From NCBI GenBank assembly GCA_030672305.1, contig DAOVGR010000084.1, forward strand, positions 1 to 64,000: a stretch of 64,000 bases of DNA, given 5' to 3'. Below the pieces are notes generated by a model. That model did not search any database, was not told where the DNA came from, and was given only the letters and a program-made list of their open reading frames with translations. Below are positions 1-64,000 of this stretch, piece by piece (positions within the stretch are counted from its first letter, which is position 1; every line of letters starts with the position of its first letter). The position numbers were made by a program, and so were the translations under genes. This DNA comes from Thermoplasmatales archaeon. GTDB taxonomy: Archaea; Thermoplasmatota; E2; DHVEG-1.

Positions 1-97
1 TTGACATAATATCACTCCTTAAGACAAGTAACTCGTATTAGAGTATAATAGATAAATATTTGGTATAAAAAAATTAATGTACAATAGAATCTATAGT

Positions 98-3000
98 TTA
101 TTTTTTCTTAGCGGAATTGACATCATTTGTATAGTTTTTATCAGCTGGTTTTGAAGAAATTATGTAGCCTCTTCGTTTTCTTGACCATTTTGCCCATCTG
201 GCTAGGATTAGAGGTAAGAGTAATACTGAAGTGATAAACGAATAAGCTATTGTCATTACCATTATTACACCGAATTGTGCTTCTGGAGGAATTGGTACGA
301 ACACAAGCATTCCAAATCCTAGTGTAGTTGTTAAAGCAGCAATTAGTAGTGCTCCGCCTGTTTTTCCAATAGTTTCAGTAAGTGCAGCAGTAATATCACC
401 TGTTTTATCTGCTACAAGTTTGAATCGCTCTGTTGCATGAATTGCATAATCTATTCCAATTCCAATGGTTAGACTTGTGACTGTTATTGTAAGTATATTT
501 AGACTGTAACCAATGAAGTACATTGTTCCAAGTATCCATATAATGGAAATTAAAACAGGAATTATTACAATAAAGCCAAGAGTTAATCGTCTATATGCAA
601 TCATTAGAACAATTGTTGCTAGAATAAAAGCAATAAAAGTTGATAATATTTGACTTTCAGTAAGCGATGATGTTATTTTATGAGTGATTAATAATGGCCC
701 AGTAATAATTACGCTTACTTCTCCATAATCTTCTAGGTCATCTTGAAGGTCTTCATCCATTATTTTGAGATCTTCTTGAAGATCAATATCCTCGCTTGTT
801 GCTGATACAATATTTATGTATACCCTAATCATTGCAGAATCATATCTACCATTTTCAGATTTAGCAATTAAGAATTGTGTTTGCATCCCGTACTCAAGAC
901 TATCCCATAAGAAATCATAAAGTCTTTTTACATCTGCATTTGTCTTAGGTATTTTTGAATTTTCATCTAAATTGAACTCCTCTATTAAAGATAAGTTATT
1001 ATTTACTGCTTGGTTGATTAATAGATATATACTTTCTGCCTTTTGAGTTCCATCTGCATTTCTGCCAATAAATGTATCATCTTCTAGATTTTCATGTGTT
1101 TTCATAAGTCCTGTTAAAGCAGCTACTGTAGCAATGTTACCCTCTAGTAAAATGAACTCTTGATCTTGACCAATAAATGGAAAGTTGTCTTCAAGTTTGT
1201 GATACACCTCAATTGAAGGCTTTCCCTCAGGTACAAAAGATTCCCAGTTAAAACCCGTTTCAATTTGGGTTGCCCCAACTCCTGCAACTAAAGTTATTAT
1301 TAATAAAATTCCAAGGATTTTTTTCTGGTGACTAAGAATTTTCTTTGCCATCTTTTCCATTATAATGTTTAATTTGAAGGTTTGATTTTTCGTTTTAAAA
1401 AATTTCTGTTTTTTTCTATCAAGTATGTATCGAATTGATGTCTGCAAGGTTATCGCTGTAATAAAAGTGTAAATGATTCCTAACGCAAGAAGCAGTCCTA
1501 AATCACGCAGCGGTGCAAGTGTAGCACTTAAAAACGATAAAAAAGCAATAACTGTTGTAAGCATAGCAAGAAACATAGCTGTTCCAATTTCAAAAACAGA
1601 TATCTTAATTGCTTCTGCAGGTGTTCTTCCTTTTGATAGTTCTATCCTATAATTATGAGATAGATGTACTGAATAATCAACTCCCAGTCCCATCAATAGT
1701 GGAAATAATGCAACTGACATCACAGTAAAGGATATTCCAAGCAGAACCATGGTTCCGAAAAGCCAAATAATTGAAACAAGAAGAGCAATCAAAGGTAGAA
1801 CCATATAAGATAATTTTCTAAATGAAATAAATAAAACTGCAAGTATCACTATAAAGATCAGTGGCATGATAATTGTGTTTGACTCAGTTGTGACTTCGTT
1901 CATTTCAACAGAAATTACTGAATCACCAGTAGCTTGCACAGAGATAAAATTATAGTTTGCATCGATATTTTTTATTTTTTGTAGTAGAGCTTTTGTCATC
2001 CCAAGTTGGTCTTGATAATCCCAACCTAAATTTAGATTAAGAATAACAATACTAGCTTGAGGATTTCCTGTTTCTTCAAAGTCTTTAGATAAGAAGCTTA
2101 ATGCATTGATTCTTACTTCTTCCAAAAGTGCTGTTTTTATAAACAAAATTCTATCAGAACTTCCACTGTCAGGGGCGATATCTGTGTTTATCCATGATTC
2201 ATCCATCTCCTTTAAAGCTATTTGATCGGGAATTGGTATGTTTTCATCAAAATCTTTGAAAATCATATCAAAGTCTTCCCAAGTGATATTTCCATATTTC
2301 TCAAGAAGTCTGCTTGCAATTCTGCCTAGAATTGGTCTGTTTCTTATTTTTTCTAATCTGTTAAGAAGTACAGTTGTATTTGCTGAAACCCTAAGCCAGG
2401 GAAGACTGCCTATCGGAGATTTATAGTACCTTGTTCCTGCTTTAAAATTTGTAATTTTGGCTGGTAGCTCATAAAATCCAAAACGTGGTGCAATACCATA
2501 ACTACCAAGTTCTTCTCTTGTAACACTTATCTCAATTAGATTTTTATTTGTATTAAAATTAATTTCTGCTGTTTTTAATGCAAGAGGGAAATACATCGAT
2601 TGTTCTGGTAGTTTTACCCACAGATATGCTTCTTTTTTAAAGGAGTTGATAAGTTCTCTATTTCTTATATTTTGAAGAAGTGTAATTATATTTTTTAATG
2701 GTCCTTTTCCAAGTTCCCATAGTGGATGAGTTGGTTCTATATGAGCTGTTATTCTATAATCAATGTCAAGTCGTGGATCAGGAATAAGTATATTTTCAAA
2801 ATCAATGAACCATTCTACAGTATTCATAAGTGGAATTGGTGATTTTAATCCTGATTCAAATTTTGATAGATCATATACCTCAAATGAAAAGGTCATTTTT
2901 TCGTCATTATAACCTATATCACAGTTTTTTATGTCTAGTTCATCTATTGATTTTCCTCTAAAAATTCTTGGATACCTTTTGTAGTTTATCTCTTCATTGG

Positions 3001-3463
3001 GGTCGTCTTCTGGAAATATTTTTATTGAATTTACTTCTTCTTTGCCAAAAAGGTCCTTTAAAGCAAGCATAATTTGTTCATCAGTACTATTTTCAAATGT
3101 TTCCCCAAATTCAAGGAAACAAACCTGTTCTAAAACTGTTATTATACTGAGGGCTTCATCGACTTCAGGTAGTTTAGTTAGTTCTTTTTCTATGTAATAT
3201 TGCTCTCTTAATGCTTCAGGTGTAATTGTGCTATCGGCTTGTTGATTTTCTATATAAAGAAACATGGATATTTGGGTTTGACTAAATGTGGACATTATTC
3301 TAAAATAAGCTTCTATTACTTCGTCATCTGGCATGAATTCTTTGTAATCGGTTTTCATCTCTATGCTTGGTATAAGTATTGAAAAACCTATTGTGATTAG
3401 AAGGACAAAAGTTATTACCAGCCATGGTCTTTTTTCAATGAGTCTACCAAGAGATTTTAGCAT
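98..3463 (-). CDS. RND superfamily exporter, MMPL/HAE3-like, two six-TM halves
   Basis: 1121-aa ORF; two internally similar TM blocks (LFPLLMGLGVDYSVHLSHNYR / TSLTIGIGIDYAIHATERFK) typical of MMPL/RND exporters. Confidence 0.85.
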   Translation of the reverse strand: MLKSLGRLIEKRPWLVITFVLLITIGFSILIPSIEMKTDYKEFMPDDEVIEAYFRIMSTFSQTQISMFLYIENQQADSTITPEALREQYYIEKELTKLPEVDEALSIITVLEQVCFLEFGETFENSTDEQIMLALKDLFGKEEVNSIKIFPEDDPNEEINYKRYPRIFRGKSIDELDIKNCDIGYNDEKMTFSFEVYDLSKFESGLKSPIPLMNTVEWFIDFENILIPDPRLDIDYRITAHIEPTHPLWELGKGPLKNIITLLQNIRNRELINSFKKEAYLWVKLPEQSMYFPLALKTAEINFNTNKNLIEISVTREELGSYGIAPRFGFYELPAKITNFKAGTRYYKSPIGSLPWLRVSANTTVLLNRLEKIRNRPILGRIASRLLEKYGNITWEDFDMIFKDFDENIPIPDQIALKEMDESWINTDIAPDSGSSDRILFIKTALLEEVRINALSFLSKDFEETGNPQASIVILNLNLGWDYQDQLGMTKALLQKIKNIDANYNFISVQATGDSVISVEMNEVTTESNTIIMPLIFIVILAVLFISFRKLSYMVLPLIALLVSIIWLFGTMVLLGISFTVMSVALFPLLMGLGVDYSVHLSHNYRIELSKGRTPAEAIKISVFEIGTAMFLAMLTTVIAFLSFLSATLAPLRDLGLLLALGIIYTFITAITLQTSIRYILDRKKQKFFKTKNQTFKLNIIMEKMAKKILSHQKKILGILLIITLVAGVGATQIETGFNWESFVPEGKPSIEVYHKLEDNFPFIGQDQEFILLEGNIATVAALTGLMKTHENLEDDTFIGRNADGTQKAESIYLLINQAVNNNLSLIEEFNLDENSKIPKTNADVKRLYDFLWDSLEYGMQTQFLIAKSENGRYDSAMIRVYINIVSATSEDIDLQEDLKIMDEDLQDDLEDYGEVSVIITGPLLITHKITSSLTESQILSTFIAFILATIVLMIAYRRLTLGFIVIIPVLISIIWILGTMYFIGYSLNILTITVTSLTIGIGIDYAIHATERFKLVADKTGDITAALTETIGKTGGALLIAALTTTLGFGMLVFVPIPPEAQFGVIMVMTIAYSFITSVLLLPLILARWAKWSRKRRGYIISSKPADKNYTNDVNSAKKK

Positions 3464-3648
3464 TATATTTTTGTCCCCACTTCAATTGTTATAAGATTTT
3501 ACCGGTTAACAGTATTTAATATATAACTCTATTTATATATCTTTATCTTTACATTTCTTGACATAAATAGATTTTGTTTTTTTTAAAGTTTAAATCATAA
3601 TTATTAAATAACTCCTATTGATTCAGAGACAGCATTTGAGGGGTATAG

Positions 3649-5760
3649 ATGGAATTAGGTATAACATTATTAGCACCAATTGGAGGCATAATTGCTCTGC
3701 TTTTTGCATTATATCTTTTCTTTAGTGTTAAAAAGCAGGATCCTGGAAGCGAAAAAATGAGGGAACTTAGCAGTGCAATCCGTGAGGGAGCTATGGCCTT
3801 TTTAAAAAGTGAATATAAGGTTTTGGTTGTTTTTGTTGTGGTTGTTGCGATACTGCTTCTTCTTGCTTCATTTGTTGAAGGAAGCGGTATGCATTGGGGT
3901 CTTTCTGTTGCATTCGTTGTTGGAGCAATATTTTCTGCAGTGTCAGGCAATATTGGTATGCGTACTGCTACAATGGCAAATACTAGAACAGCAGAAGGCA
4001 CAAAAAAAGAATTGTCTAAAGGTCTTTCAATTGCATTTTCTAGCGGTGCTGTAATGGGTATGTGTGTTGTAGGACTAGGTGTACTAGGGATTTTTAGCTT
4101 ATATTCCATATTTTTTTATATTCTTGATTTAGGTGCGAGTGTTACAACTAATATTTTATTTGGTTTTGGCTTTGGAGCATCATCTATTGCATTATTTGCT
4201 CGTGTTGGTGGAGGAATATATACAAAATCTGCCGATGTTGGAGCAGACCTTGTCGGGAAAGTTGAGGCAGGAATTCCAGAAGATGACCCAAGAAATCCAG
4301 CTGTTATTGCAGATCAAGTAGGGGACAATGTTGGAGATGTTGCTGGAATGGGTGCTGATCTTTTTGAATCATATGTTGACTCAATTATTGCTACAATGGC
4401 CCTTGCAGCAATAGCTGGTGCCGTTGTCACCAGTGGAGAGATTCTTCCATGGCTACCAAAAGCAGAGATACTTGCATCAGGTGATACATTGAATTTTATT
4501 ATTCTTCCATTGATTATTGCTGCTATGGGGATTTTTTCAGCATTGATCGGTACATTGGTTGTGATATTTGGACGAGGAAAAAACATATATGGTGCTCTAA
4601 GAAATTCTTTGTTTGTTGCAACGATTTTAACTGCGATTTTTGGGGGAATTGCTACTTGGTATCTTATTGGTAGATTCGAACCTTTTTATGCAATGCTTGC
4701 AGGTCTTGTTGGTGGAATCGTAATAGGGCTTTCAACAGAATACTTTACATCTGAAAAAAGGAAACCTGCTCAAGGTATTGCTGAAGCTTCTAAAACAGGA
4801 CCAGCAACGGTTATAATCCAAGGAATTCAGGTTGGTATGATTAGTACTGTAATTCCTATTATTTCTGTTGTTGCTGCAATGATTTTTGCTTATGAATTAT
4901 CAGGTTTTTATGGTGTTGCATTATCTGCTGTTGGAATGCTTAGTATTCTTGGTGTGTCTCTTGCAACTGATTGTTACGGACCGGTTGCTGATAATGCTCA
5001 AGGAATATCTGAAATGGCTAAAATGGGTAAAGAAGTTCGTGAAAGAACAGAACAACTTGATGCAGTTGGTAATACCACTGCTGCAATGGGCAAAGGATTT
5101 GCAATTGGTTCTGCTGCTATTACATCTCTTGCTCTCATTTTTACTTATATGTTTATTGCAAATCAGATGCTTAGTGCAAAAGGAGAAGCCTTGCTTACTT
5201 TAAATTTGAGTGATCCATATTTGGTAGCCGGAATATTTATTGGAGCTTTGCTCCCGTTTGTATTTTCTGCTCTTACTCTAGGTGCTGTTGGAAGAGCTGC
5301 GCATGCAATGGTTGAAGAGGTTCGTTATCAGTTCAAAAAATTCAATCTTTTAAAAAGTGATAAGAATAAACCTGATTATGCTAGATGTGTAAAGATTAGT
5401 ACAAATCGAGCTTTAAAGGAGATGATTGTTCCAAGTTTAATGGCGGTGATTTCACCTGTTGTTGTTGGGATTGTACTAAAACCTGCTGGCCTTGGAGGTC
5501 TTTTAATGGGTTCTATTGCGACAGGTTTCTTGTTGGCGGTTTTTCTTGCAAACTCTGGTGGTGCATGGGATAATGCAAAAAAATACATTGAATCTGGAAA
5601 TCTTGGTGGTAAGGGTTCTTCTAATCATAAGGCAACAATAATTGGTGATACAGTGGGTGATCCATGTAAGGATACATCTGGTCCTTCACTAAATATTCTC
5701 ATAAAATTAATGTCAATTGTATCACTTGTATTTCTACCTCTTATTATTGCTTTGACATAG
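3649..5760 (+). CDS. hppA: Membrane-bound ion-translocating pyrophosphatase (V-PPase)
   Basis: 703 aa; DVGADLVGKVEAGIPEDDPRNPAVIADQVGDNVGDVAGMGADLFESY, GNTTAAMGKGFAIGSAA, IIGDTVGDPCKDTSGPSLNILIKL motifs. Confidence 0.97.
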   Translation: MELGITLLAPIGGIIALLFALYLFFSVKKQDPGSEKMRELSSAIREGAMAFLKSEYKVLVVFVVVVAILLLLASFVEGSGMHWGLSVAFVVGAIFSAVSGNIGMRTATMANTRTAEGTKKELSKGLSIAFSSGAVMGMCVVGLGVLGIFSLYSIFFYILDLGASVTTNILFGFGFGASSIALFARVGGGIYTKSADVGADLVGKVEAGIPEDDPRNPAVIADQVGDNVGDVAGMGADLFESYVDSIIATMALAAIAGAVVTSGEILPWLPKAEILASGDTLNFIILPLIIAAMGIFSALIGTLVVIFGRGKNIYGALRNSLFVATILTAIFGGIATWYLIGRFEPFYAMLAGLVGGIVIGLSTEYFTSEKRKPAQGIAEASKTGPATVIIQGIQVGMISTVIPIISVVAAMIFAYELSGFYGVALSAVGMLSILGVSLATDCYGPVADNAQGISEMAKMGKEVRERTEQLDAVGNTTAAMGKGFAIGSAAITSLALIFTYMFIANQMLSAKGEALLTLNLSDPYLVAGIFIGALLPFVFSALTLGAVGRAAHAMVEEVRYQFKKFNLLKSDKNKPDYARCVKISTNRALKEMIVPSLMAVISPVVVGIVLKPAGLGGLLMGSIATGFLLAVFLANSGGAWDNAKKYIESGNLGGKGSSNHKATIIGDTVGDPCKDTSGPSLNILIKLMSIVSLVFLPLIIALT

Positions 5761-5838
5761 TAAGATTTGTATTCAAAAAGCATATAAGGAGTAAGCCTAT
5801 TCCACCACGATTATCATTAATTTATAGTAGGGTTTCAT

Positions 5839-6453
5839 ATGTATTATAAGGTTAGAATTGGGGATACTGTTCGTATCCCTCCAAATAAATTTAGCGAAGA
5901 TCTAAATGTTGTTATCACAAATATCGTTCAGAAAACCTTTGAAGGAACAATGAGAAAGGAGTATGGGATTATTGTTGTTGCTGATAATATACAACCTGTT
6001 GGAAACGGAATTGTCATACATGGCGATGGGGCAATGTATCAGAAGATATCATTTGATGCATTGACGTTTAATCCAAGACTTCAGGAGGTTCTTGATGCAA
6101 TTGTTTGTGAAATTGTTGAGTTTGGAGCGTTTTGTCATATAGGTCCACTTGATGCTTTAATTCATATGAGCCAGATTATGAATGATTATGTTGAAGTTGA
6201 TGCGGAAAATGAGATCATAACTGGAAAAGAAAAGAGATTGAGCTTGAAGACCGGTGACATTGTTAGAGCTAGAGTTGTAGCAGTAAGCTTGAATGAACTT
6301 TCCTCAAGAGAAAGTAAGATTGGTCTTACTATGAGGCAGCCTGCACTTGGTTCACATGAATGGATCTATGCACCAGTTGAAGAAGAAAAAAAGAAAGATG
6401 AGAAAGTAAAAAAGGAAAAGAAGAAAAAGAAAAAGAAGAAGGGTAAGAAATGA
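5839..6453 (+). CDS. rpoE1: DNA-directed RNA polymerase subunit E' (Rpo7) with Lys-rich C-terminal tail
   Basis: MYYKVRIGDTVRIPPNKF start, S1-like domain (VEFGAFCHIGPLDALIHMSQI); followed by spt4. Confidence 0.93.
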   Translation: MYYKVRIGDTVRIPPNKFSEDLNVVITNIVQKTFEGTMRKEYGIIVVADNIQPVGNGIVIHGDGAMYQKISFDALTFNPRLQEVLDAIVCEIVEFGAFCHIGPLDALIHMSQIMNDYVEVDAENEIITGKEKRLSLKTGDIVRARVVAVSLNELSSRESKIGLTMRQPALGSHEWIYAPVEEEKKKDEKVKKEKKKKKKKKGKK

Positions 6454-6635
6454 AGATTGTGAGAGCATGTAAAACATGTCATAAGCTTACTGAAAGTGAT
6501 GTTTGTCCTAATTGTTCACTTCCTACTTCTAAAAGATGGCGTGGTTATGTGATCATTCGAAATCCAGAAAATTCACAAGTTGCTAAAGCAATGAACATAA
6601 CCAAACCTGGAAAGTATGCATTGAAGGTTATGTAA
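6450..6635 (+). CDS. spt4: Transcription elongation factor Spt4 / RpoE''
   Basis: 61 aa; CKTCHKLTESDVCPNCS...RWRGYVIIRNPENSQVAKAMNI; ATGA overlap with rpoE1. Confidence 0.93.
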   Translation: MKIVRACKTCHKLTESDVCPNCSLPTSKRWRGYVIIRNPENSQVAKAMNITKPGKYALKVM

Positions 6636-6649
6636 ATTTTTTTAGAATT

Positions 6650-7150
6650 ATGCACGTTCTTCCTGAAAAATTAAGAGATCTTCTTAAAACTCCTGTCGGA
6701 AAACTTGTCGATGAAAAGGGTCTTATTGAACTATTAAGATGTGAAAAGCATATCATTTCGATTGGTGATCAGGTCACTTACACTCTTTTAAAGCATGATA
6801 TTGAGCCTTCCTTCTGTGTTGTTGATTTTAAGACAAAAAGAGGGAAATGCCCAAAAGAAATTGTTGATCTTTTGAAATCCTTTGGAAAGAAAAGCATTGT
6901 TGTTGAAAATCCCGCGGGCATTCTTTCTGATGATCTTTTTAATACAGTTAAACTTGCAATTGAAAATTTGGAGGTTGGCTCCCTTCGTATAGAGGTTTTG
7001 GGTGAAGAGGATCTTGCTTCTCTTCCTGCAATCTATTTTGCTCCTTCAGACGCAACTATAATATATGGTTTGCCAAATAAGGGGGTCTTAGTTATTAAAC
7101 CAACTAAAGAGATGAAACAAAAGGTTAAAGAAGTTCTTGATGAGATGTGA
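6650..7150 (+). CDS. DUF359 / GTP-dependent dephospho-CoA kinase family
   Basis: Size, position between spt4 and S24e, motifs CVVDFKTKRG, VENPAGILSDDLF, EEDLASLPAIYFAPSDATIIYGLPNKGVLVI. Confidence 0.88.
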   Translation: MHVLPEKLRDLLKTPVGKLVDEKGLIELLRCEKHIISIGDQVTYTLLKHDIEPSFCVVDFKTKRGKCPKEIVDLLKSFGKKSIVVENPAGILSDDLFNTVKLAIENLEVGSLRIEVLGEEDLASLPAIYFAPSDATIIYGLPNKGVLVIKPTKEMKQKVKEVLDEM

Positions 7151-7926
7151 GAATTATGGAAATTGAGATCGATTCAAAAAGAAATAATCCTTTGCTTAAT
7201 AGAACTGAGATTTATTTTACTATAAAGCATGAGGGTGAGGGTACTCCTAATCGTGAACTTATCAGAAGTGAGCTTGCTGATAAGTTAAATGTTAAAAAGG
7301 AAAATATTGTCGTTAACACTGTTGATTCTAGTTTTGGAAAACAAGAGATTTCTGGTTACGCAAAGATTTATTCATCTATTGCTAAAGCAAAGGATATTGA
7401 AAGTGATCATATTCTTATAAGAAATCAGATAATTGGAGGTGGAAAGAAACCTGAGAAAAAGGGTGAAGTAGCTCCTCCACCACCGAAAGAAAAGCCTGTT
7501 GAACCACCTAAGGAAGAAGAAAAGTCTGCTGAACCTGCCGCTGAAGCAAAACCTGAACCTGCTGCTGAACCACCTAAAGAAGAAGAAAAGTCTGCTGAAC
7601 CAGAAGCTGAGGTAGAACCTGAACCTGTTGGAGATGTTAAAGCTGAGGAGCCTCCAAAGGAGGAAGCACCTGCTGCTGAACCACCTAACGAAGAAGAGCC
7701 GGCATCCGAACCACCTGTTGAAGAACCTACTACGCAAGAACCACCAAAAGAAGAAACTCCAAAACAAGAGATGCCTGCAGAAGAACCTGTTGAAAAAAAG
7801 GTTGAACCAGCCAAACAGGAAGTAAAAGAAGAGGAAAAACCTAAAGAAGAAGAGAAACCAAAAGAGAAACCTAAAGAGGAAGAATCCGGTGAAAAAGAAC
7901 AAACTGATAAGGAAAAGAAGGAATGA
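7147..7926 (+). CDS. rps24e: 30S ribosomal protein S24e with ~160-aa Pro/Glu/Lys/Ala-rich extension
   Basis: [33 protein letters not shown]..., then [14 protein letters not shown]-like low complexity; start GTG 7147 or ATG 7156. Confidence 0.88.
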
Positions 7927-8354
7927 ATATGAAGAAGACTGAGTTTTTCAAAGTCGAAGGTGATAGGATCAGCCGTGTCCGTAGGTACTGTCCAAAATGT
8001 GGACCTGCAGTTTTTTTGGCTGATCATAAGAATCGTTTTAGTTGTGGTAAATGTGGTTATACAGAGTTCAAAGGAGGAGGAAAACCCTCTAAACCTGCAC
8101 CGGTTGAGAAAAAACCTGTTGAAACACCAGTGGAAGCAAAAACTCAAGCACCTACTCAAGAACCACCAAAAGAGGAAGTCCCACCAATTGTGGAAGGGGA
8201 ATCTGAAGAAAAGGAACCAGAAACTGCTAAAGAAGAAGCTCCTGTAGAAGAGAAACCTAAAGATGAAATCCCCGAAGAAGAGGAATCCTCTGAGGTAAAA
8301 GAAAAGGCTGAAAAATCTTCTGATGAATCATCTGATGAAGATAAAAAGGAGTAA
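7923..8354 (+). CDS. rps27ae: 30S ribosomal protein S27ae with ~95-aa acidic extension
   Basis: Zinc-finger core [30 protein letters not shown]; remainder low-complexity Glu/Pro/Lys/Ser. Confidence 0.9.
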
Positions 8355-8449
8355 TTATTTTTAAAAAAATAATAAGAAAAAGGCCTTGATTTTTCTATAT
8401 TTTAATTAAACCTTGGCCTGTATTAAATGAGATATAAAAGATTAATTTT

Positions 8450-9040
8450 TTAGATTTCGCCAAAGAACTCTCTTAGTTTATCAATCTCTGGATTAGGTAT
8501 TCCGCATTTTTGAGCTGGGAATAATTCCTCTATTAATTGAATGTCTGAGATATATCCTTCAAATAGTTTTGCAACAACCTCAACAAATCGTTTTGCAATT
8601 TTAATTTCTGGTGCGTTGAAGCAAATTACCCAGTCGTATGCACCAGTTGCGTAAAAACTGTTTATTATGTCGATATTTATACCATCTGATTTCTTTGTAA
8701 GTTCTCTATCAACTATTCTATCAATTATATCTCCAGCTATTGGTTGAATTGATCTTTTGATAAGTATCATATACCTTTTCATATCTTGTTTTTCATCATC
8801 AATTACTGCGGTATACCCCCAAATTGTGTTGTTATTTTCAAGGTTTTTAATAATTCTCCATACTTTTTGTCTTGAAAAGCCACAGGTTTTTGCAATTTCA
8901 TTTATGCTTTTATTTGCATTTATTGAGAGTTCGCGTACTATTTTTTTCTGATCTAATAAAATTTGAGCTGCGCTATTTTTTGCCATAAATTGCACCGAAT
9001 CTGTTTTTTGTATAAAAAGTTTTAGATTGTATGATAACAT
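8450..9040 (-). CDS. Lrp/AsnC-like transcriptional regulator
   Basis: HTH INKSINEIAKTCGFSRQKVWRIIKNLENNNTIWGYTAVID followed by an effector-like region. Confidence 0.75.
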   Translation of the reverse strand: MLSYNLKLFIQKTDSVQFMAKNSAAQILLDQKKIVRELSINANKSINEIAKTCGFSRQKVWRIIKNLENNNTIWGYTAVIDDEKQDMKRYMILIKRSIQPIAGDIIDRIVDRELTKKSDGINIDIINSFYATGAYDWVICFNAPEIKIAKRFVEVVAKLFEGYISDIQLIEELFPAQKCGIPNPEIDKLREFFGEI

Positions 9041-9504
9041 TTTTCAAATTGTGTGCAATTTTTCTTCAAAATGTTACAAAAAAAGGCACAACGAGGCATT
9101 TATCGTAACCTATATAAATAAATGAATGTCACAGTATATCTGTCATTTTGACATTTTGTCATTTTGCTAAAATATATTTAAATATAAGGAGTGATAGATA
9201 TTATCGTGATATAATGTACCACGAGGATGATGGTCGGTTGAAGGGAAGAATTAAAAATCTAATTGGGGATAAAAAAGTAATAAACAAAAAAATTCTGATT
9301 CCTATATTTATGATTCTTTTTAAGAATCTATATCTCACGGTGATCTTCATACAGTAAATAAATTTACTATATCCCTCCTATATTTTTTTTTATTTTTTGA
9401 AATGCCTTTTTAAAAAAGGTTTGCTTTATTTTGTCGATATTAAAAGATCCATTATTTTACATATATTTATTAAAAATATAATCATTATTAAAATAATAAT
9501 TAAT

Positions 9505-10488
9505 TTAGAAACACAAATTCTTATAGGTGTTATAAATTGAATTAATTATTACTCTTGCTTTTGAATATCTCTTTTGAAAGAACCTTAAGAAATTCATAAG
9601 CATTTCTCTTATGTCATTTAACTCATGTTCATTTATTGAATTAATAATTTCGTTGTTTTGAGAGTTCTTTGCCTCAACAATATCTCCATCTTTATTTTTT
9701 GAAAACATACAATCTGAAATTTGATTGTTTGATGATGAATGAAGATATATTCCATGGACGGAATTATTGTAGATTTTACAATTAAGAATTATATTTCTAT
9801 CATTTGATGAAGTAATTGCATCAATTCCTGTATGGGTGTTATCAAAGAACTCACAATCTATAATTGAGTTTTCTGATGAGTATTGAAGTTCTATTCCATC
9901 ACAGTTATCATGAAATATGCAGTTTATGATTTTGTTTTCAATACAATCAGAAAAAGACGTTCCTATAAGAGCGATTCCTTCATCCTTGCATCCCCAGAAT
10001 TCACAGTTTTTTACTGTGTTTCCTGAAGTAAATATTGCAATTCCTACTGGTGTATCATAGATATTGCAATCTTCTATTTGAACATTTGATGCTGTGATTT
10101 TTATACCGGTAGTATAGAGACCAGGACCTCCATTTGTGATACTTAGATTTTTTATTATTATATTGGGAGATCCTAGTCTAATTCCATATTTGTTCTTCTC
10201 GGAGATGGGATTGATAATTGTTTTATTTTTATCTTCTCCTAGAAGGGTTATTTTCTTTTTTATATTTAGAATTTCATTATAAACTCCTGATTTTATGTGT
10301 ATGGTTGAACCCTCGGGTGCGTTGTTTATTGATTCTTGTATTGTTTTGTAGTCTTCCTTTCCATTTTTATTTACAGTTATTTTATTTGATTGTCTTATTG
10401 ATATTGCTTCAATGTTTGTAATTGCAAATATATTTAAAATTAAAACTATGATTAGTAGTAATGAAGTTATTCTGAGTGCGTTTTTCAT
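9505..10488 (-). CDS. Secreted right-handed parallel beta-helix (NosD-like) protein
   Basis: Signal peptide; DYKTIQESINNAPEGSTIHIKSGVYNEILNIKKKITLLGEDKNKTII; repeated short beta-helix turns. Confidence 0.85.
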   Translation of the reverse strand: MKNALRITSLLLIIVLILNIFAITNIEAISIRQSNKITVNKNGKEDYKTIQESINNAPEGSTIHIKSGVYNEILNIKKKITLLGEDKNKTIINPISEKNKYGIRLGSPNIIIKNLSITNGGPGLYTTGIKITASNVQIEDCNIYDTPVGIAIFTSGNTVKNCEFWGCKDEGIALIGTSFSDCIENKIINCIFHDNCDGIELQYSSENSIIDCEFFDNTHTGIDAITSSNDRNIILNCKIYNNSVHGIYLHSSSNNQISDCMFSKNKDGDIVEAKNSQNNEIINSINEHELNDIREMLMNFLRFFQKRYSKARVIINSIYNTYKNLCF

Positions 10489-10868
10489 CTTACCATACCA
10501 CGTTAGAAGTTAGCGTGAGACTAACTAACGCGATATTTTTTGTTATCTAGTATATTTAAATGTTTTTTGTTAAAATACCAAAATGTAAAAAAATCAAATT
10601 ATTGGCACAGCCTATAACATTATTATCTAGATATATACTATAATAATATTTATATATAAAACAAATTGTACTTTTTCATAAATGACAAAGATATTTATTG
10701 ATGTTATTTTTTTTGTATTTGATATTAAAATCTTTTGTGGATTTATTATGAATCTATCCTAAAACTTTAAGCAAATACTTTTAGTGTGGGTATTTTATAA
10801 TAACATTTTAATTTAGATTTATAGGGCAATATTTATATATTATCTAAATTATAACATAGTATACTTTT

Positions 10869-10909
10869 GCTTACTAAAATAGTAGGTGCGTCTTACTAAT
10901 TTAGTGAGC
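10869..10909 (+). promoter_or_regulatory. Hairpin / inverted repeat in leader of the giant surface protein gene
   Basis: GCTTACTAAA...TTAGTGAGC arms (one mismatch in DNA, G-U pair in RNA), just upstream of RBS-like GGGGAGG. Confidence 0.45.
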
Positions 10910-10985
10910 AGGGGAGGAATAAAAAAATCTCTAATTAAGGAAAGTTAATAGATTAAATTATTGTGTTATTAGGAGGAAAAGAAAT

Positions 10986-13900
10986 ATGAAAAATAATTTT
11001 ATAAAAAGTAGAAGTAGTTATGGAAGAATATTTGGTGCAAGTATTTTAGCAATTTTTATGCTGGTGAGTGCAATTTTTGGATTGATACTAACATCTTCAG
11101 ATACAATCGAAGCTGCTATTGAAAATGATTTTGAATACGATTTTGGTGACGCTCCTGACGATTTCTCACATCATTATAATACACTTCTTGCAAGTAATGG
11201 AGCAAGACACATAAATGATAGTGGTTACTTTATTGGATCATTAAAGGATAATGAGTCTGACGGAATATCAAGCGCGGCAAATGGTGATGATATTAATGGT
11301 ATTGATGATGAAGATGGTGTATCTTGGACACCATTCTATCCTCAACAAGGACATACGGCAAAATTAATAGTTACTACCACTGTCCCTGTTGATTCACCAA
11401 ACGGAAATCTAAGTGCTTGGATGGATTTCGACAGAGATGGTTATTGGGATGATAGTGAACAAATTCTCTCAGATGTGAGTTTAGGGACAGAAGTCTCTGA
11501 AAATCCGTTCACAATACCTTGTTCTACTGAAATAGGATATATCTATTTAAGATGCCGTTTTAGCACTGACGGTGAATTATCCTATGATGGTTGGGCATCT
11601 GATGGAGAGGTCGAGGATTATAGGGTCTATATCATAGCTGATGATGAATATCCATCGCAAACCATTGAGTTTGGAGGACCTAAGATAATTAGGGAATGGC
11701 AATGGAGTGAATATTTTGTTGTTGGTCCTTATACACCCGTTTGGATAAACTCAAGTGATGCATGTCCTGGCTCAGAAAAAATTGAATACTCTGTTTGGGT
11801 TGCTGATGATCTTGAAGACCCAATTGTTTGGACGTTTCTTTGGAATTTGACTGTTTATGATAATGATGAAAATGATTTAGATGAAACCTATGGATCTATT
11901 GTTACAGTGTTTTATAATGATGAGACTTGCCTTCATGAAGTCAGATATCAGTGTTGGGATTATGATGGTGCAACTGAGGGATTTTTCACCATAGATTTCT
12001 TTGTCGATAAATGTGGCCCAATAACCACCAAGGTTGTTGGATGTCCAAAATACAGCTACGGCTGGCCATATCCGCCATGGATAAGTGGAATTACACCTTT
12101 AACATTTAACTCAGTTGATAATTGTTGTCTTCCAAATGGCACCGCTGTTGATAAAATAACAATAAAAGTATGGTGGAAAGCTGACACTTGTGACAGTTCA
12201 GGTGCGTTTAATTTAATTGATACGATAGTTGTTGAAGATGGCGACGGAAATGATATCAATCCAGAGGAAGGAAGAATTGGATATGAATTCCATTTCGAAC
12301 AAACTGGATATTACGAACTTGAATATTGGGGAGTTGATATGATGGGTAATGTAGAAAGCCATCATAAACAACAGCATCGAGTAGACGTCGACCCACCTGA
12401 AATTACAAAGACATATCCAGAAGATGGATACTGTGAAATCGATGAACATGAAGGTTTTATAAAATGTTGCTCACCAATTAATCTTAGTGTTGAAGAGATG
12501 CCTGATGATACCTGTTATGCTGGTCTTTATGGTATGTTCTGGCGCTATGATTGGAATGATACTTATTATCCTGCAGAGGGAGAAGAGGGAGCAGTCAATG
12601 GTGAGGATATCGTTGAAGATTTATGTATTGTTGATTTTGAAATAGAGGGATATTGGTGGTATCCATATGATGAAGAGATTCATTTCTATGAAGAATGTGA
12701 ACATGATCTCCGGTATTTTGCTATTGATAATGTGGGTAATTACGATGAAGTCCATAATCAGAATTACTTTGTTGATAACACACCGCCAATAGCAATAAAA
12801 GAAATTGGTGAACCAAAGTGTCAAAATGAACTACCAGATGGAGATTGGTGTATAACAAGCCAAACGCCTATATGGCTTAATGTTACTGACGATGGTACAG
12901 AACCCTGTATAGCTGGTTCCATTCATCTATTCTATCGTATTTGGTATGATGGTGCTTGGGAAGGATTTGATGTATTTGTTTCTGAAGGAACACTTAGTGA
13001 AGAAATTTATCTTGAAGGTGATTGCATGCATTATCTCGAATTTTTCGTAGAGGACTGCGTTGGAAACAGATGGCCTGCTGAAGGATATCATAATGAAACA
13101 TTTTATGTTGATGATACACCACCTATAATAATTAAAACCGTCGGAGATCCAAATTGTTGGATTCCTGATACTCCTAATTACTGTGTTAACCTTAGCACCT
13201 TAATTACCCTTGATACTGAGGAGGTAGGTTGCTGTCAAAACGATTCAGTCACTATTGAATATAAAATCTGGTTTGATGGTGAATGGACTGATTGGATGCC
13301 ATATGAAGGTCCATTTAGTTTTGATGAGGAGTGTGAGCATGTTTTGACTGTTAGGGCGTATGATTGTCTTGGTAATGGTATGGATGATGCCTTTTGGCAT
13401 ACTGAGACGTTCTATGTTGATGAAACACCACCAGAGATTATTAAATGCGTTGGTGAACCAAAGTGTGAGGTTCCAGGTACAGATGATTGGTGTGTTACTA
13501 CAAGTACTTTGATTACTCTTAAAGCTGAAAATAAAGGATGTTGTGATTATGGAGATTTTACTTTTAAATACAGAATTTGGTTGGAAGGAGAAGGATGGAC
13601 TGGATGGGAACCTTACGCAGGTCCATTTACTTTCACTGAAGAGTGCATGCATTATCTTGAGGTTCTTGCAACTGATTGTCTAGGAAATGAGGCCTTGGAT
13701 AACGAAACTTTCTATGTTGATGATAGTGCTCCTGTAATTACTAAGACTGTTGGTGAGCCTAAGTGTGATCTACCTGACTCTGATGATTGGTGTGTTACTA
13801 CCGATACTTTGATTACTCTTGAGGCAGTTGATGAGGATTGTTGTCCAAACAGTAGTATAACTATTGAATATATGATTAGTCATCCTGGTGCTCAATGGCA

Positions 13901-16900
13901 GACTTATACCGGTCCATTTAGTTTTGACGAGGAGTGTTCACATACTTTATATGTTAGGGCTTATGATTGTCTTGGTAATGGTATGGATGACCAGTATTGG
14001 GATAAGGAGACTTTCTATGTTGATGATAGTGCTCCTGAGATTATCAAAACTGTTGGTGAGCCTAAGTGTGATGTTCCTGGTACTGATGATTGGTGTGTTA
14101 CTACTGATACCTTGATTACTCTTGAAGCGATGGATGAGGATTGCTGTCCGAATAGCGATATTACTATTGAGTATAAGATTGGTGATGGCAGTTGGCAGAC
14201 TTATATCGAGCCATTTAGCTTTGATGAGGAGTGTGAGCATATTCTTAGGGTTAGGGCTTATGATTGTCTTGGTAATGGTATGGATGATCAGTATTGGGAT
14301 AAGGAGACTTTCTATGTTGATGATAGTGTTCCTGTGCTTACTAAGACTGTTGGTGAGCCGAAGTGTGAGGTTCCTGGTACTGATGATTGGTGTGTTACTA
14401 CTGGTACTTTGATTACTCTTGAAGCAGAGGATGAGGATTGCTGTCCAGATAGTGATATTACTATCGAGTATATGATTGGTGATGGTAGTTGGGAAACTTA
14501 TGTTGGACCTTTCAGCTTTGCTGAGGAATGTGAGCATGATTTGGCAGTAAGAGCTTATGATTGTCTTGGTAATGGTATGGATGAAATGTATTGGCATACT
14601 GAGACTTTCTATGTTGATGATAGTCATCCTGTGATCACAAAAACTGTTGGTGAGCCTAAGTGTGATATCCCTGGTACTCCTAATTGGTGTGTTACTACTG
14701 GTACCTTGATCACTCTTGAAGCAGAAAATCGGGGTTGCTGTTTGAATAGTGATATAACTATTGAGTATAGTATCAACTTAGGAGATTGGCAGACATATAC
14801 TGGTCCGTTTAGTTTTGCTGAGGAGTGCGAGCATCTTCTTATTGTTAGGGCTTATGATTGTCTAGGTAATGGTATGACTGAGCCGTATTGGGATATTGAG
14901 ACTTTCTATGTAGATGATAGTGCTCCTGAAATCACTAAGACTGTGGGTGAACCGAAGTGTGAGGTTCCTGATACTGATGACTGGTGTGTTACTACCTTTA
15001 CTTTAATTACTCTTGAAGCAGAGGATGAGGATTGCTGTCCAAATAGTGATATAACTATTGAATATAAGATTGAGGATGGCAGTTGGCAGACTTATACTGG
15101 TCCGTTTAGTTTTGCTGAGGAGTGTGTGCATAATTTGACTGTTAGGGCGTATGATTGTCTTGGTAATGGTATGGATGAAATGTATTGGGATATTGAGACT
15201 TTCTATGTTGATGATAGTGTCCCTGTGATTACTAAGACTGTGGGTGAGCCTAAATGTGAGGTTCTAGGTATGGTTGAAGATTGGTGTGTTACTACCAGCA
15301 CTTTGATTACTCTTGAGGCAGTTGATGAAGGATGTTGTCCAAACAGTAGTGTAACTATTGAGTATATGATTAACTGGGGTGGATGGCAGACTTATACGGG
15401 TCCATTTAGTTTTGCTGAGGAGTGCGAGCATATTTTAGATGTTAGGGCGTATGATTGTCTTGGTAATGGTATGGATGATCAGTATTGGGATACTGAGGTT
15501 TTCTATGTTGATGATAGTGCTCCTGAGATTTTCAAAACCGTAGGTGAGCCTAAATGTATGGTTCCTGGTACTGATGATTGGTGTGTTACTACTGGTACTT
15601 TGATTACCCTTGATGCACTAGATCAAGATTGCTGTCCGAATAATGATATAACTATTGAGTATAAGATCGGGGATGGCAGTTGGCAGACTTACACGGTTCC
15701 GTTTAGTTTTGCTGAGGAGTGCGAGCATATTCTTAGGGTTAGGGCGTATGATTGCCTTGGTAATGGTATGGATGATCAGTATTGGGATACCGAGACTTTC
15801 TATGTAGACGATACCGCTCCGGAAATTGTGAAGACGGTGGGAGATCCGAATTGTTTCATCAATGAAGGTGAATACTGTGTTACAACTGACACAATTATTA
15901 CAATAGATGTTATTGATGAAGATTGTTGCGATGATGATATAACGGTTTTCTATAGTATCAATGGAGGTACTCAGATTGATATATCAGATCTGTTACCATA
16001 TGATTTGACTTTTGATCAGGAGTGTGAACATTTACTACAGATTTGGGCGTATGATTGTCTTGAACATTCAGATTATGATGCAGAGCTCTTTTATGTTGAT
16101 GATACACCACCTGAGCTTATAAAAGAAGTCGGAGATCCACATTTCTATCTAGGTTTAGACGATTATGGTCATGATGTTTGGATGATATATCCTGAAACAG
16201 ATATTTGCTTTGAAGCATTTAATGTTGGTTGCTGCCAAGATGGAGAAATCACCATTTGGTACAAATATTGGTATCTTGGAAATTGGACTGACCCGATGAT
16301 ATATGATGGATGCATTAATCTTGAAGAAGGGTGTGTGCATTACCTTGTAGCATGGGCTGTTGATTGTCTTGGGAATGCTGGTGAAGAGGATAACGAGACC
16401 TTCTGGGTCTGTGGACCTGGCGGAGGAGATGGTGATCCAAATGTTGAGATTATATTCCCAGAGCATGACTCAACTCAACAAACTGATTATGTTGAGGTGA
16501 TACTGCATGCATATGATGACGATACTGTTTGGGAAGACCTAAATGTATATCTTTGGATTCCTGGTGGTAGAAGAGATGCACCATTCCTATATTACGAAGT
16601 AACACCACTTCCTGGTGAAGAGGATTACTATCATGCATTTGTTCCAATTTATTGGTATCAAGGTGGAGCACAAATAACTCTTGAAGCACTCGCAATGGAT
16701 GAAGACGGAAACACTGGATTTGCACTTCCTGTAACATTCAGAGTTGATACTACTATTGTTTGGGATCAATGGATGCAGTATGGATGGAATCCATTACCTC
16801 TTAGTGGTGGAATGCCACCAGACTTTGGATGCAATGAATCAATTGAGAGTGTAATGTACTCAGTTGAAGGTTCCTATGATTGGGTGTTCCATTATGATCT

Positions 16901-18926
16901 AGATGAAGGTTGGATTAGTTATTTCATCGATCGTGAGATAAACGAGTTGACTACAATTGAAGGAGGTAAAAATTACTGGGTACACATCTTCAATGAAAGT
17001 GGACTTAGATATTACATCGGTGTTGGTGAAATCGAGATACTTTATCCAGAAGATGAAGCTCTATTATTTGATCTCAATGAAATAAATGGTACAACATGGA
17101 ACTCAGAAACTGGAATGGATGAAGTCCATGTCCAGATCTATTATAAAGACGAAAACAATACAAAACATTACTGGACTGGTTCTGCTTGGGGAATGACATC
17201 GACATATCTACCTTGTGATCTAGAGGTCGGTTATATTCAGAATTGGTTATACGATAGTACCGGTGTTGCATGGATACCTGGTGAAACATTTTATGTGAAA
17301 GCTAGAGCAATGGATATGTTTGGATGCTATGCATATGATATGGTTTCCTTTGAGTTTGAATCATGTATCTGTGCTCCAGAGATTGACCTTGAAAAACATA
17401 TTTGGGACGGTGGAGAATGGGACAAGGCTCATACTTTATATTTAGGAGATGAAGCTTTATTTAACATAAGTATCTCAAACATTGGTGAAATAATCGGGTC
17501 TGGTGATGAATATTCTACTGCTAATGAAACGATTCTTGAAGCAATTGATAAGGGACTTGAGTATCTTGCTAGTCAACAAAACGCAGATGGCTCTGTTGTA
17601 GGTACTGGGTCATATAAAGTTGCACAAACTGCTTTTGCTGTTTTAAAATGGGCAGAACATGCTAGAAGATTTTTAGATAAAGACCCGTTTGATCCTACCT
17701 GGGAATATGCAGATAATACAATTTTAGGATTGCACTACTTATTCAACAACTCTTACTCTGCAACAATAACCGATCAACCAGCTGGTGATCCAGATACAAA
17801 CGGAAACGGTATAGGAGTTTACTTTAAAAATTGGTATCCGGGATATACAACAGGAATTGTTATGCAAGCACTTGAAGCAACTAATCACCCTGAAAGAATT
17901 GTCGATTACGGTACTCATGCTGGTTGGACTTATGAAGAAGTTATGGAAGACTGTGTAGACTGGCTTGCATGGGCTCAAGTTGATGCAAAATGGGGTAATT
18001 ACAGAGGCGGATGGAGATACTATGGCAATGATACCAGCAGCGATAACTCAGTTGCTCAATGGGCCGCATTAGGTTTTATGGCTGCTGAAAATTGGGGAAT
18101 ATCTGCACCAGAATGGGTAAAGACAGAGAATCTTTACTGGACTAATTATACTCAAAATGCAAATGGAGGCTTTGGATATACTGGTCCATCAGGTTTGGAT
18201 GTTGATATGACCGGTGCTGGAATAATACAGCTAAATTACTGTGGTAAAACAACATCAGATTCTGAAGTTGCTGATGCGATATCTTGGCTAGCTGATAACT
18301 GGGGAGACCTTAATCAACCATATGCAATGTTTGCTGTTATGAAAGCATCAATGACTGCTCGACCTAGCAAGATAACACATTACGGAACCCATGATTGGGG
18401 ACAGGAATATGATGATTATCTTATCTCAGTTCAAAACGCAGATGGCAGCTTCCCGAAAGATACCCATTCTGGAAGTGTTATTCTTGGAACTGAATATGCA
18501 TTACTTGTCTTGCAGAGGATAGCTCCAGAAGTCGTTTCAGATTGTCCACCTTGTAATCTTAGTCAATGGTATATCAACGATACTTTACCAGCAGGCCTAG
18601 GATATGTAGAAAATAGCACAAGAATAATAGTAGTATCTTGTGACGGATACTATGAATCCTCAGGTCCTGAAGTTCAACCACAAAACATCATATCAAATCC
18701 AGATGGCTCAACAATACTTGAATGGTGGGAAACCGGTGATGAACCATTTGAGCTTTCACTATGCTCTGAAATGTTTATAGAATTCAATGCAAATTTAACT
18801 GATTGTGGATCACCAGAAGGACTTAACAATACAGCTTACGTAGAAGCGTATTCGCCTGATGACGATTCTTGGGTTTCTGATGAGGACACAGCAACAGTAT
18901 TGGATGAATGTGAAGTTTGGGTGTAG
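10986..18926 (+). CDS. Giant secreted protein: GEVED-type domain, ~12 Cys-rich modules, DUF11-like domain with inserted alpha/alpha-barrel-like region
   Basis: 2646 aa; signal peptide; GDAPDDF...ASDGEVEDYRVYI; tandem VGEPKC..DDWCVTT..LITLEA..CC...EEC...YDCLGNGMD...ETFYVDDS modules; LEYLASQQNADGS / SVQNADGSFPKDTHSGSVILGTEYALLVLQ; NDTLPAGLGYVENS. Confidence 0.9.
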   Translation: MKNNFIKSRSSYGRIFGASILAIFMLVSAIFGLILTSSDTIEAAIENDFEYDFGDAPDDFSHHYNTLLASNGARHINDSGYFIGSLKDNESDGISSAANGDDINGIDDEDGVSWTPFYPQQGHTAKLIVTTTVPVDSPNGNLSAWMDFDRDGYWDDSEQILSDVSLGTEVSENPFTIPCSTEIGYIYLRCRFSTDGELSYDGWASDGEVEDYRVYIIADDEYPSQTIEFGGPKIIREWQWSEYFVVGPYTPVWINSSDACPGSEKIEYSVWVADDLEDPIVWTFLWNLTVYDNDENDLDETYGSIVTVFYNDETCLHEVRYQCWDYDGATEGFFTIDFFVDKCGPITTKVVGCPKYSYGWPYPPWISGITPLTFNSVDNCCLPNGTAVDKITIKVWWKADTCDSSGAFNLIDTIVVEDGDGNDINPEEGRIGYEFHFEQTGYYELEYWGVDMMGNVESHHKQQHRVDVDPPEITKTYPEDGYCEIDEHEGFIKCCSPINLSVEEMPDDTCYAGLYGMFWRYDWNDTYYPAEGEEGAVNGEDIVEDLCIVDFEIEGYWWYPYDEEIHFYEECEHDLRYFAIDNVGNYDEVHNQNYFVDNTPPIAIKEIGEPKCQNELPDGDWCITSQTPIWLNVTDDGTEPCIAGSIHLFYRIWYDGAWEGFDVFVSEGTLSEEIYLEGDCMHYLEFFVEDCVGNRWPAEGYHNETFYVDDTPPIIIKTVGDPNCWIPDTPNYCVNLSTLITLDTEEVGCCQNDSVTIEYKIWFDGEWTDWMPYEGPFSFDEECEHVLTVRAYDCLGNGMDDAFWHTETFYVDETPPEIIKCVGEPKCEVPGTDDWCVTTSTLITLKAENKGCCDYGDFTFKYRIWLEGEGWTGWEPYAGPFTFTEECMHYLEVLATDCLGNEALDNETFYVDDSAPVITKTVGEPKCDLPDSDDWCVTTDTLITLEAVDEDCCPNSSITIEYMISHPGAQWQTYTGPFSFDEECSHTLYVRAYDCLGNGMDDQYWDKETFYVDDSAPEIIKTVGEPKCDVPGTDDWCVTTDTLITLEAMDEDCCPNSDITIEYKIGDGSWQTYIEPFSFDEECEHILRVRAYDCLGNGMDDQYWDKETFYVDDSVPVLTKTVGEPKCEVPGTDDWCVTTGTLITLEAEDEDCCPDSDITIEYMIGDGSWETYVGPFSFAEECEHDLAVRAYDCLGNGMDEMYWHTETFYVDDSHPVITKTVGEPKCDIPGTPNWCVTTGTLITLEAENRGCCLNSDITIEYSINLGDWQTYTGPFSFAEECEHLLIVRAYDCLGNGMTEPYWDIETFYVDDSAPEITKTVGEPKCEVPDTDDWCVTTFTLITLEAEDEDCCPNSDITIEYKIEDGSWQTYTGPFSFAEECVHNLTVRAYDCLGNGMDEMYWDIETFYVDDSVPVITKTVGEPKCEVLGMVEDWCVTTSTLITLEAVDEGCCPNSSVTIEYMINWGGWQTYTGPFSFAEECEHILDVRAYDCLGNGMDDQYWDTEVFYVDDSAPEIFKTVGEPKCMVPGTDDWCVTTGTLITLDALDQDCCPNNDITIEYKIGDGSWQTYTVPFSFAEECEHILRVRAYDCLGNGMDDQYWDTETFYVDDTAPEIVKTVGDPNCFINEGEYCVTTDTIITIDVIDEDCCDDDITVFYSINGGTQIDISDLLPYDLTFDQECEHLLQIWAYDCLEHSDYDAELFYVDDTPPELIKEVGDPHFYLGLDDYGHDVWMIYPETDICFEAFNVGCCQDGEITIWYKYWYLGNWTDPMIYDGCINLEEGCVHYLVAWAVDCLGNAGEEDNETFWVCGPGGGDGDPNVEIIFPEHDSTQQTDYVEVILHAYDDDTVWEDLNVYLWIPGGRRDAPFLYYEVTPLPGEEDYYHAFVPIYWYQGGAQITLEALAMDEDGNTGFALPVTFRVDTTIVWDQWMQYGWNPLPLSGGMPPDFGCNESIESVMYSVEGSYDWVFHYDLDEGWISYFIDREINELTTIEGGKNYWVHIFNESGLRYYIGVGEIEILYPEDEALLFDLNEINGTTWNSETGMDEVHVQIYYKDENNTKHYWTGSAWGMTSTYLPCDLEVGYIQNWLYDSTGVAWIPGETFYVKARAMDMFGCYAYDMVSFEFESCICAPEIDLEKHIWDGGEWDKAHTLYLGDEALFNISISNIGEIIGSGDEYSTANETILEAIDKGLEYLASQQNADGSVVGTGSYKVAQTAFAVLKWAEHARRFLDKDPFDPTWEYADNTILGLHYLFNNSYSATITDQPAGDPDTNGNGIGVYFKNWYPGYTTGIVMQALEATNHPERIVDYGTHAGWTYEEVMEDCVDWLAWAQVDAKWGNYRGGWRYYGNDTSSDNSVAQWAALGFMAAENWGISAPEWVKTENLYWTNYTQNANGGFGYTGPSGLDVDMTGAGIIQLNYCGKTTSDSEVADAISWLADNWGDLNQPYAMFAVMKASMTARPSKITHYGTHDWGQEYDDYLISVQNADGSFPKDTHSGSVILGTEYALLVLQRIAPEVVSDCPPCNLSQWYINDTLPAGLGYVENSTRIIVVSCDGYYESSGPEVQPQNIISNPDGSTILEWWETGDEPFELSLCSEMFIEFNANLTDCGSPEGLNNTAYVEAYSPDDDSWVSDEDTATVLDECEVWV
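13100..15830 (+). repeat. Coding tandem repeat, ~295-310 bp unit, about 9-10 well conserved copies plus diverged flanking copies
   Basis: Recurrent nucleotide strings such as ggtgagcctaagtgtga, gattggtgtgttactac, gcttatgattgtcttggtaatggtatgga, gagactttctatgttgatgatagt. Confidence 0.93.
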
Positions 18927-18996
18927 ATTGATAAAATAGACAGGTATATAAACCCTGAAAATAGATTACCATAAAGAAAAGTGGGGAAAGAGATTT

Positions 18997-20343
18997 ATGA
19001 AAAACAAAAAGGTATATTCCATAATAATAGCAACCTTATTCTTGGGTTTAGCAATGACTGCAGTTCCAACCATGGCTGATGAATTTCATTCAGTATATGG
19101 TGATTTAACCATTAATGATGTTACACAAGCTCCATCTGGAACAGAGGTGAAACTATCATTCTCAGATGGATATGAAACAGATATTACCGAGTTCATTGGA
19201 AATTATCAAATAGATTTCACAGGACATGATTGGGATGATGGTTATTTTTCCGTTAAATACAAGGGTGAGTGGTATATCCCAGAGGGAAATCCATCAGTAT
19301 TAATCGAACCGGATATTACTGGATATAAAATCGACCTGAACATTATATATTCAGAACCAGATCCAGACCCAGATCCTGACCCAGACCCAGACCCTGACCC
19401 CGACCCCGACCCCGACCCAATACCACCACCAGCAAACCTATTACCACACGCAGTTGCAAAAACAGATGATCCTCAAGGGTTTGTAGGCGAAGAAATTACA
19501 TTTGATGGAACTGATAGTACTGATTCTGATGGGACAATCACAAACTATACTTGGGATTTCAAAGACGGAACAATAGGATTTGGAAGTACGGTTTCACACA
19601 TCTATGACTCCCCTGGTGATTACAATGTAAAATTAACTGTTACCGATAATGGTGGAGCAACTGATTCAGATACAACAAGTGTTGTAATAGCTACACCTAA
19701 CATACCACCCTATGCACCGGTAATTTCTGGTCCAACAATGGGTACAAAAAATGAGTCCTATGATTATACCTTTGTATCAATTGATGATGACGGGGATGAT
19801 CTTTCATACAATATTACTGACTGGGGAGATGGTAATAGCACCAATACAGAGTTCTATCCAAATGCAACGGAAGCAACAGAACCTCATACCTTTGGTATGG
19901 CAGGAGTTTATACAATATCTGCTCTTGCATATGATAACCAAACAGCATCTGGTACGACAGACTATGTTGTTTTGATTGATGCATGGTGGGTAAAGGAAAT
20001 CGGCTATCTTCTAGACTATGACGCAAATGGAGTCTATGAAAAGTTCTACAGCAACTCAACTTCTGAGGAAACAGGTTCAAAGAAAAACGATGACGGTAAA
20101 TATCTAATTGATGAAGATGGAGACGGCGAATGGGACTGGGTATATGAAAAAGAAACAGACACACTTGAGCCCTACACTGAAGAAAAGGCAGATTACACAA
20201 TGTGGTATGCATTGATACTACTGATTATAATCATTCTCATAATTCTTGGTTATCTTGCCGGTAGAAAGAAGAAGAAACCTGAAGAACCAAAACCAGCACC
20301 GAAGAAGAATGCTGGTAAAAACACAACACCTAAAAAGAAGTAG
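18997..20343 (+). CDS. Secreted PKD-domain protein with C-terminal TM anchor and Lys-rich tail
   Basis: Signal peptide; FHSVYGDLTIND domain; (DP)n linker; PKD motif NYTWDFKDGTIGFGSTVSHIY; C-terminal MWYALILLIIIILIILGYLAGRKKKKPEE. Confidence 0.88.
   Translation: MKNKKVYSIIIATLFLGLAMTAVPTMADEFHSVYGDLTINDVTQAPSGTEVKLSFSDGYETDITEFIGNYQIDFTGHDWDDGYFSVKYKGEWYIPEGNPSVLIEPDITGYKIDLNIIYSEPDPDPDPDPDPDPDPDPDPDPIPPPANLLPHAVAKTDDPQGFVGEEITFDGTDSTDSDGTITNYTWDFKDGTIGFGSTVSHIYDSPGDYNVKLTVTDNGGATDSDTTSVVIATPNIPPYAPVISGPTMGTKNESYDYTFVSIDDDGDDLSYNITDWGDGNSTNTEFYPNATEATEPHTFGMAGVYTISALAYDNQTASGTTDYVVLIDAWWVKEIGYLLDYDANGVYEKFYSNSTSEETGSKKNDDGKYLIDEDGDGEWDWVYEKETDTLEPYTEEKADYTMWYALILLIIIILIILGYLAGRKKKKPEEPKPAPKKNAGKNTTPKKK
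19359..19428 (+). repeat. Asp-Pro dipeptide repeat (imperfect GAYCCN hexamers)
   Basis: EPDPDPDPDPDPDPDPDPDPDPDPIPPP translated from gaaccagatccagacccagatcctgaccc... Confidence 0.9.
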
Positions 20344-20481
20344 TAATAAATTCTAAAATCTTTCCTTTTTTTTTATTTTTTCATATTTTTCTATTATTTT
20401 TACGTATTTTATCCATATAATTTATATAAAGATATATTATACATATTCTGGCTTACTATCTTTAATGGGGGTAATTTTAAT

Positions 20482-21780
20482 ATGAATAAAAAAAAGTTGG
20501 GTTCAAAGTTAGCAATATTTCTTGTTCTGACGTCATTTATTGCGGGTGCATTTATGCCTGCTCAAGCAGAATCTCCTTTTCATTCGGTTTATGGATTTGT
20601 GTATATTAATGACGAACTTGCTTCCGCAGGAATGGAGGTTAAACTGACATTTATTGATAATCCAGAGGATATACCTGATATAATTGATTCAAACGGATAC
20701 TACCAGATTGATTTTACAGATCATAATTGGGAGGTAGGTTTCTTTTTTGTAAAATTTGAAGGAGATTGGCTGGTACCTTTTGATAATTCCTCAGTAGATA
20801 TAATTTCACAAGAAATCGGCTATGAAGTTGACCTACATATTAATACTTTGGGCAGTCCACCCGATAAACCTGTAAATCCACAACCAGAGAACAACTCGGT
20901 AAATGTGTCTATTAATCCTACGTTAAGCGTTCTTGTTATTGATCCAGATGATGATATCATGGATGTATCATTTTACGATGCATCAGATGATAGCCTTATA
21001 GGAATAGATAATAATGTCCCTAGTGGAGGAACGGCCTCTATTCAATGGGCAGGTCTTAGCCCTTCCACAGATTATTTCTGGTATGCAATTGCAGATGACT
21101 CAGAATTTCAAACAAGTTCAGATGTTTGGAATTTTAGGACAAGGATGAATCAGCCACCTAACAATCCTATTAATCCCGCACCAGCTGACGGTGCTGAAGA
21201 TGTTGAAATAGACCCATTTCTAAGTGTTGATGTAACAGATCCGGATGGTGATATGATGGATGTATTGTTCTTTGATGCATCTGACGGAAGTCTCATCGGT
21301 ACAGTCTTAAATGTTGCATCTGGTGGCACTGCTTCGGTACAATGGAAGGACCTTTCCTACAACACAACATACTCTTGGTACGCAATTGCAGACGATTCAG
21401 TGTATGAAACAAGGTCTGATACTTGGTCCTTTACTACAGAAGTTGATGATACTCCACCAACTGTTTCTATAACAAGACCTGAGAAGGGACTTTATATATT
21501 TGATAGAAAGATAAAGATCCTTCCCAGATTTATTAGACCAGCACTCATCATTGGTAGAATTACAATTGAGGCAAATGCAACTGATGAAGACTCAGGTATT
21601 GAAAGAGTTGAGTTCTACATAAATGGAAAATTAAAAGGAAATGATACAAGTGCTCCTTACGAATTCTTATGGGAGAGAGATCGTATTCGTCTGTTTCATA
21701 TATTTGTTATAAAGGTTATTGCATATGACCTCAATGGTGCGGAAGCATCTGATAAGATGATTGTTAGAAAGTTTTTGTAA
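20482..21780 (+). CDS. Secreted multi-Ig/FN3-like protein sharing the N-terminal domain of the preceding gene
   Basis: Signal peptide; FHSVYGFVYINDELASAGMEVKLTF; two ~100-aa repeats (DASDDSLIG / DASDGSLIG); C-terminal Ig-like EFLWERDRIRLFHIFVIKVIAYD. Confidence 0.85.
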   Translation: MNKKKLGSKLAIFLVLTSFIAGAFMPAQAESPFHSVYGFVYINDELASAGMEVKLTFIDNPEDIPDIIDSNGYYQIDFTDHNWEVGFFFVKFEGDWLVPFDNSSVDIISQEIGYEVDLHINTLGSPPDKPVNPQPENNSVNVSINPTLSVLVIDPDDDIMDVSFYDASDDSLIGIDNNVPSGGTASIQWAGLSPSTDYFWYAIADDSEFQTSSDVWNFRTRMNQPPNNPINPAPADGAEDVEIDPFLSVDVTDPDGDMMDVLFFDASDGSLIGTVLNVASGGTASVQWKDLSYNTTYSWYAIADDSVYETRSDTWSFTTEVDDTPPTVSITRPEKGLYIFDRKIKILPRFIRPALIIGRITIEANATDEDSGIERVEFYINGKLKGNDTSAPYEFLWERDRIRLFHIFVIKVIAYDLNGAEASDKMIVRKFL

Positions 21781-21985
21781 AATCATAATTTATAGCAGAA
21801 AATTTTCATGTAAATCGAAAGAGTATAGTGACTGTTTTTACATTTCCCCAAATAGGTTGGTACAAATCTATTTCCAAATTCAACATATCGATTATATCTT
21901 TTTATTTACTTAAAGACATCATTTATGATAGTTATATTAAAACAAAAAGTTAATTAATTAGTATTTACATAATGATAAGATAGTC

Positions 21986-22693
21986 ATGAATGAAAGGCAC
22001 TTTATTAGTACTATAAAGGAACAAAATCTTGCAATAATTACAATTCCTGATGCAGCGCGAATAATAAACAAAAGCAGGAAATACACAGTTTTATATCTAA
22101 AAAGGCTTGAAAAACGGAAAATAATAAAAAGAATTGAAAAAGGAAAATATTCGCTACAAGATACACCTTTCCAGGTAATAGCTAGCAATCTAATACTGCC
22201 TTCATATATTTCATTTTTATCTGGTCTATCCTATTACAATCTAACTACTCAAATACCAAGAATAACACAAATAGCAACAACAAAATCAAAAAAAAGAATT
22301 ATAAATGAAAATGGGGAAATTCAATTTATAAACCTGAGAAGAGTTTTTGGTTACAAACGTGAGCAAACTCAATTTGGATATATTTTTATAGGAGAAACGG
22401 AAAAAATCATAATAGATTCGCTTTTTCTACCGAAATACTGCCCAATAAATGAAACTTTTAGCGCTATAAAGGATTCCAAATTAGATGTTAAAAAACTTAT
22501 TGACTATGCCTTAAAAATGGATTCCATCGTTCTTATTAAAAGACTTGGATACTTCTTAGAACTTAATGATATAGATATTTATCTGAAAGTTAAAAAATAT
22601 CTTAATTCTCGCTATGACCTACTAAATCCTCATCTTCCGCCAACGGGTAAAAACAACATTAGATGGAAACTAAAAATAAACGAGGTGCTATAA
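21986..22693 (+). CDS. AbiEi-type antitoxin / HTH regulator
   Basis: N-terminal wHTH (ITIPDAARIINKSRKYTVLYLKRLEKRKIIKRIEKGKYSLQD); immediately upstream of AbiEii. Confidence 0.82.
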   Translation: MNERHFISTIKEQNLAIITIPDAARIINKSRKYTVLYLKRLEKRKIIKRIEKGKYSLQDTPFQVIASNLILPSYISFLSGLSYYNLTTQIPRITQIATTKSKKRIINENGEIQFINLRRVFGYKREQTQFGYIFIGETEKIIIDSLFLPKYCPINETFSAIKDSKLDVKKLIDYALKMDSIVLIKRLGYFLELNDIDIYLKVKKYLNSRYDLLNPHLPPTGKNNIRWKLKINEVL

Positions 22694-22696
22694 TTT

Positions 22697-23461
22697 ATGT
22701 TAACAAGAAAAAATCTAATATCTTATAGAGAAATAACTGGTTTTAACCTTGGTCAGATCGAAAAAGACTATCTACAACATATTTTTTTATTAAATTTTTA
22801 TAGAAAAATCAAAGATGAACTTGTGTTTAAAGGTGGAACAGCTCTTCAAAAAACATATGGGTTAAACAGGTTTAGTGAGGATTTAGATTTTACATTTAAA
22901 TCTAACATAGATACTGAATCTGTTTTAAATTCGGTAATAACCAACATGAAAATATTTGGATGTGAAACATTAAAAAAGAAAAAAAAAGAAGAGGATTTAG
23001 GAACTAATTATTTACTTAAAATAAAGGGTCCACTTTTCGATGGAACAGAACGGAGTCATTCCTATATAAGACTAGATATAAGTAAAAGAGAAAAAGTTGA
23101 ACTACCAATTAATATAAACACGATAACTCCAATATATGAGGATTTACCCCCATATACTGCCCCCGTAATGGCTATTCCTGAGATAATGGCTGAAAAAATA
23201 AGGGCAATTTTTACTAGGGATAATGCAAGGGACATCTATGATCTCTGGTTTTTAATTCAGAAAAAAAATAGGGTTCCTGTTTCATTGATAAATTCTAAAT
23301 TAAAATTCTATAATAATTTTTTTAATCAAAAAGAGTTTGAAAAACAAATTGAAAAAAAAGAAAAAATATGGAAACAAGAAATGGAGCAGCTTATACCGTT
23401 TCTTATTAGTTTTGGAGAGATAAAAAATAGTATTTTTTCACAACAATTTATTGAATTATAA
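22697..23461 (+). CDS. AbiEii-type nucleotidyltransferase toxin
   Basis: ELVFKGGTALQKTYGLNRFSEDLDFTF and MAEKIRAIFTRDNARDIYDLWFL signatures. Confidence 0.93.
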   Translation: MLTRKNLISYREITGFNLGQIEKDYLQHIFLLNFYRKIKDELVFKGGTALQKTYGLNRFSEDLDFTFKSNIDTESVLNSVITNMKIFGCETLKKKKKEEDLGTNYLLKIKGPLFDGTERSHSYIRLDISKREKVELPININTITPIYEDLPPYTAPVMAIPEIMAEKIRAIFTRDNARDIYDLWFLIQKKNRVPVSLINSKLKFYNNFFNQKEFEKQIEKKEKIWKQEMEQLIPFLISFGEIKNSIFSQQFIEL

Positions 23462-23539
23462 ATCTAGAGAAAAGAAAAGATTTCAAAGGATTTATTTAAT
23501 AATCTTTCTATTTGATTTTATTTAAATGAGTGTGACAGA

Positions 23540-23663
23540 TTATTTCCAATCGTTCAGATCATATACAAGAAATCCTTTTTTTCTTAGCTCATCCTTATTA
23601 TCCACTTTTTTTGCAATGAGGCCAAAAAGTTCTTTTCTTTATGCACCGTTCAAACTCATTCAT
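23540..23663 (-). pseudogene. Internally deleted, frameshifted HEPN-type partner gene
   Basis: ATG overlaps stop of the HTH-NTase gene (ATGA); MNEFERCIKKR joined out of frame to ELFGLIAKKVDNKDELRKKGFLVYDLNDWK*; too short for a complete domain. Confidence 0.45.
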
Positions 23664-24216
23664 TATGTTCATCCCATAATGTGATTCCTTTTTTTATTTC
23701 TTGATAGAAGGCTTTGTCCTTTTCTTTTATTTTTAAGAATTCTACAGAATCTATCACAATCGCTTGAATCTTTCTTGTTTGTTTGCTTTTTTTAATAAAG
23801 CTTTTTACATCATTTTTATAATTTGTTAGAACAAGTAGGTCTATATCGCTGTCAAGGATATCTTCTCCATAAACACAACTTCCAAAAAGAATTATTTTTG
23901 TAGATATTTCTTTTAAATTGTTTACTATCGTGTTTAGTTCATTTATTGTCATAAATATTTTAAAACTCTTAATAGAAGGATTCTTCTCATTGATTGTGTA
24001 ATACAGATTTTTTCCACTTTTTTTTTCATTAATTAAATTCATTAAGTGTAAGGATTTCAAGGCTTTATGAGTCCCACCAACACTCTTTTTAATTTTTTTA
24101 GCTATCTCTCTTAAGTAAAATTCTTTTTCTGGATTACGAGCTAAAAAGATTAAAATCTGAATACCCAAAGGAGTTATGTTCACTTTTTCGAACATATGTT
24201 CACTTTTTCGAACCAT
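23656..24216 (-). CDS. Fused winged-HTH plus MNT-type nucleotidyltransferase
   Basis: FYLREIAKKIKKSVGGTHKALKSL HTH; KIILFGSCVYGEDILDSDIDLLVLT NTase motif. Confidence 0.88.
   Translation of the reverse strand: MVRKSEHMFEKVNITPLGIQILIFLARNPEKEFYLREIAKKIKKSVGGTHKALKSLHLMNLINEKKSGKNLYYTINEKNPSIKSFKIFMTINELNTIVNNLKEISTKIILFGSCVYGEDILDSDIDLLVLTNYKNDVKSFIKKSKQTRKIQAIVIDSVEFLKIKEKDKAFYQEIKKGITLWDEHNE
24178..24213. repeat. Two tandem copies of GTTCACTTTTTCGAAC (20-bp period) over the translation start
   Basis: 24178-24193 and 24198-24213; each has GTTC...GAAC dyad ends. Confidence 0.8.
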
Positions 24217-24549
24217 GATATATGAAGATACAAACCACTATATTAATCTATTCTCCAATTCATAACAAAATAAAGGATTATTTGATATAATACTCAATTT
24301 TTATTATCTACTATTTTTTACAATAATTTTTGGAATAAGTATACCTATATTAATTGTATACAAAAAAAAAGAATGTTTTCAGAGAGAGATTGGTTTGACT
24401 TTTAAAATCTAAATAGCCATTGTAGAAAAATGAAAAGATTTGGGAATCTTTTTAACAACTGAAGAAAAAATTTATTTTATCCGCGTCGAAATTTATTAAA
24501 ATATTATATCTATAAGTTATCAAAATTGATTACCTACATATGGTAAATT

Positions 24550-24575
24550 TTATATATGATGTTTGTCATATATAA
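24550..24575. promoter_or_regulatory. Palindrome TTATATATGA-TGTTTG-TCATATATAA upstream of AbiEi
   Basis: Perfect 10-bp arms, 6-bp spacer; just 5' of likely ATG start at 24581. Confidence 0.6.
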
Positions 24576-24580
24576 TATTG

Positions 24581-25297
24581 ATGAATTCAATAAATATGCT
24601 TGAAAGATTGGAGAGATATCCAACATTCAATGTTGATACAGTTGCAAATATTGCAAATAAAGATGCGACGTATGCAAAAGTATATATAAATAGATTGAAA
24701 AATAGAAAATTAATCAAACAACTTCAAAGAAATGTATATACTACTCAAGATGATCCACTAATTGTTGCATCTCGGACAATATGGCCCAGTTATATCTCTT
24801 TATGGGCTGCATTTCGCTATCACAATCTGACTGAGCAGATACCAAGTAAAATATCTGTTGTAACTACTCGTGCGAAAAGCCGTTATAGCATATCTTTAAT
24901 GAATACAATGATTATATTTGAAAGAATTCGCCCTGAATACTTCTTTGGTTTTTCAAAAATCAGAAGGAATGAATTTGAGATATTTATGGCCAATCCAGAA
25001 AAAGCGTTAATTGATGCAATTTTATTAAAACGAATTTCAGCAACAGAAACCTATTCTATATTAAAGGAAAATTTGAAAAACTTATCGTCTAATAGGATAG
25101 TTGATTATATATTAAGAACACATAATAGAGCATTAGCCAAAAGATTTGGATGGATGCTTAGCTCTCTTGGCTGTAAAAATGCTAATAAACTGAAAAAACT
25201 CACATACAAGACAATAATTCCTTTTGACTATGCCAGATCAGTATCTGGAATGAAAAATAAAGAATGGGGCATAATCGTCAATATGGGGGGAATATAA
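24581..25297 (+). CDS. AbiEi-type antitoxin / HTH regulator (ORF track start 24563; ATG 24581 preferred)
   Basis: wHTH VDTVANIANKDATYAKVYINRLKNRKLIKQLQRNVYTTQDDPLIVASRTIWPSYISLWAAFRYHNLTEQIP, similar to 21986..22693. Confidence 0.82.
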   Translation: MNSINMLERLERYPTFNVDTVANIANKDATYAKVYINRLKNRKLIKQLQRNVYTTQDDPLIVASRTIWPSYISLWAAFRYHNLTEQIPSKISVVTTRAKSRYSISLMNTMIIFERIRPEYFFGFSKIRRNEFEIFMANPEKALIDAILLKRISATETYSILKENLKNLSSNRIVDYILRTHNRALAKRFGWMLSSLGCKNANKLKKLTYKTIIPFDYARSVSGMKNKEWGIIVNMGGI

Positions 25298-26061
25298 TTT
25301 TATCAAAAGCCGAATTAATGGATGTTGCAGAAAAAAAGCATCTATCATCGCAAAACACAGAAAAAGACTATCTCCAAGAGCTAATATTACATACAATCTC
25401 TGGTAATCGACGATTTCTAGTGTTTAAAGGAGGAACTGCTCTTTATAAATTTTATAATCTTAATAGATTTAGCGAAGATCTTGATTTTAATCTTATCGCT
25501 AAAAGATTTGATACAATCAAATTTATTAATGATATAAAAAGAGATTTAAATCTGATTGGGATGAAGAGAACATTGCATGAAATCAAGGAATTTGATAATG
25601 AAATTAATATTAAATTCATGATTAGAGGTCCTTTATATAATGGCGGAAAAGAAAGTATGTCAAGGGTGACAATAAATATAAGTAAGAGAGAGCAACCCAA
25701 AAAAGTAGAAGAGAAATTCTTAATTGCAGGTTACCAAGAAATCCCCTCTTTTGAGCTTTTAGTTTTAAATGTTGAAGAAATTGCAGCAGAAAAAGTTAGG
25801 TGTATTCTCACAAGAGAAAAACCACGAGATATATATGATCTTTGGTTCTTATTTAAAAAAGGAGCATCTGTTGATATTTCAACTGTAAATATGAAACTTA
25901 AGATATATGGATTAGAATTCAATTTAAAAAAATTTCATGAAAAATTATATGAAAAACAAATGATGTGGGCGCTTGATTTAAGAGATCTTATTTTGGGCAA
26001 ATTACCAGATTTCAAAGGAGTTTTATCTGATCTTGAATCTTGGAGTAATAGTTGGAAGTAA
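25264..26061 (+). CDS. AbiEii-type nucleotidyltransferase toxin (true start uncertain)
   Basis: FLVFKGGTALYKFYNLNRFSEDLDFNLI; AAEKVRCILTREKPRDIYDLWFLF. Confidence 0.92.
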   Translation: MGHNRQYGGNIILSKAELMDVAEKKHLSSQNTEKDYLQELILHTISGNRRFLVFKGGTALYKFYNLNRFSEDLDFNLIAKRFDTIKFINDIKRDLNLIGMKRTLHEIKEFDNEINIKFMIRGPLYNGGKESMSRVTINISKREQPKKVEEKFLIAGYQEIPSFELLVLNVEEIAAEKVRCILTREKPRDIYDLWFLFKKGASVDISTVNMKLKIYGLEFNLKKFHEKLYEKQMMWALDLRDLILGKLPDFKGVLSDLESWSNSWK

Positions 26062-26069
26062 TACTTTTT

Positions 26070-26363
26070 TTAACTAAACAAATACCTGATTTCAATTTTA
26101 AATGATAAAGATGACAAATTGTCTAAATTAATTTTAACTCTTTTTCCATGTAACAATTTTGAAATATCATTTACAATATATATTTGTCTTTTCACAGGAT
26201 AGGAGCGACCCTTTGATATAAGATTATCACATAGTTTGTTTATCTTTTGAGATGAATAGTTTGGAAAAATTTCCTTTATTTGTTCATTATCGATTATATC
26301 TGTTTTGTTTATGATTGTAAATATGATTTGCTCTTCTTTAGTTAAATAGTTTTTTTTATGCAT
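26070..26363 (-). CDS. Short HTH protein, possibly truncated AbiEi-like
   Basis: 97 aa; LTKEEQIIFTIINKTDIIDNEQIKEIFPNYSSQKINKLCDNLISKG; no C-terminal domain. Confidence 0.4.
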   Translation of the reverse strand: MHKKNYLTKEEQIIFTIINKTDIIDNEQIKEIFPNYSSQKINKLCDNLISKGRSYPVKRQIYIVNDISKLLHGKRVKINLDNLSSLSFKIEIRYLFS

Positions 26364-26404
26364 TTAATTCCCATTTTAGGAATTATCTATATAAAAATTT
26401 CTAA

Positions 26405-26530
26405 TAATATTTATTTTTTTACAATCTAATAAATACTTCAAAATAAGGTCGTAAATTACGGGGTATAAAATGATTTATTATATTTCCAATATAATGTAAA
26501 TTTGTTTTAATTTAATCTATTTTTTTTGCA
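26405..26530 (-). pseudogene. Degenerate NTase C-terminal tail (copy of the region at ~38400-38525)
   Basis: Reads ID*IKTNLHYIGNIINHFIPRNLRPYFEVFIRL*, matching KIDEMHSNSHYIGNATNHFIPRNLRPDWDVFIRML at 38389..38589; clear nucleotide similarity. Confidence 0.7.
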
Positions 26531-27254
26531 GGCTTTTTTCAATATATTGCATAGTTTTAATATGGTGTTTTATGTCCATATGCGAGTTGATCGCGAGTAA
26601 ATAATCTATCCGATTTTTATCATTGAGCCGTCCAATAAGTTTAGGAATACGCCGTATCACCATCTCTCTCCAATCATCATTTGCTTTGATTGTTTCAATA
26701 ACTTTTTCTACATCGCAAATTTCAAGTAGAACTTGTGAGTCAAAATTATTCTTATAGTCTACTGGGAGACCTAACTTTACCGCAGCCATATTTTCTGAAG
26801 TTGGTACTTTCACTTTTACTTTTTTTTTTGTCATGTGATAAGGGATTTCTCTTTCTTCAAACTCTGTTAAACTGAATTCAAAATAATGGTGTGTCTCTGA
26901 TTCTTTTATTATTGGTTCTGATATTTCAATCCTCAGCTCTACTTTTTCCAATTTCTCTTCCATTTCTTCAGTGATTTTAACATGAGGATTATATTTTTGA
27001 TAGAATTGGATGCCCCATTCATGCTTTCTTCCCTTAAGTCCTAGAGCTGCCAATTTAGATTCAATTTCTCTCATATTTTTAGGACTTGTTACACCATCAA
27101 TATCGAGAGTATAACGGCTATGTTTATTACTAGTTAATGCCCTGACAGCCCATCCTCCGATTACAATGATATTATCCTTTATATGTTCCAAAAGTTCCAA
27201 GGATTGATCTTCAATATCTTTTTTTATTTGTTCTGGAAAGTCTTCGAGGTTCAT
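26517..27254 (-). CDS. Nucleotidyltransferase-fold protein, AbiEii-like
   Basis: NIIVIGGWAVRALTSNKHSRYTLDIDGV; ENMAAVKLGLP; stop-start overlap with upstream HTH gene. Confidence 0.75.
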   Translation of the reverse strand: MNLEDFPEQIKKDIEDQSLELLEHIKDNIIVIGGWAVRALTSNKHSRYTLDIDGVTSPKNMREIESKLAALGLKGRKHEWGIQFYQKYNPHVKITEEMEEKLEKVELRIEISEPIIKESETHHYFEFSLTEFEEREIPYHMTKKKVKVKVPTSENMAAVKLGLPVDYKNNFDSQVLLEICDVEKVIETIKANDDWREMVIRRIPKLIGRLNDKNRIDYLLAINSHMDIKHHIKTMQYIEKSLQKK

Positions 27255-28270
27255 AATCCTCTAACTCCATGTTTAATTCCTCCTATGTCGAGATAGAGGT
27301 CAATATTCCATTTCTTTTCGTATTTTATTTCCCATCCAGATTTTCCAAATTTCATGTCGTCCTTTAAAAAAACAGATTTTTTGTTCGAGATATTGTTATG
27401 GAATTTTTTAATGATTTTGGGAGGTATCATTCGTCTGTTGATATTATAGATGATATCAAGATAACATCCAACTTGATTTACTAGGTTCTTTTTTATTGCA
27501 AGCTTAAGTAATCTCTCGTAATCGATTTTATTATTTGCTAAGATTTTTATGCATGTGTCTTCAACACCTTCAGGTGTCATCAATTTATTAATAAAGATCT
27601 CCTCAAAAGTTTGTTTTGTCTCCACACTTTCTAGAACTGCAATTTTATCTCGTTTTCCTCTTACTGTAAAACCAGTCCTTTTAATGGTTAAATTATTATC
27701 GATTTTTTCATAAAGTATCTTTTCAATTTCGTCAGGGGTAGTAATGATTTCCTCAAAAGGAGTTGCCCCTGGTATATAAATTCCTTCATTTGTATTTGTT
27801 TCCTTTATAATCGAATTTAAAAGACGAACAAATAGATGATCGTTTACTTTTTCTGCAATAAGTGGTTTTCTCTTTTTAAATTTCACTAAGCCTGAGTCTG
27901 CTAAAAATTTTAAAATTTTTCTCACTGTTTTTTCGGATAATCTTGTTTTCTTGGTAAGATTTTTAACATCATCAGCTGTATCAAGAGCGTCCCATATTGC
28001 AAGAGTATTTTTTCTTAGAAGTATCTCTGGATCGACTCCATAACTGAGGGATTTGATAAATATTTCTTTCAATTTTTGGTAATTGTAATGTTTTGGGATA
28101 TCTAATCGTGTTTCGCCATTGGTTTTGATTTTAACGATTTCCTCTCTTTTAAGCATCTCCTCAATAGCGTTGTAAATAGAGTCTGGTGAGTAAGGAAGTC
28201 TTTTCAAAATACTGTTTATGGTATGAGGTTTGACACAAATCAAACCAAAGATCGCTGATTTTAGATTCAT
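27251..28270 (-). CDS. HTH protein, putative regulator/antitoxin partner of 26517..27254
   Basis: Two wHTH-like segments (SILKRLPYSPDSIYNAIEEMLKREEIVKI; LTKKTRLSEKTVRKILKFLADSGLVKF); 4-bp overlap with NTase. Confidence 0.7.
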   Translation of the reverse strand: MNLKSAIFGLICVKPHTINSILKRLPYSPDSIYNAIEEMLKREEIVKIKTNGETRLDIPKHYNYQKLKEIFIKSLSYGVDPEILLRKNTLAIWDALDTADDVKNLTKKTRLSEKTVRKILKFLADSGLVKFKKRKPLIAEKVNDHLFVRLLNSIIKETNTNEGIYIPGATPFEEIITTPDEIEKILYEKIDNNLTIKRTGFTVRGKRDKIAVLESVETKQTFEEIFINKLMTPEGVEDTCIKILANNKIDYERLLKLAIKKNLVNQVGCYLDIIYNINRRMIPPKIIKKFHNNISNKKSVFLKDDMKFGKSGWEIKYEKKWNIDLYLDIGGIKHGVRGL

Positions 28271-28334
28271 AACAAACGGACGTAATTTATTGAAACATAT
28301 TTAAATGTTTCCATATTTTATTTCCGTTTGTTAT
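28269..28334 (-). promoter_or_regulatory. TATA region flanked by perfect 12-bp inverted repeat
   Basis: ATAACAAACGGA (28269-28280) and TCCGTTTGTTAT (28323-28334); internal GAAACATATTTAAATGTTTC palindrome (28292-28311); abuts start codon. Confidence 0.75.
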
Positions 28335-28383
28335 TTGATGATAAATTATTTTTATTCTTTTAGGAGTACCTACAACTCCTCTC

Positions 28384-28600
28384 TTTTTATTTATTTAAAT
28401 ATATCATTTATGATAGTTATATTTAATCAAAAAGAGGTCGAAAAACAAATTAAAAAAAAATAAAAAATATAAAAACAAGAAATGGAGCAGCTAATACCGT
28501 TTCTTATTAGTTTTGAAGATATAAAAAATAGTATTTTTTCAGAACAATTTATTGAATTATAAATCTAGAGAAAAGAACAGATTTTAAAGGATTTATTTAA
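28384..28600 (+). pseudogene. Collapsed AbiE cassette: upstream region joined to AbiEii 3' end and 3' flank
   Basis: 28384-28434 resembles 21898-21949; 28422-28600 resembles 23321-23503; both ORFs missing; remnant reading frame has a stop. Confidence 0.8.
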
Positions 28601-28736
28601 CATATATTTTCTTTTAAAAAAGGGTGTTTTTTTGGGCTTATTTTATTTTAATATTCAATGAATAATTAGCCAAGAATTGTTATAAATTTATCGATTATAT
28701 TCGAAAGATTTATAATGTTTATTCGTTTATAGTAGA

Positions 28737-30023
28737 GTGATGAAAGAGATATTGTTTGAATGGAATCCCTGGTGGGAAAAAGAGTATGTTTATAAAAAAA
28801 TTAAGAGAGATTTATTTATTCATATAAAAAAATGGATTAACAGAAGAGAAATTATCTCTATTTTAGGGGCAAGAAGAAGTGGAAAAACAACATTACTATT
28901 TGAAATAATAGATTACCTCATAAACGAAAAGAAAATCGATTGTAACAATATTTTCTTCATTAAAGCAGACGATGATCGGGTTGATAAAAAAGAACTAATA
29001 AATACTGCACTAGATGAGTACTATAAATGGAAAAACCCCAAAGGAAAAATCTTTGTTTTTATAGATGAAATACATGAAATACCAGAATGGCAAAAAACTT
29101 TAAAAAGGATCTACGACCTTGAAGAAAAAAATAAAAAAATATTTATTTCAGGGTCAAATGCATCTTTATTAAAAGAAGAATTAAGTTATTTGCTAACAGG
29201 GCGATTTGCATATTTTGAACTATTTCCTTTTAGTTTTAAAGAATTTTTAAAAGCAAATAATGTAAATATAAAAAACGAAATAGATCTTATCAAACAAAAA
29301 AACACCTTAAGAAATCTCTTACTTACTTACATAGAGTATGGTGGTTTTCCAGAGATAGTTTTAGAGGAAGATAAAGAACGTAAGGAAGAATTACTTAGAT
29401 TTTATTTTGAATCTATTTTATATAGGGATATCGTAAAAAGAAAAAGCATACGTAATGTTGAGAAACTAGATCGGATGGTTAAATGGTATCTACAAAACAT
29501 TTCTGCATATGTAAGTTATGATAAACTAGGTACGCTCTGTGATTTATCTACCGATACTGTTGGTGAATACACACGTTATCTTGAAGATGCGTACCTAATT
29601 TTTGTAATTAACATACTTGCTTATTCAATTAAAAAACAATTTATCAATCCAAAAAAAATATATTGCATTGACCCTGGCATTAGAAGAATCGTAGGTTTTG
29701 TTTTTTCAGAGGATGTAGGCAGGATTTATGAAAACATAGTATTTATCCATCTAAAAAAAACAAGCTTGAATATTTACTATTGGAAAAATAAAGGAGAATG
29801 TGATTTTGTAATTCGGAATAAAAACAATGTAGAACAAATAATTCAAGTATCTTACAATATTAAAGATAGCAAAGAACGAGAGGTTAAAGGCTTGACTGAA
29901 ACAATGGAAAAATTTAATATTTCCAAGGGAATAATTATTACACAAGATTATGCTTCAACAGAAAATATAAATGGAAAAGAAATAAAGTTTATTCCTCTCT
30001 GGAAATGGTTATTGAAATATTAG
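28737..30023 (+). CDS. AAA-type ATPase with DUF4143-like C-terminus
   Basis: P-loop GARRSGKTTLL; FVFIDEIHEIPEWQKTLKRIYD; ISGSNASLL; IYYWKNKGECDFVI. Confidence 0.88.
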   Translation: MMKEILFEWNPWWEKEYVYKKIKRDLFIHIKKWINRREIISILGARRSGKTTLLFEIIDYLINEKKIDCNNIFFIKADDDRVDKKELINTALDEYYKWKNPKGKIFVFIDEIHEIPEWQKTLKRIYDLEEKNKKIFISGSNASLLKEELSYLLTGRFAYFELFPFSFKEFLKANNVNIKNEIDLIKQKNTLRNLLLTYIEYGGFPEIVLEEDKERKEELLRFYFESILYRDIVKRKSIRNVEKLDRMVKWYLQNISAYVSYDKLGTLCDLSTDTVGEYTRYLEDAYLIFVINILAYSIKKQFINPKKIYCIDPGIRRIVGFVFSEDVGRIYENIVFIHLKKTSLNIYYWKNKGECDFVIRNKNNVEQIIQVSYNIKDSKEREVKGLTETMEKFNISKGIIITQDYASTENINGKEIKFIPLWKWLLKY

Positions 30024-30125
30024 TTTTTTAATGATTATTATAAAAAAAATTAAAAATAGATTACCAGGAAACAAAGAAAGTGGGATAAATTATTATTTCT
30101 TTACTAGAGATTTAATAGTAATTTG

Positions 30126-30162
30126 GGCTTCATCCCTTAATTATCCATTACGGGATGAAGCC
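30126..30162. repeat. Hairpin, 11-bp perfect stem GGCTTCATCCC/GGGATGAAGCC, 15-nt loop
   Basis: Arms 30126-30136 and 30152-30162; not followed by a T-tract. Confidence 0.75.
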
Positions 30163-30292
30163 AATAAAAGGAAAATTATTAAATAAAATAGTTGAATATA
30201 ATATTGGAAAATTAAAAGAGCGGGAGATATTGAAAAGAATTGGTCCTGCCAAAGGAGGTCATTGGGAAATTATTGAGGAGAGAATGACTTGA
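30155..30292 (+). pseudogene. Orphan C-terminal winged-helix fragment (AlbA_2/Fic-associated HTH type)
   Basis: 45 aa MKPIKGKLLNKIVEYNIGKLKEREILKRIGPAKGGHWEIIEERMT; no upstream domain. Confidence 0.45.
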
Positions 30293-30318
30293 AATAGGAG
30301 GGAGAAAGGTGAAAAAAA

Positions 30319-31125
30319 ATGGATAATGAAACAATATTTGAAGAATTTGAAGACATAATTGAAGTAAAATATGGACATATGGCAGAAGATATGCTCTCGT
30401 TTTTTAATGAATTTACCATTTTCTTTGAAGAAGAAAATCTTGATGTGAATAAATTCACCAAAAAGAAGATTGAAACTCTGATTGACAATTATTTGGATTT
30501 TGAAGGGCTTAGTGATGGAGAATGCTCATTGCTTTTCCAGACACTTCTTGATTTCTGTGATTTTTGTATGGGTAAAAAGATCAATTATGGTTTTTTTAAA
30601 ACATTTTTAGAAAAAAGAAAAGATACACTCTATGACTGGTGGAGTGAAGAAGAACCTCTTTTTTCAGAGGATGATTTTCCGGAGATAAATCCTGAGGATA
30701 TATTAGAGAATTTTGATACTTATTATAAATTTATGGAATTACAGGTAAAGAATCAAAAACTTGACATTCCCAGAATACTTGATTTCCTACAAACAACTTA
30801 TGATGTTATGATTTTGGGCCATAATAAATCTCAAGAAATACGAAAAAAATATCCAGATTTAACAGAAGAGGAATACATACAAAAATTTGAGCAAGCTATC
30901 GAAAAAGAACAAGTATCCAAAGATGATTTTAGAGATATCGAGAAAACGATATTTCTTCTTCCAAAAGAACAAGTGAAGAAATTTGTGACTATTTCATTCA
31001 AAATATCTGAGTATGACAAATATAAATTAGGTTCTCCAGAACGTAAAAAAGTTATTGAAGAGAATATTAAAAGGATGAAAGATTTGATAGATGATATAAA
31101 AAAGACTAATAAAAAATTAATTTGA
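30319..31125 (+). CDS. Hypothetical acidic, mostly helical protein
   Basis: 268-aa ORF with RBS-like GGAGGGAGAAAGG upstream; no family recognised. Confidence 0.7.
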   Translation: MDNETIFEEFEDIIEVKYGHMAEDMLSFFNEFTIFFEEENLDVNKFTKKKIETLIDNYLDFEGLSDGECSLLFQTLLDFCDFCMGKKINYGFFKTFLEKRKDTLYDWWSEEEPLFSEDDFPEINPEDILENFDTYYKFMELQVKNQKLDIPRILDFLQTTYDVMILGHNKSQEIRKKYPDLTEEEYIQKFEQAIEKEQVSKDDFRDIEKTIFLLPKEQVKKFVTISFKISEYDKYKLGSPERKKVIEENIKRMKDLIDDIKKTNKKLI

Positions 31126-31137
31126 AGAAGTTGGAAT

Positions 31138-31368
31138 TTGATTGATTTGAAACTAAAGGATTTTGTTGGTAGAGATCATAATGAACTGGAAAATGCATAT
31201 GGTTTTACGCATTATTTGGAGTTGTTGGATAGATTAACATTAGGAAAAGACCAGGATCATACAAAGATTGTTGATGCGCTTTTCGAGTTTATCGATAGGC
31301 AGAAAATTCAAGCGGTGAAAACAGATAACGTGTTAATTGAGGAGGTCAGCGATGTTTCACGAGGATGA
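31138..31368 (+). CDS. Hypothetical small protein
   Basis: 76-aa ORF between co-directional genes; short overlap with next gene. Confidence 0.5.
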   Translation: MIDLKLKDFVGRDHNELENAYGFTHYLELLDRLTLGKDQDHTKIVDALFEFIDRQKIQAVKTDNVLIEEVSDVSRG

Positions 31369-32317
31369 TGCCAGAGAACAGTTATTGCTGTTGGAAAACG
31401 ATGAAGGATTATTCTACGATGAGGATCTGGAGATTAGTTATGCTTTATTGGGGGAGAATTTTTTTGCGTATATATTTCCTGGCATGTTGATGTTTTCTGC
31501 AAATGAAAAAAATACGAAAAGAATGGCAAAAATATTAGATGACTATTCACTTGATTATACTGAGCCATCTTTACGATCAGAGACTGCTTTTGCTCCTTCT
31601 AAAATCCTTCAGTTAAAAATTACATTGAGTGGGATTAAACCAAATATCTGGAGGCGGGTGTTAGTTGAAGATTCAATTACGTTTCATGAGCTTCATCAGA
31701 TCATTCAACGTACGATGGGTTGGGAGAACTATCATGCATATGAATTTTCCATAGGAAAACTAAGTATTGAAGGTGAAGGTGATGCAGGATTCTGTGTCGA
31801 TACTATGTTTAGAGGATTCCGCTCTGGAGGAACTCCAATAACTGCAGCCACAACTGTTATAAGAGATAGGATAACAAAAGAAAAACAACGATTTCACTAT
31901 GTATATGACCTTGGCGATATGTGGAGACATTCGATTGTTATTGAAAAAATCATGGGTGATGATGGTGATCAATATCCCGTTCTCCTGGGCGGTAAACGTT
32001 CATGTCCTCCCGAGGATGTTGGTGGGGTATATGGATATCAGGAACTATTAGAGATACAAAAAGATAAATCGCATCCATTGTACAAGGAGCGAGTTATAGA
32101 ATGGCTTGGGGAGGATTTTGATCCTGAATATTTTGAAGATGATGTTGTAAATGCATCATTACAATCACAGATGTCAGCTCCTCCTCGTGGACGTGGGAAA
32201 CTACGAAAGCTAGGGAGAAATGAACCTTGTTACTGCGGTTCAGGGAAGAAGTATAAAAAATGCTGTCTTATAAAGGACATAAAAGAGTTAGGTAGAGCTA
32301 GGAAAGTCCCTGTTTAG
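31352..32317 (+). CDS. pRiA4b ORF-3-like protein with C-terminal SEC-C zinc motif (ORF track start 31337)
   Basis: LQLKITLSGIKPNIWRRVLVEDSITFHELHQIIQRTMGW; YVYDLGDMWRHSIVIEKI; RNEPCYCGSGKKYKKCC; RBS GGAGGT before ATG 31352. Confidence 0.88.
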   Translation: MFHEDDAREQLLLLENDEGLFYDEDLEISYALLGENFFAYIFPGMLMFSANEKNTKRMAKILDDYSLDYTEPSLRSETAFAPSKILQLKITLSGIKPNIWRRVLVEDSITFHELHQIIQRTMGWENYHAYEFSIGKLSIEGEGDAGFCVDTMFRGFRSGGTPITAATTVIRDRITKEKQRFHYVYDLGDMWRHSIVIEKIMGDDGDQYPVLLGGKRSCPPEDVGGVYGYQELLEIQKDKSHPLYKERVIEWLGEDFDPEYFEDDVVNASLQSQMSAPPRGRGKLRKLGRNEPCYCGSGKKYKKCCLIKDIKELGRARKVPV

Positions 32318-32381
32318 CATGTTTTGTATAGATAAATAACATATATATGATCAATATAGTGGAGTTTGAGGGAGAAATATT

Positions 32382-33113
32382 ATGAAACTAAATCTCGACT
32401 TTGAGGAATTAGTTGACGCATTTGAGGATTCAAGTGCAATTCACATTTATCATATTGATACAAAAAAAAGTGAACTTATCTATTACAATGATGGAGTCGG
32501 AGAACTAGTAGGAGTTAAAGAGAAACTTGATTCATGTTCAGTAGACGGCCGCTATATTTACATTCCTTCAAGGCGTCCACAACACAATTTTCATATCATG
32601 GAAATGTTTGCATATGAAATAAATGATTTTGATATAGCTGAAAAATTCCACAACGCATTGGAAAGAAAGAAACCGTTTAGAATTTTTAAAGAAATACTGC
32701 ATGAACATCCAAAGTTAAGAGAGAAATGGTTTGAATATAAGCACAACACCATTAAAAATGAAACTATCAACTGGCTTTGTGAAAACAACATTGAACTTGA
32801 AAATCAGCAACTTATCCCTGAGATAAAAATAAAGGAAATGTCTAGTAGTGAAATACAGAACCTTCCTGGAGAATTAAAGGGTTTCAGTCCTTTTGCATGT
32901 CTGAATTGCCATAACAAAGAAGGATTGAAAGCTCGGTGGTTCACCATAAATCTCGCTCCAGAAAACAGACTTATAGAAAAAGAGACAGAAAGAATAATGA
33001 AGGAAAAATTTGACATAAATCATCATGGTAATTTTAGTGGAGGGAAACAGGGGTTTTTAACTGCAGCAAAATGTCCAAAATGCAGCGGTGAAGGGATATT
33101 TTGGGATTATTAA
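32382..33113 (+). CDS. Hypothetical protein with C-terminal Cys pairs (zinc-ribbon-like)
   Basis: 243 aa; CLNCHNKEGLKARWF and CPKCSGEGIFWDY. Confidence 0.65.
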   Translation: MKLNLDFEELVDAFEDSSAIHIYHIDTKKSELIYYNDGVGELVGVKEKLDSCSVDGRYIYIPSRRPQHNFHIMEMFAYEINDFDIAEKFHNALERKKPFRIFKEILHEHPKLREKWFEYKHNTIKNETINWLCENNIELENQQLIPEIKIKEMSSSEIQNLPGELKGFSPFACLNCHNKEGLKARWFTINLAPENRLIEKETERIMKEKFDINHHGNFSGGKQGFLTAAKCPKCSGEGIFWDY

Positions 33114-33114
33114 T

Positions 33115-34665
33115 ATGGTTCAAACTAAATTATCAATGTTTATTAGGGAAGATACATCTGGTTATGGTAAGAAAAATATCTATGTTACTCATGAATACAT
33201 TAAAGATCATCTCATCATTGCTAAACAATTTCAAACAAATATTGCAAAAAGCGCAGTTCAGGGCAATACCGCGGTTATTTTACCGACAGGTCTTGGTAAG
33301 ACAATTATTGCATTTCTTGTAATCGCTGAAATACTTCCAAGGAAGATACTTTTTCTTGCTCCAACAAAGCCACTTGTAATGCAGCATTTTGAAAGTTGCA
33401 AGAAGTTTCTTAAAATCGATAAGGACAAAATACTTATGCTTTCTGGTAGTATTCCTGCAAAAAAGCGAGCTAAACTTTTTGGTCGGGCAGCTATAGTAGT
33501 ATCTACTCCACAAACAATAAAAAATGATTTAGAAAATAAGCTATATAATCTCAAAGGGTTTGGTCTTGTTATTTTTGATGAGATGCACAAGGCTGTAGAA
33601 AAGTATGCCTATGTTGAGATTGCAAGAAGATTTGATGGTTTAATTCTTGGACTTACCGCATCGCCTGGTTCTAAGAAAAAGAAGATTACACAAATATTTG
33701 AAAATCTTAAAATCAAAAATGTTGAAAGTAGAGTGCGAGATGATTACGACGTTAAAGATCATGTTAAAGAAGTTCAGATAAGCTGGATTAAAGTCCCTTT
33801 GGATGATGGATTGCGGAAAATCCAAAAGCCGTTGCATGATCTTTTTCTTGAAAAGTTCGCTAAACTCAATAAGCTTGGTATTCTCACCTATAAAAAACCT
33901 GATTATATCTCTAAAAAAGATATTCTTGGTGCAAGAATGAGTATCAAGAAGAGGTTTGGGAAGACACGATATGCTTTTGCAACATATAATAACCAAGCAG
34001 TACTCTTGCAAGCATATCATTGTCTTGAACTCATTGAAACACAAGGTGCCGAACCTTTTCTGAAATATATTGACAAGTTTGAACGGAAAAAGAAATTATC
34101 AAAATCGGAACGAATGTTTCTAAGACATGAATCTCTAAAACAAGGTATTGAACTTGCAAAAAAAGACGTCCAGGTATCTCATCCAAAACTAGATGTATTA
34201 AAAAAGATAGTTGAAAAACAGTTTGAAGAAGACAGCGACCCTCTTATCCTTATATTCACACAATATAGAAACACAATCGATTCGATAAAAGAAACGTTGA
34301 GAAGTGTTCCACAAGCAAGAATTCACAGGTTTGTTGGACAAGCAAGTCAAGGGACTACTAGAGGCATGAACCAAAAAGAACAAAAAGAAATCATTGACAA
34401 ATTTAGAGCAAGAGAAATAAATGTTTTAATAGCAACTTCGGTAGCAGAGGAGGGTATCGATATACCTAATGTAACTCGGGTTATTTTTTATGAGCCGATT
34501 CCTTCGGAAATAAGAGCCATCCAACGAAAGGGCAGAACTGGACGAAGTCATATTGGAAAAGTCACTATTCTTATAACAGAAGAGACACGAGACGAAGCAT
34601 ATTTTTATGCTGAGATAAAAAAAGAACGTAAAATGCAAAATATTGTAAGAAAAATGAAGCTATAA
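33115..34665 (+). CDS. Hef-like superfamily 2 helicase, no nuclease domain in this ORF (ORF track start 33088)
   Basis: ILPTGLGKTIIAFLVIAEILP; LGLTASPG; IATSVAEEGIDIPNVTRVIFYEPIPSEIRAIQRKGRTGR; ATG at 33115. Confidence 0.85.
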   Translation: MVQTKLSMFIREDTSGYGKKNIYVTHEYIKDHLIIAKQFQTNIAKSAVQGNTAVILPTGLGKTIIAFLVIAEILPRKILFLAPTKPLVMQHFESCKKFLKIDKDKILMLSGSIPAKKRAKLFGRAAIVVSTPQTIKNDLENKLYNLKGFGLVIFDEMHKAVEKYAYVEIARRFDGLILGLTASPGSKKKKITQIFENLKIKNVESRVRDDYDVKDHVKEVQISWIKVPLDDGLRKIQKPLHDLFLEKFAKLNKLGILTYKKPDYISKKDILGARMSIKKRFGKTRYAFATYNNQAVLLQAYHCLELIETQGAEPFLKYIDKFERKKKLSKSERMFLRHESLKQGIELAKKDVQVSHPKLDVLKKIVEKQFEEDSDPLILIFTQYRNTIDSIKETLRSVPQARIHRFVGQASQGTTRGMNQKEQKEIIDKFRAREINVLIATSVAEEGIDIPNVTRVIFYEPIPSEIRAIQRKGRTGRSHIGKVTILITEETRDEAYFYAEIKKERKMQNIVRKMKL

Positions 34666-34734
34666 TTGAATCTTTTCATTATGCGGGTCTCCCACTTTGG
34701 TTCAGATTTATGCAATAATTGGATGTATATGGTT

Positions 34735-35170
34735 TTATTTAACGAATTTATCATAGAAGCCATTTTTAGAGAGATCCTTCTGAATATCTCTAAGATCCTC
34801 TGCATGGCTTTTCTTTTCAAAAGAGCTGATTAGTCTACCTTTCTGCTCTTTATCAATTATTCTATTCATAGTATCTAAAAACAACGCATAGAAATGCTCT
34901 TTCTTTTTATCCTATTAATTCACCAACATAATAATTAAAAACATCTTTAGTAGTCTCTATTTTGCGCTTATATCCTTTTTTCTGTAATTTGCTTGTCCTT
35001 CAAAAAATTTCAAACATAGCTTGAATCCTCATTGCTTGAATGTCATTCTTGAACACCTTTTCAAGCTCCGGCAGTGGAAGATCGATTAACTTGTGAAAAT
35101 TGTATTTTGAAATCACTCTATTTAAAGGATCAATGGCATTTTCTTTAAAATTCCTCCTTTGTAGGGTAGT
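34735..35170 (-). pseudogene. RadC/JAB-domain-like pseudogene
   Basis: Minus strand: NAIDPLNRVISKYNFHKLIDLPLPELEKVFKNDIQAMRIQAMFEIF*...KIETTKDVFNYYVGELIG(frameshift)DKKKEHFYALFLDTMNRIIDKEQKGRLISSFEKKSHAEDLRDIQKDLSKNGFYDKFVK*. Confidence 0.6.
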
Positions 35171-35208
35171 AGCTGAACGCTCCGCATTGCTAAGGTGTCA
35201 GAATAGAC

Positions 35209-35258
35209 TATGACAAAAATAAAGAAACATTTAAATATGATTCTCTAATTTTGTCATA
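35209..35258 (+). promoter_or_regulatory. TATA region flanked by perfect 10-bp inverted repeat
   Basis: TATGACAAAA (35209-35218) and TTTTGTCATA (35249-35258) around GAAACATTTAAATATG; 3 nt before ATG 35262. Confidence 0.75.
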
Positions 35259-35261
35259 CAC

Positions 35262-36197
35262 ATGAATGAGCTAGACCTTATAATTTTCAACATAGCACAT
35301 GAACCAATCACTACCTTGGAGATACATTGCAATCTGCAGAGAAGATATGATAAAATAATACCAAAGAAAACAATCTACACGAGCATTTACAGGCTAGAAA
35401 AACAAGGATTCATAACCAAACAAGAAACTGGAAAGAAAATACTCATTCAACAAGCATCTTTGCCTGTAGCATCATATTTACATAACTTAATTGTAAATTA
35501 TCCTCATCTCATATATAAAGAAGTTTTTAAAGAGACGCCTCTATGTATTCTCCTTACATTACTTCATAACAAATGCAATATAAAATGGATATCAGAAATT
35601 AACAACATGAGTATAAGAAACACAAGACGGCATCTAACAAAACTTCATAAATTTGCCTTAATCACAAAACACAATGATGAAAGCGTGTCCAATGCATATA
35701 CCTGGGAAATCAATAAAATAAACAGCGAGCTCGTAAAATTTCTTGAAGCATATGAAGAATTCAGAGCATTTAAAATATTGGAATCCATAAACAAAAACGC
35801 TGGGCTTATCTGGTTACATGGCATAGAATTCTTGATTAAAACAAAAAAAACAATAAAACATGCTAACTTCAAAGAAACTGCTGCTGCAGCATTAGAAAAA
35901 TATGGATTTAAATTATTACCTGGAGAAAACTTCTATTTATATGCTCATAGAAAACTGAATTTATGGGATCATGCATTTTTGACAGTAGTCTCAAGAAAAC
36001 AAGATCCAACTCAGATCCGTTATTTAGCATATCTATACAAAAAACAGAAAACAGCTCGTTCAGAGTTTGTCCATAAAGGAAACTACTACGATGCACAAGC
36101 AATGCAACTTGTCCTCGATTTCTTCAAACATAAAAAAGAGACACCTAAGTTAAAAATGGTAGACATTAAAGATTTAGAACGACTATATGAGAGATAA
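35262..36197 (+). CDS. HTH transcriptional regulator, partner of downstream nucleotidyltransferase
   Basis: wHTH segments (TIYTSIYRLEKQGFITKQETGKKILI; ISEINNMSIRNTRRHLTKLHKFALI); 2 bp from NTase. Confidence 0.72.
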   Translation: MNELDLIIFNIAHEPITTLEIHCNLQRRYDKIIPKKTIYTSIYRLEKQGFITKQETGKKILIQQASLPVASYLHNLIVNYPHLIYKEVFKETPLCILLTLLHNKCNIKWISEINNMSIRNTRRHLTKLHKFALITKHNDESVSNAYTWEINKINSELVKFLEAYEEFRAFKILESINKNAGLIWLHGIEFLIKTKKTIKHANFKETAAAALEKYGFKLLPGENFYLYAHRKLNLWDHAFLTVVSRKQDPTQIRYLAYLYKKQKTARSEFVHKGNYYDAQAMQLVLDFFKHKKETPKLKMVDIKDLERLYER

Positions 36198-36199
36198 CC

Positions 36200-36823
36200 A
36201 TGAAAAAATCACCATATAATGTTCAAAAATGGGACTATGTTAAAAAAGAGCTATTGAAAATAGATGCTCTTTTGAAAAACAACGTTGACATTTACCTCAT
36301 CGGTGGCTCTGCAATGAGTTACTATGGAATAAAAGATGCAACCAAAGATATAGATGTTCTATTCAAAAACCAATATGACTGCGCAGATTTCTTCAACGCA
36401 ATAACCGAGTTAGGATATGAAACCTCTGAACAATATTTTCCACCTGTAATTCAAATGGAGGCAACATTTTTTGTATATAAAGACGATGAAATCTGGATAG
36501 ATCTATTTGTTGAGAATGTAATGGGTAAATTTGAAGTCTCCCCATCAATACAAAAACGTGCAGTGAAAACAGATTTATCAACAAAAAAGCTAATGGTCTA
36601 CTGCCTAGATCTACATGATATCTTTCTGTTTAAGAGCATAACACAAAGAGAACGAGATGAAGGCGATTTGATTTTACTATTAACAAAAACAACAATTGAT
36701 TTTAAAATCATACATAAAGAAATCATCAATCAATCCAAAAAATATAAAGATCTCAAAGAGGCGTTTAATAAGAAAATGAAGAAGATAGAAGAAAAAGGAC
36801 ATTTTGTAGAATACGTCAAATGA
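36200..36823 (+). CDS. Nucleotidyltransferase-fold protein
   Basis: DIYLIGGSAMSYYGIKDATKDIDVLF motif. Confidence 0.82.
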   Translation: MKKSPYNVQKWDYVKKELLKIDALLKNNVDIYLIGGSAMSYYGIKDATKDIDVLFKNQYDCADFFNAITELGYETSEQYFPPVIQMEATFFVYKDDEIWIDLFVENVMGKFEVSPSIQKRAVKTDLSTKKLMVYCLDLHDIFLFKSITQRERDEGDLILLLTKTTIDFKIIHKEIINQSKKYKDLKEAFNKKMKKIEEKGHFVEYVK

Positions 36824-36830
36824 AAAGAAT

Positions 36831-38117
36831 TTACCATTTATTTGATGGTGTAAGTAGCCATTTCCAAATTGGTATAATGTTTATTCCCTCTTTTTTTTCT
36901 TCCAAGTTTTTTGATAATATAAGTAGTTCATTTATTTTTGATTTGTGTTCCTTTTGGAATTCGTGGAGTCCTTTTATTTCCCTTTCATTTATTTCATCTG
37001 TATAATTTACGTTTATAGCAGTTAATTTGTTGTTTTTTTCTTTAATTACAAAATCTATTTCTTGTTTGCTTTTCCAATAAAATATTTCTTTTTCCCTTCT
37101 TTTAAGTTCTATGTAAACGATGTTTTCTGTAAGTCTTCCAACATCTTTTGAGAATTTTAATGCAACGGCATTTCTGAGGCCTGTGTCTATACAGTATGTT
37201 TTGCTTGGGTTTACTTGTTGGACTTTTAGTGAGTAGCTAAATATTGGAACGAGATAAATTAGATTTATATCTGATAAATGTGATATGTATTCCAATATTG
37301 TGTCTTTGCTTACTTTCATTTCTTTTTTAGTGGAGTTATAATACGAGTTTATGCTAAAAATTGATGATATATTTGTGATTAAATATTTTGTTAGCATTTT
37401 TAATAGTCTTGTATTTCTTATTGAAAATCGTTCTACAAGGTCCCGATATATGAACATTTCATAGTAATCGGACAGTATTTCTTGTTTTAATTTTTCAGAT
37501 AATGCTACTTCCGGAAATCCTCCAAAATTAAGATATTCTTCAAATAGATTTTTTATTTTGAATCTTTGACTGGAATATTCATAGTTTTTCCTCATCTTGA
37601 TATTTTTAAATTTTAAAAATTCGTTGAAGCCCAGGGGATATAAATGAAAAGTGAGAGTTCTCCCACGCAAGTTGGTTGCTATTTCTTTACTTAATAGTTT
37701 TGAACTGGAGCCAGTTATATAGATTTTTATTTTTTCTTTGTCAAATATTCTTCTAACAAATATCTCCCAATTTTTTATGTTTTGTATTTCATCGAAAAAA
37801 AAATATTTTTTCTGTTTTTTTGAATCTGGGTATAATTCATAATATGCTTCTATTAAATCGTTGAGTTCATCAACTTCTAATGGTAGAAGTCGGTCATCTT
37901 CGAAGTTTATGTATAATATGTTTTCTTTTGATATGTCATTTTTTAGAAGATTTTGGATAAGCTGATAGAAATAAAATGTTTTTCCCGCCCTCCTTGATCC
38001 AACTATGCTAATTATTTTACTGGTTTCGGGAATGTTTAGATCTCTAGGTATTATTTTTGGGAAATCAAATTCATGGAACTCTTTTATGATATATTTAAAC
38101 TCAGGGATGTTACTCAT
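36831..38117 (-). CDS. AAA-type ATPase with DUF4143-like C-terminus
   Basis: VGSRRAGKTFYFYQLI; YFFFDEIQNIKNWEIFVRRIFD; ITGSSSKLLSKEIATNLRGRT; IFYWKSKQEIDFVI. Confidence 0.88.
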   Translation of the reverse strand: MSNIPEFKYIIKEFHEFDFPKIIPRDLNIPETSKIISIVGSRRAGKTFYFYQLIQNLLKNDISKENILYINFEDDRLLPLEVDELNDLIEAYYELYPDSKKQKKYFFFDEIQNIKNWEIFVRRIFDKEKIKIYITGSSSKLLSKEIATNLRGRTLTFHLYPLGFNEFLKFKNIKMRKNYEYSSQRFKIKNLFEEYLNFGGFPEVALSEKLKQEILSDYYEMFIYRDLVERFSIRNTRLLKMLTKYLITNISSIFSINSYYNSTKKEMKVSKDTILEYISHLSDINLIYLVPIFSYSLKVQQVNPSKTYCIDTGLRNAVALKFSKDVGRLTENIVYIELKRREKEIFYWKSKQEIDFVIKEKNNKLTAINVNYTDEINEREIKGLHEFQKEHKSKINELLILSKNLEEKKEGINIIPIWKWLLTPSNKW

Positions 38118-38388
38118 TGGTATTGTGTATAAGACTACTTATTAATAAATTTATCCTTTTATGAAAGACCATTTTTGGTATCGATTATGACTGATGGGCC
38201 TGCTGAGAAGTAATTATTTTCATTCTTAAATAGCATTTTTTTCATTTTATATCGCTATTTTTCCAGTTTGACGTTTTATAAGAATCTATGTTGATATATT
38301 GCCTTTGCCGGAAGAGCCTTCATCATCATCTTTTTTTTATTTTTTTGATATTAAATGTCTTTTTATCAAGTAATATCTGAAAAATATT

Positions 38389-38589
38389 TTATAGTTGTTG
38401 TAATATTTTTTCTTTTAACATTCTAATAAATACATCCCAATCAGGTCGTAAATTACGAGGTATAAAATGATTTGTCGCATTTCCAATATAATGTGAATTT
38501 GAATGCATTTCATCTATTTTTTTTATGAGTTCTTTGATAAAATTAGAGTAATTTAGTTTGATGTGATAATGAACAAAAAGCTTTGACAA
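38389..38589 (-). pseudogene. Orphan C-terminal fragment of a nucleotidyltransferase related to 26517..27254
   Basis: HYHIKLNYSNFIKELIKKIDEMHSNSHYIGN... resembles KHHIKTMQYIEKSLQKK plus the degenerate tail at 26405..26530. Confidence 0.6.
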
Positions 38590-38639
38590 ATCACGTTAAT
38601 CCAATAGAAAACATAATATCATAAGAAATATTTCCATTA

Positions 38640-39074
38640 ATGATAAAGATGGACACCGATAGACTTAATCGCTACAAAGAAAAAATCGATATCATAGAAA
38701 AACGAATACAAGAAGCAGAAGAATGGTCAAATATCTCTTCAGACAAATTCGTACAAGATGAACGTACGAAACTTGCAACATATAAAGCATTTCAAGAAAT
38801 TGCCGAATCCTGTATGGATATCATTGCAATGGCCTGCAAAGATGTTAAGATTCTTCCAAAAGACGATTACACAAATATAGAAAAACTGAGTGTAAAACTA
38901 AAACTTGATAAACAAGCACTGCAAGAGGTGAACGGATTAAGAAACAGATTAATCCACCGGTATAACAAAACTGATGACCTCATCGCATTACAAAGTATAA
39001 AAGAGCTTTTACCAGAGGTTAACAGGTTTATAGAGGTTGTAAAGAAATGGATAAAAAGCTTGTTAACAAAATAA
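38640..39074 (+). CDS. HepT-like HEPN toxin (DUF86)
   Basis: RLNRYKEKIDIIEKRIQEAEEW; LRNRLIHRYNKTDDLIALQSI (R-x4-H-type motif). Confidence 0.88.
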   Translation: MIKMDTDRLNRYKEKIDIIEKRIQEAEEWSNISSDKFVQDERTKLATYKAFQEIAESCMDIIAMACKDVKILPKDDYTNIEKLSVKLKLDKQALQEVNGLRNRLIHRYNKTDDLIALQSIKELLPEVNRFIEVVKKWIKSLLTK

Positions 39075-39421
39075 AGAAAGATTTCGAACCATTCAAAGAT
39101 AGAGTCCTGGGGGTTCTACTATATGGATCTATGATAAAAGGTACCCATACTAAAAGAAGTGATATTGACATCTGTGTTGTTGCTCCTAATGAAAAACCTT
39201 TGAAACTTTTCAGAGAAACACTTCCTCTAAAATATGATGTTAAAATATTTGAAACAATGCCACTTTTTCTCCAAATTCAAATTATACAGCATCATAAGGT
39301 TATCTACGCGAAAGACAAATATGAACTCTACGAGTATTTCTACTGGTTTAGAAAACAATGGGATGACCAAAAACAAAGACAGAAAATAACAAGAAAAGAA
39401 GCAATACATATGTTTAGCTAG
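39047..39421 (+). CDS. MntA-like minimal nucleotidyltransferase antitoxin
   Basis: GVLLYGSMIKGTHTKRSDIDICVV; overlaps HepT. Confidence 0.88.
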   Translation: MDKKLVNKIKKDFEPFKDRVLGVLLYGSMIKGTHTKRSDIDICVVAPNEKPLKLFRETLPLKYDVKIFETMPLFLQIQIIQHHKVIYAKDKYELYEYFYWFRKQWDDQKQRQKITRKEAIHMFS

Positions 39422-39425
39422 AATG

Positions 39426-39842
39426 CTAGTTCTGTTGAAAGTAATTTATTTCTACTTTAATTCTATCATTATTTCCTGCTGAATTCTCATAATTTAATAT
39501 ATACTGAAGCAAGGCATATGGTTCCCTAGATTTCATAGTGTATTCTAGTTTTTTAAAAACCCGTGGAATAATCTTTTCAAAATTCTTTCTATCGTTTACC
39601 ATCTCTTTTTGTTTAACTGAACCTATATAATCTAGATCAATGTCCACGGAAAGTCTCGGTATGTCAAAATAAATGAAATTAATCGCGGTGCCTCCTTTTA
39701 ACACAATTTTATTACTGATGAAATCAACTTCGTTTATCTCCTTTAATAACTCTGTTAATCTATAGACTTTTTCTACAGTGTCCACATGAAAATTGGTTTT
39801 TACAGAAAACTCCCTCATCATCTGCCTATCAATTCTAGACAA
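39426..39842 (-). CDS. AbiEii-type nucleotidyltransferase, apparently C-terminally truncated
   Basis: NKIVLKGGTAINFIYFDIPRLSVDIDLDYIG; only 138 aa, ends INYFQQN* without the usual C-terminal half. Confidence 0.75.
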   Translation of the reverse strand: MSRIDRQMMREFSVKTNFHVDTVEKVYRLTELLKEINEVDFISNKIVLKGGTAINFIYFDIPRLSVDIDLDYIGSVKQKEMVNDRKNFEKIIPRVFKKLEYTMKSREPYALLQYILNYENSAGNNDRIKVEINYFQQN

Positions 39843-40617
39843 TCCTTGTCATCTCCTCAAAATTTTTAGGGATCATAAGATTCCATCTTTTGTTTAACCT
39901 GCATGTTTTACTTTTGTCTAAATAATAGACTTTTTTACCTATTTTTTTCCTGACTTTATTTAGAAAATCTTTTGGAGGGAAGAGTTCTTCTGCTAATGAT
40001 TCAAAAATAAACCCTGTTTTATAATAAAGAATGCTTTCATCAAATTTCTTTAGATAGTCCCATAATTTGTTATAATTAAATGAAGGGACTGATGATAGGC
40101 TTTTTGATAATTCTTCCAATCCACCAGCATATTCAATTTTTCTGATACAATCCAAAACTGTTTTTTCAATATCGCTAACCTTTAACCTTGTAGATTTATA
40201 ATGAATTTCGTTAATCCCAAAGAAGTATTTGGTTGAAACAAAATCATATGTGATACTTTGATACTCTAAAATTTGAAGATAGCTCTTTAAGGTAATGTAA
40301 ACTATGTTAAATATTGATTCAGCAAGTCCATGAAGTTCTAACGCAGAATGATGGGAAATATAATAGTTCTCTTTTAGGTTACCTGCTATCAGAAATTTAT
40401 CTGGAAAGTATCTTTTTCCAACCATATCTGGTGGCACAATGGCATATACACCTTGTCTAATTTTTTGGAAGAAACCTTTCTTTCTTAGATTTGTGATATA
40501 ATCAGCACTTTTATGTGGATCACCAAGGATTTGAATGACATCCTTTGTGTTAATAACTCTTTTTGGGTATAATTTTGAGTAGATTTTCTGTTCTGTTGGA
40601 GATAATGATATTACCAT
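39835..40617 (-). CDS. AbiEi-type antitoxin (ORF track start 40644; ATG 40617 preferred)
   Basis: LSPTEQKIYSKLYPKRVINTKDVIQILGDPHKSADYITNLRKKGFFQKIRQGVYAIVPPD; HHSALELHGLAESIFNIVYIT. Confidence 0.88.
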   Translation of the reverse strand: MVISLSPTEQKIYSKLYPKRVINTKDVIQILGDPHKSADYITNLRKKGFFQKIRQGVYAIVPPDMVGKRYFPDKFLIAGNLKENYYISHHSALELHGLAESIFNIVYITLKSYLQILEYQSITYDFVSTKYFFGINEIHYKSTRLKVSDIEKTVLDCIRKIEYAGGLEELSKSLSSVPSFNYNKLWDYLKKFDESILYYKTGFIFESLAEELFPPKDFLNKVRKKIGKKVYYLDKSKTCRLNKRWNLMIPKNFEEMTRIV

Positions 40618-40628
40618 TTTTCCCACAT

Positions 40629-40721
40629 TAATAGATATATACATCTACTTATAAAAGATTTTTGGTAATATAATGGAGATAACACTTATTTTATCAAAAT
40701 AGTAGATGCATGTATCTACTC
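40629..40721 (-). promoter_or_regulatory. Twin ~20-bp palindromes, putative AbiEi operator
   Basis: TAATAGATATATACATCTACTT (40629-40650) and TAGTAGATGCATGTATCTACTC (40700-40721), centres ~71 bp apart. Confidence 0.65.
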
Positions 40722-40891
40722 ATTCCTCACCAACATATTTCAGAAGTGTTCCCTTGTTCCCGATAACATACCCATTGGTTGATGAGAAAAAAATATTAGG
40801 ACAAACAGGAAATTAAACGTCCAGAAAACGTATTTTTTGAATGTTTAACATGATAAATGATCTAAATTAATTTTAATTCATTTCTTTTACA

Positions 40892-42032
40892 GAGAACTTT
40901 GAAAAAATCGATTTATGATCCGTCTAAGGAAAAATAAACAAGGACATTCAGAATTTTACTTTTTTTCATACATTTTTGTTGTTTTTACATCGTTTTTTGA
41001 TTTTTTCAATCTAGCTTACGCTAGGTTGGTCTCTTCAAATAGTGCAAACGATGAAGGTTGTATCCTGCACATACAAAAAGCTGTTGAACAAAAACACGAG
41101 GTACAGTCGTTAGTTTGGTTTTACCTCCTTTAAACGATCTATGTATTGTTGCATAGGGATGTTCTCCTTGTGCACGTTTTCTTTGTATACGTTTATTACG
41201 CAGTTCTTCCCATATGCTGAGTTTCCCACGAGTCATACTACCATTGCCCTTTGCTTTACAAGCTGTACCTGTAAATGCTTTATCACGATAAACAACCTCT
41301 TCATCTAATGTAGAAAGATCTACCGTTGAGTCATGCATACTTGCAGTAGTTACTGCTATTTCGCTTATGATTTTACTACCACGGTTGACTTTGGTATGAA
41401 GTTTATATCCAAAGTAACTCTTGTTATTCTTTTTAGTCCAGGATCCATCACGGTTACGACTGGTCCGTGCATCATCTCCTCGGCCAGTCATTCCTGATTG
41501 TGTTTTACCCGGATCCGCTGTGATAAAACATGCATCTTGTATCACTCCTTCTTGGATCTTGATGTTATGTTTTTCAATCTGACGTTGTAATTCTTTCCAT
41601 ATTTCAACTGCAAGACCTGTTTCTGCAAGGTATTTTCGGAATCTCCAAACTGTACTGTAATCTGGAATACTTTTAGGGAAATCTAGGAATTGCTGGAAGC
41701 TGAGACGATCGTGACATTGAAACTCCAGTTCTTCGTCACTAATATTGTACCAACTCTGAAGAAACAAGAGTTTCAACATAAGGATGCGGTTATAAAAGGG
41801 TCTACCCCGACCACGGCTATGTCGATTATAATCAGGAAACAACCTTAGAAAAGCTTTCCAATTAAGTAGTTTTTTCATTTCTTCAAGACGAGGTCGAAGT
41901 GTTTTAACTTTTTCATACTTGTTTTTCATTGCATAATCTAATAAATTCTCCATAATATCTACACCCACTGCTCTCCTGTTATTGGGTATATATTATAGGT
42001 TAATACATGTTGCTAATTTTGCAAAGTTCTCT
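40892..42032 (-). mobile_element. IS5-like insertion sequence
   Basis: Terminal inverted repeats AGAGAACTTTGAAAAA (left, approximate) and AGAGAACTTTGCAAAA (right, revcomp); encloses transposase; no clear target duplication. Confidence 0.78.
41021..41968 (-). CDS. IS5 family transposase
   Basis: LKLLFLQSWYNISDEELEFQCHDRLSFQQFLDFPKSIPDYSTVWRFRKYL; VVYRDKAFTGTACKAKGNGSMTRGKLSIWEELRNKRIQRKRAQGEHPYATI. Confidence 0.93.
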   Translation of the reverse strand: MGVDIMENLLDYAMKNKYEKVKTLRPRLEEMKKLLNWKAFLRLFPDYNRHSRGRGRPFYNRILMLKLLFLQSWYNISDEELEFQCHDRLSFQQFLDFPKSIPDYSTVWRFRKYLAETGLAVEIWKELQRQIEKHNIKIQEGVIQDACFITADPGKTQSGMTGRGDDARTSRNRDGSWTKKNNKSYFGYKLHTKVNRGSKIISEIAVTTASMHDSTVDLSTLDEEVVYRDKAFTGTACKAKGNGSMTRGKLSIWEELRNKRIQRKRAQGEHPYATIHRSFKGGKTKLTTVPRVFVQQLFVCAGYNLHRLHYLKRPT

Positions 42033-42061
42033 TAAATATATTTTTAACTGAAAATTAATGT

Positions 42062-42075
42062 TAACAAGTGTTAAT
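42062..42075. promoter_or_regulatory. TTAACA-AG-TGTTAA palindrome, copy next to the IS
   Basis: Same motif class as 44188..44201. Confidence 0.5.
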
Positions 42076-42252
42076 ATTATAATCTAATTTCATTTCCAAC
42101 ATTTTTTTTACTAATTTACCAATAGATGTATGTGATATTCCAGTATTCTACCACATCCCTATATCCATAAGCAAATATGCTAATTATAATTCATGTGAGA
42201 TGAATCCCCAAATGCGATTCCTATTTGGATAAATTAGAATAGTAATTTAAGT

Positions 42253-44127
42253 TTAACATTCTAGAATCATTGCATTGTAAAAACCAAAAATAAGATAAAT
42301 ATCCTGAGTTATTTTAATCCAATCCAGAGGTGTTCCAAAATAATTATTAGAAACTACTATTGTTTCATTGTGTTCAAGGATTCTTGGAGGGATGCTTAAC
42401 CACAATAACTTAACAGCATTAAACATGGAGTAATTAATGGATTTACGAACATTGGTAATACTTCCAAAAAGAAAAACTGTTTCTAATGAGTCTGGATATA
42501 TAATTACCACTTCTAATGGTTCTGACCAGTTAGATTCCTGACCTCTGATATCTTTTGCCTTTACCCTGATTAAATAACATCCTAAACTCCAGCTATATAT
42601 TGCATTTACTTTTACTCCAGATTCATATGGTCCTAACCATTCGCTATAGTAACCATCACCCCAATCCCATTTATACCAAACAATATCATTGTCAGAATCA
42701 TTTGTAGATGTTGTATATTCATACTTAATTCCTGCTTCACCGATGAATTCTCCAGAAGGTCTGTCTGGTGTATTTGGAGCAAAGTTTATCCATCCATATT
42801 CTTCCATAAAAGGATAATTATCTTGATTATCTCCACTAGGGATATCATATGGTATATCTCCTATACCATCACCATCATCGTCTTCTCCAGTGTAATCATC
42901 CCAGAAGTTTCCCCCTGATGGATAACCATCGTCCCAAGTGTTATTGCATCCATCATAAGCATTAGGGTTTCCATCCCCAGTATTGTTTCTAAAATTATTA
43001 TGAAATATTTCATTGTTATTACTATAATAACGAAGCCAAACCCCTGTATTGTTGTTAAAAGTAAGATTATTACCTATAATTTTATTATCGTTAGAATATT
43101 GGATTACGATGCCATGATAGTTATGATGCACATAGTTATTAAATATAAAGTTATCATTTGAGTAATAAAGGAATATACCTGTTGTTGAAAGTGAGATGGA
43201 ATTGATATTGTTCTCTGATATATGATTTTTGGACGAATCATAGAAAAAGATGCCCTCATCGTGATTATCTATTAAATTGTTATTTAATATACGATTGTTT
43301 TCGCATGAGTCATTTAATTCAATACCTTCGTCGTAATTTTTTTCAATGATATTATTAGTGATATTATTATGATGCGCATGAAAGTATAAATTGATTCCAT
43401 CATCAATATTTTCTTCTATTTTGTTATTAAAAATATTGTTATAAGATGAATCTTGTATACGGATCCCTTGAACATAATTTTCTGTTATATTGTTGTCAAT
43501 TATTTTATTATTATCACTAAAAGATAAAAGGTAAATTCCATGATTGTTGTTTAATAAAATATTGTTATTTTCTATTGTTATATTCACAGCTCCAAGAGTA
43601 AAAATTCCATTTTCATTGAAAACAATATTATTATTTTCAATGGTACAAGAATCTGAGCGAATATCAATACCAGCATAGTTTGAAGAGAGTTTAGAGTTTT
43701 GAATCGTGAATCCTAATATATACACAGAGTTTTCAATTACTTTAATAACATCGTCATTTCCTCCTCCATCAATGATCGTATTCTCCCTACTTTCACCAAT
43801 CAAATTTATAGATTTATCTATGACAACATTTTCATAATATGTTCCATTAAAAACAAACACCGTATCCCCATCACTTGCATTGTCGATGCCGTACTGAATC
43901 TTACAGAATGGATTATCTATAGTTCCATTACCGGGACCTGGACAGTTGTCATCGTCTATATACCAAGTTGTTTGTCCTATTATAATTGCAGAATTTTTTT
44001 GTGTTTCTAGAGGACTTTTAGCTATTGTAATACTCGTTCCAACAAACAGGAATATAATTCCTATTACCAAATATTTTTTTAAAATTTTCATATTTTCCAA
44101 ACCTCCCACAAATACGAAGTTATGCAT
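42253..44127 (-). CDS. Secreted parallel beta-helix + PKD protein
   Basis: FCKIQYGIDNASDGDTVFVFNGTYYENVVIDKSINLIGESRENTIIDGGG; beta-helix repeats; YKWDWGDGYYSEWLGPYESG PKD; C-terminus AMILEC. Confidence 0.88.
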   Translation of the reverse strand: MHNFVFVGGLENMKILKKYLVIGIIFLFVGTSITIAKSPLETQKNSAIIIGQTTWYIDDDNCPGPGNGTIDNPFCKIQYGIDNASDGDTVFVFNGTYYENVVIDKSINLIGESRENTIIDGGGNDDVIKVIENSVYILGFTIQNSKLSSNYAGIDIRSDSCTIENNNIVFNENGIFTLGAVNITIENNNILLNNNHGIYLLSFSDNNKIIDNNITENYVQGIRIQDSSYNNIFNNKIEENIDDGINLYFHAHHNNITNNIIEKNYDEGIELNDSCENNRILNNNLIDNHDEGIFFYDSSKNHISENNINSISLSTTGIFLYYSNDNFIFNNYVHHNYHGIVIQYSNDNKIIGNNLTFNNNTGVWLRYYSNNNEIFHNNFRNNTGDGNPNAYDGCNNTWDDGYPSGGNFWDDYTGEDDDGDGIGDIPYDIPSGDNQDNYPFMEEYGWINFAPNTPDRPSGEFIGEAGIKYEYTTSTNDSDNDIVWYKWDWGDGYYSEWLGPYESGVKVNAIYSWSLGCYLIRVKAKDIRGQESNWSEPLEVVIIYPDSLETVFLFGSITNVRKSINYSMFNAVKLLWLSIPPRILEHNETIVVSNNYFGTPLDWIKITQDIYLIFGFYNAMILEC

Positions 44128-44187
44128 ATCATCTATTAATTAAAAGTTTTCCAAATAATTAAATATATTTTTAATAAAAAATTAATG

Positions 44188-44201
44188 TTAACAGCTGTTA
44201 A
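44188..44201. promoter_or_regulatory. Perfect palindrome TTAACAGCTGTTAA upstream of secreted beta-helix gene
   Basis: Located upstream of AT-rich TATA-like AAATATATTTTTA. Confidence 0.55.
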
Positions 44202-44287
44202 TATTGTTTTAGTGATTTGATTTCAACAATTTTTTGCTATAAATCACAACATAACCGTTAATGATCCCATCCTCCTTTTTTCAAAGC

Positions 44288-44413
44288 ATGGACGAAAATA
44301 TTACAAAAATCAGGGAGTGTCTTTGGCAGATTGAGGATTCTCTAACAAAAGTGCATAGTTATCTGAGAGACGCAAAAGAGATTATTAGAAAAATAGAAGA
44401 AAAACAAAAATGA
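44288..44413 (+). CDS. Possible 41-aa coiled-coil small protein
   Basis: MDENITKIRECLWQIEDSLTKVHSYLRDAKEIIRKIEEKQK; no clear RBS. Confidence 0.35.
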   Translation: MDENITKIRECLWQIEDSLTKVHSYLRDAKEIIRKIEEKQK

Positions 44414-44497
44414 TTTTTTATAGTCTTATATTAGTTCAGGGATTATTGTTATTCCAATTGCAAGGATGTTCTATTGCATATTTGTTCCCCATAGTTC

Positions 44498-45280
44498 CTA
44501 TGGAATATCAGGGTAAGGACAATTCAATAGTATCATTAGAGAACCGCAACCGATAGCTATTGCACCAAATATAGCAGTACCTCTCATAAATCTCTCGTAT
44601 AGCCTTTGAAAAATATCAACATTCGGATATTTATCAGCTGATTCTTTAAATATTAATGCAAAAGCGAGGTAAATGCCAGTTATTACAAGAGTTGGAATAA
44701 CAATTAATGTCAAAATTCCACAAATTAGTGAATTATTCTCTAAAGGCGATTTAGGTTTAATTTCCTTATTCATCTCTTCAAGTATGGCAATTCTATCAGA
44801 TATTTCCTCATCGTTTATGATAATGTTATTAAGTTCATCCAAAACCTCTTGATTAGTAACCTCTATAGATTCCAACATCTCTAATGTTTTATCTTCACCA
44901 AGAATATTAGTGATTTCAATGCCTCCATTGTAGCATTTATCAAGATAATCATAAGTTATAGATGGTTTAGTGAAAAGCATACTAAAGAGAATTCTTGGAT
45001 TCCTTAACATCAACTTTGAGAATACACCCTTGTAATCATAATCAGAAGTGAACAGTTTGTGATTATATGGCTCTAATAAATCTTTAACATCTGCGTTATT
45101 TACTATGTCTATAATGGTCTGAAACAAGTAGTCTTTAGGTTCAGCATTTATCTTTTCTTCTGGTTGAATGGTTGCTACACTAGGTTGAACAGCAACACCA
45201 ATGAATAAAAGGATAATACCAACTACCAGCGTTTTATACAACACAACAGGCTTTTTATCCATATTTTCTTTCCTCCTCAA
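44498..45280 (-). CDS. Hypothetical secreted/membrane protein
   Basis: Signal peptide TLVVGIILLFIGVAV; two C-terminal TM segments. Confidence 0.75.
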   Translation of the reverse strand: MRRKENMDKKPVVLYKTLVVGIILLFIGVAVQPSVATIQPEEKINAEPKDYLFQTIIDIVNNADVKDLLEPYNHKLFTSDYDYKGVFSKLMLRNPRILFSMLFTKPSITYDYLDKCYNGGIEITNILGEDKTLEMLESIEVTNQEVLDELNNIIINDEEISDRIAILEEMNKEIKPKSPLENNSLICGILTLIVIPTLVITGIYLAFALIFKESADKYPNVDIFQRLYERFMRGTAIFGAIAIGCGSLMILLNCPYPDIP

Positions 45281-45436
45281 AACTATTTACTTGTAATATA
45301 ATATTTTAATTTAAATATTTCCTTAACAAGAGTTAATTAAAACAACTGTAAAAAATAATAATAATTAGAGTTATGATTTCAATATATTCTGATCAATGTT
45401 AGCAGTCTTTCCAGCATTGGGAAACGTTCTAAAAAC

Positions 45437-46768
45437 CTATAGGTCATATGGTTCTTTTGCAGGATGCCAATCAACATCAAATCTAAACGGAATTCCCAAA
45501 AAATTACCAATCATTTTCAATCCAAAAATAATCTTAGGAAGAATTCGTGATCTTCCCCAGTAGTTTCCATCCCATTTATTTCTAAATAATGAAAAATTCC
45601 AATATTTTGAAAGACCATGAATCTGGTTATCTATGAAGTTATTTTTTTTAATTAGATTAGGTTTCTTATTTTTATAGTTGTACGGCGTTGATTTGTACAT
45701 TTGAGCAGTCCATATGTTAATTCCATTAATACAATTGGTAATATTGTTCATATAACATGTGTTGTTGTATGACTCTATGCCTATGCATATACCGAAATAA
45801 TCATTTGAGACAGTATTCAAAGATATTGTGTTATTGTGTGAGTTATAGCAGATGAGAACACTGATTAACAATTCTCTTTCTTTTTTAGAAAAATTAGTTT
45901 GGGCAATATAATTTCTGAAGATACTGTTGTTACATGAATGTTTAAGCCAAAAACCATATCCCTTTTTATTATCAACAATATAATTCTCACAAAATGTGCT
46001 GTTGCATGAACGAGTTTGATCGATACCATGAAATTCATTATCAATTATTGTGTTAAGATTAACAGCGGTATTTTCTGAATTCTCAATGCGAATCCCATTC
46101 AGATTATTTATGATAGTATTTCCGGTTATATTATTGTCAGATGTCCAAGCAAATACGATCCCATTTTTTCCATTGTCTGTAATGTTATTTCCAAAAATGG
46201 CATTTCCATCTCCGCTATTTATGTAAATTCCTCCAACCTTATTTGATTTTATAACGTTATTGTAAACTTTGTTTCTATGACCTGTAATAAAAATGCCATT
46301 TCCGTTGCCGATTAGGATATTGTTTTTTATTGTATTTTCATTGCCCCCGTATTGTTTGTGTGTCACCCGGATACCAGCATATCTATAAGTGTCGTTACTA
46401 TTTCGGATTGTAAATTTACTAATATTTATGTAATTATCTGTTATAAAGACGGTATTTTCATATCCATTCCCATCAATTATGGTGGTATTTTTTTCTTCCC
46501 CTTTGAGAATAATAGGTTTATCAATAATTATACTCTCATAATATGGTGAACTATCATCATAGACAAAAACAGTATCCCCAGCATTGGCCGCATCTATTCC
46601 GTCTTGAATCATACTGTAATTATTAGGACCATACCCACCTACATAGAGTGTATTTCCTTCAAATGTAGTTGGTAAAAAATTTCTCTCCATAAATATAGTT
46701 CCTGATGCAGGTGTAATAACAGAAATCAGCAGTGTACAGATAATAATTCCAACTAATTTATTTTTCAT
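45437..46768 (-). CDS. Secreted parallel beta-helix protein, C-terminal tail apparently frameshifted
   Basis: YSMIQDGIDAANAGDTVFVYDDSSPYYESIIIDKPIILKGEEKNTTIIDGNG; beta-helix repeats; downstream out-of-frame TYRFLERFPMLERLLTLIRIY. Confidence 0.85.
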   Translation of the reverse strand: MKNKLVGIIICTLLISVITPASGTIFMERNFLPTTFEGNTLYVGGYGPNNYSMIQDGIDAANAGDTVFVYDDSSPYYESIIIDKPIILKGEEKNTTIIDGNGYENTVFITDNYINISKFTIRNSNDTYRYAGIRVTHKQYGGNENTIKNNILIGNGNGIFITGHRNKVYNNVIKSNKVGGIYINSGDGNAIFGNNITDNGKNGIVFAWTSDNNITGNTIINNLNGIRIENSENTAVNLNTIIDNEFHGIDQTRSCNSTFCENYIVDNKKGYGFWLKHSCNNSIFRNYIAQTNFSKKERELLISVLICYNSHNNTISLNTVSNDYFGICIGIESYNNTCYMNNITNCINGINIWTAQMYKSTPYNYKNKKPNLIKKNNFIDNQIHGLSKYWNFSLFRNKWDGNYWGRSRILPKIIFGLKMIGNFLGIPFRFDVDWHPAKEPYDL

Positions 46769-46772
46769 ATTG

Positions 46773-48458
46773 TTACCTCCATTCCATAAGATATACCAGC
46801 CTACTTAGTATTTGAAAACGACCTAAAAACCAATAGAATAACGAACAAGCTGTTGCCTTGCTTCTAGGTATCTCTACATCAAAATAAGTCCAATCACTCT
46901 CAGCATCATAAATGTCTCTTGCCTTTGCTTTGATTGTATATTCTCCTTTTTCAATCCATATATGTTCTAATGTAATCTCTTCATCTGAATTACAATATTC
47001 AGTCCACTCAGTGTTATTGTCTCCCCAGTCAATTAAGTATTTGACATCATCTCCGTCAAGGTCAGTGGTAACAAATGTGTAGTTATATTCTATACCTGGT
47101 TTTCCTCTTTTTGGACCATCAATCTTTGGTGCATCTGGTGGAAGGTTTTCACCTGCAACTTTTATCAGCCAAACATTGGTAGTTTGTGCAGGATTAGAAT
47201 TTGTTGATCCCGAACTCTTCCAGCCATTAGGCATTGTAGCTCCTGAAATTATGTAGCCGTTGTCATTGGTCTGTTGAACTGAATAACCCCAGTCACTACT
47301 GTTTTCTGCAAATCCAAATGTATAATTCCATTCTTCAATTCCAACGGAATTTGTTTTAATCAAACAGACATCTGGGTCTTTTGTATCAAATGACGATATC
47401 GATCCTGCGATTATATATCCACCCTCTTTTGTCTGCTGAACCGAACGACCTCTGTCAGCGTAGGGTCCTCCGAATGTATGGTTCCATTCTTCGTTTCCAT
47501 TGGGATCTGTTTTAATCATCAAAACGTCTGATTCAGCTACAAAAATTATCTCTGTGTCTCCAGTGATTATGTAGCCTCCGTCCTTGGTCTGCTGAACCGA
47601 GTAGCCCATATCTACTTTATTTGTAATACCGGTTCCTCCGAATGTCTGATGCCATTGTTTATTTCCATTAGAGTCTGTTTTGATCAACCAAACATCACAA
47701 CCCGTGTAATCTTCATCATATGAGACTGTATATCCTGTTATTACATAACCATCATCGCTAGTCTGCTGAACCGAATAACCTCTATCATGATTGATTCCTC
47801 CGAATGTATGGTTCCATTCCTCAATTCCCTCGGAATTTGTTTTGATCAACCAAACATCTGATTCTCCTGCACCATATGATTCTGTATAACCAGTGATTAT
47901 ATAGCCACTATCATTTGTCTGTTGAACCGAATGACCCCAATCAATACTGGGTCCTCCAAAAGTTATATTCCATTCTTCAATTCCAACAGAATCTGTTTTA
48001 ATCAACCATGCATCAAAATTACCTGCACCAAATGAATAAGTGCATCCTGAGATTATAAAGCCTTCATCATTTGTCTGTCTAACTGAATAACCTCTATCAT
48101 AATCGGGTCCTCCAAATGTATGGTTCCATTCTTCGATTCCGTTGGAATCTGTTTTAATCAACAAAGCATCCCAGTTACCAGCACCAAAAGAATTTGTGAA
48201 TCCTGTTATTATAAAGCCTTCATCATTTGTCTGCTGAACCGAATAGCCATCATCGTAATCAGTTCCTCCAAAAGTTACGTTCCATTCTTCTTCAGGAGGA
48301 TCACCGCGAATAAGAAAATTAAAATATTCATTTCTATTTGTTACTGAAACTGTATCAAATATTTCAGCACCTACATTTAAATTAAATACAATGCTTGCTA
48401 CTGAAAATAAAAATAATATACTAATGGCAAGTCCTTTTTTTAACAAATTATTCTTCAT
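46773..48458 (-). CDS. Secreted beta-propeller-like protein with PKD domain
   Basis: Seven ~50-60-aa repeats (DRGYSVQQTNDEGFIITGYT..WLIKTDSNGIEEWNHTFGG); YLIDWGDNNTEWTEY PKD; C-terminal GRFQILSRLVYLMEWR. Confidence 0.87.
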   Translation of the reverse strand: MKNNLLKKGLAISILFLFSVASIVFNLNVGAEIFDTVSVTNRNEYFNFLIRGDPPEEEWNVTFGGTDYDDGYSVQQTNDEGFIITGFTNSFGAGNWDALLIKTDSNGIEEWNHTFGGPDYDRGYSVRQTNDEGFIISGCTYSFGAGNFDAWLIKTDSVGIEEWNITFGGPSIDWGHSVQQTNDSGYIITGYTESYGAGESDVWLIKTNSEGIEEWNHTFGGINHDRGYSVQQTSDDGYVITGYTVSYDEDYTGCDVWLIKTDSNGNKQWHQTFGGTGITNKVDMGYSVQQTKDGGYIITGDTEIIFVAESDVLMIKTDPNGNEEWNHTFGGPYADRGRSVQQTKEGGYIIAGSISSFDTKDPDVCLIKTNSVGIEEWNYTFGFAENSSDWGYSVQQTNDNGYIISGATMPNGWKSSGSTNSNPAQTTNVWLIKVAGENLPPDAPKIDGPKRGKPGIEYNYTFVTTDLDGDDVKYLIDWGDNNTEWTEYCNSDEEITLEHIWIEKGEYTIKAKARDIYDAESDWTYFDVEIPRSKATACSLFYWFLGRFQILSRLVYLMEWR

Positions 48459-48773
48459 ATTTTTTTCCTCCCTTATATTATATAATCTAATAAATACTAT
48501 ATAAATTTTTTTTTAGTAAATATTGTTGTACAAAAGCATTTTTTTCGATATCTATTTATCATCTTCTTCTATAAAAAACTTGATTTTTTTAAAAATAAAA
48601 AAAATTGTAAAAGATAAGACACTTTTATAGTATATTTAAACTCTTAAGTAATTAATAAAACCAAATTATGAAATTTATAATTAAATTTTGTAAATATATA
48701 TAACATATCTTAAAAAGATTTATATCAATCCAATTGATTACAATTGTTAATTATAATTGAGGAGGTATAGAAT

Positions 48774-49226
48774 TTGAAAAATAAAATCATAATTGTTATA
48801 ATATTTGTTTTACTGTTAATTCCCAGTATTCCAATAATGGATGCAACAAATAATCAAATAATTAAAAATAATGAAAATAATTTTAAAATTAAAGATAATC
48901 TTGACAAAAATATAATAATTTCAAGTAGGCAAAAATCTTCTTCCACATTAGAAGAAAAAAATATATCATACATAATTTCATCTGGTGAAGGACGCGGATA
49001 TTTTTTCCCACCCAGAGCAGGTAGAAAAAAATTTTTTTGTGTAGCCGCAATAATAGTTTATACAAGCTTATTTAGTTCAACATTGATCAAGGGTGAACAT
49101 TATGATGGACCTCAGGTGCTTATTTTCATTGGATTTGCTCGTGTATGGTATACAAAGCGTGTTGTCTTAAGAGATGATATAAGTTTGATTGGAATAGGCT
49201 TTGCAAAAGTATTTTTTGACTTATAA
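48774..49226 (+). CDS. Hypothetical small secreted/membrane protein
   Basis: 150 aa, TTG start after GAGGAGGT; signal peptide IIIVIIFVLLLIPSIPIMDA. Confidence 0.6.
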   Translation: MKNKIIIVIIFVLLLIPSIPIMDATNNQIIKNNENNFKIKDNLDKNIIISSRQKSSSTLEEKNISYIISSGEGRGYFFPPRAGRKKFFCVAAIIVYTSLFSSTLIKGEHYDGPQVLIFIGFARVWYTKRVVLRDDISLIGIGFAKVFFDL

Positions 49227-49360
49227 ATAACAAATACAAAGATAATATTAGTACCTATAAAATTATTTAAAGTTTATAACAAAACGAGATAGTTACTATT
49301 TTTTTTTTATGCTTAATGATACTTGGTCTTATAGTGCTAACCGCAACAAGATGAATCTTA

Positions 49361-49930
49361 TTAAACAATAGTGACGTTAATATGTGATATGCATGAATCT
49401 TTGAAGGTAGTACTATTATCTAAATCCTTGGGAATTCCACGGACAAACACAAACACATCAAGTAGTACATTTTCTCTTTCTTCAGCATTAAATGAAATTT
49501 CGATATCTCTAGAAAAAATCCCATTTCCATACTCCTTTAAATGTCTCCATTCAACAAAAAATAGTGGTTCGACCCAAGGTATCCATTCATTCATTTCAAC
49601 GTCTGTCACGCTCATAAAATAGAATGCTAACCGAGGAAGAAATATCGGTTTTTTTAATATTTCCCAACTCCAATTAATGTACATAAGTTTTCCAAATATG
49701 GTTCCCTCATTGTCTGCTGTCCAAGTGACATTATGATCATAACATGTTACGTTTACCCCAGCGCATCCTCCGCTTGGTTCAAATTTTGTATAAACATCAG
49801 CGATTTTGATTTTAGTATTTTCAATTGATTGCTTCATACTAGGATTAATAGTACTAACACCTTGAACAACACTTATCCCTACTAATAGGATTATTATTCC
49901 TAGTACCAAACTTTTTCTAAAAATATTCAT
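49361..49930 (-). CDS. Hypothetical secreted protein
   Basis: Signal peptide KSLVLGIIILLVGISVVQGVS; 189 aa. Confidence 0.72.
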   Translation of the reverse strand: MNIFRKSLVLGIIILLVGISVVQGVSTINPSMKQSIENTKIKIADVYTKFEPSGGCAGVNVTCYDHNVTWTADNEGTIFGKLMYINWSWEILKKPIFLPRLAFYFMSVTDVEMNEWIPWVEPLFFVEWRHLKEYGNGIFSRDIEISFNAEERENVLLDVFVFVRGIPKDLDNSTTFKDSCISHINVTIV

Positions 49931-50194
49931 ATCCTTCTTTACCTCCTCTATATATGAGATTATGGATATTACTAATAAATTAAAACTTTTCTAAATAAAT
50001 AAATATATTTTTAACTAAAATTAATATTTGTTAATATCATCATACTTATATCAATTTAAACTTTTTAAAAAAAAAAGAAGGAAAGGTTTTTTTACCAAAT
50101 TTTTTGAATTTGGAAGATTAAAGGATGTACTAATCCTAAGATGCGCTATCCTTTAGTAATTATGACGTAAATTTTAAACTATACTTTTTAGACA

Positions 50195-51256
50195 TTATGT
50201 ATTATATGATATAAGTTCTACAAGAATGTTACTTACCGAAGGAAGAATATCTTGGAAATTTCCTATAACCTTAACTATGTTTTTTACCTCTGTATCATTA
50301 TAATATATATTTGTTAGATTAGTCCCCAAAAAAGAAATATTGTAGCACTCGAATGTTCCTGCAGGAACTGTTACCATATCTTTGCCCAAGCAGCAAATTA
50401 ATGGTGGTGTTGCTGGAATTTCAAATACATTATCCATACCCAAATACTCCTTTAAGATATATGAAATATTGATTATCGGAAGAATATCTAGTAGTTTATT
50501 TGATAACTCTAGTAACATCGAAATTTTAGGTCCATTGAAAGTATCATTTATCCACCTTAATATGGGGTTAATTGCCCTATTAAAGCCATCTATTTTATCT
50601 AGAAGTGGAGATTCGATTGTACCGTCAAGTGTAAAATTTGTAGCAGGAAGTCCCCAATATTCACCTATTTCAAATGGGAATTTAATTATAGGTGGATAAG
50701 GATTTCCCATAACTATATCCAAATCAATTGTTCCGATGATTTCCTTATGAAGTTTAAATGGAAAATTAATATAAGGTTGCTCCTCAATCTTCACATCTAT
50801 GGTACCATATATTTTAGGATGAATTTGTTTTATTCTTAGATCAGTTTTGTTTAAAAGCATAGTCCCTTCAATTGTTGTACTTTTAAATTCAAATGAGATA
50901 TTTATTAGGCCATCACCAAGATCTAAAGCAATCCAAAAGGATCCGGTATTTCCTCCTTCAAATGCTAATTCGTAGGAATCTTCAGTAACCTTTATAACTT
51001 CAAGATATAAATTATCCATTTTTAAATCCATATATAAACCTAGATCTGGTTCTCCAAAATCAATATTAAATGAATAAATTTTATATGTCCAGCTGTAACC
51101 CTCCTCCCAAACAGGAGCCTCGACTTGATTAAATGAGATTGGTACATTTTTGTCTGATTCATGTTTAACTGGCGTGTTCTCAACATCTTGAGCAGTTGTT
51201 AAAAAAGCAGTCATCAGCATTACACATACTAAAATACCAATTATTTTTGTTTTCAT
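50195..51256 (-). CDS. Hypothetical secreted protein
   Basis: 353 aa; signal peptide KIIGILVCVMLMTAFLTTAQ. Confidence 0.75.
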   Translation of the reverse strand: MKTKIIGILVCVMLMTAFLTTAQDVENTPVKHESDKNVPISFNQVEAPVWEEGYSWTYKIYSFNIDFGEPDLGLYMDLKMDNLYLEVIKVTEDSYELAFEGGNTGSFWIALDLGDGLINISFEFKSTTIEGTMLLNKTDLRIKQIHPKIYGTIDVKIEEQPYINFPFKLHKEIIGTIDLDIVMGNPYPPIIKFPFEIGEYWGLPATNFTLDGTIESPLLDKIDGFNRAINPILRWINDTFNGPKISMLLELSNKLLDILPIINISYILKEYLGMDNVFEIPATPPLICCLGKDMVTVPAGTFECYNISFLGTNLTNIYYNDTEVKNIVKVIGNFQDILPSVSNILVELISYNT

Positions 51257-51642
51257 TTCTTTCTCTTCTCCCCAAATATGAAATAAAGCATATTATTTGT
51301 AAATTAAAGGTTTTCTAAATAAATTAATATATTTTTAATTAAATATTTATTTAACATTTGTTTAAATCCGATTTCATTTCAAATAAATGATTTAAATGAA
51401 TTGGGTAAAAAATATTGTTTTTCTGCAAATAGAAAAAATTGTGCTATTTATAAGAAATTTGAATTGGTAGATTAACTATAATTTTTTTATATTCCCAAAT
51501 AAAATCTATATTGAATAATAGCTTTTTTCAAATTGAAAATGTAATTAAAAATAATTATTCATATAATAATTATAATTTGTACTAACAAGTTGTTTATTTG
51601 TAGATAACTCAAATGGCAAAGAGATTACACATTGCTCTTAGG

Positions 51643-52923
51643 TTACGCAATGGGTGTACGAACACTAAGTGCATAACCATTACAACTCAATGTTGATTTA
51701 AACATTAAATCTGGAAATTCAGGGTCTGAAATATTGCTCTCTATCCATAATCCTAAAAAACCAGTTATTACAAGATTCGAAACGTTACCATTTTGAGATC
51801 CATACAAACCCTTAGTTGTAACAGATAAATTGCCATCAGACAAACTTGCATAGCCTACCATACTTCGCTCAGGTATCAATTTATGATGAAGATACATTAG
51901 TTTATAACCTGGCTCAAGTGCCCAAAAAGCCATATCAAGAATTGAGATAAATATGTTAAAGAATTTATCAATAATATTCATAATTTCATCAACATCATAA
52001 CCAAGGTCTTCAAGTATTATTACTACCATCCATATTAACATTAGAATGGGTAAAGTTACTCCAAGTATCAATAAGCCTGGTATCAATATAGGAGATGTTA
52101 TGATCAAACGAGGTAGACTACCCAAAAACATTAGCAACGGATCAATTGCTAAGTAAGTAATATGTGCATAACCATCGCAAGATACACTGCACCAGGTGTT
52201 GGAGATAACATCATCTAAAACAGTGTGCTTCTTTTCGTTTTTCATTAACTCAAATATCTTTAAACATCCTAGATATTCATAAATTTGTTTTCCATATTGC
52301 CCAGTAATCAAATCAATTGATTCTTCCTTGCCAATATCAGCTGGTAATAAATCTAAATCTTTCAAATAATGATAAACACTATCAACTATCTTATGAGCTT
52401 CCTTTTTTTCATAAGATGAAGTTTTATTAGAATCAATAATTTTTAATGATTTTTTCATATCGTGTAGTAAGTACGTAAGTTCTGTAACCTCATCGGCAGA
52501 CAGTTCCTTTGTGATTTCTTCGACACCAGTAAGAGTACACACGTGGAGTGTTACTATATTCTTTCCATTTTCTTTATCTATATTATTATAAAAATTATTG
52601 CTAAATAGAAGATTTGTTAATGCTTTTAGATTTTCATCTAAGTTTTCATCCAGATCAAAACTATTTAACAAACCTTTACCAAATCTCGTATTAAATAAAG
52701 ATTTCATTTTAGAAACTTGTTTTTCTAAATAATTTTCATCGTAATTTTTAAATTTGGATAGAACATTATTCATCACAGATAGTAATATATTACTTTTTTC
52801 AATTCCTTTTATTTTATCTATTAAAGATTGTCCTTGTACATTCTGAACCAAGGTTGAGCTTGATATTAAAAGAAATGAAACTAAAATTACTCCACAAATA
52901 GCTAATCTTATCCTCTTATGCAT
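51643..52923 (-). CDS. Hypothetical secreted/membrane protein
   Basis: 426 aa; signal peptide and internal TM LIITSPILIPGLLILGVTLPILMLIWMVVIIL. Confidence 0.75.
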   Translation of the reverse strand: MHKRIRLAICGVILVSFLLISSSTLVQNVQGQSLIDKIKGIEKSNILLSVMNNVLSKFKNYDENYLEKQVSKMKSLFNTRFGKGLLNSFDLDENLDENLKALTNLLFSNNFYNNIDKENGKNIVTLHVCTLTGVEEITKELSADEVTELTYLLHDMKKSLKIIDSNKTSSYEKKEAHKIVDSVYHYLKDLDLLPADIGKEESIDLITGQYGKQIYEYLGCLKIFELMKNEKKHTVLDDVISNTWCSVSCDGYAHITYLAIDPLLMFLGSLPRLIITSPILIPGLLILGVTLPILMLIWMVVIILEDLGYDVDEIMNIIDKFFNIFISILDMAFWALEPGYKLMYLHHKLIPERSMVGYASLSDGNLSVTTKGLYGSQNGNVSNLVITGFLGLWIESNISDPEFPDLMFKSTLSCNGYALSVRTPIA

Positions 52924-53044
52924 ACAAATCCCTCCATAAATAATTGTTAATTATTTTCAGTCTATTCAAAACTGGTATACTTGTGCCAACAAATAAAGCT
53001 ATTATTCCTAAAACAAATCCTTTTCTAAAAACACCTTTTTGCAT
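52916..53044 (-). CDS. 42-aa orphan signal-peptide ORF overlapping the start of 51643..52923
   Basis: MQKGVFRKGFVLGIIALFVGTSIPVLNRLKIINNYLWRDLYA; upstream GGGGAGGAAG RBS; overlaps downstream ATG. Confidence 0.5.
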   Translation of the reverse strand: MQKGVFRKGFVLGIIALFVGTSIPVLNRLKIINNYLWRDLYA

Positions 53045-53276
53045 TTTTCAACTTCCTCCCCAAATAAAATTTTCATGACTCTAATAAATTATCTTAATTT
53101 AAATATTTCCAAGAGTTTTCTATTTGCAACAACTGTAATAGAATAGATTTCAACCCGACAATTGCTCTATAAATTTAAAAAGAACTAAACAGAAAACCTC
53201 GTTTTATTAAAATTATCCATCTTAGACGAATTTCCAAATATAATTCCTACTCGATAAAGTGTAGTAGTAATTTAAG

Positions 53277-55097
53277 TTAGCATTCTAGTATCATTGCTTT
53301 AAAAACACCAAATATAAACGAATCCCAAGGTTTTCCAAAGTAATTATTAGAAATCACTATCGTTTCGTATTGATCAAGGATCATAAATTTAAATGGATCG
53401 GAGCTTAACCATAGTACCTTAACAGCATCAAACATGGAATAATTGGTGGATATGCGGAGATTAGTAATAGAACCAAATAGTAAAACACCATTTTTTAATG
53501 AGCTTGGGTTTATCATTACCACTTCTAATGGTTCTGACCAGTTGGACTCTTGACCCCTGATATCTTTTGCCTTTACTCTGATTAAGTAACAATCTGCGCT
53601 CCAGCTATATACTGCATTTACTTTTTCTCCAGATTCATATGGTCCTAACCAATCGCTGTAGAAGCCATCGCCCCAATCCCATTTATACCAAACAATATCA
53701 TTGTCCGGATCAATTGTAGATGTTGTATATTTATACTTAACTCCTGCTTCACCGATGAATTCTCCAGAAGGTCTGTCGGGTGTATTTGGAGCGGAGTTTA
53801 TCCATCCATAGGGTTCCATAAATGGATAATTATCTTTATTACCACCACCAGGAACAAGATAGGGTGTATCGCCTATACCATCTCCATCATTATCTAAACC
53901 AGTATAATCATTCCAGTAGTTTCCACCTGAGGGATACCCGTCATCCCAGATATTAGAACATTCATCGAATGCATTAGGATTCCCACCCCAGGTATTATTT
54001 ATTAGATTATTATTAAATATTTTATTATCATTACTATAATAACGAAGCCAAACCCCTGTATTATTGTTATAAGTTAGATTGTTACATGTAATTGTATTAA
54101 GCTCAGAATGTTGTATTTCAATGCCATGATAGTTATGATGTACATAGTTATCAAATATAATGTTATGATCTGAATGATCAAGGAATATACCTGTTGTAGA
54201 TAGTAAGAAAGAATTGATGTTGTTCCCTGACATAATATTGTTGGACGAATCATTGAGAAGGATGCCCTCATCGGTATTATCTGTTATAATGTTATTTGAT
54301 ATAATGTTGTTATCACATGAGTCATATAACTGAATGCCATCGTCATAATTGTTTTTAATAATATTATTAGAAATAATGTTATCATGAGCGTATAAATATA
54401 AATTGATTCCATCATCAATATTTTCTTCTATTTTATTATCAGAAATAGTGTTATTAAACGAATCTTGTATACGGATACCTTGGACATAATTTCCTGTTAT
54501 ATTGTTGTCAATTATTGTATTATTATTACTAAAAGATAAAAGGTAAATTCCATGATTGTTGTTTAATAAAATAGTGTTATTAGCTATTGCCATATCCGAA
54601 GCTCCATGCCCAAAAATACCATCTACATTGGAAACAATATTATTATTTTCAATGGTACAAGATTCTGAGTGAATATCAACACCAGCATAAGTTGGAGAGA
54701 GTTTACAGTTTTGAATCGTGAATCCTGATATATATACAGAGTTTTCAATGACTTGAATAACATCATCATTGCCCCCACCATCAATAATCGTATTGTTACA
54801 ATCTTCACCAATGAGGTTTACAGTTTTATTCACAACCACATTTTCATAATAAGTACCATTATACACAAAGATTGTATCACTAGGGTTTGCATCGTTTATC
54901 GCACTTTGGATTGTACTATAATTTCCAGTTCCATTACCACCGACATATAAGATGCCTTGTGCAATAGTTGATTTAAAGGATTTTTCCGCCATCTCAGTGG
55001 ATTGTGCAACACCAGCTCCAACAAACAATACAATAATAGCTAAGACCAAGCTTTTCCTAACTAATCCTTCTCTCATATTTTTCCTAACCTCCCACAA
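53277..55097 (-). CDS. Secreted parallel beta-helix + PKD protein, close paralog of 42253..44127
   Basis: Near-parallel sequence to 42253..44127 throughout; C-terminus AMILEC. Confidence 0.9.
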   Translation of the reverse strand: MWEVRKNMREGLVRKSLVLAIIVLFVGAGVAQSTEMAEKSFKSTIAQGILYVGGNGTGNYSTIQSAINDANPSDTIFVYNGTYYENVVVNKTVNLIGEDCNNTIIDGGGNDDVIQVIENSVYISGFTIQNCKLSPTYAGVDIHSESCTIENNNIVSNVDGIFGHGASDMAIANNTILLNNNHGIYLLSFSNNNTIIDNNITGNYVQGIRIQDSFNNTISDNKIEENIDDGINLYLYAHDNIISNNIIKNNYDDGIQLYDSCDNNIISNNIITDNTDEGILLNDSSNNIMSGNNINSFLLSTTGIFLDHSDHNIIFDNYVHHNYHGIEIQHSELNTITCNNLTYNNNTGVWLRYYSNDNKIFNNNLINNTWGGNPNAFDECSNIWDDGYPSGGNYWNDYTGLDNDGDGIGDTPYLVPGGGNKDNYPFMEPYGWINSAPNTPDRPSGEFIGEAGVKYKYTTSTIDPDNDIVWYKWDWGDGFYSDWLGPYESGEKVNAVYSWSADCYLIRVKAKDIRGQESNWSEPLEVVMINPSSLKNGVLLFGSITNLRISTNYSMFDAVKVLWLSSDPFKFMILDQYETIVISNNYFGKPWDSFIFGVFKAMILEC

Positions 55098-55644
55098 ATA
55101 TGAAATTATACATATTTTTTTTGAATTTAGAGTTTTCCAAAAAAATAAATATATTTTTAATTAAATATTTTCCATAACAATAGTTCATTATCAGAACTAA
55201 TATAAAAAACAAAATTAACAAACTGATTTTTATTTTGATAAGGTTCTTTCATAGCGTTTATATGTTTTTTCTAATATCCTTTTTCAATCTATAAAAAAAT
55301 AAGTGATAATGATACAAATCATTTCTCTACCTGCATATGCAGATGATTATTCATCTATGAATAAAGTTTAAATATAACTTATATGTTTTTAGAGCAAAAT
55401 AAAGGAAAGGATATACAAAAGATTTAATATATAGATATTAAATACACATCTAAATATATCTAAGTAAATAAATATCCTATATTGCCACAATCAAAAAAGA
55501 TGTTGTCGTTTGCTAAAAATGGTAACAACTGTAAAAAAAGATTAAAATAAGAATAAAGACAAAATCTTAAAGCATGTATGGAATATTTGAGCATTTTGCT
55601 TGTATTTCCCTTGCATGTTTGATTGAGTCAGGGGAGGAAATTCG

Positions 55645-56559
55645 ATGAAAAAAATAGCCAATGGCAGCTCTCTTGCTGTTATTCCTTGTTTCAATGAGGA
55701 AGCAACCATTGGTAGTGTTGTTATTAGGGCTAAACGTCATGTAGGTAAGGTTTTAGTTGTTGATGATGGAAGCTCTGATGATACAGTAAGAGTTGCAAAA
55801 GAGGCAGGTGCAGTAGTTGTTTCTCATAAGAAGAACATGGGTAAGAGTGCAGGTATAAAGACTGGGTTTAAGTATGCACTTAAAAATGGTTTTGATTATG
55901 TAGTGACAATTGATGCTGATGGACAACATAATCCAGATGAAATTCCTACTGTTTTAGGTGATGTAGTAGATAACGGTCATGATATATCTATTGGTGTTAG
56001 ATGGGGTGATACTACTGAGATGCCTAGGTGGCGTAAGGTTGGTAAGAGACTGCTTGATTATATGACAAGTTTTGGTAATGGTGGTTATGTTACTGATAGT
56101 CAGTCTGGGTTTAGGGCTTTTAATAAAAAAGCAGTAGAGGGTATTACTCCTAGAATGAACGGTGATTCGTTTAGTGTTGAAAGTGAGCAGTTGGTAAAGG
56201 CTCATGATCTAGATTTAAAGGTAACAAATACTCGTATTTCGTGTAAGTACAAGAATTTAGATACTTCTACCAAGAGTCCTACTTCACATGGTTATTCTGT
56301 TCTAAAATATGTTATCTGGATGGTTGCCGAGAAGCGTCCTCTGATGTTTATTGGTGTTCCTGGTTTTATTATGGTTGTTATTGGACTTTTATTTGGAATT
56401 TATACCTTGCAATATTATAATCAGACCCATGTTTTCCTTGTACCATATGCTATTTTAATAAGCATTTTTTTAATCATTGGTGCACTTGGTATGTTTATGG
56501 GATTGGTGCTAGGAGTTTTACCAAATATTATTAGACGATCAAGACAGGAATTAGATTAA
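55645..56559 (+). CDS. Family 2 glycosyltransferase, DPM1-like, two C-terminal TM segments
   Basis: VIPCFNEEATIGSVV; VLVVDDGSSDDTVRVA; GKSAGIKTGF; VVTIDADGQHNPDEIP. Confidence 0.92.
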   Translation: MKKIANGSSLAVIPCFNEEATIGSVVIRAKRHVGKVLVVDDGSSDDTVRVAKEAGAVVVSHKKNMGKSAGIKTGFKYALKNGFDYVVTIDADGQHNPDEIPTVLGDVVDNGHDISIGVRWGDTTEMPRWRKVGKRLLDYMTSFGNGGYVTDSQSGFRAFNKKAVEGITPRMNGDSFSVESEQLVKAHDLDLKVTNTRISCKYKNLDTSTKSPTSHGYSVLKYVIWMVAEKRPLMFIGVPGFIMVVIGLLFGIYTLQYYNQTHVFLVPYAILISIFLIIGALGMFMGLVLGVLPNIIRRSRQELD

Positions 56560-56579
56560 CGAAAGAAAGATTAATTTTT

Positions 56580-56655
56580 TTAAGAAGATGTGTGATTATA
56601 ATTCCAGCCTTAAAACCTAAGTCATTTTTAATCCTGATACAGTTGTATAAACGAT
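56580..56655. repeat. Dispersed repeat, copy 1 (copy 2 at ~60297-60370)
   Basis: aagaagatgtgtgattat...ccttaaaa...tcattntTaat...tgatacagttgt shared. Confidence 0.7.
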
Positions 56656-56849
56656 TGTCTCCTAAGGAAAAACCATCCAAACCTTAGATGAAGAGGATAA
56701 AAATAGCAAAAAAAGAATTTGACAAAAAGAATTTCTCACAAAATCAAAGAAAACTGGTGAATGGCACGTTTCTTTAAATCCTCAAAAGAGAAAAGAAATA
56801 TACAGATTCCTAGGATTACTGCCAAAATAACAACAGCAAGAACAGATAC

Positions 56850-57030
56850 AACAATGCCCTATACCTTTGAGTGGAAGAGGGACCGCATACGTTTGTTTCA
56901 TATATTTGTTATAAAGGTTATTGCTTATGATAGAATGATTGTTAGAAAATTTTTATAAAACATAACTTATGGAATTTATAGTACAAACATTTTCATGTAA
57001 ATCAGGGAGATATGGCTTTTTTACATCTTA
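56850..57030 (+). pseudogene. Truncated copy of the 3' end and 3' flank of 20482..21780
   Basis: YTFEWKRDRIRLFHIFVIKVIAYDRMIVRKFL* and following attttcatgtaaatc match 21660-21845. Confidence 0.75.
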
Positions 57031-57046
57031 TATCAACACTAAGAAT

Positions 57047-58570
57047 CTATATCATTTTGATTAAAGACAGCAATCTTTCTAGCATTGGGAATCGTTCAAA
57101 CAGCCAACTCATGAGAGGGAAGTTGAAAATGAATGGTTTGTCTTTTGGCATTGTGACTTCTAGCGTTCCTTCTGGTCCTTCAGCGCTAAATTCATCTTTG
57201 GCTTTTGCTGTAATTGTAAAAGTCCCTTTTTCGTTCCAGGTATGATTAAAACTAACTTCTTCTCCTGATAAATAAGGACCTTCCCATTTCGCTTCTGGAT
57301 CATTCTCGAACCATTCAATCCAGTAGTATACATCGTCTCCTTCTGGATCTATTGTGTTAAATGTGTATTCATATTTTTCTCCAATATTTCCATTGGTAGG
57401 TCCATCTATATTTGGTGCATATGGAGCATGATTTCCAATTCTTACCCAATATGGATTGGACCAATCGCCTTCTTCATCGTAAGTATCTTTAGCCTTAGCG
57501 GTTATATCAAAATCACCTTCTGAGTACCACGTATGAGAGGCAGTCGCTTCTTCGCCAGAAGAAAATGGTCCAAACCAGTTATCATAAGAGTCATCACCCC
57601 ATTCAATATAATAATAAACATCATCTCCATCAGGATCTATGGTATCAAAATTGTAGTCATATGATTCACCTACTATTCCACTAGTTGGACCTGTAATTGC
57701 TGGCATATCAGGGGGATTATTCTTTATACGGCCAAGTACAGATTCATCTACATATCCATCAGAATTATAAATTACAAGTGTTACCTGAGTATTATTTTTT
57801 GTAAGATCTCCAAAATCGTTACCATGGTTATCCTCATGTTCATTGCCGTTCCAAACAGTGCTATTAACGTATTCCTCGTCTGCATCTATAGAGATATCCT
57901 TATCGAAAGCGTAATCCAAAAATCCAAAATTATACGGGTCACCCTCCTTAGTATCATATCGGGAAACAATCTCTGTAATAAATGCTCGAATATGGCCGAT
58001 ATATTGTATAGTTTCATTGTTTTTAATAGTAATGTTAACTCGGGTCGTAGCATTTCCCAACCATGATAGTGTAATATTGGCGGTTATATCAGCTACGTCT
58101 CTACTACCACTCTCATTGAGGGTATCTGGAAGATTTTCAGGTTTATCACCTACGATCCTTTGATAATCCCCATCGAAAATAGATGTTGGAAGGGCCACTA
58201 TATTATAATTTACCGCCCACTCACGCGCTTTCTGATTTAGAACATTCCCTTCATGATCATATTCAATCATTTCTACATACTCAAAATCATAATCTCCTGA
58301 GACATAAACCTCATGAATATGTTGATTCCATATATGGCAAGGTGGACAAATTTGGGATGTTGCTATTCCTACAAAAACAGTATGTGAATAATTCTGATAA
58401 TCATTCATTTCACCCAATGGTTCCGTTGAATTTTTTAGAGAAGTAATAATAGTAGGTTTTACAATTCCTCCATTGAGATTTGGTACAGCAACATTTGCTC
58501 CTACAAATAATACAATCCAAAATACCAAGATAATTCTATTAATGTAACCTTTCATTTTATGTTTCCCCAA
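57047..58570 (-). CDS. Secreted protein: Omp28/thioredoxin-like N-terminus plus two PKD repeats
   Basis: HTVFVGIATSQICPPCHIWNQHIHEVY; two PKD repeats (YYIEWGDDSYDNWFGPFSSG / YYWIEWFENDPEAKWEGPYLSG); C-terminal FERFPMLERLLSLIKMI. Confidence 0.83.
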   Translation of the reverse strand: MGKHKMKGYINRIILVFWIVLFVGANVAVPNLNGGIVKPTIITSLKNSTEPLGEMNDYQNYSHTVFVGIATSQICPPCHIWNQHIHEVYVSGDYDFEYVEMIEYDHEGNVLNQKAREWAVNYNIVALPTSIFDGDYQRIVGDKPENLPDTLNESGSRDVADITANITLSWLGNATTRVNITIKNNETIQYIGHIRAFITEIVSRYDTKEGDPYNFGFLDYAFDKDISIDADEEYVNSTVWNGNEHEDNHGNDFGDLTKNNTQVTLVIYNSDGYVDESVLGRIKNNPPDMPAITGPTSGIVGESYDYNFDTIDPDGDDVYYYIEWGDDSYDNWFGPFSSGEEATASHTWYSEGDFDITAKAKDTYDEEGDWSNPYWVRIGNHAPYAPNIDGPTNGNIGEKYEYTFNTIDPEGDDVYYWIEWFENDPEAKWEGPYLSGEEVSFNHTWNEKGTFTITAKAKDEFSAEGPEGTLEVTMPKDKPFIFNFPLMSWLFERFPMLERLLSLIKMI

Positions 58571-58685
58571 TAATATTTTATATAATAATTAATATCATTT
58601 AGCTAAATTTAAATGTTTGGTAGGGGATAAAAAAAGATACAAAACCTATTGTTACTGGGCTGATTTCATTTCAACACTTAAAAAT

Positions 58686-60092
58686 CTACATTACTATGAT
58701 AAAAGACAATAATCTTTCCAGCATTGGGAACCGTCCTGTAATCCATAGGAGCAACGAACTTAGAGATGCTTTGTTTCTTGGGATATTAACTATTAGGAAT
58801 CCCCGGATGCTTTCAGTACCATATATGTCTTTTGCCTTAGCTTGAATTGTATAAGTTCTTTTATCATCCCCAGAATGACTCGCTTTGCCTTCTTCTCCAG
58901 ATGCAAAAGGACCAATACTTTTTTCTTTGCCACTATCGTCACCCCATTTGACAATATATTCTGCAATATCATCTCCATTAGGATCACTAGAAGTAAAGCC
59001 AAATTCATAAAATGTTTCCGGTTTGCCACTATTTGGACCTGTAATAACTGGTGCATCTGATGGGTTACTAATTGTCACTATTAATGGTTCTGACCACCCA
59101 CTTTTAACATCATATACATCTTTCGCTTCCGCTCTGATTGTATAATTACCCTTTACATTCCATGTATGACCTTTTGTTACTTCTTCACCAGAATAATATG
59201 GTCCAATCCATTCCTCGATATTACCGTCATCCTATTCGATATAATAGTAGTATACATCGTCTCCATTCGGGTCTGTTGTAACAAAGGTATACTCATACTC
59301 TATTTTCACCTCTTCACTTGTAGGACCTGTAATATTTAGTGCATTTGGTGGAATGCTTGAAGGTATGTACACCCATGCAATATATTCAAACACACCCGAA
59401 GTATAACCCAAGTATTCAGGTACTAGATTTGTATCTTCCTTAATATCAACAGAGTGTGGAGAACTACGACTTTCTACAGAAGACACATTAGCAGTGAAAG
59501 CAGAATCATTATCCTAACTTTCCATCCACCTTGTCCATGTATAGAACTTTCATCTTCATAGGAATCGAAATCCTCTGACCATGCAACACCAACTCGCACC
59601 TCTTCAAGACTAAAATCATCATAATATACAGAGGTTGCACCATTACCATATAAATCCACAGCGCAAATATTAAGAATACCATCATAACGGTTACCAGATC
59701 CTGCAGTCCATTGCTTTTCGTGTAGGAAATCATCACCATAATATATTTCCATCCAATCAGTATCAAGATTGATGTCAAAACGGATTTCAACCCACTGATC
59801 TAGGATTAGTGGTAACGATATATCATCAAATTCACACTCAACGATTTAAAGATCACTATCGAATCAAAGTTGGACCGCCCATTTATTATCATCTCTTGCA
59901 CCATCAGTATAGTTACTTAAGCAAGATGATATAAGAAGCACCTTCTAAAAGTGGCTCTGCTTGATTGCTATTAAAAGTGATTATTTTATTTATAGATATG
60001 TTATATGCACCTATGCTTGTAATACCACTAACTCCAACAAACAATATAATTATTCCTATAACCAACCCTTTCCCAAATATATTTTTTTGCAT
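58686..60092 (-). pseudogene. Decayed secreted PKD-domain gene
   Basis: Signal peptide MQKNIFGKGLVIGIIILFVGVSG at 60092; fragments WMEIYYGDDFLHEKQW..VYYDDFSLEEV, EVKIEYEYTFVTTDPNGDDVYYYYIE, ending WITGRFPMLERLLSFIIVM in different frames. Confidence 0.8.
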
Positions 60093-60296
60093 GTTACTAT
60101 TTATCCCCTAAGAATAATTTTTTAACTTCTTATATAATATTTTGATATAAATGTAACTGAATCAGTTGCATTGATTTCATTTCAACAACAAGGCTTTTTC
60201 ACAACTTTTATTTTTTTTTAAATATCATTTTAAAATCTTAAATTTCACCAATAAGTACAAAGAATATTCTATACAATTATTCCTATAAGATAGGTT

Positions 60297-60370
60297 AAAA
60301 GAAGATGTGTGATTATTCTTACCTTAAAATCCATCTCATTCTTAATTATGATACAGTTGTTCAACAAATC
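60297..60370. repeat. Dispersed repeat, copy 2 (copy 1 at 56580-56655)
   Basis: aagaagatgtgtgattatt...ccttaaaatc...tgatacagttgtt. Confidence 0.7.
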
Positions 60371-60393
60371 ATACCAACTAAAAAAGTAATATA

Positions 60394-61582
60394 GAGAGCT
60401 TTGAATAACCCTCATTGATTCCAATTTTTCTATTTCTGCCTCATTTATGGGCATGAGCTATGTATTTTCTCGGTTTTCTCTGTTATTTTTCCCTGATTTT
60501 TATACTTTTTTCCTTTATTTTTATATTTGTTTATCTGGCTACCGCTAACCGCTTACGTTCCAACGTCACAAGTTGGTAGAGATCATAAGCGAAATATTTG
60601 AACATCTCTTTCACTCGTACCCGACCCAAGATTTTTACTTGTGTTCTGTCACCTTTGAACACTCGTTTAATGACACTAAATGGTCGTTCTCCTGGTGCTC
60701 GTTTTCGGCAGATCCGTTTATTCCGTAATATCTCATGAGGCGTAAGTATTCCTCGTTTCATACTTCCATTTCCTTTTGCTTTAGTCTGTTTCCCGGTAAA
60801 CGCTTTATCCCGATAGATCACCTCATCAGATTTAGCCAAGTCAATATCGCTATCATGTACACTTGCAGTTGTAACATCGAAATCCCGGATTAGATGCTGG
60901 TCGACATCAAGCTTGATAATGGATTTATACCCGTAATGAACCTGACCGTGTTTCACAGAAAATGATCCATCCTTATCCATATGTTGCAATTGTTTCTCTG
61001 TATATTCGGCAGGTTCACCTTTTTTTCTGGTTTTTTTCTCCTTGCTGTATCGTTTCTTCCCAAGATCCGCCTCGATAAAACTGGCATCTTGAATTGTCCC
61101 TTTCTTAATCTCAAATCCTTTTACATCCAGTTGATGTTGTAATTCATCCCAGATTTGCTTATCAACACCGGTTTCTTCCAATCGGTCACGAATCTTCCAG
61201 ATTGTCGTAAAATCAGGAATCTGCTCAGGGAACCCAAGAAAATTCCGGAAACTCAGTCGGTCATGACATTGAAACTCCAGCTCTGGATCCGATAGGTTAT
61301 ACCATGCCTGTAAGAGCATGGACCGCACTACTACAAGTTCATCTGTATGAGGACGTCCACCGGTTTCTTTATCATCATGGAAAACACCCTTAACCAGAGG
61401 AATAAATGGTTTCCAATCAATCTGCTGTTTCATTAATTCAAGGCGATCTCCAAGACCTTTCACTTTTTTATACTGTTCTTCTAGAATAAAACGGTTAAAA
61501 CTCATCATCCATCACTCCTTATGTATAAGGAATGGATGATGTTCATAAAGAGTTTTCTATGAGGGGTTTTTCAAAACCCTCT
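60394..61582 (-). mobile_element. IS5-like insertion sequence (distinct from the 41-42 kb element)
   Basis: Imperfect ~25-bp TIRs AGAGAGCTTTGAATAACCCTCATTG / AGAGGGTTTTGAAAAACCCCTCATAG; encloses transposase. Confidence 0.8.
60531..61508 (-). CDS. IS5 family transposase
   Basis: LLQAWYNLSDPELEFQCHDRLSFRNFLGFPEQIPDFTTIWKIRDRLEETG; VIYRDKAFTGKQTKAKGNGSMKRGILTPHEILRNKRICRKRAPGERPFSVIKRVFKG. Confidence 0.94.
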   Translation of the reverse strand: MMSFNRFILEEQYKKVKGLGDRLELMKQQIDWKPFIPLVKGVFHDDKETGGRPHTDELVVVRSMLLQAWYNLSDPELEFQCHDRLSFRNFLGFPEQIPDFTTIWKIRDRLEETGVDKQIWDELQHQLDVKGFEIKKGTIQDASFIEADLGKKRYSKEKKTRKKGEPAEYTEKQLQHMDKDGSFSVKHGQVHYGYKSIIKLDVDQHLIRDFDVTTASVHDSDIDLAKSDEVIYRDKAFTGKQTKAKGNGSMKRGILTPHEILRNKRICRKRAPGERPFSVIKRVFKGDRTQVKILGRVRVKEMFKYFAYDLYQLVTLERKRLAVAR

Positions 61583-61767
61583 TTATTAATTTTTTCCTTA
61601 TATAATTAGCACTGTTATCAATTAATTAACCAATCAAAGTTTCCATTATATGCACAATTACAATTGAAAACCATAAATTTTTATTCTCTTTTGTATTTCT
61701 GATTATTAATTAATCTTTCTTGAACTTGTTTAAGGAAACAAGATGAAAAGAGAGGTGAGGGGATAAA

Positions 61768-62415
61768 ATAATATCTATCAAGACAATAAGTAAAGACGAG
61801 AATGCTGATATAGGCGTGGGTTCTTTAATAATATTTATTGCCATGATACTTGTGGCTGGTATAACAGCATCTGTTCTGATTCAAACTATGAGTAGCCTAC
61901 AAGAGCAAGCATTGCAAACTGGCCTAGAAACCATTAGAGACGTTTCGGCTGGGCTAAAAGTCACACACATTAGTGGATATGCTAATGTATCACAAATTGG
62001 ACAACTTGCTATATTTGTAGCGCCAATTGCCGCATCAGCTGATTTAGATCTTATGCAGGGATATATCTCCCTATCTGATTCGACTAAAAGGGTTATTCTA
62101 AATTACAATAGCAGCTGTTTTAATAGTAGCATTTCAAATGGTTTATTCAATACATTGAATTCGAGCCATCTAAACTCTAATGAATTTGGCCTTATAGTAA
62201 TTAGAGATATTGATACTTCTTGTACCTCTACTTCACCTGTTATAAATAATGGGGATTTGGTTGTTTTATTAATAAATACCACAAAATGTTTTTCAGGAAT
62301 TGGTACAAGAACCGAAGTATTAGGAAATGTTATTCCAGAATATGGTATCAGCGGGGTAATAGGTTTTACAACACCAAGTACTTTTACCAATACGATAGTC
62401 GATTTGCAACCTTAA
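61768..62415 (+). CDS. Archaellin (archaeal flagellin); ORF track start 61816 lies within the prepilin-type signal
   Basis: ISIKTISKDENADIG/VGSLIIFIAMILVAGITASVLIQTM type-IV-pilin-like signal; GGTGAGG RBS at 61754-61760; no ATG/GTG/TTG at the expected start. Confidence 0.75.
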   Translation: MISIKTISKDENADIGVGSLIIFIAMILVAGITASVLIQTMSSLQEQALQTGLETIRDVSAGLKVTHISGYANVSQIGQLAIFVAPIAASADLDLMQGYISLSDSTKRVILNYNSSCFNSSISNGLFNTLNSSHLNSNEFGLIVIRDIDTSCTSTSPVINNGDLVVLLINTTKCFSGIGTRTEVLGNVIPEYGISGVIGFTTPSTFTNTIVDLQP

Positions 62416-62451
62416 AAAAATAGTAAATTTTGTACTACTTATATTATTTGT

Positions 62452-63543
62452 TCATCTCCCGAAGAAGATTTTGGCGATTTCATATAAGTCCATGTCAACT
62501 GTTTTCAGGTTGGAAACCGCTTCTTCAAGTTCAACTGGGACAATTTTATTTCCTTGCAGAGCAACCATTTTCCCATAATTATTTTCATTTATCAATTCGA
62601 CAGCAGCAACACCAAATCGTGTTGCTAAAATCCGATCATAAGCAGTAGGGGATCCTCCTCTTTGTACATGGCCTAGAACAGTAACCCTAGTGTCCACTCC
62701 CATGCGTTTTTTGATTTCTCTTGCTAGAAAATGTCCAATTCCTCCAAGTTTTACATGGCCAAATTCATCTTTTTCATCGGTCTGAGTAATTAATGTGCTT
62801 TCTCCCGAAACATGACCAAGTTCACCTTCTTCACCAGTTTGTGCAACTGATAAATCTTCTTTTTTGGGTTGCGCACCTTCTGCTATGACTACTATGCTGA
62901 ATTTTTTACCATAGTCATAGCGTGCCTTTAGATGACTGCAAACCTCTTCTATCTCAAATGGCTTTTCAGGGATTAATATCTCATCAGCTCCACCAGCAAT
63001 ACCTGCCATTGTAGCAATCCATCCTGCATGTCTACCCATTACCTCCACGACTATTACTCTATGATGAGACTCAGCAGTTGTATGAAGTCTATCTATAGCC
63101 TCAGTAACGATAGAAACCGCGGTATCAAATCCAAATGTATAATCAGTGCCAGAGAGATCATTATCAATTGTTTTTGGGATACCCACTACAGGAACACCAA
63201 TTTGATGTAATTTTAATGCAACACCAAGAGTATCCTCACCGCCGATAGCTGCAACACCATCAATTCCAAATTTTCTAACATTCTCAGTAAGCTTTTGCAC
63301 ATCCTCCTCATGTTTAAACGGATTTGTTCGTGATGTCCCAATGATAGTACCCCCCTTTGGGAGAATACCAGAGACAGTATAATCTGTAAGCGGTTCCACA
63401 TCGCCTTCTATTAGACCTTTCCATCCATTTCTTATACCTATAATTTCCCAGCCATATTTAATGGATTTTTTAACTACAGCTCGAATGACCGCGTTCAAAC
63501 CTGGGCAATCTCCTCCACCTGTTAAAACTCCAATTTTTTTCAT
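62452..63543 (-). CDS. 6-phosphofructokinase, PFK-A family (ATP or PPi donor unresolved)
   Basis: GVLTGGGDCPGLNAVIRAVV; AAIGGEDTLGVA; GIPKTIDNDLSGTDYTFGFDTA; VVEVMGRHAGWIA; LGHVQRGGSPTAYDR. Confidence 0.94.
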   Translation of the reverse strand: MKKIGVLTGGGDCPGLNAVIRAVVKKSIKYGWEIIGIRNGWKGLIEGDVEPLTDYTVSGILPKGGTIIGTSRTNPFKHEEDVQKLTENVRKFGIDGVAAIGGEDTLGVALKLHQIGVPVVGIPKTIDNDLSGTDYTFGFDTAVSIVTEAIDRLHTTAESHHRVIVVEVMGRHAGWIATMAGIAGGADEILIPEKPFEIEEVCSHLKARYDYGKKFSIVVIAEGAQPKKEDLSVAQTGEEGELGHVSGESTLITQTDEKDEFGHVKLGGIGHFLAREIKKRMGVDTRVTVLGHVQRGGSPTAYDRILATRFGVAAVELINENNYGKMVALQGNKIVPVELEEAVSNLKTVDMDLYEIAKIFFGR

Positions 63544-63663
63544 ACACCATCCCTCTAATCAATATATTCTTTATCTTCCATATCTTTTAATAAGTTATGG
63601 TTTCTATTTTCACCTAGCGTCTTACTACAATTGAAATACAATATAATAAAGGCGAGAAAATTG

Positions 63664-63813
63664 TTACAACCATAACTTATAAATTACAATTATTAGGGTG
63701 ACGAATAACACTACAGGTAAATACCAAACTGAATTATCAACACCAATGCTGTATGCAAGCGATAGAATAAAAAGAATTGATATAAACAAGGTTATAATAT
63801 CTCTGTATTTCAT
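63664..63813 (-). CDS. 49-aa two-TM small membrane protein
   Basis: MKYRDIITLFISILFILSLAYSIGVDNSVWYLPVVLFVTLIIVIYKLWL*; CTTGAGGAGA upstream. Confidence 0.6.
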   Translation of the reverse strand: MKYRDIITLFISILFILSLAYSIGVDNSVWYLPVVLFVTLIIVIYKLWL

Positions 63814-63898
63814 TCTCCTCAAGTCAATATGTTTTATACAGTTAAATTATTTATTATCATAGGACTTCAACAATTATAATAGCCTTTGAAAGGATGTT

Positions 63899-64000
63899 TT
63901 ACATGCCAAGATATCCACCTAAACCAATATCGATAAAAGCACCAGTTATCGCAACAATCCATACGAAAGGAACAAAGTAAAAGAGCGTCATCAGCATATG
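63899..64000 (-). CDS. C-terminal part of a membrane protein, continues beyond window
   Basis: Open frame ...MLMTLFYFVPFVWIVAITGAFIDIGLGGYLGM*. Confidence 0.45.
   Translation of the reverse strand, partial: HMLMTLFYFVPFVWIVAITGAFIDIGLGGYLGM

What the first reader, a model, noticed from the sequence alone, without database searches (positions are those of the whole stretch)
12790..16410. Giant protein built from ~12 six-cysteine modules
Modules of ~98 aa follow the pattern VGEPKC-(x)-DDWC-VTT-LITLEA-CC-PNSDITIEY-..-EEC-EHxLxVRAYDC-LGNGMD-ETFYVDDSAPE, i.e. six cysteines per module in most copies, about 70 in total. The hydrophobic-strand pattern looks Ig/cadherin-like, but such dense conserved cysteines are unusual for archaeal surface proteins and suggest a disulfide-stapled extracellular fibre or adhesin. 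I do not recognise this module as a named family.
Basis: partly seen in the sequence, partly recalled or inferred. Interest (0 to 1): 0.78.

Follow-up and report, generated by a model that had tools for sequence, protein, structure and literature searches.

The report
Archaeal giant protein of disulfide-linked modules
A sediment archaeon encodes a 2,646-residue exported protein whose repeated immunoglobulin-like modules carry regularly placed cysteines, and the way these cysteines come and go among relatives says that each module is locked by disulfides inside itself and also tied to the next module, giving a covalently stapled rod of a kind we could not find described.

Summary
ORF 10986-18926 (+; 2,646 aa) holds 12 modules at 12780-16406, ten with the full six-Cys pattern; residues 602-1808 hold 72 Cys (6.0% against 0.7% elsewhere in the window). 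The module is not unnamed: it is an OmpL47-type domain (NCBIfam NF047446, E 7e-87), which AlphaFold models as an Ig-like sandwich (pLDDT 92), not a barrel. The cysteines are the new part. Across 437 module matches from Thermoplasmatota, C1 goes with C2, and a second BC-loop Cys (C3) goes with C6, inside the same module. C5 does not go with its own module's BC Cys (shuffle p 0.96). It goes with the BC-loop Cys of the NEXT module (252/277 concordant; 0 of 3,000 shuffles as high). In two nearly Cys-free arrays, cysteines occur almost only as such C5(n)/BC(n+1) couples. Best reading: two intra-module disulfides plus one staple between neighbouring modules, daisy-chained along a secreted stalk. The two-Cys form is widespread in the phylum; the six-Cys form is mostly in this family. 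No VKOR, DsbA or DsbB was found; a TlpA-DsbD fusion was. Distances were not measured; function (adhesin, sheath or S-layer part) is inferred.

The parts
10986..18926 (+). ORF of the giant exported protein (2,646 aa, 102 Cys)
10986..11114 (+). N-terminal signal-peptide-like segment (residues 1-43); only strongly hydrophobic stretch of the protein, no C-terminal membrane anchor
   Evidence: hydropathy scan; no signal-peptide predictor was available
11406..11627 (+). GEVED domain (PF20009, 49-51 bits against cut-off 24.4)
11649..12779 (+). About three more divergent Ig-like, Cys-bearing domains (residues ~222-598); conserved in relatives
   Evidence: sequence reading; blastp self- and cross-matches; Cys list
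12780..13127 (+). Module 1 (from residue 607), five Cys: C1, C2, one BC-loop Cys, C5, C6
13116..13436 (+). Module 2, six Cys
13425..13736 (+). Module 3, six Cys plus an extra Cys at residue 821
13725..14039 (+). Module 4, six Cys
14028..14336 (+). Module 5, six Cys
14325..14633 (+). Module 6, six Cys; the one modelled with AlphaFold2 (pLDDT 91.7, pTM 0.80)
14622..14930 (+). Module 7, six Cys
14919..15227 (+). Module 8, six Cys
15216..15527 (+). Module 9, six Cys
15516..15824 (+). Module 10, six Cys
15813..16115 (+). Module 11, six Cys
16104..16412 (+). Module 12 (end of array): C1/C2 lost; CC, C5, C6 kept; extra Cys at residues 1741, 1776 and 1809
16455..17372 (+). C-terminal beta domains conserved in the relatives (51% identical to L035, 38-39% to L030 and L033)
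17373..17519 (+). First half of a DUF11-like domain
   Evidence: sequence reading; B_ant_repeat 15.5 bits against cut-off 24 on the second half only; position
17520..18530 (+). Alpha/alpha-toroid domain inserted into the DUF11-like domain (squalene-hopene-cyclase / prenyltransferase-like fold)
   Evidence: AlphaFold pLDDT 83.1, pTM 0.87; Foldseek PDB best E 4.7e-7, squalene-hopene cyclase; matches in 11 of 390 genomes
18552..18926 (+). Second half of the DUF11-like domain and C-terminus, no anchor motif recognised

Best explanation
The protein is exported and forms a long rod of Ig-like (OmpL47-type) modules held by three kinds of disulfide. C1-C2 closes a small beta-hairpin at the start of each module. 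One of the two adjacent BC-loop cysteines (probably C3) bonds C6 at the start of the FG loop, closing the pole that faces the previous module. C5, at the opposite pole (EF loop, motif EEC-x-H), bonds the other BC-loop cysteine (probably C4) of the following module. Each module is thus tied to its neighbours a second time, besides the backbone: a daisy chain of inter-module staples that should stiffen the rod and hold it together if the backbone between modules is cut. Shown here: the repeat, the family, the single-domain model, and the cysteine associations within and between modules. Inferred: that these are real S-S bonds, the exact partner among the two BC cysteines, the stiff rod, and the role as the stalk of a surface protein that presents the N-terminal GEVED and C-terminal DUF11/toroid regions.
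For: Same-module pairs: C1-C2 phi 0.92, and 12 of 13-15 parsimony changes fall together on the same branches of a tree built without the Cys columns; two BC cysteines with C6 phi 0.87 in the first set; within-locus shuffle 0 of 5,000 for both pairs, also without the window and its sister. Between modules, 279 adjacent pairs in 55 ORFs: C5(n) with BC(n+1) concordant 252/277 against 230 +/- 4 in within-ORF shuffles, 0 of 3,000 as high; C5 with its own BC p 0.96; with the previous BC p 0.65; holds in both halves of the data and without the six-Cys proteins. Discordant modules: 28 of 32 with C5 but no BC Cys are followed by a module with a BC Cys; 22 of 27 with a BC Cys but no C5 are preceded by C5. 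L123 and L106 carry cysteines almost only as C5(n)/BC(n+1) couples, two each. Topology: C69 precedes and C80 follows the nine-residue strand 70-78, so they sit at opposite poles; the BC loop (36-45) goes with C80, leaving C69 at the far pole, the one facing the next module (plus general knowledge of Ig topology).
Against: No coordinates were available, so no S-S distance was measured. The C3-C6 pair shows no co-changes above chance on the tree. 25 of 277 neighbour pairs break the inter-module rule, and some modules have an odd number of Cys. Arrays L106 and L123 may be homologous to one another, so they are not fully independent. No canonical oxidase (VKOR, DsbA, DsbB) was found in the genome. 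No adhesive domain or cell anchor was identified.
Confidence: 0.72

Rival explanations
1. All three bonds are inside the module (C1-C2, C3-C6, C4-C5); the protein is an ordinary array of Ig modules stabilised by intradomain disulfides.
For: Pooled over proteins, C4-C5 in the same module associate (phi 0.64), with 3 co-changes on the tree, p 0.004.
Against: The association vanishes when shuffled within each protein (p 0.36, 0.96), while the next-module association is strong; C5-only and BC-only modules follow one another in the predicted order; C5 and the BC loop lie at opposite poles of the modelled fold.
Confidence: 0.1
2. C5 and the BC cysteines cross-link separate molecules (fibre to fibre, or hoop to hoop as in archaeal sheaths) rather than neighbouring modules of one chain.
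For: Disulfides between units hold methanogen sheaths together (PMC11576556). Covariation alone cannot tell a neighbour in the same chain from a staggered neighbour in another chain.
Against: The rule is specific to module n+1 of the same chain; a staggered lattice would need a fixed one-module offset in proteins of about 5 to 48 modules.
Confidence: 0.12
3. The cysteines and the conserved His (CC ... EEC-x-H ... DC) bind a metal such as Zn or Fe.
For: The His two residues after C5 is invariant in the window's modules.
Against: The His is also present in Cys-free modules (e.g. GEGAHTI and ADGPHKV in L038 and L042), so it belongs to the fold; cysteines are gained and lost in twos, not fours.
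Confidence: 0.05

Closest known systems
OmpL47-type domain (NCBIfam NF047446; Leptospira OmpL47, PMC2698987)
   Same: Sequence family: 11 stretches, whole-protein 285.8 bits against a cut-off of 40; tandem copies in a surface protein.
   Different: Modelled as an Ig-like sandwich, not a membrane barrel; three pairs of Cys, one of them apparently between modules; archaeal host.
Ig-like / PKD / Y_Y_Y stalk domains and fibrillar adhesins (PMC8286594, PMC11532034)
   Same: Signal-like N-terminus, long tandem array of Ig-like modules in a very large exported protein.
   Different: No known adhesive domain or anchor found. Stalk reinforcement described elsewhere is Ca2+ (MpAFP, PMC4083281 abstract) or isopeptide bonds inside domains (PMC12617251), not staples between modules.
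DUF11/CLIPPER isopeptide domains (PMC12617251)
   Same: Covalent reinforcement of Ig-like stalk domains in archaeal and bacterial surface proteins; a DUF11-like domain is also present here.
   Different: There the bond is Lys-Asn inside one domain; here Cys pairs, one linking two domains. The DUF11 match here is below threshold.
Siglec domain 1-2 inter-domain disulfide (own knowledge)
   Same: A disulfide between consecutive Ig domains.
   Different: One bond at one junction in animals; here it recurs at nearly every junction of arrays of up to about 48 modules.

Membership tests
OmpL47-type domain (NF047446) | Score above the curated cut-off (40 bits, whole protein) | tested here: met
   285.8 bits, E 7.4e-87, 11 stretches; a single module alone scores just under it, 34.5 bits, and 9 of 12 match at E<=1e-3
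OmpL47-type domain (NF047446) | Beta-barrel in an outer membrane, as the family name says | tested here: not met
   Compact Ig-like model, pLDDT 91.7; best PDB matches are Ig-like domains. The name goes back to barrel prediction programs (PMC2698987)
Leptospira OmpL47 equivalog (NF047441) | Score above cut-off 250 | tested here: not met
   162.4 bits
Cadherin (PF00028) | Score above cut-off 28.8 | tested here: not met
   16.3 bits
GEVED domain protein (PF20009) | Score above cut-off 24.4 | tested here: met
   49-51 bits, residues 141-214
Fibrillar adhesin | Tandem stalk domains in a long exported protein | tested here: met
Fibrillar adhesin | Known adhesive domain | tested here: not met
   None in Pfam or NCBIfam; the toroid domain is only a candidate
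Fibrillar adhesin | Cell-surface anchor | tested here: inconclusive
   No C-terminal hydrophobic segment; anchoring by S-layer contacts cannot be excluded
DUF11/CLIPPER | Match above cut-off and Lys/Asp/Asn isopeptide triad | tested here: inconclusive
   15.5 bits against 24; the domain is split by an insert; triad not modelled
Three-disulfide module with one inter-module bond (proposed) | S-S distances in a tandem structure | not testable with these tools

The most novel reading that the evidence does not exclude
A daisy chain of inter-module disulfides: at almost every junction of Ig-like arrays of up to about 48 modules, the EF-pole cysteine of one module bonds the BC-loop cysteine of the next. 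It would be a further way, beside Ca2+ linkers and isopeptide bonds, to stiffen a prokaryotic surface stalk, made in archaea in which no VKOR, DsbA or DsbB homologue was found.
Probability: 0.65. Interest if true: 0.75.

Novelty: new variant of a known kind. Interest (0 to 1): 0.62.

Why it matters
Long surface stalks need stiffness and resistance to proteases. Known solutions include Ca2+ at linkers and isopeptide bonds inside domains. A chain of disulfides that ties each module to the next would be a distinct solution, readable from sequence, and a design principle for rigid protein rods. It also poses a clear question: which enzyme oxidises dozens of thiols per molecule in archaea that seem to lack the usual oxidases? 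And it corrects a name: 'OmpL47-type beta-barrel' domains, at least here, are Ig-like.

Tried and rejected
Viral origin: no relative in viral contigs, and only generic Ig-like folds in the viral structure library. Intradomain C4-C5 bond: rejected after within-protein shuffles. Autocorrelation of Cys-rich blocks as the cause of the neighbour effect: rejected because same-module and previous-module comparisons show nothing. Metal site: weak, because the His is kept in Cys-free modules. A shifted domain register (C5 and next BC in one fold unit): considered, rejected because the module folds alone in the register used and Cys-free modules show the same boundaries. PDB sequence search gave no hit. 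The second genome set had too few C1/C2/C6 cysteines to retest those pairs.
Full report
What is there. The finding is part of one ORF, 10986-18926 on the + strand, 2,646 residues with 102 cysteines. The neighbourhood is archaeal (ribosomal protein S24e, Rpb7-like RNA polymerase subunit, H+ pyrophosphatase), the window is contig 7 of a 2.8-Mb draft genome, and the named relatives are Thermoplasmatota metagenome-assembled genomes. The N-terminus is signal-like and is the only strongly hydrophobic stretch; the mature chain is very acidic, 509 Asp+Glu against 100 Lys+Arg. A GEVED domain and about three divergent Ig-like domains precede the array. Twelve modules follow at 12780-16406 with six aligned Cys columns. 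After them come conserved beta domains, then a DUF11-like domain split by a toroid insert. Cys makes up 6.0% of residues 602-1808 against 0.72% in other ORFs of the window.

Family and fold. Pfam recognises only GEVED and a short DUF7005 stretch. NCBIfam recognises the OmpL47-type domain with 11 stretches, E 7.4e-87; nine of 12 modules match it on their own at E<=1e-3. AlphaFold2 gives one compact domain, pLDDT 91.7, pTM 0.80, strands 4-9, 13-15, 22-24, 30-35, 46-51, 70-78, 91-97. Foldseek finds Ig-like neighbours: extracellular domains of Bacteroides sensors, PKD domains, SiiE (E-values 1e-3 to 1e-1, so fold class only). The 'beta-barrel' in the family name is therefore misleading here.

Distribution. 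Modules match in 19 of 45 genomes of the family, 13 of 52 of the order at E<=1e-8, and 39 of 390 of the phylum at E<=1e-6. A pattern scan of the 84,980-species genome collection returned only Thermoplasmatota; that scan uses two short motifs and reaches close relatives only. Carriers include ORFs of up to 5,525 codons. Six-Cys modules are common in the window's family and occur in a few class-level relatives; in the wider phylum the usual forms have two Cys (one BC, C5) or none.

Cysteine pairs inside a module. I named the columns C1-C6. In modules of the window and its first relatives the strongest associations were C1-C2 (phi 0.92), C3-C6 (0.77) and C4-C5 (0.64). On a tree built without these columns, C1 and C2 changed together on 12 branches (expected 0.8, p 1.5e-16), C4-C5 on 3, C3-C6 on none. 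Because one BC cysteine is hard to place against two adjacent ones, I then counted BC cysteines: 'two in the BC loop' goes with C6 at phi 0.87. Shuffling within each locus keeps protein-level relatedness: C1-C2 and BC2-C6 stay beyond all 5,000 shuffles, also without the window and its sister, but C5 with its own BC Cys does not (p 0.36).

The cysteine pair between modules. The model puts C69 (C5) just before, and C80 (C6) just after, the nine-residue strand 70-78, hence at opposite poles; since C6 goes with the BC loop, C5 must be at the far pole, the one that meets the next module in a tandem array. That gave a prediction: C5(n) should go with BC(n+1). Over 279 adjacent pairs in 55 ORFs it does: phi 0.71, 252/277 concordant against 230 +/- 4 on within-ORF shuffling, none of 3,000-5,000 shuffles as high; same-module p 0.96, previous-module p 0.65. 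It holds in both halves of the data (p 0.001 and 0 of 3,000) and without the six-Cys proteins. The two halves were pooled when the test was first run, so they are a consistency check, not a blind replication (a label in the script says otherwise and is wrong). Simple autocorrelation along the array would favour the same-module comparison, which shows nothing.

The plainest evidence is by eye. In L123 and L106, arrays of 10 and 6 modules with almost no Cys, cysteines occur as couples: one in module n at C5, one in module n+1 in the BC loop, twice in each array. (L123 has one further Cys in a later module.) In L107 the run starts with a C5-only module, continues with modules that have both, and ends with a module that has BC but no C5, before Cys-free ones. 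Of 32 modules with C5 but no BC Cys, 28 are followed by a module with one; of 27 with BC but no C5, 22 are preceded by C5.

Mechanism. I conclude that each six-Cys module is closed by C1-C2 and by BC-C6 and stapled to its neighbours by C5(n)-BC(n+1). Cys is commoner at C4 than at C3 (105 against 64 modules), which makes C4 the likelier partner in single-Cys loops and so the likelier inter-module one; this is inference. The result would be a rod with no free hinge at its junctions, a role that Ca2+ is thought to play in MpAFP (PMC4083281, abstract), while isopeptide bonds reinforce domains from inside in other stalks (PMC12617251). I take the protein to be a surface stalk. Its ligand is unknown; the C-terminal toroid (squalene-hopene-cyclase-like fold) and the GEVED region are candidates for the business ends.

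Who makes the bonds. No VKOR or Thioredoxin_4 match in 45 family genomes (the control genomes did ring), no DsbA or DsbB in the own genome, which is 88% complete. The own genome has an extracytoplasmic thiol locus on contig 35: a Redoxin/TlpA-like domain fused to a DsbD/CcdA membrane domain, next to a CxxC lipoprotein, plus a TlpA-like lipoprotein. The fusion is in 20 of 45 family genomes. DsbD is usually a reducing or shuffling partner (own knowledge), so the oxidant is open. Sheath-bearing methanogens are reported to have DsbB and DsbD (PMC11576556).

Known or new. I found no description of array-long inter-module disulfides between Ig-like modules in the paper library; the library lacks most subscription journals, and the searches were by words. 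LDL-receptor modules, a classic Cys-rich array, keep their disulfides within domains (PMC4500599 abstract). Single inter-domain disulfides between Ig domains exist, e.g. in Siglecs (own knowledge). I rate this a new variant of a known kind.

Limits.

Noticed in passing
window 17520-18530: A 337-residue alpha/alpha-toroid domain (squalene-hopene-cyclase/prenyltransferase-like fold, no Pfam hit) sits inside a DUF11-like domain; homologues occur in 11 of 390 phylum genomes in other exported proteins, often next to DUF11-like or PKD-like domains (L131-L142). Whether enzyme or binding domain is unknown.
   Followed up: partly
window 16104-16412 and the last modules in L030, L035, L037, L033: The last module of the six-Cys arrays has extra cysteines (residues 1741, 1776, 1809): 1741/1776 come and go together among relatives, and the next domain often has a Cys (HCERT motif), as if the staple chain were capped or handed on.
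   Followed up: partly
L049 (own genome, contig 35): Exported TlpA-like domain fused to a DsbD/CcdA membrane domain, beside a CxxC lipoprotein: a candidate thiol-redox system for the disulfides; found in 20 of 45 family genomes.
   Followed up: partly
window 18997-20343 and 20482-21780: Two neighbouring exported proteins that share an N-terminal domain (HSVYG...) and carry PKD or Big_7 domains have no cysteine at all, in contrast to the giant protein beside them.
   Followed up: no
window 21986-26061: Two AbiEi/AbiEii-like toxin-antitoxin or defence pairs in a row, followed by further nucleotidyltransferase genes up to about 28270.
   Followed up: no
L030 residues ~815-970 of ORF 4107-10202: A separate domain (GDYLGWCVDQN...) appears inserted inside one module after C1; the same protein ends in a VWA-like domain, while L033 ends in a cohesin-like domain (by reading, not tested).
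   Followed up: no
window, residues 1361-1399 of the protein: Pfam DUF7005 scores just above its cut-off (28.9 against 27) on part of one module; possibly a family that contains an OmpL47-type domain.
   Followed up: no
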